This document shows positions 1-40,723 of a DNA stretch of 40,723 nt, piece after piece. Each line of letters opens with the position of its first letter. Position 1 is the first letter of the stretch. Below the pieces are notes generated by a model. The model worked only from the letters and a program-made list of their open reading frames with translations, ran no database searches and was not told where the DNA came from. The position numbers were made by a program, and so were the translations under genes. Source of the DNA: Rhodospirillaceae bacterium (GTDB lineage Bacteria; Pseudomonadota; Alphaproteobacteria; Rhodospirillales; Casp-alpha2); assembly GCA_018698795.1 (NCBI GenBank), contig JABIPG010000260.1, forward strand, positions 1 to 40,723, written 5' to 3'.

Positions 1-163
1 GGATGGGCTCATCCGTTCGGCCATCATCGTTGGTGACCATGGCGTTGATCAATTGGCGCTCATCGCCCTGCAACCGAAATAACTCGATCCGCACACCGTG
101 GGCCGGGCATCCGTTCGCCGTGTCGAGGATGTGCGTCGTCAGAAATCCGTTACCGTGTGCCAT
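1..163 (-). CDS. uraH: 5-hydroxyisourate hydrolase (HIUase, transthyretin-like), 3' end cut by window edge
   Basis: The first 54 codons read MAHGNGFLTTHILDTANG and continue CPAHGVRIELFRL. This is the N-terminal strand and signature of the transthyretin-related HIU hydrolases, which open the ring of 5-hydroxyisourate to OHCU in urate breakdown. The start at 163 follows GGAGG with a 5-base gap; an in-frame ATG four codons upstream (175) is possible but has no better ribosome site. The rest of the gene (about 60 codons in this family) lies left of the window. It diverges from the allantoinase/OHCU decarboxylase gene, which carries out the next two steps, so both probably share the 164-313 control region. 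The family call is secure from the motif; the completeness of the gene cannot be judged. Confidence 0.9.
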   Translation of the reverse strand, partial: MAHGNGFLTTHILDTANGCPAHGVRIELFRLQGDERQLINAMVTNDDGRTDEPI

Positions 164-313
164 TGCGCCCTCCATCGGCGAGCCATGATCAAGCAAATAC
201 CTTCCTAACAGTAGGCTTCAAATTCATAAACATCTTTCGGAAATATTTTAAAGTCGGATTCATTGTTTTGCTGTAAAAGTGTATTGATCATTGGATGGGG
301 CTGTATTTCGGCA
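164..313. promoter_or_regulatory. divergent control region between uraH and puuE-uraD
   Basis: This 150-base gap separates two divergent urate-pathway genes and is visibly richer in A and T than the flanking coding DNA, especially around 215-290. I could not find a convincing pair of -35 and -10 hexamers on either strand. It must hold the promoters by position, which is inference. Confidence 0.4.
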
Positions 314-1729
314 ATGCGATACGTGCGCGACATGATGGGCCATGGGCGAACGCCGCCTGATGCCTGCTGGCCCGGCGGCGCGGCGATTGCCGTGCAATTT
401 GTCGTCAATTACGAAGAAGGCGGCGAGAACTGCATTCTGCACGGCGATGGTGCATCTGAAGCCTTTTTGTCCGAGATTGTTGGCGCCGACCCGTGGCCCG
501 AGCAGCGCCACTGGAACATGGAATCGATTTACGAATACGGCGCCAGGGCGGGTTTTTGGCGGCTGCACCGGCTGTTTACGGGCGCTGATATTCCTGTCAC
601 CGTTTATGGCGTAGCAACCGCACTGAAGCGCTCGCCGGCACAGGTTGAAGCTATGCTCGATGCGGATTGGGAGATCGCATCGCACGGCCTCAAATGGATC
701 GACTACAAAGACCACGATCGCGAAGCCGAGCTTGCCGATATTCGAGAAGCCATTGAAATGCACACCGCCGTCACCGGCACGCGCCCGCAGGGCTGGTATA
801 CGGGCCGCTGTTCGGTCAATACGGTTGATCTGGTGAGCGAAGAGGGTGGTTTCGATTATGTGGCTGATTCCTATGCAGACGATTTGCCTTACTGGCGTCG
901 TCATGCCGGGCGCGACCAATTGATCGTTCCCTACACGCTCGATGCCAACGATATGCGGTTCGCTGCGCCACAGGGCTTCAATTCAGGCGATCAATTCTTT
1001 GCCTATCTGAAAGATTCCTTCGATGTTTTGGTTGCGGAGGGGCGGGCGGGCGCGCCCAAGATGATGAGCATCGGCCTGCATTGCCGTTTGGTTGGCCGCC
1101 CCGGACGCGTGGCCGCGCTGCAACGCTTCGTCGATTACGTGAAGACGCACGATGACGTCTGGTTCGCGCGCCGCATCGATATCGCTCGCCATTGGGTCGA
1201 GACCCACCCGCCGATGCAGGCATCGATCGTGCCGTCGGAGATGGAGAGAAATGTATTCATGGCAGCCTTCGGTGGCGTGTTCGAGCATTCCCCATGGATT
1301 GCTGAGCGTGCTTTTGAAGACGAATTGGGCCCGGCCAACGATACGGCGCTTGGCATTCACGCGGCCCTTGCCGCCGTGTTCAGGTCGGCTTCCGCAGATG
1401 AGCGACTGGCTGTGCTGAAAGCGCACCCGGACCTGGCCGGCAAGCTTGCCGCCGCCAAACGGCTGACGGCAGACTCGACAAACGAACAGGCGGGTGCCGG
1501 CCTAGATGCCCTTACGGACGACGAGCGTGCGACCTTCACGGATCTCAACACGCGCTACAGCGAAACCTTCGGGTTTCCGTTCATCATTGCCGTCAAAGGC
1601 TTGAACAAAAACGATATTCTTGCGGCATTCAAAACCCGTGTAGACAACGACCGAAACACGGAATTCACCACCGCCTGCCGCCAAGTGGAGCGCATCGCGC
1701 GGTTACGGATCGACGCGATTTTCGACTAA
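314..1729 (+). CDS. puuE-uraD: bifunctional allantoinase (PuuE type) / OHCU decarboxylase fusion
   Basis: 471 residues. The N-terminal part (about 1-305) is a metal-free polysaccharide-deacetylase-like allantoinase of the PuuE type: it has the family opening GHGRTPPDACWPGGAAIAVQF, followed by NYEEGGEN and the GLHCRLVGRPGR stretch. The C-terminal part (about 310-471) is an OHCU decarboxylase: FEHSPWIAE, the AHPDLAG segment that holds the catalytic histidine, and FPFIIAVKG. The protein therefore joins consecutive steps: OHCU to allantoin, then allantoin to allantoate. This domain order is known in proteobacteria. I chose the ATG at 314 because homologues begin just before the RDMMGHG segment; a TTG at 263 is possible but would add 17 unusual residues. 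A GGATGGGG stretch at 294-301 may be a distant ribosome site. The permease gene follows after 53 bases with no terminator, so the two are probably cotranscribed. Confidence 0.92.
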   Translation: MRYVRDMMGHGRTPPDACWPGGAAIAVQFVVNYEEGGENCILHGDGASEAFLSEIVGADPWPEQRHWNMESIYEYGARAGFWRLHRLFTGADIPVTVYGVATALKRSPAQVEAMLDADWEIASHGLKWIDYKDHDREAELADIREAIEMHTAVTGTRPQGWYTGRCSVNTVDLVSEEGGFDYVADSYADDLPYWRRHAGRDQLIVPYTLDANDMRFAAPQGFNSGDQFFAYLKDSFDVLVAEGRAGAPKMMSIGLHCRLVGRPGRVAALQRFVDYVKTHDDVWFARRIDIARHWVETHPPMQASIVPSEMERNVFMAAFGGVFEHSPWIAERAFEDELGPANDTALGIHAALAAVFRSASADERLAVLKAHPDLAGKLAAAKRLTADSTNEQAGAGLDALTDDERATFTDLNTRYSETFGFPFIIAVKGLNKNDILAAFKTRVDNDRNTEFTTACRQVERIARLRIDAIFD

Positions 1730-1782
1730 AAAAAGAAACGCAAAGCGACGGGTAAAACAGGGAACACAACGAGGAGGAGACG

Positions 1783-3189
1783 ATGTCTATTCAAAATTCG
1801 GGTTTGGGGACCCCAGAGCAACTTAGAGACCCCGACTATATGCCGCCGTTGGGCACCGCAATCCCGCTCGGCATCCAACATGTGTTGGCAATGTTCGTCA
1901 GCAACGTCACGCCGGCGATCATTATTGCCGGCGCTGCCGGTTTCGGTTTCGGCTCCAACTCGCCCGATTTCCCGAACCTGATTTACATGATCCAAATGTC
2001 GATGCTGTTCGCTGGTATCGCGACTTTGTTTCAAACTATCGGTTTCGGGCCCGTGGGCGCGAAATTGCCGATTGTCCAGGGCACCAGCTTTGCGTTTATC
2101 CCGATCATGATCCCGTTGGTGGCCGGCAAGGGTGTCGATGCTATGGCGGTGCTGATGGGCGGCATCATGGTCGGCGGTATTTTCCATGCCTGTCTGGCGC
2201 CGTTTATCGGCAAAATCCGCTTCGCCCTGCCGCCGTTGGTGACCGGGTTGGTGGTGACGATGATCGGTCTGGCGCTGGTCAAGGTCGGCATTCAATACGC
2301 CGCGGGCGGCGTGCCGGCCATCGGTAAACCGGAATTCGGCAGCCTTCAGAACTGGTCGGTGGCGCTTGTGGTGATTTTCGTGACCTTGGGCGTGAAATTC
2401 TTCACCCGAGGTATTGCTTCGGTCGCCGCGGTGCTGATCGGTTTACTGGTCGGCTATGTGGTCGCGTACTTCCTAGGCATGGTGAGCTTCGTCAACGTCG
2501 GGCGCGCAGCTGTCTTTGCGCTGCCCAACCCGTTGCACTTCGGCATTGAATTCAGCGCCGGTGCAATCATCGGCATGTGCCTGATGGCGTTTGTCTCGGC
2601 GGTGGAAACCGTCGGCGATGTATCGGGCATCACCAAGGGCGGTGCGGGCCGTGAGTCCACTACCGAGGAAATCCAGGGCGCGACCTATGCCGACGGCCTG
2701 GGCTCTGCCGTGGCCGGTATTTTCGGCGGCTTACCGAACACATCGTTCTCACAAAACGTCGGCCTGGTGGCCCTAACGGGCGTCATGAGCCGCCACGTGG
2801 TGACCATTGGCGCGATCTTTTTGATCATTGCCGGCTTCGTGCCCAAGGTCGGTGCCGTCGTATCGTCGGTGCCGATTGAAGTGCTCGGCGGCGGTGTCAT
2901 TGTGATGTTCGGCATGGTGGTCGCGGCGGGCATATCGATGTTGTCGGACGTCGACTGGAACCGTCGCAACATGGTGATTTTCGCCATCGCCATTTCAATT
3001 GGCTTGGGCCTGCAATTGGTGCCGGGGGCGCTTCAACATGTGCCGGGTACGATGATGGTGCTGTTGGCGTCGGGCTTGTTGCCAGCCGCCTTCATCGCGA
3101 TTGCGCTGAACCTCATTTTGCCGGAAGAATTGCCCGAAGAAGCAACGGAAGAAATCTCAGGTGGCCATGCTTCCGGTCCGGATACCTGA
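1783..3189 (+). CDS. NCS2 family purine (urate/xanthine) permease
   Basis: 468 residues, almost entirely hydrophobic segments with short loops, as expected for a 14-helix nucleobase-cation symporter of the NCS2 (xanthine/uracil permease) family in the inner membrane. Family marks are the early PLGIQHVLAMF segment, the PIVQGTSFAFIPIM stretch, VETVGDVSG near residue 275 (the helix-8 site with the substrate-binding acidic residue) and QNVGLVALTGVMSR near 325 (the NCS2 signature). A strong GAGGAGGAG ribosome site sits just before the ATG. The operon with an allantoinase/OHCU decarboxylase and 8-oxoguanine deaminase argues for urate, xanthine or a related oxidised purine as substrate rather than uracil; the exact substrate is inference. 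A perfect hairpin follows 20 bases after the stop. Confidence 0.9.
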   Translation: MSIQNSGLGTPEQLRDPDYMPPLGTAIPLGIQHVLAMFVSNVTPAIIIAGAAGFGFGSNSPDFPNLIYMIQMSMLFAGIATLFQTIGFGPVGAKLPIVQGTSFAFIPIMIPLVAGKGVDAMAVLMGGIMVGGIFHACLAPFIGKIRFALPPLVTGLVVTMIGLALVKVGIQYAAGGVPAIGKPEFGSLQNWSVALVVIFVTLGVKFFTRGIASVAAVLIGLLVGYVVAYFLGMVSFVNVGRAAVFALPNPLHFGIEFSAGAIIGMCLMAFVSAVETVGDVSGITKGGAGRESTTEEIQGATYADGLGSAVAGIFGGLPNTSFSQNVGLVALTGVMSRHVVTIGAIFLIIAGFVPKVGAVVSSVPIEVLGGGVIVMFGMVVAAGISMLSDVDWNRRNMVIFAIAISIGLGLQLVPGALQHVPGTMMVLLASGLLPAAFIAIALNLILPEELPEEATEEISGGHASGPDT

Positions 3190-3209
3190 ACATAAGAAAA
3201 CTCATTTGG

Positions 3210-3236
3210 GTTGGGATGGCTTGATGCCATCCCAAC
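3210..3236 (+). terminator. perfect 11-bp hairpin after the permease gene
   Basis: The arms 3210-3220 and 3226-3236 are exact inverted copies around a 5-base loop (TTGAT). The stretch after it, TATCTTTATAAG, is T-rich but not a clean T-tract, so this is a weak intrinsic terminator or an attenuator that lets some transcripts continue into the deaminase gene 20 bases downstream. A strong hairpin here also argues against the upstream TTG (3211) as start of the next gene. Confidence 0.6.
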
Positions 3237-3255
3237 TATCTTTATAAGTCTATCT

Positions 3256-4611
3256 ATGTCTACATTGTTAGTGCGTAACGCCGAAGTTCTGGTCACCATG
3301 GACGGCGCGCGGCGTGAGATTTCCGGCGGTGGTTTGTTTGTTCGTGACGGTGTCATTGAGGCCGTGGACGTGGCGGAGAGCCTCCCCAGCGAAGCCGATG
3401 AAACCCTTGATCTAGCGGGATGCGTTGTCATTCCGGGGCTGATCAACACCCATCATCATTTTTACCAAAACTTGACCCGCGCCGTGCCGGCAGCCCAGGA
3501 CGCGACATTGTTCGGCTGGCTCAGGACGCTGTATCCGATCTGGGCACGCATGGGGCCCGATGAAATCCGTGTGTCAACGCAACTCGCCTTGGCGGAAATG
3601 GCGCTCTCGGGCTGCACCTGTTCGTCGGATCATCTGTATATGTTTCCTGGCGGCGCCAGGCTCGATGATCAGCTCGAGGCCGCAATAGATGTTGGCGTCC
3701 GGCTGCATGCCACCCGCGGTGCCATGAGCATCGGCGAAAGCGACGGCGGCCTGCCGCCCGATAGTTTGGTGGAGAACGAAGCCGATATCCTTAACGATTG
3801 CCTGCGCGTGATCCAGGCGCACCACGACCCCGCCCCAGGCGCCATGATCCGTATCGGCGTCGCACCCTGTTCGCCGTTTTCAGTTAGCCGTGAATTGATG
3901 CGCGACGCGGCGCATTTGGCCCGCGATCAGGGCGTTATGCTGCACACTCACTTGGCCGAAAACGACGATGACGTGGCTTATTCGCTGGAGAAATTCGGCT
4001 GCAGGCCCGGTGAATATGCCGAAAACCTGGGTTGGACCGGCGACGATGTCTGGCATGCGCACTGCGTGAAACTGGATGGCGACGAAATTGATCTCTTCAA
4101 CCGCACCCGCACCGGCGTGGCCCACTGTCCGTGTTCGAACATGCGGCTGGGCAGCGGTATCGCACCGGTCCGCGCCATGCGCGATAGCGGCGTCAAGGTC
4201 GCCTTAGGCGTGGATGGCTCAGCGTCGAACGATTCGGGCGATCTGTTGGCCGAAGCCCGCCAAGCCATGCTGCTGCAGCGCGTGGCGCATGGCGGTGATG
4301 TTTTGGGCGCACGTGAAACCCTGGAGATCGCGACGTTGGGTGGGGCGGCTGTCTTAGGCCGGACCGACCTGGGCTCGTTGGAAGTTGGAAAACGCGCCGA
4401 CTTCGCCGTTTACCGAACCGATACGATAGCCATGGCGGGTGCCTGGGATCCGGTGGCGGGGTTGTTGTTTTGCGGCCCGCACCGCGCTCACCATACTGTC
4501 GTGGAAGGCCGTTTCGTGGTTCGCGACGGCATATTGAACACCATCGATTTAGATAGTTTGTTGGCGAACCATACGCGCCTGGCGCGGGCCTTGGGTAACG
4601 CCAGCGCCTAG
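3256..4611 (+). CDS. 8-oxoguanine deaminase (ATZ/TRZ-type amidohydrolase)
   Basis: 451 residues. It is an amidohydrolase of the cytosine deaminase/TRZ-ATZ group: the metal site is visible as HHHFYQNLTR (HxH near residue 72), HTHLAEN near 230, WHAHC near 265 and GVDGSASND near 316 (metal Asp). The SASND segment, the RAVPAAQDATLFGWL stretch and SSDHLYMFPGG are typical of the bacterial enzymes that deaminate 8-oxoguanine to urate; some databases name close relatives hydroxydechloroatrazine ethylaminohydrolase. The product feeds the urate pathway encoded next to it. The start is ATG 3256 (MSTLLVRNAEVLVTMDG) because an upstream TTG would translate through the hairpin. Its stop codon shares the CTAG palindrome with the convergent guanine deaminase stop. 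The substrate call is family-level and would need assay. Confidence 0.82.
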   Translation: MSTLLVRNAEVLVTMDGARREISGGGLFVRDGVIEAVDVAESLPSEADETLDLAGCVVIPGLINTHHHFYQNLTRAVPAAQDATLFGWLRTLYPIWARMGPDEIRVSTQLALAEMALSGCTCSSDHLYMFPGGARLDDQLEAAIDVGVRLHATRGAMSIGESDGGLPPDSLVENEADILNDCLRVIQAHHDPAPGAMIRIGVAPCSPFSVSRELMRDAAHLARDQGVMLHTHLAENDDDVAYSLEKFGCRPGEYAENLGWTGDDVWHAHCVKLDGDEIDLFNRTRTGVAHCPCSNMRLGSGIAPVRAMRDSGVKVALGVDGSASNDSGDLLAEARQAMLLQRVAHGGDVLGARETLEIATLGGAAVLGRTDLGSLEVGKRADFAVYRTDTIAMAGAWDPVAGLLFCGPHRAHHTVVEGRFVVRDGILNTIDLDSLLANHTRLARALGNASA

Positions 4612-5915
4612 CCGCGCTCCGAGACCAGCGTTCCGCCGCTGTAGGTGGCACGGATGGCTCGGTCATCGGCCAAAATAATTTGCGCAAATAGCACATCCCA
4701 TGGGTCATCGCCCATTGAGACACGTCGTTCGATCAATGGCGTCGATTTAGGATCAATCACAATCAAGTCAGCTTCGCGGCCCGGGCTTAAGTTGCCGATG
4801 CGGTCATCAAGCCGCATGGCCTTGGCCGACCCAAGGGTCGCCAGATACCACAGCTTGGCCGGGTGCAAGTTCTCGCCGCGCAATTGCGCAACTTCATAAG
4901 CGGCACGCATGGTGGCGAACATGGAAAGGCTGGAGCCGCCGGCCACGTCACTCGCCAGGCCGACGGTGGCGGGATCGTTCGCGCCACGCAGCCCTGCCAT
5001 ATCGAACAAGCCGGACCCAATGAACATGTTGGATGTCGGACAGTGTGCGATCGCGGAACCGCTTTCCGTGAGCGCAGCGCGCTCGCGGTCGCTCAAATGG
5101 ATCGCATGGCCGAATATCGCGCCGGGGCCCGTTAGACCATAGGCCTCGTAGACGCCGAAATAATCCGGATGCTCGGGGAACAGCTCGCCGACCCAGGCGA
5201 TCTCATCGGCGTTCTCGGAGAGATGCGTTTGCATGAGCGCATTTGGATAATCGCGCCATAGCGCGCCCGCGGCATCAAGTTGTTCGGGCGTCGATGTCGG
5301 GGCGAAACGGGGCGTGATGGCGTAAATGTTGCGGCCAACGCCATGCCATTTCTCAAGCAACGCCCTGGATTGTTCGTAACCGCTCTTCGCCGTATCGAGC
5401 AGCGCATCAGGGGCATTGCGGTCCATCAGCACTTTGCCGCAGGCCATGCGCAACCCGCGATCACCGGCGGCTTCGAAAAACGCATCAACGGATCCGGCAT
5501 GCACGGTTGCATAAACGGCTGCCGTCGTCGTGCCGTTTTTCAACGCCTCATCTAAAAAGAAGTCAGCAGCCTTGCGAGCATGGGTCGGGTCTTCGAAGGC
5601 GCTTTCGCACGGGAAAGTGTAGCGCTCCAGCCATTCGAGCAATTGCTCGCCATAGGAGGCAATGACCGGCAACTGCGGATAGTGGGCATGGCAATCGACG
5701 AACCCGGCGCTGATCAGACAATCGCCATAGTCGACCACCGGCACACCTTCGGCCTTGGACAAAATGTCGGCGGCGCGCCCAAGGTCTTTCACCAAGCCGT
5801 CTTCCAGCCACACGGCGCCATCGGTATCAAACACCGCTGCCGCCTCAGGGCCGACCACGAACGGATCGTCCGTGAACGAAAGTGTTTGTCCTTTGAGCAC
5901 CAAGCTATTGGCCAT
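4608..5915 (-). CDS. guaD: guanine deaminase
   Basis: 435 residues. It hydrolyses guanine to xanthine and ammonia, giving the substrate for the xanthine dehydrogenase upstream on the same strand. Metal-site motifs of the amidohydrolase fold are all present: DCHAHYPQLPVI (HxH), QTHLSEN, GHAIHLSD and SDVAGGSSLSM. The DCHAHYPQ and TYFAE-like CESAFED context is specific for guanine deaminases. I chose ATG 5915 (MANSLVLKG) with GGGA a few bases upstream; a longer reading frame to 5957 would run into the terminator hairpin of the binding-protein gene. The gene is 72 bases behind the BMP gene but separated by that strong terminator, so it depends on read-through or a promoter I cannot see. Confidence 0.92.
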   Translation of the reverse strand: MANSLVLKGQTLSFTDDPFVVGPEAAAVFDTDGAVWLEDGLVKDLGRAADILSKAEGVPVVDYGDCLISAGFVDCHAHYPQLPVIASYGEQLLEWLERYTFPCESAFEDPTHARKAADFFLDEALKNGTTTAAVYATVHAGSVDAFFEAAGDRGLRMACGKVLMDRNAPDALLDTAKSGYEQSRALLEKWHGVGRNIYAITPRFAPTSTPEQLDAAGALWRDYPNALMQTHLSENADEIAWVGELFPEHPDYFGVYEAYGLTGPGAIFGHAIHLSDRERAALTESGSAIAHCPTSNMFIGSGLFDMAGLRGANDPATVGLASDVAGGSSLSMFATMRAAYEVAQLRGENLHPAKLWYLATLGSAKAMRLDDRIGNLSPGREADLIVIDPKSTPLIERRVSMGDDPWDVLFAQIILADDRAIRATYSGGTLVSERG

Positions 5916-5943
5916 GTTGATCCCGTTTCTTGCGTGCGGGCAG

Positions 5944-5977
5944 AAAAAGGGCGGCATGGCGAAGCGCCACGCCGCCC
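5944..5977 (-). terminator. strong intrinsic terminator after the BMP-transporter operon
   Basis: Read on the minus strand, 13-base arms (5977-5965 and 5961-5949) pair with only one G-U wobble around a 3-base loop and are followed directly by five T residues (5948-5944). It lies just after the stop of the binding-protein gene and before guaD. This is the clearest intrinsic terminator in the left half of the window. Confidence 0.93.
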
Positions 5978-5987
5978 GATTTGCTGT

Positions 5988-7067
5988 TTACTTCGGCAAT
6001 GAGCCTTCGACGCCTTCGACGTAGAAGTTCATGCCGGCGAGGTCGCCGTCGGGGGCCGTTTGACCTGCCTTCAGCCACGCCGAGCCGTCTTGCTTGTTGA
6101 TCGGTCCGGTGAACGCATGAAGCTTGCCGGCGGCAAGGTTATCACGAGCTTTGGTGGCCATTTTGCGAACGTCCTCGGGGATTTTCTTCGAGAATTTTGC
6201 AATACCGACCATACCGGGGCCGATACCGTCCCAGGTATCCTGGCTTTTCCAGGTGCCGTCCATGACGGCTTTGACGCGCGCGATGTAGTAGGGTGCCCAA
6301 TCGTCGATGATCGAAGTCAACTGTGCGGTGGGACCAAAGCCCGACATGTCCGACGCTTGTCCGAATGCCATGATGCCCTGCTTTTCGGCAATCTGCATGG
6401 CGGCCGGGGAATCGGTGTGCTGCATCAAAACGTCTGCGCCTTGGTCAATCAGCGCCTTGGCAGCGTCGGCTTCTTTGCCGGGGTCGAACCAGGTGCTCAC
6501 CCAAATGACCTTGAACTTGACCTTCGGGTTGACGCTCTTGGCGGCGAGGTAGGCGGCGTTGATGCCACGGACCACTTCCGGAATCGGAAACGAAGCGATA
6601 TAGCCGACCGTGTTGGTTTTGGTCATTTTACCGGCGATCAGGCCGATAACATGGCGGCCTTCATAAAACCGTGCCGAATATGTCGCTACGTTGGCGGCGC
6701 GCTTGAAGCCGGTGGCGTGTTCGAATTTTACTTTCGGAAACCGTTTCGCGACCTTCAAGGTCGGGTTCATGAAGCCGAACGAGGTCGTGAAAATGATGTC
6801 GTTACCGGCGCGCGCTAATTGTTGAATAACACGTGCGGCATCGGGGCCCTCTGAGACATTTTCGACGTAGGTGGTTTTTACCTTGTTGCCGAATTCCTTC
6901 TCAACGGCCTTGCGCCCCTGATCGTGCTCGTAAGTCCAGCCGTGGTCACCCACCGGGCCGACGTAAACGAAACCGACTTTTGTTTGCGCTATGGTCCCAC
7001 CGTTGCCCATGAGCACGGCAACGCCGAGTGCTACGGCAGCGGATAGCTTTTTCAAATTTACTTTCAT
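5988..7067 (-). CDS. BMP family ABC transporter substrate-binding protein (purine/nucleoside uptake)
   Basis: 359 residues. A cleavable signal peptide (MKVNLKKLSAAVALGVAVLMG, likely cut near TIAQ, residues 27-28) precedes a BMP/Med-type periplasmic binding domain: KVGFVYVGPVGDHGWTYEHDQGRKA, IFTTSFGFM, ASFPIPEVVRGINA and the TDSPAAMQIAEKQGI stretch. It has no lipobox cysteine, so it should be a soluble periplasmic protein, unlike the lipoprotein members in Gram-positives. Members of this family bind nucleosides, purines or related riboside ligands. It lies 61 bases after the second permease gene in the same direction and ends in a strong terminator, so it is the last gene of the xdh-transporter operon. 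A GGGAGAAG ribosome site precedes the ATG. The gene neighbours point to a purine base or nucleoside; the precise ligand is inference. Confidence 0.92.
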   Translation of the reverse strand: MKVNLKKLSAAVALGVAVLMGNGGTIAQTKVGFVYVGPVGDHGWTYEHDQGRKAVEKEFGNKVKTTYVENVSEGPDAARVIQQLARAGNDIIFTTSFGFMNPTLKVAKRFPKVKFEHATGFKRAANVATYSARFYEGRHVIGLIAGKMTKTNTVGYIASFPIPEVVRGINAAYLAAKSVNPKVKFKVIWVSTWFDPGKEADAAKALIDQGADVLMQHTDSPAAMQIAEKQGIMAFGQASDMSGFGPTAQLTSIIDDWAPYYIARVKAVMDGTWKSQDTWDGIGPGMVGIAKFSKKIPEDVRKMATKARDNLAAGKLHAFTGPINKQDGSAWLKAGQTAPDGDLAGMNFYVEGVEGSLPK

Positions 7068-7128
7068 TTGGTCTTCTCCCTAGTTGATATTCTCATTTTA
7101 TAGTTTTCGAAGCGTTTCCACGTTGTGA

Positions 7129-8049
7129 TCATGAAGACGCGTAAAACGATTTGCCCAGGCACGCCGGCGCGTTGAGGTTTACCCTCGTTTTGTCGCGCGA
7201 AATCGCCACCAAGACAAGGATGGTAACCAGATACGGCAGCATCGACAAATACTGTGCGTCGATATCCACGCCCAGCCCCTGTACGTGAAGCTGAATCACG
7301 GTCACGCCGCCGAACAAATAAGCGCCAAGCAGCGCACGGCCCGGTCGCCAAGCCGAGAACACGACAATCGCCAACGCGATCCAGCCGCGTCCGGCGGTCA
7401 TGTTTTCCACCCACAGCGGCGTTTGAACGATAGAGAGGTACGCGCCGCCAATGCCAGCGCAGGCACCGCCGAAAAGCAAAGCGGCGAACCGAACTTTAAC
7501 CACACCGTAGCCAATGGCATGCGCGGCGTCGTGGTTTTCGCCGACGGCGCGCAAAATCAAGCCAGCCCGGGTTTTATTCAAGAACCAATAGACCCCGGCG
7601 ATCAATCCCACCGACAAATATACCAGCGGATCATGCTGAAATAGCACCGGCCCGACGAATGGAATGTCGGAGAGCAGCGGGATGCTCATCTTTGCCAATG
7701 AATCCGTCGATTCACCCGAATACCCTTGCCCGATCAGCGCTGAAAGTCCGAGCCCGAAAATGGTCAAAGCCAAGCCCGTCGCGACTTGGTTGGACAGCAG
7801 CATTTGTGTCAGCACGGCAAACAGCGACGCCGCAATCGCGCCGGCGACGGCGGCGGCTAAGACGCCTGCCATGTGTGACTCGGTGCCCAACGTGACAGCA
7901 AACCCCGCGATCGCGCCCAGGATCATCATCCCCTCAACGCCGAGGTTGAGCACACCTGCGCGCTCGACCACAAGTTCGCCGACGGATGCGAACACCAAAG
8001 GCGTTGCGGCAACGATAACCCCTTGAAGGATGAGTACCAGAAGATCCAT
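7129..8049 (-). CDS. ABC transporter permease, nucleoside/purine type (BMP system, second permease)
   Basis: 306 residues, hydrophobic throughout with about eight to nine membrane segments, of the BPD_transp_2 family. Diagnostic stretches are VERAGVLNLGVEGMMILGA near the N terminus, the cytoplasmic coupling-helix region LRAVGENHDAAHAIGYGV around residue 190, and GRGWIALAIVVFSAWRPGR near 240. These match the shorter permease (YufQ/NupQ-like) of BMP transporters. It starts 3 bases after the stop of the larger permease, so the two are surely cotranslated and should form a heterodimer in the inner membrane. Substrate inferred from the neighbours. Confidence 0.9.
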   Translation of the reverse strand: MDLLVLILQGVIVAATPLVFASVGELVVERAGVLNLGVEGMMILGAIAGFAVTLGTESHMAGVLAAAVAGAIAASLFAVLTQMLLSNQVATGLALTIFGLGLSALIGQGYSGESTDSLAKMSIPLLSDIPFVGPVLFQHDPLVYLSVGLIAGVYWFLNKTRAGLILRAVGENHDAAHAIGYGVVKVRFAALLFGGACAGIGGAYLSIVQTPLWVENMTAGRGWIALAIVVFSAWRPGRALLGAYLFGGVTVIQLHVQGLGVDIDAQYLSMLPYLVTILVLVAISRDKTRVNLNAPACLGKSFYASS

Positions 8050-8052
8050 GAT

Positions 8053-9132
8053 TTATTCCCCCGCCCCAGCCAATACACGCCGCCCGAGGCGCACCCGGTA
8101 GCGTGCCAGCACGTCGATCCCAAGCAATGTAAACAAGAACATGCCTTGGAACACGCCGGTGACGGCGCTGGGCAGGTTCATCTTGATCTGCGCCGATTCG
8201 CCACCGATATAAGTCAACGCCATAACAAACCCTGCGAGCAATATCCCAACAGGGTTCAGTCGGCCCAGAAATGCGACGATAATCGCGGTAAAGCCATAAC
8301 CCACCGGCAACGCCGGCACCAGTTGCCCGACCGGTCCGGCAGCTTCGAAAGTGCCCGCCAATCCGGCCAAGCCGCCGGAAATCATTAAGCTGATCCAGAC
8401 CACGCGGTTCTCGACGAACCCACCGAACGCGGCCGCCTTCGGTGACTGGCCCATGACTTTGACCTGGAAGCCAAAAACGTGCCGGCCCAGTAATACCCAG
8501 GCGACGGCAACAGCAGCCAGCGCCACCAGAAAACCCACGTGCGCGCGGGTCTCGGCGATCAGGATCGGCATGATGGCGGCATCGTGGAACAAGCGGCTTT
8601 CCGGAAAATTGAGGCCTTCGGGGTCCTTCAATGGCCCGTGCACAAGCACGCTCAGCAACAGCACAGCCACATAGGTGAGCATCAGCGTTACCAGGATTTC
8701 GTTGGCATTGAAGCGCGTACGCAACAGTGCCGGAATCGCCGCCCAGGCCATACCGCCCAGAACGCCCGCCAAACACATAAGCGGCAGCACCCACACACCA
8801 TTGACCTCATAGAGCGCCAGCGCCATGGCGCCGCCAGTTATGGCGCCCATGGTAAATTGCCCCTCGGCGCCGATGTTCCAAACGCCGGCCCGAAATCCGA
8901 ATGATAGTCCGATGGCGATCAAGATCAGCGGCGTCGCCTTGACGATCATCTCCGAAATTGCGAACGAATCGGCAAGGGGCTCAAAGAAAATAATGAAAAT
9001 CGCCGCGAAGGGGTTTTTCCCAAGAATCGCAAACATCACCAAACCGAGCACGATGGTGACAACGATGGCCAGAACCGGCGTCAGGTACAGGAGATGGCGT
9101 GAAACTTCTTTTCTGGGCTCCAGCCTGATCAT
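8053..9132 (-). CDS. ABC transporter permease, nucleoside/purine type (BMP system, first permease)
   Basis: 359 residues. An N-terminal membrane anchor (LLYLTPVLAIVVTIVLGLVMF) is followed by the BPD_transp_2 core: FGFRAGVWNIGAEGQFTMGA near residue 80, RTRFNANEILVTLMLTYVA near 140, the coupling-helix segment VKVMGQSPKAAAFGG near 225 and GYGFTAIIVAFLGRLNP near 285. This is the longer (YufP/NupP-like) permease of BMP transporters. Its ATG overlaps the stop of the ATPase gene (ATGA), giving translational coupling. It should pair with the next permease and the ATPase below it in the inner membrane. Confidence 0.9.
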   Translation of the reverse strand: MIRLEPRKEVSRHLLYLTPVLAIVVTIVLGLVMFAILGKNPFAAIFIIFFEPLADSFAISEMIVKATPLILIAIGLSFGFRAGVWNIGAEGQFTMGAITGGAMALALYEVNGVWVLPLMCLAGVLGGMAWAAIPALLRTRFNANEILVTLMLTYVAVLLLSVLVHGPLKDPEGLNFPESRLFHDAAIMPILIAETRAHVGFLVALAAVAVAWVLLGRHVFGFQVKVMGQSPKAAAFGGFVENRVVWISLMISGGLAGLAGTFEAAGPVGQLVPALPVGYGFTAIIVAFLGRLNPVGILLAGFVMALTYIGGESAQIKMNLPSAVTGVFQGMFLFTLLGIDVLARYRVRLGRRVLAGAGE

Positions 9133-10667
9133 GTGATCGCCTCTGGCGCAACGGGGGTTTTCGCGCTGGAGTGAACGCCGCCCATCAAAAGTCCGATCTC
9201 TTCAATTGATAAGCTTCCCGTCGGCGACACCTCTGACAGACGTCCTTCTGAGATCACCGCGAAGTTATTCGAAATCGCCATCAGTTCATCCAGATCCTGA
9301 GAAATAACTAAAATCGCGGTGCCGGCGTCGGCGAGTTCCTGCAGGGCGCGATGGATATCCGCTGCCGCCGCCGCATCCACGCCCCAGGTGGGTTGTAAGA
9401 TGACCAACACGGTGGGCGCTTGCAATATTTCCCGTCCGACGATGAATTTCTGCAAGTTGCCGCCTGACAAGCTTTTGGCATCGTGTTCGATACCTGATGT
9501 TTTGACGTTAAATTTTTCGACCACTTCGCGTGCGAAATCTTGCGCGAGGTCTAAGTTCAAGAAGCCGTTGTTCTCGATACCTTTACGGGTGCGCGCCGAG
9601 AGAATGATGTTTTCCCACAGCGTCATATCGGGCACTGCACCGTGGCCTAGGCGCTCTTCCGGCACCGAGCACATACCAAGCTTGCGGCGTTCCGTCGGAC
9701 CCAACCCTCCGACCAATGTGCCATCGATGCTGACCATGCCGGCGGGTGTCATGTGTTCGCCGATCAAGGCTTCCATCAATTCGACCTGCCCGTTGCCGGC
9801 GACCCCGGCAATACCCAGGATTTCGCCGGCGCGGACCGAAAACGAAATATCGGCTAAATCGACACCGAACGGGTCATGGCTTTCGGCCGACAGGCGTGTG
9901 ACATGCAGGCGCTCTTCGCCCAGGTCGGCTTGCTTGCGCTCGGCCATGGTCAAGGTGGTGCCGATCATCATTTCCGCCAGGCTTTTCGCCGTCTCCTGGC
10001 GTGGGTCGCAGTCGCCGACGACCTTGCCGCCCCGGAGTACTGTAGCGCGGTTGCAGAGCACGCGAATTTCATCAAGTTTATGCGAAATGTAGAGGATCGA
10101 GCAGCCTTCAGACGACAACTGCCGTAAGGTCTCGAACAAAATGTCCACCTCCTGCGGCGTCAGCACGGAGGTCGGCTCATCCATGATCAAGAGGCGCGGG
10201 TTCTGTAACAGACAGCGGATGATTTCAACGCGCTGGCGCTCACCAACTGAAAGCGAGCCGATGTAGCGCGTCGGATCGAGGGTCAGGCCATAGGCTTCGG
10301 ACACTTCGATGATTTGCTGATCGAGATTGGTGCCGACGGCATCTTTGTTCATGCCCAGCGCCACGTTGTCGGCGACGGTCAGAGCATCAAACAGCGAGAA
10401 ATGCTGAAACACCATGCCGACCCCGTGCGCGCGAGCTTCCGATGGCCGCGCCGGTGCATAAGGTGCGCCGCCGAAATGCATGGTTCCCTCATCCGCGTGC
10501 AGCACGCCGTAAATCATCTTTACCAAGGTGGATTTGCCCGCGCCATTCTCGCCCAATAACGCGTGGACCTCGCCGGGCATGATGGAAAAGCTGACGTCAT
10601 CGTTGGCAATGACACCTGGGAAGCGTTTGGTAATCCCCGACAGCTCCAATAGCGGTATCTCGCTCAT
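9129..10667 (-). CDS. ABC transporter ATP-binding protein with two ATPase domains (nucleoside/purine importer)
   Basis: 512 residues, two ABC cassettes in one chain as in sugar and BMP-type importers. The first cassette has a full Walker A (GENGAGKST, about 39-47), Q-loop (FQHFSLFD), signature SVGERQR and Walker B LLIMDEPTS. The second cassette has the usual degenerate P-loop (GIAGVAGNGQ, about 283-292), signature SGGNLQK, and VLVILQPTWGVD in place of Walker B, so only the first site is expected to hydrolyse ATP efficiently. Both ends overlap neighbours by ATGA (xdhC upstream, permease downstream). It energises purine or nucleoside uptake together with the two permeases and the BMP binding protein. 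Confidence 0.93.
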   Translation of the reverse strand: MSEIPLLELSGITKRFPGVIANDDVSFSIMPGEVHALLGENGAGKSTLVKMIYGVLHADEGTMHFGGAPYAPARPSEARAHGVGMVFQHFSLFDALTVADNVALGMNKDAVGTNLDQQIIEVSEAYGLTLDPTRYIGSLSVGERQRVEIIRCLLQNPRLLIMDEPTSVLTPQEVDILFETLRQLSSEGCSILYISHKLDEIRVLCNRATVLRGGKVVGDCDPRQETAKSLAEMMIGTTLTMAERKQADLGEERLHVTRLSAESHDPFGVDLADISFSVRAGEILGIAGVAGNGQVELMEALIGEHMTPAGMVSIDGTLVGGLGPTERRKLGMCSVPEERLGHGAVPDMTLWENIILSARTRKGIENNGFLNLDLAQDFAREVVEKFNVKTSGIEHDAKSLSGGNLQKFIVGREILQAPTVLVILQPTWGVDAAAAADIHRALQELADAGTAILVISQDLDELMAISNNFAVISEGRLSEVSPTGSLSIEEIGLLMGGVHSSAKTPVAPEAIT

Positions 10668-11716
10668 GCTCCCCCCTGTTCAGTCCGCGCATCATTTCGC
10701 GCCGCCACGATAGCGCGTTCTTGCCGGCGGAACAAAAAGTCTGCGGCCAGTGAAACAGCGATTTGCGCTGGCTCTTTACCTCGTAAGTCCGGCAAACCAA
10801 TAGGGGCCTGCAGGCGCTGAATGGCGGCGTCCGCAACGCCGGCGTCGTTCAAGCGCCGGATAAATCGGCCCCGCTTGGTTTTCGACGCGATCACGCCGAG
10901 ATAAGCAAAATCGCCGCGTGCTAGCACGGTGTGGCACACATCGAAATCAATCGCGTGGGAAAAGGTCATCACCACATGCCAAGCGTCACCAGGCGCATGC
11001 CGGGCAGCGTCGGCAGGATTGGCGGACACCAACGGGTGCACGCTTGCGGGAACCGTATCAGGATAGCGCTTGGCATCAGTATCGATCCAATAAATGTCGA
11101 ACGGCAGGCCAGCGAATGCATTCACCACCGCCCGCCCCACGTGCCCGGCGCCATAGAGAAACATGACATCACGCTTCGCATTTGCGGGCTCGATAAACCA
11201 GCCGTCTATTTGCGTCGCTGCGCTCGGCCGCGCACCTGAAAGCATATCGCGCACCGCACCCCGCACACCAAGCGGCCAAGTGTCGTTATCGCCTTTGCGG
11301 CTGGAGATAATTTCCACAGGAGTACCGGATGCGACCGGGCGCACGATGAGTGCATCTTCGATATCAGTATCTGCCAGTGAGCCGGCTTCCGAAGCCGCAA
11401 AGCGCTCGAACAGCAAACGCACATGGCCGCCGCAACATTGCGCAAGCGCCGGCCCGAGCGGGAAATCGCGCACCGCCCGTTGCCAACGCGAGTTCGATGC
11501 GTCGGGCGGTTGTTCCAGCATTGCGCGGGCCGCATCTAACGCGGCAAGCTCTAGCGCCCCGCCGCCGATGGTGCCGTGAAAGCTGTCGGGCGTAAGAACC
11601 ATGGCGCTACCCACGCTGCAAGGCGCGGAGCCCTCGGCCCGGATGACGCTGACCCGAACCACGCCACCGTGGACCGTCGCCAGCTCCAACAGATTTTTGA
11701 GCCAGCTTTGCGTCAT
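10664..11716 (-). CDS. xdhC: xanthine dehydrogenase accessory protein XdhC
   Basis: 350 residues. XdhC proteins bind the molybdenum cofactor, promote its sulfuration and deliver it to xanthine dehydrogenase in the cytoplasm. The N-terminal XdhC/CoxI domain shows VRVSVIRAEGSAPCSVGSAMV, with the conserved cysteine, and GTIGGGALE. The C-terminal domain is a Rossmann fold starting MFLYGAGHVGRAVVNA near residue 195, with YWIDTDAKRYPD after it. The C-terminal tail ARTEQGGA is ordinary. Its ATG overlaps the xdhAB stop and its stop overlaps the ATPase start (both ATGA), so its production is coupled to the enzyme it serves and to the importer. Confidence 0.94.
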   Translation of the reverse strand: MTQSWLKNLLELATVHGGVVRVSVIRAEGSAPCSVGSAMVLTPDSFHGTIGGGALELAALDAARAMLEQPPDASNSRWQRAVRDFPLGPALAQCCGGHVRLLFERFAASEAGSLADTDIEDALIVRPVASGTPVEIISSRKGDNDTWPLGVRGAVRDMLSGARPSAATQIDGWFIEPANAKRDVMFLYGAGHVGRAVVNAFAGLPFDIYWIDTDAKRYPDTVPASVHPLVSANPADAARHAPGDAWHVVMTFSHAIDFDVCHTVLARGDFAYLGVIASKTKRGRFIRRLNDAGVADAAIQRLQAPIGLPDLRGKEPAQIAVSLAADFLFRRQERAIVAARNDARTEQGGA

Positions 11717-14700
11717 GCCACGGCTTCCCCAGCGCCTGTCACTCGCTTGACCGCGGCCAACACGCGCTCCGGCGTGGCCGGTGCATCGAGTGCGGGATAG
11801 TGGCGGTACTCACCTGCCGCCGCCACCGCATCGGAGAGCGCCATCAAGGCGGAAATGCCCAGCATGAACGGCGGTTCCCCAACCGCTTTGGAGCGGTAAA
11901 TCGTTTCCTCGGCATTGTCGCCGCGTTCCCAGATACCGATACGCATATCGGGTGCGCGGTCGCCAAGCGTCGGGATTTTGTACGTTGAAGGTGCGTGGGT
12001 TTTTAGCTGACCTTCTCCATCCCACCACAACTCCTCCGTGGTCAACCAGCCGGCACCTTGCACATAGGCGCCCTCGATTTGGCCGAGGTCTAGGGCCGGG
12101 TTTAGCGATTTGCCGACATCGTGCAGAATATCAACGCGAAGCAATCTGTTTTCGCCGGTCAGCGTATCGATGGCGGCTTCGGTTACCGCAGCACCATAGG
12201 CGAAATAAAAGAACGGTCGGCCCTTGGCCTGTTCTTTATCCCAGTTGATTTTGGGCGTCGCGTAAAAACCAGTCGCCGACAGCGGTACCCGGGCCCGGTA
12301 GGCCTCGCCGATCAACTCATCGAAGGGCACTTCAGTATTTCCAATACGGACCCGGCCGGGCAGAAATGCGACGTCGTTCGGGTCGAGCTGCCATCGTTCG
12401 GCGGCAAAGGATATCAACCGCGCCTTGATCTTGTCGCAGGCGACTTGCGTCGCCATGCCGTTGAGGTCCGAGCCCGATGATGCCGCCGTCGCCGACGTGT
12501 TTGGCACTTTCCCCGTGTGCGTGGCGGTGATCTTGATGCGCTCGATATCCACCTGAAATGCGGTCGCGGCAACCTGCGCCACTTTGGTGAACAACCCCTG
12601 GCCCATTTCCGTGCCGCCGTGGTTCAGGTGGATGGAGCCGTCATTGTAGATATGCACCAGCGCCCCCGCCTGATTGAGGAAGGTCAGTGTGAAGGAAATC
12701 CCGAACTTAACCGGCGTCAGCGCGATGCCGCGCTTCAAGGTATCGTTGGTGCGGTTCCATTCCCGGATTTCGGCGCGGCGCGCGTCGTAGTCGGCGCTGA
12801 CCCGAAGATCGCGCACCAGTTCATCGATGATGCAGTCCTCGACGGTCATGTCGTAGGGGGTAACGGAGCGCTCCCCGATGGCGCCGGGTGGGTCGTAGTA
12901 GTTGACGCTACGTACGTCCAATGGGTCCAGTCCCAGGAAATGCGCGATTTCATCGATGACGCGCTCAATCCCGACCATGCCTTGCGGGCCGCCGAATCCC
13001 CTAAACGCGGTGTTGGAAACCGTATGGGTCTTGCAGCGGTATGAGGTGATTCGAACATTGGGTAGGAAGTAAGCGTTGTCGGCATGAAACATCGCGCGGT
13101 CGCAGATCGGTACGGACAAGTCATAAGACATGCCGCAACGCGCCGCCTGATCGAACTCGATGCCGGCAATGCGGCCATCCGCCCCGAACCCGACCCGGTA
13201 GTCGATGCGAAAATCGTGGCGTTTGCCGGTGATGATCATGTCCTGGTCGCGATCGTAGCGCACGCGGGCGGCGCGTCCGGTTATCGCCGATACGAGCACG
13301 GCGGCGGCGGCCGGCAGGTTGCCGTTACTTTCCTTGCCGCCGAAAGCGCCGCCCATGCGCCGCACTTCGACGGTTACATCGTTGTTGGCCAGTCCCATCA
13401 CCTTGGCGACGGTGTGCTGGATTTCGCTGGGGTGCTGGCTGGAGCAATGCACGGTGACGTCGCCGTCTTCACCCGGCACGGAAAGAGCAGCTTGGCTTTC
13501 GAGATAAAAGTGCTCTTGGCCACCGATATAAATCCGCCCGGAAATCACATGGGGTGCTTCGGTGATAGCCGTTTCGGCTTCGCCCCTGGCCATGTGGTAG
13601 GGCGCTTCGAGCAGTGAGTTTTTGTCCATCGCTTCATCGATGCTGAGGATGGCCGGCAGGTCTTGGTATTCGATTTCGGCCAATGTCGCCGCGTCACGCG
13701 CTTGCTCAATGGTTTCCGCCGCGACGGCGAACAAGGCCTGACCGGCATATTCTACCAGGCCGTCGGCGAATAGCGGATCATCACCCATGGCGGGGCTGAT
13801 ATCGTTGGTGCCGGGAATATCGACCGCCGAGACGACAGTGGCAACGCCGGGTGCTGCCCGAACGGCGGATAGATCCATGGCCGTAATCCGAGCGTGTGCG
13901 CGTTCGCTCATGGCGACATAGACGTTGAGCATGCCTTGCGGGGCGACGATATCATCGACGAACAGTGCTTCGCCGGCGACATGCTTGTGACCGCTATCGT
14001 GGCGACGTGAGGATCGCACGCCGCCGGACACGCCGTCACGTCGCGCGGCTTGTGTGCGAATGGCGCTATCAGTGCGCGGGCCGGCGATGGTGGCACCGGC
14101 GCCGACGAGGCGCGTGGCGGATACGGATTGTTGGGTTTCGCGGAAATAACGGTGTAGCAGGTTGCCGGCGACATCCATCCGATAGGCAGCGCTGGCCCGC
14201 ATGTCGGTGATGGGGCTGAAGTCGTTGGCGAACTCGGCCACGGCCACATTGCATGTGTCTTGTGTCCAGGGCTTGCCGATCAAGGCGGCTTCCACACCGT
14301 GCGCACGCGCGGGCACGGCCGCCATGCCCCCGAACGCAATGCGGGCCGATGTCACATGCCCATCCGTCACTTCAATGGCGAAGCAGCCGCAAACGGCGGA
14401 GATATCTTGGTCGAAGCGCTTGGTGATCTTGTAGCTCTTAAAGGTTTTGGCGGAGCCGGGCAGCGGTATGTCGATGCGTTCAAGAAACTCTCCGGGCAGG
14501 CGGTCCTGCTTGCCGTATTCGATGAAGAAGGCCTCGATGGGTAAGCGGCGGCGCGCATCGCCTTTTCTCAAGACAAGCTCGGCACCCAAAACTATCAACG
14601 CCGGCGGCGTGTCGCCGATGGGCGAGCCGTTGGCGATGTTGCCGCCGATGGTGCCGGCGTTGCGCACTTGCCCGGCCCCGATGCGGCGCATCATTTCGCC

Positions 14701-15543
14701 GAAGTCCGGCGCCAGGTTGCTGATGGTTTCGAGCGCATCCGTATAGCTCACGCCAGCGCCGATGCTCAGTACTTCGTCGGCGTTTATGATTTCCTGCAAC
14801 TCCCGCACCCGGCCCAGGCTGATCACAGTGCGCAGTTTGCGGTGCCCTTTGGTAACCCACAGCCCGACATCGGTGGCGCCGGCAACCAATACGGCGTCCG
14901 GGTTCGCGGCATAAATTTCGGCTAAGTCATCGACAGAGTCCGGCGATATAAAGCGCTCGCCGCCGAAGGTGATATCTACGGTTTCGGTATTGGCATGGGC
15001 GCGCAGCCATTGGCGGTCGGCCTCAATGCGCGCCGTATCCCAATCGGGCATTTCGGTGCCGCCCGCCACCGCTACCGCGGCGGCGATAGGCCCATACCCC
15101 GTGCAGCGACAGAGATTGCCTGCCAGTAGATCAGGTGCAGTTTCGGCGTCCATGGTGTCGCCGGAAATAAATGTCGCATACATGGACATCACGAAACCCG
15201 GCGTGCAGAAACCGCATTGTGACCCATGCTCATCAACCATGGCCTGTTGAACCGGGTGCATTTCGCCCTCGGGGGATTTCAAAAACTCAACAGTGAGAAC
15301 CGATTTCCCTTCCAGCATGCCGACAAACTGGATGCAGGCGTTGATGGCGCGGTATGTGACGTCGCTGCCCGAAAGCTCGCCAATGACCACGGTGCAAGCG
15401 CCGCAATCACCTTCGGCGCAGCCTTCTTTCGAACCCGTGAGCGCCTTCGTCTCGCGCAAATAGTTCAACAACGTCATGGTGGGCGATATCCCACGCACGG
15501 TATGCGCCTCTCCGTTCAGCCGAAAGGTGATCGAATCACGCAT
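11713..15543 (-). CDS. xdhAB: xanthine dehydrogenase, single-chain XdhA-XdhB fusion
   Basis: 1276 residues. It oxidises hypoxanthine to xanthine and xanthine to urate, passing electrons to NAD. Domains in order: plant-type [2Fe-2S] ferredoxin (C42, C47, C50, C70), second [2Fe-2S] domain (C110, C113, C145, C147 in CGFCTPG and CRCTGY), FAD domain (about 195-465, with AGATDVGLWVTKG and GTIGGNIANGSPIGDTPP), an Ala/Arg/Ser-rich linker (about 470-510), then the molybdopterin domain from HDSGHKHVAGEA onward with GGAFGGKESN (near 734), FRGFGGPQG (near 850), GTEMGQGLFTKVAQVA and VGEPPFMLG (near 1222, catalytic Glu). In most bacteria the two halves are separate genes (about 460-490 and 770-790 residues); here both are full length in one frame, like eukaryotic enzymes. 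The ATG at 15543 has only a weak GAGACG ribosome site and overlaps a short upstream ORF. It leads an operon with xdhC and the importer. Confidence 0.95.
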   Translation of the reverse strand: MRDSITFRLNGEAHTVRGISPTMTLLNYLRETKALTGSKEGCAEGDCGACTVVIGELSGSDVTYRAINACIQFVGMLEGKSVLTVEFLKSPEGEMHPVQQAMVDEHGSQCGFCTPGFVMSMYATFISGDTMDAETAPDLLAGNLCRCTGYGPIAAAVAVAGGTEMPDWDTARIEADRQWLRAHANTETVDITFGGERFISPDSVDDLAEIYAANPDAVLVAGATDVGLWVTKGHRKLRTVISLGRVRELQEIINADEVLSIGAGVSYTDALETISNLAPDFGEMMRRIGAGQVRNAGTIGGNIANGSPIGDTPPALIVLGAELVLRKGDARRRLPIEAFFIEYGKQDRLPGEFLERIDIPLPGSAKTFKSYKITKRFDQDISAVCGCFAIEVTDGHVTSARIAFGGMAAVPARAHGVEAALIGKPWTQDTCNVAVAEFANDFSPITDMRASAAYRMDVAGNLLHRYFRETQQSVSATRLVGAGATIAGPRTDSAIRTQAARRDGVSGGVRSSRRHDSGHKHVAGEALFVDDIVAPQGMLNVYVAMSERAHARITAMDLSAVRAAPGVATVVSAVDIPGTNDISPAMGDDPLFADGLVEYAGQALFAVAAETIEQARDAATLAEIEYQDLPAILSIDEAMDKNSLLEAPYHMARGEAETAITEAPHVISGRIYIGGQEHFYLESQAALSVPGEDGDVTVHCSSQHPSEIQHTVAKVMGLANNDVTVEVRRMGGAFGGKESNGNLPAAAAVLVSAITGRAARVRYDRDQDMIITGKRHDFRIDYRVGFGADGRIAGIEFDQAARCGMSYDLSVPICDRAMFHADNAYFLPNVRITSYRCKTHTVSNTAFRGFGGPQGMVGIERVIDEIAHFLGLDPLDVRSVNYYDPPGAIGERSVTPYDMTVEDCIIDELVRDLRVSADYDARRAEIREWNRTNDTLKRGIALTPVKFGISFTLTFLNQAGALVHIYNDGSIHLNHGGTEMGQGLFTKVAQVAATAFQVDIERIKITATHTGKVPNTSATAASSGSDLNGMATQVACDKIKARLISFAAERWQLDPNDVAFLPGRVRIGNTEVPFDELIGEAYRARVPLSATGFYATPKINWDKEQAKGRPFFYFAYGAAVTEAAIDTLTGENRLLRVDILHDVGKSLNPALDLGQIEGAYVQGAGWLTTEELWWDGEGQLKTHAPSTYKIPTLGDRAPDMRIGIWERGDNAEETIYRSKAVGEPPFMLGISALMALSDAVAAAGEYRHYPALDAPATPERVLAAVKRVTGAGEAVA

Positions 15544-15580
15544 TTGCGTCTCTGATAAGCTCTAACATGTCGCTCCTCAT
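15536..15580 (-). CDS. possible 14-codon leader peptide overlapping the xdhAB start
   Basis: A short frame (MRSDMLELIRDANA, stop TGA at 15538-15536) starts at 15580 behind a strong AGGGGGGAGC site. A second in-frame ATG at 15568 has its own GAGGAG site. The frame ends 8 bases inside xdhAB, whose own ribosome site is weak, so ribosomes ending here could reinitiate on xdhAB. No homologue is recognised; that it is translated is inference from the ribosome sites and overlap. Confidence 0.35.
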   Translation of the reverse strand: MRSDMLELIRDANA

Positions 15581-15775
15581 GCTCCCCCCTCATGTTATTG
15601 GGCAAAATGCTGTTGCACCGCCGGTTTTTGTAAGCGATCAAGAAGGTCGGGAGCACCCTCGCCTGATTACACATCTTAACCTAAAACATTTCACCAACTA
15701 TTCGGTATTTTTTGAAAATGACCCAAGATTTTCCGGGAAGTCGGTCGCAGAGGAACAACGGGGAGAAATTCGACC
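15581..15775. promoter_or_regulatory. divergent control region between xdhAB and the phosphoribosyltransferase gene
   Basis: 195 bases between two divergent purine genes; the central part (15665-15735) is AT-rich. It should contain both promoters and probably a regulator site. I could not assign hexamers with confidence, and I see no long inverted repeat. A GGGGAG stretch about 10 bases before 15776 is the likely ribosome site of the plus-strand gene. Confidence 0.4.
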
Positions 15776-16330
15776 ATGGCTGAAAAGACTTATGTCAGCG
15801 CCCAAAGCCTGTTGGACGACTCGTTTCGGCTGGGTCTCAACATCATGGATGATAAATTTCATCCGGATTATATCATCGGAATTTGGCGCGGTGGCACGCC
15901 AGTCGGTATCGCCGTCCAGGAAATTATGAAGTATCACGGCTTTCCATCCGATCATATCTCTATCCGCACATCCTCCTATACCGGCATCGAAGAACAGAGC
16001 GATGAAATCCGGGTGCACGGGCTGCACTATATTATCGAGAACGTGAATGCTGACAATTCGTTGCTGATCGTTGATGACGTGTTCGATTCGGGCCGCTCCA
16101 TCCAGGCGGTCATTGAGCGGATCAATGCGCTGTCGCGGCGCAATACGCCCGAGGTCATTCGTGTCGCCACGGTTTACTACAAGCCCAGCAAACGAAAGGT
16201 CGAGGTGACGCCGGACTACTATATCCATGAAACCGAGGATTGGTTGGTTTTCCCCCACGAGCTTGAAGGTTTGACCCTCGAAGAGGTCAGGGCAAACAAA
16301 CCCGTGGCGCTTGGCCCGGCTAAGGGGTAG
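15776..16330 (+). CDS. purine (hypoxanthine-type) phosphoribosyltransferase
   Basis: 184 residues, a type I phosphoribosyltransferase. The PRPP loop is [14 protein letters not shown] near residue 98, preceded by the [17 protein letters not shown] loop near 33. Such enzymes join a purine base to PRPP to give the nucleotide. The context (xanthine dehydrogenase, purine importer, guanine deaminase) favours hypoxanthine or xanthine/guanine as base: imported purine may be salvaged here or oxidised by xdh. The short C terminus ([12 protein letters not shown], then [10 protein letters not shown]) is typical of the small bacterial members. Its stop overlaps the tail of the convergent cobQ by 11 bases, so no terminator lies between them. 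The base preference cannot be read from sequence. Confidence 0.85.
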
Positions 16331-17816
16331 TCACAGCCGCCAGCATGGCGTCTATATCCAGATGTGCGTCCAAGTGCGCCGCAAGTCCATCCAGCGCAGC
16401 GTCAACCTGCGCGTCATAGGCCGTGCCGCCCGCCCGCCTATGGCGAAGCCGCTCAAGAAAAGCATGGCGAAAACCGTCCGCTGCGAACAGGCCATGGACA
16501 TAGGTGGCCAAAACCCGGCCATCCGCGCTACACGCACCGTCGGCGCGCGCCCCTTCCAATGTTAGCCATGGCCGGGTTGTGTCGGCGCCGGTGGTGACGC
16601 CCATGTGCATCTCATAGCCATGCACGCCCTCGCCGCTGTCGGTAGCGATGCCCGTGACGGCGACCAGTGACTTGTCACCGCCGATGACGGTTTCGATGTT
16701 GAGCAGTCCCAAGCCCTCAATCGTGCCCGGCGACCCTTCGATGCCGTCGGGATCAGCGACCGATTTTCCCAACATCTGATAGCCGCCGCAAAGCCCGATT
16801 ACCAATCCACCGCGCCGATGATGTGCGGCGATATCGACGTCCCAGCCTTGATCGCGCAGGTGCGCGAGGTCAGCCAATGTGGACTTCGAGCCTGGCAGCA
16901 AGATGACATCGGCGTCGCCTGGCAAGGGCGTTCCGGCTTGAATCACCTGCACGCTTACGTCCGGTTCCGCCGCCAACGGGTCGAGATCGTCGAAATTGGC
17001 GATGCGCGACAGGCGTGGCACGGCGATCTTGATGGCACCGGTTTCGCTGTTGGATGCCGCGCTGTTGTCCAGGCTCATGGCATCTTCGGCCGGCAGGCGG
17101 CGCGCATCGGCGAAGTAGGGCACCACACCGAAGCAAGGCCACCCGGTTCGTTCGGAAATAATTCGAATGCCGTCTTCGAACAACGTTACGTCGCCTCGGA
17201 ACTTGTTGATGATGTATCCCGAAACCCGTGCCCGCTCGGCTTCACTCAACAGCGCGTGCGTACCAACAAGGCTGGCGATCACACCGCCCCGGTCGATGTC
17301 GGCGACCAGCACCACCGGCACGTCGGCGGCTTGGGCAAATCCCATGTTGGCGATATCGCCGTCGCGCAAATTGACCTCGGCGGGGCTGCCGGCGCCCTCC
17401 ACTAAAACGATATCGCGCCCGCGACCGATTATTTGAAAACTCTCCAACACGGCTTGCAAGAGGCTCGGCTTAAGGCTGTGGAAATCGCGCGCCTTGGCAT
17501 TTCCCGTAACACGGCCCTGCACCACAACTTGCGCACCGATGTCTGATTGCGGCTTTAGAAGCACCGGGTTCATGTGGACATCGGGGTCTAGTCCGGCGGC
17601 GCGCGCCTGTAGAGCCTGGGCGCGGCCGATTTCTCCGCCGTCGGGTGTTACGGCAGCATTGTTGGACATGTTTTGCGGTTTGAAAGGCGCCACCTTGACG
17701 CCCCGGTTGGCGAGCAACCTGCACAGCCCGGCCACCAGCAACGACTTGCCGACGTCCGATCCCGTGCCCTGCACCATCAAGGCGCCGAACGATCGGGTGC
17801 GACCGTTAGGGGCCAA
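16320..17816 (-). CDS. cobQ: cobyric acid synthase (adenosylcobyric acid synthase, glutamine-hydrolysing)
   Basis: 498 residues. It amidates side chains b, d, e and g of adenosylcobyrinic acid a,c-diamide using glutamine and ATP. The N-terminal ATP-binding domain starts [14 protein letters not shown] and continues [25 protein letters not shown]; the C-terminal class I glutaminase domain shows LLPGSKST, the nucleophile in [10 protein letters not shown] (Cys near 343) and YVHGLF (His near 438). The frame starts at a TTG (17816) overlapping the lipoprotein stop by 11 bases; the first ATG (17777) would cut the ALMVQGT strand short, so I prefer the TTG, but the start is uncertain and no good ribosome site precedes either. 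It is the third gene of a cobO / lipoprotein / cobQ operon. Confidence 0.93.
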
Positions 17817-18477
17817 GGGCTTTTTGCAACGGTCGGGCGATGGCTGTTTTCAACCGACCGGCCAGAATGGCATCGGGTGTGGCGCCGGCGCCATACACAA
17901 GCTCGTTGTAATCTCGACGCGTGACCAGCACGGCACCTTCCAGAGAACCGCCGACGTAGGCGCCGATGTTGGGGGCCGCGAAGGCGACAATATCTGCACC
18001 TAGGTTGGACGTCGTCGAGGCCTCGCCGCCGACGCCCGAGAAAACAGCCGTTGCCCCCATATCAGCGCCGAATTTGCCTTGATGCTTGAGGATTGAATTG
18101 ACGGCTTTCTCGCTACGCAAGATCAAGATGATAGCCGTATCTTGAATGCCGACCTGCATGCCGATACTAGCTGCGACCATGGTATGGAAGGTCGGATCGG
18201 TCCACCCTCCGCCGGGTTTCCGGGCCAGCAGTACGCCGTCACCGGTTTCCGCACCGCCGACCCAACTGACTTTCAGCACCGCCGGCAAAATGACGACACC
18301 GGCTGCGCCGTCTAAATATTGATGATAGTCCTTCAGAGTTTTGTGTCGGTTAAACTGTGCCAGGGTTTCAACGGAATCGGCAATCAGATCTTGAGCTGTT
18401 GTGAGCGTTGGCGTGCGTGATGTCGAGCAGCCGCTCAACAGCACTACGATCGCAAGTGATGCGAGAATAGACCGCAT
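17806..18477 (-). CDS. SYLF-domain (Ysc84-like) lipoprotein
   Basis: 223 residues. A lipoprotein signal peptide ([17 protein letters not shown], lipobox LSGC, Cys17, followed by Ser-Thr, which favours the outer membrane) leads into a SYLF domain: [37 protein letters not shown] and a [15 protein letters not shown] region, as in bacterial Ysc84/DUF500 proteins that bind lipids. Function in bacteria is not established. It sits inside the cobalamin operon: its ATG overlaps the cobO stop by one base (TAATG) and its stop overlaps the probable cobQ start. Composition is like its neighbours, so there is no sign of recent insertion. The role in a cobalamin operon is unexplained. Confidence 0.88.
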
Positions 18478-19109
18478 TAAAACTCAATCCCTTTCTGCGC
18501 TTTGACGCCGGCCCGAAACGGATGCTTGACCATGGTCATCTCGGTCACCAGATCGGCGGCGTCCATCAACTCATCTTTGGCATTGCGTCCTGTAACCACG
18601 ACATGCAGCATTTCAGGCTTGGTCTTGAGTGTCGCCACGACATCATTGATATCAAGATTTTCGTAGCGCAAGGGAATGTTCAACTCATCCAGGATAACCA
18701 TGTCGTATTCGCCACTGGCCATCATTTCCTTCGATGTCGCCCAGGCTTGTTCGGCGGCGGCGATATCGCGCGCGCGGTCTTGGGTATCCCAACTGAATCC
18801 CTCGCCCATAGCCTTAATTGTGACTTGGTCGGGGAAGGCTTCAAGCACAACTCTTTCGCCAGTTTCCCAAACCCCTTTGACGAATTGCACGATGCCGACG
18901 CGCATGCCATTGCCAATGGCGCGCACGGCTAGGCCCATGGCGGCCGTGGACTTACCCTTGCCCTTGCCGGTGTGGACAATCACCAAGCCTTTTTCGATGG
19001 TCTTGGTGGCGATGATCTTGTCGCGTGCCGCCTTTTTCTTTGCCATCTTTTCAGCATGGCGCTGATTTAGCTGTGCTTCCGTCAGCTCGGGTTTCGATTT
19101 TCCGGTCAT
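18477..19109 (-). CDS. cobO: corrinoid adenosyltransferase (cob(I)yrinic acid a,c-diamide adenosyltransferase)
   Basis: 210 residues. It transfers the adenosyl group of ATP to the cobalt of reduced corrinoids, the step before cobyric acid synthase. The CobO/BtuR family is clear from the P-loop HTGKGKGKSTAAMGLAVRA near residue 46, VQFVKGVWETGE, the MVILDELNIPLRY stretch and LHVVVTGRNA. The start ATG 19109 (MTGKSKPELTEAQLNQRHAEK) gives the usual basic N-terminal helix; an upstream ATG at 19139 would add ten residues. No cobalamin riboswitch is recognisable in the 50-base gap before it. First gene of the cobO / SYLF lipoprotein / cobQ operon, divergent from the DUF3179 gene. Confidence 0.94.
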   Translation of the reverse strand: MTGKSKPELTEAQLNQRHAEKMAKKKAARDKIIATKTIEKGLVIVHTGKGKGKSTAAMGLAVRAIGNGMRVGIVQFVKGVWETGERVVLEAFPDQVTIKAMGEGFSWDTQDRARDIAAAEQAWATSKEMMASGEYDMVILDELNIPLRYENLDINDVVATLKTKPEMLHVVVTGRNAKDELMDAADLVTEMTMVKHPFRAGVKAQKGIEF

Positions 19110-19159
19110 GGTGGCCCGCCTGTTTGTACCTGTTACCATGTTTGGGTACCATCCCAGGC

Positions 19160-20173
19160 ATGCGTCACGCAAGGATCAGATCATGGGTTGGCAAAGGCTT
19201 CATGGCCGCGGCGCTGATCTTCGCGTCTATCCCTGAACCGTCTTCGGCCTTTAGCGAGAACGTCCAGCATTGGGCTCGGGAGTTCCCGAAGACGGACTTT
19301 ACCAAACGAACGGTTGATTTGGCGGGCATCCGAGCCGACGGCGCCAAGCGCGACACCATCATGCCGATCCACAAACCCAAATTTGAGCGCGTCGATAAAG
19401 TCCAAGGACTCGGCGATTTGGAGCCGGTACTCAGCTTTTCCCTGCATTTCGAGGCCCGCGCCTACCCGCTTAGGGTTTTGCTGTGGCACGAGATTGTCAA
19501 CGACACCATCGCCGAACAGCCCATCGTGGTGACCTACTGTCCGCTCTGCAATTCGGGTGTGGTGTTCGAGCGACGGGTGAGCGGCAAAACCGTCGTATTC
19601 GGTAATACCGGGCGGCTGCGCCATTTCGATATGGTGATGTACGACCGCGATACCGAATCGTGGTGGCAGCAATTCACGGGCGAAGCGATTATCGGTACAC
19701 TTTCGGGCAAGCGCCTAAAGGCGTTGCCCAGCCGGGTCGAATCCTTTGCTCGGTTTCGCGAACGTCATCCGAGTGGCCGTGTGCTGGTGCCGAACGATCC
19801 GACGGCCAGACCTTACGGCACCACACCCTATGTACGGATGGACACATCAAAAGGTGAGGGGCTTGGGCTTTATCGGTTGCCGAAAGGCGTGAAGCCTTTT
19901 GATCGCGTCGTGGTCGTCGGCAAGGAAGCCTGGACGCTGAAGAGCCTCAAACGAAAAGGCGAGATCGACCGAAAAAACCTGACCATCTGGTGGGAGCCCG
20001 GCCAGAACTCTATCCATGACACCAAATGGATTCATTTCGGTCGCGATGTCGGCAACGTGATCGCGCGCCGCTACAATGCGAGCCTCGATAAGTGGGTAGA
20101 TACCGTTTACGACATCACTTTCGCATTTGCGTTCAAGGCCTTTGTTCCGGGCGGGACCTTGCATCGGAAGTGA
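19160..20173 (+). CDS. secreted DUF3179 domain protein
   Basis: 337 residues. The N terminus is a signal peptide (basic RHARIRSWVGKG, hydrophobic FMAAALIFASI, likely cut after SSA near residue 30). The rest matches DUF3179: TYCPLCNSGVVFERR with its CPLC motif near residue 130, FGNTGRLRHFDMVMYDRDTESWWQQFTG, and a C-terminal TDTVYDITFAFAFKAF-like end. The function of this family is not known; the conserved CxxC pair suggests a metal or disulfide role, which is inference. The ATG at 19160 was chosen because upstream codons overlap cobO and add a non-secretory sequence. It diverges from cobO across only 50 bases, which carry a GGTACC palindrome at 19145-19150. The 40 bases after its stop hold only a 4-bp hairpin. 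Confidence 0.85.
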   Translation: MRHARIRSWVGKGFMAAALIFASIPEPSSAFSENVQHWAREFPKTDFTKRTVDLAGIRADGAKRDTIMPIHKPKFERVDKVQGLGDLEPVLSFSLHFEARAYPLRVLLWHEIVNDTIAEQPIVVTYCPLCNSGVVFERRVSGKTVVFGNTGRLRHFDMVMYDRDTESWWQQFTGEAIIGTLSGKRLKALPSRVESFARFRERHPSGRVLVPNDPTARPYGTTPYVRMDTSKGEGLGLYRLPKGVKPFDRVVVVGKEAWTLKSLKRKGEIDRKNLTIWWEPGQNSIHDTKWIHFGRDVGNVIARRYNASLDKWVDTVYDITFAFAFKAFVPGGTLHRK

Positions 20174-20213
20174 TGGATAGCCGATTGGCTAACTCACAGA
20201 GCTTCGACGAATA

Positions 20214-20987
20214 TTAAACTCTGAAATCTTCTTCGCCACGACCATCTCCGGCTTTATTGGGCGCGTAACTGGCCCATTTGTCGGCGTAATAACGCGCCCG
20301 CATGTCACCCGCCGATTGTCGGTTGAAGGTGAGGAAGATATTGCGTCGCGCTCGCTCGGAGGTGTTGGGCGGTGATCCGTGCGGCACATAGGAATCGAAA
20401 AAAATCACATCACCCGGATCGGCCTCAATTAGGCTGTAGTCTTCGCTGGGTTCGTACGGTGGGTCGATCTCGGTAATCGGCTTCCATTCCTCGGTCATCA
20501 GCGCATCGTGCGGATAATTGCCTGAACTCATGAAACTAAGCGCCGCGTTGTCCTTGCGATTGGCATCGACGGCGATGGCCATGGTGATGAAGAAATCCGT
20601 ATAGGTGTTCCAGCCCGCAGCTTGATCCTGGTGTAGCTTGTCGGCGCGGCAGCCGGGGAGCTTGTAGTTGACCTTCTCCTTGAACAACACCGGTGCTTCG
20701 CCCAGCAGTTGCGTCAAACAGGTCGCGACATCAGCTGAGATCAGCAGCGAAGTCATTGCCGGGTTGATCTCTGTGCCAATTACGTTTTCGATGCGCACCA
20801 GAACATCCTCGCCCGAAAGCACACTTTTCTCATAGTATTTGGCCTCTTGGCCGGGCTCGGGCTCCTTCGCCTGCAATTCGTCGGCCCAGGCTGAAACCTT
20901 GGTCATGGCGGCGCCGTCGAACATACCCTTAACGACAACGAATCCTTTTTGTTGGAACTCTTGAACCTGATCTTCGTCCAATTGCAT
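20214..20987 (-). CDS. phytanoyl-CoA dioxygenase (PhyH) family protein
   Basis: 257 residues, a non-haem Fe(II)/2-oxoglutarate dioxygenase fold. Iron ligands are visible as H119 and D121 (KLHQDQAAGW) and H203 (YVPHGSPPNTS), with the arginines of ERARRNIFLTFN near 212-215 placed to bind 2-oxoglutarate. The N-terminal helix EDQVQEFQQKGFVVVKGMF is typical. These enzymes hydroxylate small molecules; the substrate cannot be deduced. It lies 73 bases downstream of the O-methyltransferase on the same strand. The ribosome site GAGGGA is locked in the 3' arm of a strong hairpin (20997-21031), which suggests translational control. Its C terminus ends convergent with DUF3179, 40 bases away. Confidence 0.88.
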   Translation of the reverse strand: MQLDEDQVQEFQQKGFVVVKGMFDGAAMTKVSAWADELQAKEPEPGQEAKYYEKSVLSGEDVLVRIENVIGTEINPAMTSLLISADVATCLTQLLGEAPVLFKEKVNYKLPGCRADKLHQDQAAGWNTYTDFFITMAIAVDANRKDNAALSFMSSGNYPHDALMTEEWKPITEIDPPYEPSEDYSLIEADPGDVIFFDSYVPHGSPPNTSERARRNIFLTFNRQSAGDMRARYYADKWASYAPNKAGDGRGEEDFRV

Positions 20988-20996
20988 CGAACCATT

Positions 20997-21031
20997 CCCT
21001 CATGAAAACCGGTAAGCCGGCTTTCATAGGG
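20997..21031 (-). promoter_or_regulatory. hairpin covering the ribosome binding site of the dioxygenase gene
   Basis: On the minus strand the arms 21031-21017 and 21012-20997 pair over 15 base pairs (one G-U, one bulged base) with a 4-base loop. The last four pairs tie AGGG of the Shine-Dalgarno stretch (20997-21000) to CCCT. No T-tract follows, so it is not an ordinary intrinsic terminator. Confidence 0.65.
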
Positions 21032-21060
21032 GATTCAGGCGGCAGGGGATTTGACTTAAG

Positions 21061-22065
21061 TCAGGCGAGCGGCTTCAAACCATGAATGCGGGTCAATGTA
21101 CCCTCAATAAACGGTATCGCGGCGACATCCTTAAATCCGGCGGTCTCGAAATAACCGATGCAATCGGCTTCCGAATGGGCGACGCCTTCGGTTTCACTGA
21201 TCGCCTGACCCAAACCCCAATAGGCGGGCCCGATAGGACCGACCCGGTCATCGTTCAAGGTTTCGCCGATCAAGTGCATCTCGCCGCCGGGCTCCAACGC
21301 ATCGAACGCTTTTTGCACGACGCGACCGATCATGTCCGGCCCGTACATGGGCAGGTTCGACGCCATGATGACGACATCGGCGCCAGAGGGGAATTCATCT
21401 TGTGTAAAATCGCCGCCGATTGCCGATACCCGGTCCTGGACGCCGTTCTCGGCAATGAATTCCCGTGCCACTTCAGCCACGCTGGGGAGGTCGAACACCA
21501 CGGCGGTGATCTCTGGGTAGGTGTTGGCGGCGTTGATGCAGTAGGCTCCGGAACCACCGCCGAGATCGAGGATTTTTTTGCGGCCCGCCAAATCCACATG
21601 CCGCACGAACCGCCGCCCCGCCCCCATGCCGATAGAATAGGTCGCCTTGTGATAGGCGCGTGCGTCATCGACCGTGAAATCGCCGATCGGGCCCAGTACT
21701 TTGAGCTCCTTGGCGCGCAGATGATCGGTCAACTGTCCCCAATCGTTCCATTGCGGTTTGTTGAACAGCATCCACGGCCCGGCGTATCGGGGACTGTCTT
21801 CGACTAAAAACCGCGCCACGTCGTCGGCATTGGAAAAACCGTTTTCATCCAAGTGCACCAAATTCATGGCTGTCAACATGGTCAAAAGGCGCTCAGCGTT
21901 GACGGGATGGATTTCGACGGCTTCGGCTACGCTTTCGATGGTCGTCGCGCCGCCGTCGATGGCCGTGAAAATGCCAAGTTCCACCGCCGACATCAACGCC
22001 GCGGATTGTCCAAACCCTTGTACGATGTTCTGTAGCCGTACGCTGTCGATCTTTTTGTCCGTCAT
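21061..22065 (-). CDS. SAM-dependent O-methyltransferase with dimerisation domain
   Basis: 334 residues. The N-terminal winged-helix part (about 1-95: SAALMSAVELGIFTAIDGGA, then VNAERLLTMLTAMNLV) is the dimerisation domain of the plant-caffeate / acetylserotonin O-methyltransferase group. The C-terminal Rossmann domain has the SAM motif KILDLGGGSGAYC near residue 165, VVFDLPSVAEVA for the ribose-binding acidic strand, and LEPGGEMHLIGETL. This group methylates hydroxyls of small molecules such as polyketides, quinone-like or carotenoid compounds. The start ATG 22065 follows AAGGACC; asnB stops 17 bases upstream, so the two are cotranscribed. Substrate unknown. Confidence 0.88.
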   Translation of the reverse strand: MTDKKIDSVRLQNIVQGFGQSAALMSAVELGIFTAIDGGATTIESVAEAVEIHPVNAERLLTMLTAMNLVHLDENGFSNADDVARFLVEDSPRYAGPWMLFNKPQWNDWGQLTDHLRAKELKVLGPIGDFTVDDARAYHKATYSIGMGAGRRFVRHVDLAGRKKILDLGGGSGAYCINAANTYPEITAVVFDLPSVAEVAREFIAENGVQDRVSAIGGDFTQDEFPSGADVVIMASNLPMYGPDMIGRVVQKAFDALEPGGEMHLIGETLNDDRVGPIGPAYWGLGQAISETEGVAHSEADCIGYFETAGFKDVAAIPFIEGTLTRIHGLKPLA

Positions 22066-22082
22066 GCTTCGGTCCTTCTCAA

Positions 22083-23864
22083 TCAAACGTTTTGCGTTGC
22101 GAGCACTTTTCGGGCCCAGCCACGCAACCCTCGCGCTGAACCCTGCTGCCCGCCGCTTTCCTGTACCCAGCGTTCAACAGGCACGAAGAATCCGGACTTC
22201 GGACGGTTGAGAATAGCGTCGGGCAGGGGAGTCGCTGGCGTAATCGCCATGTCGCGTTTACTTGCGAATTTCGGCGCCAACCCCGCGAACAATACCGGGT
22301 CGACCAGCGGCACCCTGATTTCGAGCGAATGCGCCATGCCCGCCCAATCGGCGTCGCGCAGCAGTTGGTTGCGCATATACCAGGCCATCTCAAGCGCGTG
22401 TATTTTGCCCTGCGGAGCGGCGATTCCCTCCACGCCTGCGTTCATGCGTGCGATAGGCTGAAGCTGCTCCCAACCGGCGCGGGCCATATCGGGGTCCATG
22501 ACATCGGGCAGTTCCCACGGCATGAACATGCCGCGCCTGAGCAGGTACGCACCGCCGTAGCTGCCGCCCAGCTCCAACAACCCGGCATATTTCGGCGACG
22601 CCATGGCGCTGATCAATGGGCCGGTCACATGACGGAAGAGTTTTCCGATGGCGCCGATTCCAGGCACGGCGCCCAACGTTTCGGCTAGGCGAGGCACTTG
22701 GCGGAAGGTGTCGTAACCGCCGAACAGTTCATCGCCGCCAAGCCCTGAAAGCACCACCTTCAACCCCCCGTGCGCCGCCACACGGGAAACGAAATAGGTG
22801 TTCACGCCATCGACGCTGGGTTGGTCCATGGCGTGTAGAATATCGGGCAGGGCGCTGTCGAAGTGCAGTTTAGCGATCCGCTCGGTCAGATGGCGGGTGC
22901 CGTAGTGCGCGGAGACGGCTTCCGCCAATGGCACCTCGTCCTTGGGCGTACCTTCGAATTCCTCGAATCCCAGGGTAAAGGTGCGGATGTCGCCGGATTG
23001 CGCTTCAGCGGCAAGTGCCGTCAAGGTAGTCGAATCGAGTCCGGCCGATAGAAAAACACCGACCGGCACGTCAGCAACGAAATGGTGGCGCAGGCTGTCG
23101 AGCAGCAATTCCCGCAGATCGATCTCAGCGGCCTCAGCCGGCGCAGTCGCCAACGCGTTCTGCACATTAAAAAACGTCGTTTCGCGGCGCTTGCCGCCTT
23201 TTTCAACGGTCAGCGTGGTGCCCGGCGCGAGGGCCTTGATGTCGGCATAAAGTGTGTGTGGTTCGGGGACGCTGCCGAACAGATAAAATCCTGCATGACC
23301 CGCCGGGTCGGGGCCGGCCTTGCCGGCATGGCCACCGGCCAACAATGCTTTCACTTGCGAGGCGACCCGCAACGTGCGGCCATCATCGGCGACATAGAGC
23401 GGTTTAATGCCGAACGGATCGCGCGCTATAAACAGGCTTTCGGCCTTTGCGTCCCATATGGCCAAAGTGAACATGCCACGCAGTTGGCCGGCCATGTCGG
23501 CGCCATCGCGCTCGTACAGCCGAACCAGGACCTCGGTGTCTGATTGTGTGGTAAAGGTGACGCCTTGGGTTTCCAGTTCGGCCCGCAAGGCGCGGAAATT
23601 ATATATCTCGCCGTTGTAGGTGATTCGAAAACGTTCCGCCTCACCGGCCAGAGAGTCCCGCACCATGGGCTGGGCTGCGTCGGTTGACAGGTCAATGATG
23701 GCGAGGCGGCGGTGCGCTAGGGCGATACGGCTGGTGTCATCAATCCAATGTCCACCGCCATCCGGGCCACGCCGGAGCATCGCCTGATTGACCGCCAGAA
23801 GCTCGGAAACGGCCACCGGCGGCGCGTCCGTATGATAGGCAAAAAGGGCGGTGATCCCACACAT
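22083..23864 (-). CDS. asnB: asparagine synthase (glutamine-hydrolysing), AsnB family
   Basis: 593 residues. The class II glutaminase domain begins MCGITALFAYH, so the catalytic cysteine becomes the N terminus after Met removal; RRGPDGGG, TYNGEIYNFRALR and TQSDTEVLVRLYE are the glutamine-site motifs. The synthetase domain has the PP-loop VFLSAGLDSTTL near residue 275 and SGLGGDELFGGYD near 375. I chose ATG 23864 because Cys must follow Met; a longer frame would destroy the active site. Paralogues of this type are often found in surface polysaccharide or secondary-metabolite loci, where they amidate other acids, and its neighbours here (methyltransferase, dioxygenase) fit that. Whether it makes asparagine or another amide cannot be told. 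Confidence 0.92.
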   Translation of the reverse strand: MCGITALFAYHTDAPPVAVSELLAVNQAMLRRGPDGGGHWIDDTSRIALAHRRLAIIDLSTDAAQPMVRDSLAGEAERFRITYNGEIYNFRALRAELETQGVTFTTQSDTEVLVRLYERDGADMAGQLRGMFTLAIWDAKAESLFIARDPFGIKPLYVADDGRTLRVASQVKALLAGGHAGKAGPDPAGHAGFYLFGSVPEPHTLYADIKALAPGTTLTVEKGGKRRETTFFNVQNALATAPAEAAEIDLRELLLDSLRHHFVADVPVGVFLSAGLDSTTLTALAAEAQSGDIRTFTLGFEEFEGTPKDEVPLAEAVSAHYGTRHLTERIAKLHFDSALPDILHAMDQPSVDGVNTYFVSRVAAHGGLKVVLSGLGGDELFGGYDTFRQVPRLAETLGAVPGIGAIGKLFRHVTGPLISAMASPKYAGLLELGGSYGGAYLLRRGMFMPWELPDVMDPDMARAGWEQLQPIARMNAGVEGIAAPQGKIHALEMAWYMRNQLLRDADWAGMAHSLEIRVPLVDPVLFAGLAPKFASKRDMAITPATPLPDAILNRPKSGFFVPVERWVQESGGQQGSARGLRGWARKVLATQNV

Positions 23865-23957
23865 GCAAGCTTCATAGCGCGCCCTCGCCGCCGAACAAAG
23901 TTTTTTCAATGGAATCAGGTCTTTGCATCCACCGGTGAAATGGGGTTAAAAAGCCAC

Positions 23958-26117
23958 ATGAAACAGGTCATCCAGAGCCGCAAGAGCGGCAAGCTGGCGC
24001 TCAAGGAGGTTCCTGCGCCACGCGTTAAGGCCGGCCATCTCTTAGTTGAGACCCGCGCTTCGCTGATTTCGGCGGGCACCGAACGCATGGTCATCGACTT
24101 CGCCAAGAAAAGTTTGGCGGGCAAAGCGAAGGCGCGCCCGGACTTGGTGAAGAAAGTTGTCGAGAAAGCCAAGCGCGACGGGCTGAAGGCCACATTCGAA
24201 ACCGTTATGGCGCGGCTGGACGAGCCGCTGCCTTTGGGCTACTCCGCGGCCGGTGTCATTAAGGCCGTGGGCGCGGGGCTGGAGGGTGATTTCCGGGTCG
24301 GTGGTCGTGTCGCCATGGCCGGCGCGGGGCTGGCTAATCATGCTGAACTCAATGTCGTGCCGCGTAATCTTGTGGCCGCCGTGCCCGATGGCGTTAGCGA
24401 CGAGGACGCCGCCTTCGGCACCGTCGGTGCCATAGCGCTGCATGCGGTGCGCAACGCCGAAACAGGATTGGGCGACGTGGTCGCGGTGGTCGGTTGCGGT
24501 CTGGTCGGACAAATGGCGGCGCAATTCCTGACCCTTGCAGGTGCGCGGGTGGTGGCGCTTGATTACGATCCCGAGCGCCTGTCCCTGGCCAAGACCCTGG
24601 GAGCCGAACAGGCGCTCGACCTTGCTGGAGGGCTGGTGGACGAGACGATTCGCGAAATGACCGCCGGACGCGGCGTGGACGCAGTGATCATTGCCGCTGC
24701 CACAAGCTCCGCCGAGCCGTTTGAGACCGCTGCCGCCATTGCGCGAGATCGCGCGCGAGTGGTGATGGTCGGCATGACCGGTACGGCGTTTCCATATGCT
24801 GATTTTATGAAAAAAGAATTGAACGTCATTGTGTCGCGCTCCTATGGGCCGGGCCGCTATGACGATGCATTCGAGAGCCGTGGCGTCAAATACCCGGAAG
24901 GTTGGGTGCGCTGGACAGAGACTGGCAATTTGGAAGAAGCAGTGCGATTGATGCAGCCAGGCCGACCCGTGCGGCTCGATGTTACCAGTCTGATCACGCA
25001 TCGTTTTCCCTTTGACGATACAGAGCAGGCCTACAGCTTGGTCACGGGCGGCGGCAAGCATCTAGCAGTCATCCTCAACTACGATGGCGAAACCGCCGCA
25101 ACGGAGACGCCGGTGATCCGCCCGGCCAATGGAAAAGTCGGCGGCTGCGTCATCGGCGCTATCGGCGGCGGCAACTACGCCCGCACGGTGCTGCTGCCGA
25201 AACTGAAAGGGCTCTCCGCCGTCACGCTGCAAACGCTGGTCACAGAGCGCGGGGCCAGTGCTGAGCATGGGCAAGGTACTTTCGGCTTTCAACATGCGGA
25301 TACCGATCCGACAGCGGTGTTTGACGATGAATCCATTAATGCCGTGCTGATTGCCACCCGCCACGATAGCCACGCCGAACTTGCGATTGAAGCGCTCAAG
25401 GCCGGCAAATCGGTTTGGGTGGAAAAACCATTGGCGCTGACTTTCGAGCAATTGAATGCGGTTATTGAAGCTCGAAACGCGCAAGCGGAAACCGCGGGCG
25501 CATTTTTCCAAATCGGATTTAATCGCCGCTTCGCGCCCGCGACGGTGCGGCTCAAGGGTGCTTTGGTGCGGCATGTCGGCCCCAAGGTGATTTCCATGCG
25601 CATCAATGCCGGCGCCATTCCTGCCGAGCACTGGGTGCATGACCTGGATGCCGGGGGTGGGCGTATTGTGGGTGAAGCCTGCCACTTTATTGATTTGGCC
25701 CGTGCCCTGATCGGCGTGGCGATCACCAGCGTTGATGCACAGGCCGCCGCCAATACTGATGGCGCGTGCGACGATGCGGTGATATCGCTGGGCTTCGCGG
25801 ACGGTTCGTTGGCCAATATTGTCTATACGGCGCGCGGCTCATCGTCCGCCGGCAAGGAACGCATTGAGGCCCATGCCGGCGGTGCGACGTATCTGATCGA
25901 TGATTTTCGCGCGCTCACTGTATCCGGCGACAGTGCCACGCCGCCCTGGAAGGGCGCGCAAGACAAAGGGTTTCAGGCGGCGCTGGAGGCGTTTACCAAA
26001 GCTGTAAGTGCGGGTGGTCTCGCGCCGATTGATGAGGCCGAACTGGTGGAGAGCAGCACCGCGACATTGGCTGCACTTGAAAGCCTGCGCGGCGGCGGAA
26101 AGGTCGAATTGCAATGA
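23958..26117 (+). CDS. two-domain oxidoreductase: MDR (alcohol-dehydrogenase-like) plus Gfo/Idh/MocA
   Basis: 719 residues. Residues 1 to about 370 form a medium-chain dehydrogenase: EVPAPRVKAGHLLVETRASLISAGTE, GYSAAGVIKAVG, and the NAD(P) site VAVVGCGLVGQMAAQFL near 180. The zinc-site GHE motif is absent, replaced by GYSAAG, as is usual in this fused subfamily. Residues from about 385 form a Gfo/Idh/MocA dehydrogenase: VIGAIGGGNYARTVLLPKL, VLIATRHDSHAELA and the catalytic WVEKPLAL. NCBI names such proteins bi-domain-containing oxidoreductases; they are frequent in surface-glycan loci and often near asnB. I chose ATG 23958 (MKQVIQSRKSGK) by family alignment; ATG 23940 adds six residues. It heads an operon with gmhA and hldE. 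The reaction is not known. Confidence 0.88.
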   Translation: MKQVIQSRKSGKLALKEVPAPRVKAGHLLVETRASLISAGTERMVIDFAKKSLAGKAKARPDLVKKVVEKAKRDGLKATFETVMARLDEPLPLGYSAAGVIKAVGAGLEGDFRVGGRVAMAGAGLANHAELNVVPRNLVAAVPDGVSDEDAAFGTVGAIALHAVRNAETGLGDVVAVVGCGLVGQMAAQFLTLAGARVVALDYDPERLSLAKTLGAEQALDLAGGLVDETIREMTAGRGVDAVIIAAATSSAEPFETAAAIARDRARVVMVGMTGTAFPYADFMKKELNVIVSRSYGPGRYDDAFESRGVKYPEGWVRWTETGNLEEAVRLMQPGRPVRLDVTSLITHRFPFDDTEQAYSLVTGGGKHLAVILNYDGETAATETPVIRPANGKVGGCVIGAIGGGNYARTVLLPKLKGLSAVTLQTLVTERGASAEHGQGTFGFQHADTDPTAVFDDESINAVLIATRHDSHAELAIEALKAGKSVWVEKPLALTFEQLNAVIEARNAQAETAGAFFQIGFNRRFAPATVRLKGALVRHVGPKVISMRINAGAIPAEHWVHDLDAGGGRIVGEACHFIDLARALIGVAITSVDAQAAANTDGACDDAVISLGFADGSLANIVYTARGSSSAGKERIEAHAGGATYLIDDFRALTVSGDSATPPWKGAQDKGFQAALEAFTKAVSAGGLAPIDEAELVESSTATLAALESLRGGGKVELQ

Positions 26118-26145
26118 ACGGCGGAAACTGAAAAGGTTCTGAGTT

Positions 26146-26724
26146 ATGGAATTGGGAGCGTTTTTCGACAGTGAGTTCGACGAGCAAGCCGCCGTGGCTG
26201 TCGCCACCAAGGCAGCTCTGAAAGAGCCGTTCGAACGCCTGGTTGCGATTGCGGTGAGTTGCATCCGTAACGGCGGCAAAATTTTGTTTTTTGGCAACGG
26301 CGGCAGCGCTGCGGATTGCCAGCACTTGGCGACCGAACTGACCATTCGCTACATCTCCGACCGCGCGCCCATTGCCGCCATTGCGTTGACGACAGATTCA
26401 TCGGCGCTCACCGCTGGTGGCAACGATATCGGCTTTGAGAACATCTTCGCCCGTCAGGTTGCGGCGCTGGCCAAACCGGGCGATCTCGCCATCGGCATTT
26501 CCACGTCGGGCAACAGCGAGAACGTTATCCGCGCCCTCAAGCAAGCCAAGGACATGGGCGTTACGGCGGCAGCCTTCGGCGGCAAGGGTGGTGGCCCCAT
26601 GGCCGATGTAGCTGACCCGTATTTGGTGGTGCCAGCGAAAACGACGTCCCGCATCCAGGAGATGCACATCACGCTCGGCCATATGTTATGCGGTGCATTG
26701 GAGACGGAATTGGAACTGGTATGA
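26146..26724 (+). CDS. gmhA: D-sedoheptulose 7-phosphate isomerase
   Basis: 192 residues. It makes D-glycero-D-manno-heptose 7-phosphate, the first step to ADP-heptose or GDP-heptose for surface sugars. The SIS fold is clear: GGKILFFGNGGSAADCQHLATELTIRY near residue 43, ISTSGNSENVIRAL near 122, and RIQEMHITLGHMLCGALE at the C terminus, which carries the catalytic histidine. It begins 28 bases after the two-domain oxidoreductase and its TGA overlaps the hldE start (ATGA), so the two heptose enzymes are translationally coupled. Length is that of the family. Confidence 0.94.
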   Translation: MELGAFFDSEFDEQAAVAVATKAALKEPFERLVAIAVSCIRNGGKILFFGNGGSAADCQHLATELTIRYISDRAPIAAIALTTDSSALTAGGNDIGFENIFARQVAALAKPGDLAIGISTSGNSENVIRALKQAKDMGVTAAAFGGKGGGPMADVADPYLVVPAKTTSRIQEMHITLGHMLCGALETELELV

Positions 26725-28187
26725 TCGCCCATCCCACCCTTATCCCGTTGTTGTCCGCGATTGCTGAAAGCCGGGTGCTGTGTGTCGGCGACGTGATGCT
26801 GGATCGATTTATCTCCGGCGACGTGGCGCGAATATCACCCGAAGCGCCGGTGCCGGTGTTGCTGATTTCGGCGGAAACCGAAATGCTTGGCGGCGTTGGC
26901 AATGTGGTTCGCAATCTGGCCGGATTGGGCAGTGCTGCGGCATTGGTGGCGACCGTGGGTGACGATGGTGCGGGGCGGATTGTCGGCGAGCAATTGGCTG
27001 ATTTGGGCGACATCGACCCGGCCTTGGTTGTCGATACGGCGCGCCCGACCTCCATCAAGACGCGATATGTAGCCGGCAATCAGCAAATGCTCCGCGCCGA
27101 CAAGGAAGTGACCGGCTCGCTTGCCCCCGATACCGCGCAGGGTTTGACGGCGGCAGCCATGTCGGGCCTTAACGATTGCGGCGCGTTGGTGTTGTCGGAT
27201 TATGGCAAAGGCGTACTGGGCGGCGGTCGCGCCCAAGACCTGATTGCTGCCGCCAAGGGTGCGGGCAAGCCGGTAATCGTCGATCCCAAAGGCGATGACT
27301 ACAGCATCTACGCAGGTGCAGACCTGATCACGCCGAACCGCAAAGAACTGTCGGAAGCGTCGGGCTTTGTGGTTAACAGTGTCGGTACAGCTGTCGAAGC
27401 TGCAACGTCGCTGTTGAAACAATTTGATTTCGGCGCCGTCCTGGTGACGCTCAGCCATGAAGGCATGGTGCTGGTCACGCCAGAGACCAGCCTGCATGTG
27501 CCGGCCGAAGCGCGCGAGGTGTTCGATGTTTCGGGCGCGGGCGACACTGTGGTCGCGACACTGGCAAGTGCACTGGCGGCGGGGGCCGAGCTTCCCGACG
27601 CCGTCAAATTGGCCAACGCGGCGGCGGGTATTGTGGTCGGCAAGGTGGGCACGGCAGCGGTTTATGCCGCAGAGCTGGTCAGCGCGCTGCATCACGAGGA
27701 GATCTCCCGCGCCGAAGCCAAAGTCCTGACCTTGGCCGAAGCGAAAGATCGCGTTGAGGTTTGGCGGCGGCAAGGGCTCAAGGTCGGCTTTACCAACGGC
27801 TGCTTCGATCTATTGCATCCGGGGCATGTATCGCTGTTGGATCAATCCAAGGCAGCCTGTGAGCGTTTGATCGTTGGGCTCAACAGTGATGCGTCGACGG
27901 CGCGGCTGAAAGGTCCGGAGCGTCCAGTACAGAGTGAGGCTGGTCGGGCGACTGTGTTGGCGTCGCTGGTGAGCGTCGATCTGGTGGTGGTGTTTGAAGA
28001 AGATACGCCCTTGGAAGTAATCAAGGCTTTGCGGCCGGATGTTTTGGTCAAGGGCGCGGACTATGCCAAGGCAGATGTTGTGGGCGCGCCGGAGGTGGAA
28101 AGTTGGGGCGGGCGCGTGCATCTGGCTGATCTACAAGCCGGCCACTCCACCACGGCGACCATTGAACGTCTTACTGGCGGAAAATGA
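26721..28187 (+). CDS. hldE: bifunctional D-beta-heptose 7-phosphate kinase / heptose 1-phosphate adenylyltransferase
   Basis: 488 residues. Residues 1 to about 325 are a PfkB/ribokinase domain: VLCVGDVMLDRFISGDV, EAPVPVL, EMLGGVGNVVRNLAGLG, the kinase site FDVSGAGDTVVATLA near 270. Residues from about 345 are a nucleotidyltransferase with VGFTNGCFDLLHPGHVSLL and VKGADYAKADVVG. It phosphorylates heptose 7-phosphate at O1 and later couples heptose 1-phosphate to AMP. The phosphatase gmhB and epimerase hldD needed to complete ADP-L-heptose are not in this window. The start overlaps gmhA; the stop overlaps the next gene, both by ATGA. Confidence 0.95.
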   Translation: MIAHPTLIPLLSAIAESRVLCVGDVMLDRFISGDVARISPEAPVPVLLISAETEMLGGVGNVVRNLAGLGSAAALVATVGDDGAGRIVGEQLADLGDIDPALVVDTARPTSIKTRYVAGNQQMLRADKEVTGSLAPDTAQGLTAAAMSGLNDCGALVLSDYGKGVLGGGRAQDLIAAAKGAGKPVIVDPKGDDYSIYAGADLITPNRKELSEASGFVVNSVGTAVEAATSLLKQFDFGAVLVTLSHEGMVLVTPETSLHVPAEAREVFDVSGAGDTVVATLASALAAGAELPDAVKLANAAAGIVVGKVGTAAVYAAELVSALHHEEISRAEAKVLTLAEAKDRVEVWRRQGLKVGFTNGCFDLLHPGHVSLLDQSKAACERLIVGLNSDASTARLKGPERPVQSEAGRATVLASLVSVDLVVVFEEDTPLEVIKALRPDVLVKGADYAKADVVGAPEVESWGGRVHLADLQAGHSTTATIERLTGGK

Positions 28188-28792
28188 CGCCTGAGGAAGC
28201 CAATGGGCTATATGCCCTAGCCTGGCTGAGTTTCGGTGTCATGCATTCATGGCTGGCGGGTGCCAGGACGAAAGACCGCATGCGCGCTCTGCTGGGTCCC
28301 TATTATCGATTAATCTACAATATCATTGCGGCGTTGCATCTGGCTGCTATCGGCGCGTTCGGCGCGTGGACCTTCGATGGAGGGCGCGAGGTGGCGCCAT
28401 TCAATGAGTGGCGCGGGATTTTGACGCTTTTGGCTGTCGTCGGTTGGGCGGCACTGATTATGGTGCTGCGGACCTATGACCTGGGCCGGCTTTTAGGCAC
28501 CGCGCAAGTTCGTGCTCACAAAGCCGGTATGTCATTCGAAGACGACGAGCCGTTAATCACTTCCGGATTTCACATCTATGTGCGCCATCCTTTGTACGCG
28601 GCGGGGTTTTTGATTTTATGGGGAGCCGCATGGACCGACCTCGCGCTCGCAACGGCCCTGTGGGGATCTCTTTATCTCGTCATCGGATCGCGATTCGAGG
28701 AGCGGCGGCTGAGAAGGCTCTATGGCGATACCTACCGCGATTATTGCCGGCGCGTGCCGGCGTTTATTCCCTGGCGGGGAAAAGCGCTCTAA
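28184..28792 (+). CDS. membrane protein of the ICMT/PEMT methyltransferase family
   Basis: 202 residues with about five membrane segments (starting NGLYALAWLSFGVMHSWLAG, LIYNIIAALHLAAIGAFG, GILTLLAVVGWAALIMV). The C-terminal signature GFHIYVRHPLYAAGFLILWG followed by FEERRLRRLYGDTYRDYCRRV and FIPW is that of isoprenylcysteine carboxyl methyltransferase-like and phospholipid methyltransferases, where it forms the SAM site at the membrane face. The substrate is unknown. Its ATG overlaps the hldE stop (ATGA), so it is the fourth gene of the heptose operon; it may modify a lipid or lipid-linked product, which is inference. Its stop overlaps the convergent penicillin-binding protein stop by 4 bases. 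Confidence 0.8.
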   Translation: MTPEEANGLYALAWLSFGVMHSWLAGARTKDRMRALLGPYYRLIYNIIAALHLAAIGAFGAWTFDGGREVAPFNEWRGILTLLAVVGWAALIMVLRTYDLGRLLGTAQVRAHKAGMSFEDDEPLITSGFHIYVRHPLYAAGFLILWGAAWTDLALATALWGSLYLVIGSRFEERRLRRLYGDTYRDYCRRVPAFIPWRGKAL

Positions 28793-30720
28793 TTTGGACT
28801 GTTGAAAAACGTCAGAATGCGATCGATCAATCCCGGTTCGCCGGTTGAGGGCTTGGTCTTTGGCTTTTCGGCAATCGTGGTGGCGCCGGGTGTGGGTTTC
28901 GGCGGTGACATGCCGTCGACGCCGGGCAAGGATCGCACCGGCAGTCCGCGATGGGCATCGGCCATGAAGCGCCGCCAAATGCGGGCCGGAAGCCCCCCAC
29001 CGGTGACGCGCTTCATGGGCGCACCATTGTCGTTTCCGACCCAAACGCCTGCTACCAGGTCTGCCGTATAGCCGACGAACCAGGCATCGCGGTGGTTTTG
29101 GCTGGTGCCGGTCTTGCCGGCCGCGGGACGCTGCAATTGCGCCTTGCGACCGGTGCCGTGGCTCAACACACCAGCCATCATGCTATTCATGGCCGCCACG
29201 TGCTCGACCTCGACAACTCGGCCGGGCCCAGAACCGCCTCGTTTGTATAACACGCTGCCGTCGGCATCGCGGATTTCCGTGATTCCGAAGGGCCAAGCGG
29301 CGAAGCCGCCATTGGCAAACGGCGCGTAGGCCGCCGTAAGGTCTATCAGGCGGATGTCGTGCGTACCGAGCGCCAAACTGGGGCGGGCTTTGATACTGCC
29401 CGGCACACCCAGCCTCGATGCCGTATCGGCAACGTTTCCAAAGCCGACCTGACGTCCGACGCGAACGGCAGCGGTATTTACAGAATCGGCTAGGGCTTTG
29501 CCCAAAGAGATCGTGCCTCGGTGTTTGCCATCAAAGTTGCGCGGCTTCCAGCCATCGATTTCAATGGGGCTGTCGTCGACGGGGCTGGCTGGCGTCATGC
29601 CGGTCTCGAGTGCGGTCAGAAAAACGAAGGGCTTGAACGCGGAGCCTGGTTGTCGCGCAGCCTGGGTGGCCCGGTTGAACGGGCTTTCCGCATGGCTTCG
29701 CCCGCCCACCAAAGCGCGCACGGCGCCATCGCCGGCCATCGCCACCAATGCTCCTTGCCCGGCACGGGTCGTTTTCTCGGTGCCCGAAACAGCAGCGGCC
29801 ACGTGCCGCTCGGCAGAGCGTTGCAGGCCCGGGTTGAGGGTGGTGATGACGCTCAAATCGCGCCCGCCAAGCGTTACGTAATCGCCCAACTGTGACAATA
29901 CCCAGTCGGCGAAGTAGCGGCCATCAGTGATCGGGGGCCGGTAACGCCGCCCGCGTTGTTTGGCGGCATCCGCTGCTTGGCGCTCAGTCAAATAGCCTGC
30001 AGCAACCATGTTTTTGAGCACTTGGCGCGTTCGTCCGGCGGCGGCGCCGGGACTGGCTTGCGGATTATAACGGCTGGGGGCCTTCAAGAGCCCGGCGATC
30101 ATGGCTGACTCATATAATGAGAGCTCTTCGACGCTACGGCCGAAATATTTCCTCGCCGCGGCATCGACGCCGTAAGTTCCAGCGCCCAGGTAAACGCGAT
30201 TCAGATAGATGGTCAGAATTTGGTGTTTGGTAAATTTCTGTTCCAGCCACAGTGCCAACAACACTTCCTGGATTTTTCGCTTGAAAGATCGCTCCGGCGT
30301 CAGAAACAAATTCTTCGCCGCTTGCTGAGTCACGGTGGAACCGCCCTGGACGATACGCCCGGCGCGAACATTCGCCCAGGCGGCGCGTGCGATGCCGATT
30401 GGGTCGAGACCGAGATGGCTGTAAAAACGACGATCCTCGGTTGCGATCACGGCTTGCGGCAGGGATTTCGGCAGCGCCGACAGACGCACCGGAACACCAT
30501 AGAGATCGCCGCGCGCGGCAAACACGGCGCCATCAGCGCCGATGAGCGTCACAGTCGGACGCCGCGTCGCTTGCAATGCCTCGTCTACATCCGGCAAATC
30601 CAGGGCAAACCAGCCCAAGATACCGATAACCGCAATGGTGCCCCATACGGCCAATGTGGCGACGAACTTAAATGCCGGCCACAGCCATGCGCTGCCGGGA
30701 AATCGGGATCGCTCAGTCAT
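28789..30720 (-). CDS. class A penicillin-binding protein (glycosyltransferase/transpeptidase)
   Basis: 643 residues. An N-terminal membrane anchor (FVATLAVWGTIAVIGILGWF) leads to a family 51 glycosyltransferase with ATEDRRFYSHLG (catalytic Glu near 93), QGGSTVTQQAAKNLFL and RKIQEVLLALWLEQKF. The transpeptidase has SxxK in PGSAFKPF (near 368), SVN near 421 and KTGTSQ near 535. It polymerises and cross-links peptidoglycan in the periplasm. The length is shorter than E. coli PBP1A (850) and closer to compact class A enzymes. A Pro/Lys/Thr-rich tail (PKPTPGATTIAEKPKTKPS) ends the protein. It is divergent from the solute-binding protein gene. Confidence 0.92.
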   Translation of the reverse strand: MTERSRFPGSAWLWPAFKFVATLAVWGTIAVIGILGWFALDLPDVDEALQATRRPTVTLIGADGAVFAARGDLYGVPVRLSALPKSLPQAVIATEDRRFYSHLGLDPIGIARAAWANVRAGRIVQGGSTVTQQAAKNLFLTPERSFKRKIQEVLLALWLEQKFTKHQILTIYLNRVYLGAGTYGVDAAARKYFGRSVEELSLYESAMIAGLLKAPSRYNPQASPGAAAGRTRQVLKNMVAAGYLTERQAADAAKQRGRRYRPPITDGRYFADWVLSQLGDYVTLGGRDLSVITTLNPGLQRSAERHVAAAVSGTEKTTRAGQGALVAMAGDGAVRALVGGRSHAESPFNRATQAARQPGSAFKPFVFLTALETGMTPASPVDDSPIEIDGWKPRNFDGKHRGTISLGKALADSVNTAAVRVGRQVGFGNVADTASRLGVPGSIKARPSLALGTHDIRLIDLTAAYAPFANGGFAAWPFGITEIRDADGSVLYKRGGSGPGRVVEVEHVAAMNSMMAGVLSHGTGRKAQLQRPAAGKTGTSQNHRDAWFVGYTADLVAGVWVGNDNGAPMKRVTGGGLPARIWRRFMADAHRGLPVRSLPGVDGMSPPKPTPGATTIAEKPKTKPSTGEPGLIDRILTFFNSPN

Positions 30721-30846
30721 GCCTCGTTATTGCAGATGACAGGTTAGAATCGGGTTAAGGCTCCAATCAGGAAAATCTGGTAATTTCAATTTGACGACAT
30801 ACATAATTATCTGCCCGAATTGAGATCACGCCTCCAGGAGCCGCAT

Positions 30847-31635
30847 ATGCGCGAATTTCTAGATCTTGCCGGCAAGGGCTTGCTGGCCGTCGTTCTAACC
30901 ATGATCGCTGTCGCTGTTCAGGCGCCGGTCGCCGCCCAAACGATTGTCATGTCCTACAACTCCGACTGGCCGCCGTATTCGTCCGGCGCCGGGCCGCGTG
31001 TGGAGGGAATTCTGCCAGCGCTGATGACGGAAATTCTGGCCAACCGTATGGGGCTGACGGTGCGCAATGTGGGTTACCCCTGGAAGCGTGTACAAAGCAG
31101 CGTCAAGGCCGGACAAGTGGATGCCATGGTGACGGTTCCGACGGAACCTCGCCTCGCCTATACGCACCGGTCGCGAAATATCGTTTACAGTCTCAATATG
31201 GTGCTCGCCGTGCCTGTCGGTAGCGCCTCCTTCCAGGCGCTTCGCGCCAGCCCGACGGCGGCGACCCTGAAACGCTTTACCCCTTGCGACATCCTTGGAA
31301 ATGGGTGGGGAAAGCGGTTTTTTGCGTCAAACGACATTAAGCCGGTGATCGCAACGAAAGTGGTGAGCTGCCTTCGAATGGTCGCGAAAGGTCGGGTTGA
31401 TGCAAGCTTGCAAGCTGAGGCGGTGTTGCGCCGCGCAATCCCGAGCGCCGGACTGGAGCGCGAGATATCGATCATCCCCGATCCGCTCGGGGCCATGGAT
31501 TTCACACTCTTGGTATCGAAGAAATCTCAACTGAAAAGTGATTTCCTCCAGCGCTTTGATACGTTGCTCGATAACATGAAATCAGACGGCAGCTACGACA
31601 CATTGGTGGCGGGCCTTAGAAAGGGCGGTTTCTGA
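30847..31635 (+). CDS. periplasmic solute-binding protein, family 3 type, without transporter partners
   Basis: 262 residues. The signal peptide is LAGKGLLAVVLTMIAVAVQA with a cut near VAAQ (residue 31). The mature part resembles the amino-acid binding (SBP_bac_3) fold: MSYNSDWPPYSS, GILPALMTEILANRMGLTV, VQSSVKAGQVDAMVTVPTEPRLAYT, then the VAKGRVDASLQ and DFTLLVSKKSQLKSDFLQRFD segments. Two cysteines (FTPCDILG and VVSCLRMV) may form a disulfide. No permease or ATPase is nearby, so it could feed a distant transporter or act as a sensor module. AGGAG stands 7 bases before ATG 30847. It is convergent with gyrB; the stops are 8 bases apart and lie within a 7-bp inverted repeat. Confidence 0.8.
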   Translation: MREFLDLAGKGLLAVVLTMIAVAVQAPVAAQTIVMSYNSDWPPYSSGAGPRVEGILPALMTEILANRMGLTVRNVGYPWKRVQSSVKAGQVDAMVTVPTEPRLAYTHRSRNIVYSLNMVLAVPVGSASFQALRASPTAATLKRFTPCDILGNGWGKRFFASNDIKPVIATKVVSCLRMVAKGRVDASLQAEAVLRRAIPSAGLEREISIIPDPLGAMDFTLLVSKKSQLKSDFLQRFDTLLDNMKSDGSYDTLVAGLRKGGF

Positions 31636-35358
<3,723 letters not shown>

Positions 35359-35453
35359 TTCGGTCCGGGAATCATCTGTTGCCAGTCCGGTTGTACCGTA
35401 CAGTTTCGAGCTCCTGCTTTAATTAAACGCCCAATAACACGTCTTTAAACGCG

Positions 35454-35492
35454 TCCCTGGACACGCCCTTTGGACACGCCCCCTAGACACGC
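35454..35492. repeat. three-copy 13-bp tandem repeat spanning the dnaN stop codon
   Basis: Units 35454-35466, 35467-35479 and 35480-35492 follow each other without gaps and share the plus-strand end GACACGC and a pyrimidine-rich front. Unit three contains the last codons and stop of dnaN. Weaker copies ending in ACG(C) seem to continue left to about 35418 at 11-14 base intervals. Function is unknown. Confidence 0.85.
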
Positions 35493-36598
35493 ATTGGCAT
35501 CAGCACATAGAGCGCGCTGTTGTCATCGACTTCGCTCATGATTGTCGGCGAGCCGGAATCCGCCATGGTAAAGCGTGCCGTGTCACCTTCGATCTGCCGT
35601 GTAATATCCAGGAGATAGGCAGAATTAAACCCGATTTCGATGTCGTCGCCAAGGTAGTCCACTTCGACTTCTTCCGTGGCGCTGCCGTGTTCGGGGCTGG
35701 AGGCCGAAAGTACCAACAAACCGTTCGAAAGTGCGAGTTTCACGGCTCGTGATTTTTCGCTGGAAATAGCTGAAACGCGATCCACGGCATCGGCAAAGCC
35801 TTTGCAGCCGACCTCCATGACTTTGTCGTTGCCGGCCGGAATGACGCGCTGGTAATCGGGGAACGTGCCATCAATGAGCTTCGACGTTAGCACCGCATCA
35901 TCGAAGGCGAAGCGAATTTTGGTTTCCGATAAGGATACCCCTACTTCATCGCCGGACTCGTCGATCAATTTGCGCAATTCTGTCACCACCTTGCGGGGCA
36001 CGATGACGCCGGGCATCTCTTCGGCACCCGCAGGCAGAGGAGATTCGACGCTAGCCAACCGATGGCCATCTGTGGCGACGGCACGCAACACAGACGTTCC
36101 GTCACGCTCTGCCTTATGCAGGTAAATGCCGTTTAGATAATAGCGGGTCTCTTCGGTGGAAATGGCGAACTTTGAGCGATCAATCAAATTCCGAAGCTCA
36201 ACCGCGGTCAGGGTGAATGAATGTTCCAATTCACCACCCGACAGCACCGGAAATTCATCTGTCGGCAGGCTTTGCAGCGTAAATCGCGACCGCCCTGCCG
36301 ATAGTGTCAGTTCGCCGCCGCCGCCAGCATCCAAGTCAACCTGAGCACCATCCGGCAATTTGCGGACGATATCATAGAGGGTGTGTGCCGGCACCGTGGT
36401 CATCCCTGGTGTGGAGACTTGAGCCGCCGTTGTTTCGACAATATCGAGGTCCATATCGGTGGCGTTTAATTTTACGACACCATCGCCAGCCTCAATCTTG
36501 ACGTTTGATAGAATCGGTATGGTGTTGCGGCGTTCGACCACACTCTGCACATGTCCCAAGGACTTCAGCAGATCGGCCCGTTCAATGGTTAGTTTCAT
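35483..36598 (-). CDS. dnaN: DNA polymerase III sliding clamp (beta subunit)
   Basis: 371 residues, the length of the family. The beta clamp encircles DNA and tethers the polymerase. Visible family parts: MKLTIERADLLKSLGHVQSVVERRNTIPILSNV at the start, the IDGTFPDYQRVIP stretch near 240, and the nearly invariant C-terminal end ALYVLMPMRV. The ATG at 36598 has no clear ribosome site; a TGAAATTTCA palindrome is directly upstream. It follows dnaA after 187 bases that contain a likely promoter. The stop codon lies inside a 13-bp tandem repeat, but the protein is complete. Confidence 0.98.
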   Translation of the reverse strand: MKLTIERADLLKSLGHVQSVVERRNTIPILSNVKIEAGDGVVKLNATDMDLDIVETTAAQVSTPGMTTVPAHTLYDIVRKLPDGAQVDLDAGGGGELTLSAGRSRFTLQSLPTDEFPVLSGGELEHSFTLTAVELRNLIDRSKFAISTEETRYYLNGIYLHKAERDGTSVLRAVATDGHRLASVESPLPAGAEEMPGVIVPRKVVTELRKLIDESGDEVGVSLSETKIRFAFDDAVLTSKLIDGTFPDYQRVIPAGNDKVMEVGCKGFADAVDRVSAISSEKSRAVKLALSNGLLVLSASSPEHGSATEEVEVDYLGDDIEIGFNSAYLLDITRQIEGDTARFTMADSGSPTIMSEVDDNSALYVLMPMRV

Positions 36599-36675
36599 GA
36601 TGAAATTTCAATGGCTTATTGCTGTTACAATGACATTTCCCCCGCACGCGGTGCGCACCTTCCCAGGTACGCAAA

Positions 36676-36697
36676 CGAGGGCGCTAATCGGCCCTCG
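36676..36697 (-). promoter_or_regulatory. leader hairpin upstream of dnaN
   Basis: A 7-bp GC-rich stem (36697-36691 with 36682-36676) with an 8-base loop lies about 7 bases downstream of the presumed transcription start of the dnaN promoter. Only three T residues follow, so it is either a weak terminator for dnaA read-through or a 5'-leader stabiliser. Confidence 0.45.
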
Positions 36698-36710
36698 CAA
36701 GGTAAATGCC

Positions 36711-36737
36711 ATTATAGCAAAACCCCTTGCTTTCCAA
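36711..36737 (-). promoter_or_regulatory. putative dnaN promoter
   Basis: The minus strand reads TTGGAA (36737-36732), 15 bases, then a perfect TATAAT (36716-36711). The spacer is short of the preferred 17, so the -10 element carries most of the weight. It would place the start near 36704 and give a leader of about 100 bases before dnaN. Confidence 0.5.
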
Positions 36738-36785
36738 AGCCTTTTCACGGTTTTTTTCAACGCCTGTTGAAGCTCGGCGTCAGGG

Positions 36786-38216
36786 TCAGCCTTCAAGCAT
36801 GCGGCGCAGCAGTTCCACATCTTCGTTGAAGGTGGTGTCGTGCTCGCGCAGTTCCTCGACCTTGCGCACGGCATGCATCACCGTGGTGTGGTCTCGGCCA
36901 CCGAATTTCCGGCCGATTTCCGGCAAGGAGCGTGATGTCAGTTGCTTGGCCAGATACATGGCGACCTGACGAGGGCGTGCTACCGAGCGCGCGCGCCTAG
37001 CCGAATGCATGTCGGAAATACGCACATTGAAATGCGAAGCCACCTGTTTTTGGATTTCCTCAATCGTCACCCGGCGATCGTTTGCACGCAACAAATCGCG
37101 CAGCACGTCCTGGGTGGTTTCGAGCGAAATATCGCGGCCCACCAACTGCGAATGGGCGACGACGCGGTTCAGAGCACCTTCTAGTTCGCGGACGTTGGCG
37201 GTGATCTTGTGCGCTAGAAATTCCAATACCTTGGGCGGCATTTCGGTGCCCAGTTTGTGCGCCTTTGATTGCAAGATACCGAGACGCAACTCATAGGTGG
37301 TGGCATGAATGTCGGCGACAAGGCCGCAATTCAGCCGTGACACCAGCCGCTCTTCCATACCCTCAAGGTCGGAAGGTGATTTGTCGGCGGAGATAACGAT
37401 CTGTCGACCCTGATCCACCAGCGCGTTAAAGGTATGAAAGAACTCTTCCTGAGTTGAATCCTTACCGGCAATAAATTGCACGTCGTCGATCATCAGAACG
37501 TCGACGGAACGGAATTGCTGTTTGAAGTCGACCGTATTTTGTTCACGCAAAGCGCTGACAAAACGGTACATGAACTTCTCAGCAGACATGTAAATGACGG
37601 TGCGCTCCGGCTGGCTTTGGCGAATATGACCGGCGATCGCATGCATCAAATGGGTTTTTCCAAGCCCGACGCCGCCATACAGGAATAGCGGATTGAATGG
37701 CACGCTATCGGCTTCCGCAACTCGTCGAGCGGCGGCATAGGCAAATTCGTTGGGCTTGCCGACGACAAACTGATCAAAGGTAAAGCGCCCATCCAGCGGA
37801 GCACTCAAATCATCTTTGTGTTGATCTCTGCGCGTTTCGGCACTTGCAACGGTGCCGCGTTTTGCCGGCGCGTCAGTGGTTTCGGTGCTGGGGGCCGAAT
37901 GCACGACCACCTCAATACCCTGAAGCGAGTTGTTCTCGGCCCGCCACAATTCCGTCATCCGTTCTTGGTAATGGGCCGCCGCCCAATCGCGCATGAAGCG
38001 TGTCGGCACAGAGATGGTCACGATGCCGTTCTCCATGCCGCGCACGGTCATCGGGCGAAGCCAGCTTTGGAAGGACGCCTCCCCGATTTCTGCCCGAAGA
38101 TGATTGGCGACCAATTCCCATTGCTGCAGGAGCTCTTCTTGAACCCCGTTCTTGGATTGGTTTGACGTACTTGTGTCGATCTGCGGTTTCCCTGGCATGT
38201 CGCGCATCGATTCCAT
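36786..38216 (-). CDS. dnaA: chromosomal replication initiator protein DnaA
   Basis: 476 residues from the chosen start. DnaA binds origin boxes and opens the origin. Domain I begins [29 protein letters not shown]; domain II is a short polar linker (about 90-140); domain III is the AAA+ ATPase with [17 protein letters not shown] (Walker A), [27 protein letters not shown] (Walker B) and sensor stretch [11 protein letters not shown]; domain IV has [27 protein letters not shown] and [16 protein letters not shown], the DnaA-box reading motif. The start is uncertain: ATG 38216 directly follows a run of A residues, ATG 38207 and 38198 are also in frame, and a GTG at 38228 or 38264 is possible. None has a good ribosome site. 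Confidence 0.97.
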
Positions 38217-38847
38217 TTTTTTTCGCACCCTATTCGGCAGTGTTCTTATTTCCACGCAGACCACTTACGTCGGTCCACGGGCCTCACTTGCCGTTTCCGG
38301 TCTGTGAGGTTGTTCATGAGCGCGGTCCCTGATCAGGCCCATGTTGGCAATAGAAATCGAAGCTCCACCCAGGAATTCATGGCTCGCCTTGAAAGCGCGC
38401 CCTCCAGCTCGATGACTTCTTCCAACATGTAATTGAACCCTGGGAACAGCCCCCTTTCAAATTAACAAACACCTGTTCATAGTGGTCGAACGGGCATTTT
38501 AAAAACTTCCCTTGCCGAAGCTTCGCCACACATTAGGACTCGGCAAACCGGTGCTTGGTCTCGGTGGCGTCTTTATTTAGTTTTATTATAGATGTTTCCA
38601 GAACAATTATTGAATTCTGTCACATCTCTTAAGTAATACCATCAACAACTATATCGGCGAGCACCCTAAATATGGGGTTGTTATTTAATTTTGACGTCCG
38701 TCGTTCAATTGCTGACCAACGAATATTACGAGTCAATGAACGCGCTTTCAACAAGATCGAAAGGGGAACGTCGAAAATAAACTTCTTGACTCATAACCAC
38801 GTCTGAGTCCGCCCGTCTAAAAGTGCTATGCAAGCTGTGCGCCCACG
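38217..38847. other. AT-rich non-coding region upstream of dnaA; candidate control or origin region
   Basis: About 630 bases without a convincing gene. The part 38455-38800 is clearly AT-rich against the GC-rich surroundings. Palindromes CCTGATCAGG (38328-38337) and CGAAGCTTCG (38516-38525) and a 6-bp hairpin (38282-38309) are visible. Four GANTC sites lie at 38537, 38730, 38788 and 38805 and one at 38209. I find no exact TTATCCACA box on either strand; the nearest is TTCGCCACA at 38522-38530. By position it must contain the dnaA promoter. Whether it is oriC cannot be said; in several alphaproteobacteria the origin is elsewhere, near hemE. Confidence 0.5.
38585..38614 (-). promoter_or_regulatory. 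possible dnaA promoter
   Basis: The minus strand has TTCAAT (38614-38609), an 18-base spacer and a perfect TATAAT (38590-38585) in the most AT-rich part of the gap. It would give a leader of about 360 bases before dnaA. In AT-rich DNA such a match can occur by chance. Confidence 0.3.
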
Positions 38848-38875
38848 AAAAACGCCGCAACCCAGGGGTGCGGCG
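38848..38875 (-). terminator. intrinsic terminator of rpsT
   Basis: On the minus strand a 7-bp GC-rich stem (38875-38869 with 38859-38853) around a 9-base loop is followed by five T residues (38852-38848). It lies 53 bases after the rpsT stop and isolates rpsT from dnaA. Confidence 0.88.
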
Positions 38876-38896
38876 CTTGCCGGAAACTTATTTTTC

Positions 38897-38915
38897 ACCG
38901 GAACTGGGTTCCGGT
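38897..38915. repeat. 8-bp inverted repeat just after rpsT
   Basis: Arms ACCGGAAC and GTTCCGGT around a 3-base loop, 13 bases after the rpsT stop. On the rpsT strand it is followed by A residues, so it is not a terminator by itself but could protect the mRNA end. Confidence 0.5.
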
Positions 38916-38927
38916 TTCGGATCAAAA

Positions 38928-39194
38928 TTAGGCGGCCATCGCCTTGATCCGTTTGGATAGGCGCGACAATTTCCGCGCCACAGTGTTCTTGTGCATGATG
39001 CCTTTGTTGACGCCAACCATCATTACCGGCTGAGCGACCTTGAAGGCATTTTCGGCGGCGGATTTATCGCCACTGGCAATCGCCTCTTCGACAATCCGAA
39101 GATCAGAGCGGATGGCACCGCGGCGTGCGCGGTTTACGCTCGTGCGGCGTTTGGTTTGGCGGATGCGTTTTTTTGCCGAGGCGTGGTTAGCCAT
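38928..39194 (-). CDS. rpsT: 30S ribosomal protein S20
   Basis: 88 residues, the family length. S20 binds 16S rRNA early in small-subunit assembly. The sequence [18 protein letters not shown] and [20 protein letters not shown] is characteristic, with the C-terminal [23 protein letters not shown] stands 9 bases before the ATG. It has its own near-consensus promoter (39255-39283) and its own terminator (38848-38875), so it is a single-gene unit. The place next to dnaA is conserved in alphaproteobacteria. Confidence 0.98.
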
Positions 39195-39254
39195 GGGACG
39201 AATTCCTTAAGATCATAAAACGGTTTCGCGGGCGCGAACGCCTGCGGACGGCGG

Positions 39255-39283
39255 TTTATATAAGCGTGCCCGGCTTCCGTCAA
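39255..39283 (-). promoter_or_regulatory. strong sigma-70 type promoter of rpsT
   Basis: The minus strand reads TTGACG (39283-39278), exactly 17 bases, then TATAAA (39260-39255). Each hexamer differs from consensus by one base. The start would be near 39248, giving a leader of about 54 bases before the S20 start codon. This is the best promoter match in the window and fits a highly expressed ribosomal gene. Confidence 0.88.
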
Positions 39284-39299
39284 GCCCCAAGCCGCACAC

Positions 39300-39701
39300 T
39301 CATTTCGCACCCGCCGGCTTGAGGCGAAACCGCACGCTGGCGCCGCCGTCGGATGCGGGCACAATCTCCAGTGAAAGCTCTTCATCACCGCGCTGGAATT
39401 TTCCACCACTCAAGCTCTGCCAACCTAACTGCGGGAGGGATTGCGCATAAAAACCTTGTATGGTGTCTGATGTGAGTTGCCCGCGGGCCTCGGCTTCGGC
39501 GATACGACCGGTAGCGCTGTCGAATGTCATCGCGGCTTCCGAGTCTTCCTCCAGTCCTGGCATCAGCGGCAGGTCATCGATAACGCTGACGAAGTTGGCC
39601 GTTTGCGCCGACGCGACCGGGCCGACAAGAAAGACCAGGCCAACAACAAACAAGAAGGTTGTGAGAGTCCAGGCTAGCGGGATGCGGAAATTGATGATCA
39701 T
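39300..39701 (-). CDS. small secreted hypothetical protein
   Basis: 133 residues from ATG 39701 (MIINFRIPLAW). A long signal peptide (LAWTLTTFLFVVGLVFLVGPVASAQ, likely cut after ASA near residue 31) precedes a mature part of about 100 residues with IDDLPLMPGLEE, TGRIAEAEARG, a FYAQSLPQLGWQ motif and a C-terminal beta-rich segment (ELSLEIVPASDGGASVRFRL). I do not recognise a named family; the layout suggests a small periplasmic fold. It begins 14 bases after the mutM stop on the same strand and is therefore probably cotranscribed with mutM. No cysteine is present, so it is not a lipoprotein. A GTG start at 39707 would add two residues. Confidence 0.75.
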   Translation of the reverse strand: MIINFRIPLAWTLTTFLFVVGLVFLVGPVASAQTANFVSVIDDLPLMPGLEEDSEAAMTFDSATGRIAEAEARGQLTSDTIQGFYAQSLPQLGWQSLSGGKFQRGDEELSLEIVPASDGGASVRFRLKPAGAK

Positions 39702-39715
39702 AGGCACTTATAGCA

Positions 39716-40546
39716 CTAGCGCTGGCAGTGCGGACAATAGAAAGTGGATCGGCCCGATTGAACGATGCGCCGCACCGTGTGGTCAGGCCCGCAATTCGAG
39801 CAAGCGTCGCCTTCACGGCCATAAACCTGAAAAGCATGCTGGAAGTAGCCAAGTTCACCGTTGGTTTGACGATGATCGCGCAATGATGATCCGCCGGCTG
39901 CGATGGCGTTTTCCAACACCACCTTAATGGCATCGACCAGACGGCCGGCGCGCGCCGGCCCGACGGTATGGGATTTTCTACGCGGAGACAGTCCAGCGCG
40001 ATGCAGAGCCTCGCACACATATATATTACCTAACCCGGCGACGACCCGTTGGTCCAATAACGCGGTTTTCAATGGCGCTGCTTTGCCTTCCAGTCGTTTC
40101 ACAAGCGCTGCGGAACCGAAATCAGAACCCAAGGGTTCCGGCCCTAGCCCGGCGAGAAATTTATTCTCGCCCTGTAGGCCATCGTCGATGATATCGATAA
40201 AGCCGAACCGGCGCGGATCGTTGTATCGGATCACGACACCCGCATCGGTCTCAAGAATAACATGGTCGTGCGGCTCTTCGGGCGGCGGGGCGCCCTCGAA
40301 AATACGAAACCGACCGGACATCCCCAGGTGCGCGAGCACAGTGCTTCCATCGTCAATCTCGATCAGCAGATACTTCGCCCGGCGCCTGACGGCATTCACG
40401 CGTCGCCCAGTGAGACGCTGGCCGAAGCCGTCAGGCAACGGAAACCTGAGATCCGGCCGGCGGGCAATGACGCGGCGCAACTTGGCGCCTTCGAGTACGG
40501 GCGCCAATCCGCGCCTAACGGTTTCCACTTCCGGCAATTCGGGCAT
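39716..40546 (-). CDS. mutM: formamidopyrimidine-DNA glycosylase (8-oxoguanine glycosylase/AP lyase)
   Basis: 276 residues. It removes 8-oxoguanine and formamidopyrimidines from DNA. The N terminus [14 protein letters not shown] gives the catalytic Pro and Glu after Met removal; [11 protein letters not shown] holds the conserved lysine; [28 protein letters not shown] (helix-two-turn-helix) and [16 protein letters not shown] with CPHC at the end form the zinc finger (four cysteines). Length is that of the family. It diverges from ubiE across 81 bases and leads into the small secreted gene. Confidence 0.97.
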
Positions 40547-40627
40547 CTGATTGCTCCTAGTATTAGCCTCTCGGTATGCCTCTTGCCGATGCTGGTTTCA
40601 ACCCGGGTGTTGGGTTATTGTCCGCCC

Positions 40628-40723
40628 ATGATGGCCAAAGCACCGAATGAACCGACCACCCATTTCGGCTTCCGCGATGTTCCGGAAGCCGAAAAGGAAT
40701 CGCTGGTGCGCGACGTGTTCGAC
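40628..40723 (+). CDS. ubiE: demethylmenaquinone/ubiquinone C-methyltransferase, N-terminal part only
   Basis: The 32 codons present read MMAKAPNEPTTHFGFRDV and continue PEAEKESLVRDVFD. The THFGF motif followed by a VPEAEKxxxVRxVFD segment is the usual N terminus of UbiE, which methylates the quinone ring in ubiquinone synthesis. The SAM-binding domain lies right of the window. Start at either of two adjacent ATGs (40628 or 40631). Divergence from mutM is a conserved arrangement in alphaproteobacteria, which supports the call. Confidence 0.88.
   Translation, partial: MMAKAPNEPTTHFGFRDVPEAEKESLVRDVFD

Follow-up and report, generated by a model that had tools for sequence, protein, structure and literature searches.

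The window, the 40,723-nucleotide stretch of Rhodospirillaceae DNA that was analysed, contains two divergent units that are best explained, we think with moderate confidence, as a slimmed-down LPS or surface-polysaccharide locus in which housekeeping ADP-heptose genes face an AsnB-family amidotransferase proposed to make a uronamide. The locus is real but moderately surprising, with ordinary heptose genes kept beside a little-known sugar-modifying pair, the AsnB and a two-domain oxidoreductase. Across Alphaproteobacteria, it ties an unassigned amidotransferase clade to the heptose genes of LPS and, in several phyla, the two-domain sugar oxidoreductase has AsnB-type enzymes of differing lineage as its neighbours. 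If the two enzymes do act together, they would constitute an uncharacterised sugar-modification step combining uronamide formation with redox remodelling. Such a step would be widespread in polysaccharide loci, where current annotation has it as asparagine synthesis.

Locus organization and the heptose genes

All seven genes (Table 1) lie where an earlier note had placed them, are intact and are under purifying selection, with pN/pS values of 0.08-0.24 in comparison with a genome of the same genus (G002). The AsnB, methyltransferase and PhyH genes share one strand, separated by gaps of 17 and 73 bases, and there are four-base overlaps between GmhA and HldE and between HldE and the PEMT-like gene. 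The divergent gap has the 93 bases originally given if the oxidoreductase starts at 23958, but only 75 if the in-frame ATG at 23940 is used. This region has no match to a sigma-70-type consensus, sites in a promoter and terminator scan were no commoner than in shuffled sequence, and Rfam and tRNA scans found none. In 30 relatives' loci with an orthologous oxidoreductase (drawn from the 32 genomes with the oxidoreductase, leaving out G029 and the window's own, and with losses at contig ends scored as absent), HldE and GmhA are on the oxidoreductase strand in 28 and 25, respectively, 19 have AsnB on the other strand, and a PEMT-like gene is present in 8.

Table 1. Features of the divergent locus, in window coordinates
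Feature	Position	Strand	Evidence
PhyH-family Fe(II)/2-oxoglutarate dioxygenase	20214..20987	-	PF05721 8.8e-19
Class I SAM methyltransferase, Methyltransf_2 + dimerisation domain	21061-22086, likelier start 22065	-	PF00891/PF08100
AsnB-family glutamine amidotransferase	22083-23909, likelier start 23864 (MCG, Cys2 nucleophile)	-	PF13537 + PF00733
Divergent intergenic region between two units	23865..23957	.	93 bases
Two-domain oxidoreductase (ADH_zinc_N + GFO/IDH/MocA)	about 23958-26117	+	PF00107, PF01408
GmhA, sedoheptulose-7-phosphate isomerase	26146..26724	+	PDB GmhA 9.8e-50
HldE, bifunctional heptose-7-phosphate kinase / heptose-1-phosphate adenylyltransferase	26721 (likelier start)..28187	+	TIGR02198, TIGR02199
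PEMT/ICMT-like membrane methyltransferase	28184..28792	+	PF04191 4.8e-6

Both HldE domains exceed their NCBIfam cut-offs (349.7 v 345 bits for TIGR02198 and 191.6 v 181.5 bits for TIGR02199), and the full-length model NF008454 scores 485.5 bits, below its cut-off of 521. The QH..(E) and QEMHI stretches of GmhA align with GmhA structures in the PDB, and its TIGR00441 score (176.9 v 209.45 bits) is below cut-off, as it is in all 61 genomes inspected (the window's own and 60 relatives). HldE was found in 58 of these, exactly one in each, and the window's HldE is the sole copy found in its own genome, where GmhA likewise has a single match at E <= 1e-30. An HldD (368.9 bits, cut-off 274.6) is encoded on contig C152 by a gene cut by the contig end; hldD is over cut-off in 56 of the 61 genomes, this one included. 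GmhB has matches in 52 of the 61, all below cut-off, with none at E <= 1e-8 in the window's own assembly, a MAG that is 84% complete. Four GT9 (heptosyltransferase-family) matches are present elsewhere in that assembly. The reported lack of a glycosyltransferase, gmhB and hldD is correct for the locus, but hldD and the GT9 matches are located elsewhere in the assembly.

As the sole copies found, gmhA and hldE must serve ordinary heptose too and, with hldD and four GT9 matches elsewhere, the most fitting role for the operon is housekeeping supply of ADP-heptose to LPS. Normal LPS heptose synthesis is supported as the explanation of both genes, which counts against a special heptose pathway, and their single-copy status led us to reject a self-contained new heptose pathway as the leading explanation. 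Family and copy number establish this role, and the flux is inferred. In the (+) unit, ordered oxidoreductase - gmhA - hldE - membrane methyltransferase, GmhA would convert sedoheptulose-7-P to heptose-7-P and HldE would carry out phosphorylation and adenylylation, these being the only enzymes found in the assembly for the steps concerned. HldD, and presumably GmhB, encoded elsewhere, would then yield ADP-heptose for heptosyltransferases that are also encoded elsewhere. YVRHPLY and EER...VPA are invariant across nine aligned sequences of the PEMT-like protein, including one from outside the order (L215) whose gene also follows hldE; the protein might methylate a membrane-bound substrate, perhaps lipid A/core.

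The AsnB clade and the two-domain oxidoreductase

The AsnB has both the Cys2 glutaminase and the PP-loop synthetase domains and falls within a distinct clade (support 100/100) in a tree from which 6 of 74 rows were dropped (two repeat fragments, a G002 duplicate, a truncated row, an odd row and one with a mis-set start). Long branches were flagged in this tree, and its one firm result is that the window clade holds together. In a motif alignment that excluded proteins of <480 aa, with rows trimmed to the MCG start, the clade has the motifs S[AS]G[LI]DS, MDQP[ST]x[DN]GVN and SG[LAV]GGDE. Its PP-loop is SAGLDS in 21, SSGLDS in 3 and SAGIDS in 1 of the 25 clade rows, and SGG in 47 of the 49 non-clade rows, E. 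coli among them; SGLGGDE occurs in 23 of the 25 clade rows where E. coli has SGEGSDE. The window AsnB does not have the TTIRAS segment but, with E. coli AsnB the only one of the 74 rows to have it, this absence does not single out the window protein. We take TTIRAS and the Glu of SGEGSDE to be aspartate-binding residues of the E. coli-type synthetase. Passages of a published account give partial support for aspartate binding by these residues (PMC8554201).

We propose that this AsnB is a WbpS-like enzyme that amidates a sugar uronate. As a member of its family, it would hydrolyse glutamine and activate a carboxylate with ATP to form a carboxamide, and the genetic context suggests a surface-glycan hexuronic acid as the likeliest carboxylate, as with WbpS. 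Counting against a uronamide, we recognised no uronate-forming dehydrogenase among the genes of the window locus, and the part of the window concerned lacks the UDP-glucuronate-decarboxylase-like gene; of glycan-related genes, the locus has only gmhA and hldE. In relatives, 15 of 40 loci have an SDR with at least 73% identity to an SDR whose match to UDP-glucuronate decarboxylase scores 399 bits. Some AsnB genes in the table of these 40 loci were displaced by spurious ORFs, and AsnB counts were taken from other tables.

The anticipated co-occurrence of AsnB and oxidoreductase is evident. An AsnB orthologue is present in 26 of the 61 genomes, and at least 24 of the 26 also have an oxidoreductase orthologue (Fisher's p 5.6e-8, relatedness ignored). 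These orthologue sets were hand-picked (AsnB at about 560 bits or more, the next best being 254; oxidoreductase at 52% identity or more), and oxidoreductase pieces on two contigs were joined by judgement. Eight genomes (G005, G009, G011, G020, G026, G031, G035, G048) have the oxidoreductase without an AsnB orthologue, so the pair is not obligate, and 24 of the 58 genomes with HldE have neither orthologue. A sample of the class covering 385 genomes, the window's own among them, has 18 further genomes with an AsnB orthologue, and in ten of these hldE is within 15 kb of AsnB and divergent from it. A gene that clusters with GT4 glycosyltransferases is present in all ten, and glycosyltransferase domains were confirmed with Pfam in the four loci checked (L199, L202, L205, L215). 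Only three of the 18 loci, all from one genus, have an oxidoreductase of the window type, and the same three encode a heparinase-like protein (Pfam-checked in L202). In G038, AsnB adjoins HldE with neither oxidoreductase nor GmhA between them, and in G055 the AsnB orthologue is next to a GT4 gene in another locus.

The oxidoreductase has an MDR domain (residues about 1-370) followed by a GFO/IDH/MocA sugar dehydrogenase domain (about 397-715) with an EKP motif. A structure model (pLDDT 77.7, pTM 0.51), with PDB matches, confirms the domain folds and nothing beyond. Catalytic-zinc Cys/His ligands appear to be missing from the MDR domain, with SAGTER and LGYSAAG, in the alignment consensus, at the expected Cys and GHE segments; the position and meaning of these segments are those we assume for zinc-dependent alcohol dehydrogenase, placed by sequence alone. 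Judged by its domains, the enzyme probably carries out an epimerase- or keto-sugar-type reaction, in which a hydroxyl on the sugar used by AsnB, or on a neighbouring one, is oxidised and then reduced again. In the best 80 homologous-oxidoreductase loci, all used and including four (L084, L085, L086, L145) titled Rhodospirillaceae/Rhodospirillales or Magnetospira/Magnetovibrio, AsnB-family genes are present in 28, a raw count, uncorrected for how common AsnB genes are in polysaccharide loci. In 17 of the 80, AsnB is directly next to the oxidoreductase on the same strand, upstream in 16 and downstream in L158. In distant phyla, homologous oxidoreductases often adjoin AsnBs of other lineages. A common origin for all AsnB-oxidoreductase pairs was rejected, as the AsnBs of other loci lie outside the window clade.

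Genus-level additions and alternative readings

The O-methyltransferase and hydroxylase do not belong to the conserved set, each being present in only 1 of 30 loci, and we rejected the idea that the methyltransferase does tailoring for that set. PhyH has matches of 61-67% identity in seven other relatives, none sharing a contig with hldE, and no PDB match at 0.001. The best solved-structure match of the methyltransferase is DsyB (131.6 bits; 79 of 305 residues identical over the blocks compared, using three of four alignment rows). Of the MTHB-site residues, given in part of PMC10989797 as Tyr97, Gln101, Tyr129, Tyr142, Gln146 and His291, one of six is kept, with Gln101 aligned to a gap, as are three of six SAM-site residues. 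Its identity as DsyB was rejected; a truer DsyB, with six of six MTHB-site residues, is a paralogue encoded on contig C219. Both the methyltransferase, a paralogue of DsyB, and the dioxygenase are genus-level additions, presumably gained by the AsnB unit in this genus.

A unit of AsnB, methyltransferase and PhyH making a separate small molecule, an osmolyte or natural product unrelated to LPS, in this genus, would be consistent with the shared strand, the short gaps and the structural match to DsyB. It is unlikely, as AsnB is far more widely spread at this place than the other two, the MTHB site is mostly lost, and an 81% methyltransferase match in G018 is on a 7.9 kb contig without PhyH or AsnB. 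That AsnB is an ordinary asparagine synthetase, linked here by an accident of genome order, is distinctly unlikely. It is over the cut-off for TIGR01536 (369.9 v 267.1 bits) and its own assembly has no other AsnB-family match at E <= 1e-40 apart from a near-copy on contig C1; against this, its motifs depart from SGEGSDE and SGGLDS of E. coli, genomes with this AsnB have further AsnB-family genes (four matches in G001, six in G044), and linkage to hldE recurs in the class sample. Amidation of peptidoglycan meso-diaminopimelate would fit the PBP1C-type gene that 22 of 30 loci have past the operon on the other strand, and mDAP-amidating AsnB enzymes are described in passages of PMC8554201. In 18 other-family loci, however, AsnB is mostly among glycosyltransferase-like genes with no PBP match labelled, and we regard this reading as highly improbable.

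A dedicated modified-heptose pathway, with the oxidoreductase and AsnB turning a heptose intermediate into, for example, a heptosuronamide, would account for the fixed linkage to gmhA and hldE: both enzymes remain beside these genes over many families, and AsnB remains by hldE without oxidoreductase and gmhA in G038 and near it in 10 of 18 wider-class genomes. We judge it decidedly improbable. The only gmhA and hldE found are also needed for ordinary heptose, 26 of the 28 loci in the best 80 that have AsnB along with the oxidoreductase show no GmhA or HldE match in the fetched flanks (the exceptions being L084, from the window's genus, and L146), and a literature search on hepturonic acid and heptosuronamide found nothing, a weak argument. 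The modified heptose of the earlier note retains a small probability. That the pair acts on heptose itself, the oxidoreductase oxidising a heptose or core heptose precursor and AsnB amidating it, so that the LPS of Alphaproteobacteria would contain a heptosuronamide or another amidated heptose of that kind, is very improbable, although this would explain why AsnBs of this clade keep to hldE in different families and orders even after loss of the oxidoreductase and gmhA. Literature searches on core heptose in Rhodospirillum and Magnetospirillum found nothing and, judged by the listing, one on Azospirillum rfaE and asparagine synthetase found nothing relevant.

Relation to known systems

As in the ADP-L-glycero-D-manno-heptose pathway, GmhA and a bifunctional HldE are single-copy and HldD is encoded elsewhere in the genome; here, the operon is shared with the two-domain oxidoreductase and PEMT-like methyltransferase, the search of the assembly turned up no gmhB, and hldD is unclustered. 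The methyltransferase has the domain architecture of DsyB, the MTHB S-methyltransferase of DMSP synthesis, with the MTHB site mostly not kept. With WbpS-type amidotransferases (P. aeruginosa WbpS; P. gingivalis PGN_1234), the window AsnB shares the AsnB architecture and, through its orthologues in other families, a glycan-locus context. The likeness is one of architecture and context; the window AsnB is in its own clade, and its locus has no recognised uronate pathway genes. WbpS/PGN_1234 is required for glucuronamide in P. gingivalis, according to passages of PMC7468200, and the Bordetella b-Cool locus, as described in part of PMC12407052, has an asparagine-synthase gene and a glycan with two uronamides.

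As far as searched, the earlier claim that no described pathway has this gene set is fair for precisely these genes, but parts of the set recur. In psc1 of Rubrivivax gelatinosus, a polysaccharide cluster, gmhA, gmhB and a heptose kinase gene are clustered with wbpS-like (asparagine synthase) genes; unlike the window, psc1 is of the GDP-heptose type (wcbM, wcbL) with many glycosyltransferases, and the passages describing it do not name a two-domain oxidoreductase (PMC3684757). The AsnB and bi-domain oxidoreductase pair itself recurs in polysaccharide clusters with heparinase/alginate-lyase-like genes, for example on a plasmid of Streptomyces sp. KN37 and at SCO0386-0387, genes adjacent in a table of PMC3610822. 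The Streptomyces-type genes are often head to tail, whereas those of the window are divergent, accompanied by gmhA and hldE, without a heparinase-like gene or glycosyltransferases and with an AsnB of another lineage; the two enzyme families are, however, the same.

Organization and conservation of the locus

The seven genes named in the earlier note are all present as described, based on gene calls and profile matches, on contig C45 (the window) of a 3.57 Mb assembly of 283 contigs, with 83.9% completeness and 5.2% contamination. The locus is bordered on one side by cob genes and a DUF3179 gene, and on the other by a PBP1C-type gene, gyrB, recF, dnaN and dnaA. The plus-strand unit is densely packed, with 28 bases separating the oxidoreductase gene from gmhA and four-base overlaps at both the gmhA/hldE and hldE/PEMT junctions; in the minus-strand unit, asnB, the methyltransferase gene and the PhyH gene are separated, in this order, by gaps of 17 and 73 bases. 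Compared with the same-genus genome G002, pN/pS is 0.08-0.24 across the seven genes, highest for the PEMT-like gene (0.24), with the PBP1 neighbour, used as a yardstick, at 0.10. The further copy of the region on contig C1 is most likely contamination from a second species of the genus.

Linkage of the locus genes is conserved. Thirty relatives' loci, each fetched around the orthologous oxidoreductase gene, have HldE (28/30) and GmhA (25/30) encoded on the same strand as the oxidoreductase and PBP1 (22/30) and AsnB (19/30) on the opposite strand; PEMT is present in eight, and PhyH and the methyltransferase in one each. Within the 61 genomes (the window's own and 60 relatives), 26 have an AsnB orthologue, 24 of these also have the oxidoreductase orthologue, eight have the oxidoreductase without AsnB and 27 have neither, 24 of which have HldE. 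The order in G038 is a UDP-glucuronate-decarboxylase-like SDR gene, asnB, a divergent hldE, PBP1, gyrB and recF; the oxidoreductase and GmhA are absent between AsnB and HldE, and a search of that genome at E <= 1e-30 found no GmhA. AsnB and hldE are the more persistent neighbours there; in G020, G026, G009 and others it is instead AsnB that is missing. The Magnetovibrio MAG L145 encodes the oxidoreductase and the heptose enzymes, with no AsnB orthologue next to them.

Features of the window, of other contigs of its assembly (G000) and of annotated oxidoreductase neighbourhoods
Source	Positions	Feature	Basis
Window	263-15543	purine catabolism island: allantoinase/OHCU decarboxylase, xanthine permease, 8-oxoguanine and guanine deaminases, BMP-type ABC transporter, XdhC, fused xanthine dehydrogenase of 1276 aa	
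Window	15698-16258	186-aa ORF; may not be a gene	no Pfam match
G000:C1 (L069)	1-9950	second cobQ-to-oxidoreductase copy, order kept; one additional 249-aa ORF before PhyH; contig end cuts inside oxidoreductase	68-91% identical
G000:C219 (L197)	426-1397	DsyB-like protein	382.7 bits to solved DsyB
Streptomyces sp. KN37 plasmid		asnB, oxidoreductase, alginate-lyase-like gene, nucleotide sugar dehydrogenase, sugar transferase	annotation
Sphingobium and Parabacteroides clusters		oxidoreductase with wecB/wecC; no asnB listed adjacent	annotation
Thalassospira marina		oxidoreductase adjoins lone GT4	annotation

Heptose genes and the overall reading

The gmhA and hldE genes at the locus are best understood as housekeeping heptose genes. 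Of the 61 genomes, 58 have an HldE match, and each of these has just one; the window's genome encodes no HldE other than the one at the locus, and GmhA likewise has a single match there. HldD is above the cut-off in 56/61 genomes, that of the window's genome being truncated by the end of contig C152, and GT9 genes are present in 60/61 genomes, with four matches in the window's own, one of which, on C75, adjoins a GT4 gene. No GmhB match at E <= 1e-8 was found in the window's genome, and 52/61 genomes have GmhB matches below the cut-off. The earlier note is correct that a glycosyltransferase, gmhB and hldD are missing from the locus, but with hldD and GT9 genes elsewhere in the genome and GmhB weakly matched in relatives, their absence carries little information. 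In two relatives (G023 and G028; loci L041 and L055), the operon lacks gmhA, which is on another contig, and a 238-aa ORF that is methyltransferase-like by eye lies after hldE, ahead of PBP1.

The interpretation in the earlier note, that the set fits synthesis of a modified heptose or a lipid-linked product, is partly supported: the linkage is real and conserved, gmhA and hldE most likely serve their ordinary heptose role, and the putative function of the AsnB/oxidoreductase pair is most likely modification of a surface sugar.

AsnB and the two-domain oxidoreductase

The oxidoreductase is an MDR domain fused to a GFO/IDH/MocA domain with an EKP motif. NCBIfam matches to the MDR domain include BchC, at 40.6 bits far below the cut-off, and the usual zinc-ligand segments were not seen in its sequence. 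The closest solved matches, at 18-25% identity, are inositol, levoglucosan and aminoglycoside sugar dehydrogenases and glucose-fructose oxidoreductase. The best 80 listed homologous loci from named genomes were all used (71 with at least 2.1 kb upstream); among these, 51 have GT4 genes, 28 AsnB-family genes and 35 a heparinase-like protein (49 without the coverage filter). AsnB is directly adjacent on the same strand as the oxidoreductase in 17/80, 16 upstream and one downstream. In the tree, the AsnBs from these loci are scattered over several places outside the window clade, so the pairing probably has more than one origin.

In a class sample of 385 genomes, including the window's own, 18 others have an AsnB orthologue (50-60% identity). 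hldE is divergent and within 15 kb in ten, HldE is on a different contig in five (in two of which the AsnB contig is only 8-10 kb), 0.9 Mb away in one and not found in two. As a small control, among the matches listed for four single-contig relatives, every other AsnB-family gene is more than 100 kb from hldE, the closest at 105 kb. Each of the ten hldE-linked loci has a gene that clusters with GT4 glycosyltransferases. Pfam searches of four identified group-1 or family-2 glycosyltransferases, together with a GT9 protein and a heparinase-II/III domain in L202, and candidate Wzx/Wzy proteins had no Pfam match at 1e-5. Three loci from one genus (L201, L202 and L206) have a second AsnB, an oxidoreductase of the window type and a heparinase-like gene. 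We infer that the window arrangement is a reduced form of these glycosyltransferase-bearing loci.

In a 68-row tree, a branch with 100/100 support separates the window AsnB clade from the remaining rows. All 25 clade rows compared (near-copies included) have SAG or SSG in the PP-loop, and 47 of the 49 other rows have SGG. The E. coli SGEGSDE is SGLGGDE in 23/25 clade rows, and SGAGGDE and SGVGGDE in one each; the clade loop motif is MDQP[ST]x[DN]G. The E. coli TTIRAS segment is absent from the clade and also from all other non-E. coli rows, so its loss is not distinctive. The altered residues are, we assume, aspartate-binding positions. For a Listeria AsnB, loss of aspartate-binding residues was taken as a sign of another substrate (PMC8554201). 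At least 24/61 genomes (including G001:C1, G008:C1 and G038:C73) have a different AsnB-family gene at a distance of 3.0-3.8 kb from a GT9 gene; the six of its proteins that were placed in the tree are about 590 aa long. Amidotransferases are thus a recurrent component of LPS-type loci among these genomes.

Genus-level additions and known systems

The window methyltransferase is identical to DsyB at 79/305 positions over the rows compared and retains 1/6 MTHB-site and 3/6 SAM-site residues, as defined in PMC10989797; the C219 paralogue is identical at 170/306 and retains 6/6 and 5/6, respectively, which suggests that the organism is capable of making DMSP. G018 has an 81% match to the window methyltransferase, on a 7.9 kb contig from which PhyH and AsnB are both absent. 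PhyH matches, at 61-67% identity, are located elsewhere in seven genomes, and the best NCBIfam name for PhyH, methylphosphonate hydroxylase, scores 124.7, far under the cut-off of 500.

No published description of this gene set was found among the matches listed in the open-access literature. Precedents for its parts are WbpS/PGN_1234, linked to glucuronamide (PMC7468200), uronamides and BB0880 as described for b-Cool (PMC12407052), SCO0386/SCO0387 (PMC3610822) and, in Rubrivivax, wbpS-like genes that share a cluster with gmhA, gmhB, wcbM and wcbL (PMC3684757).
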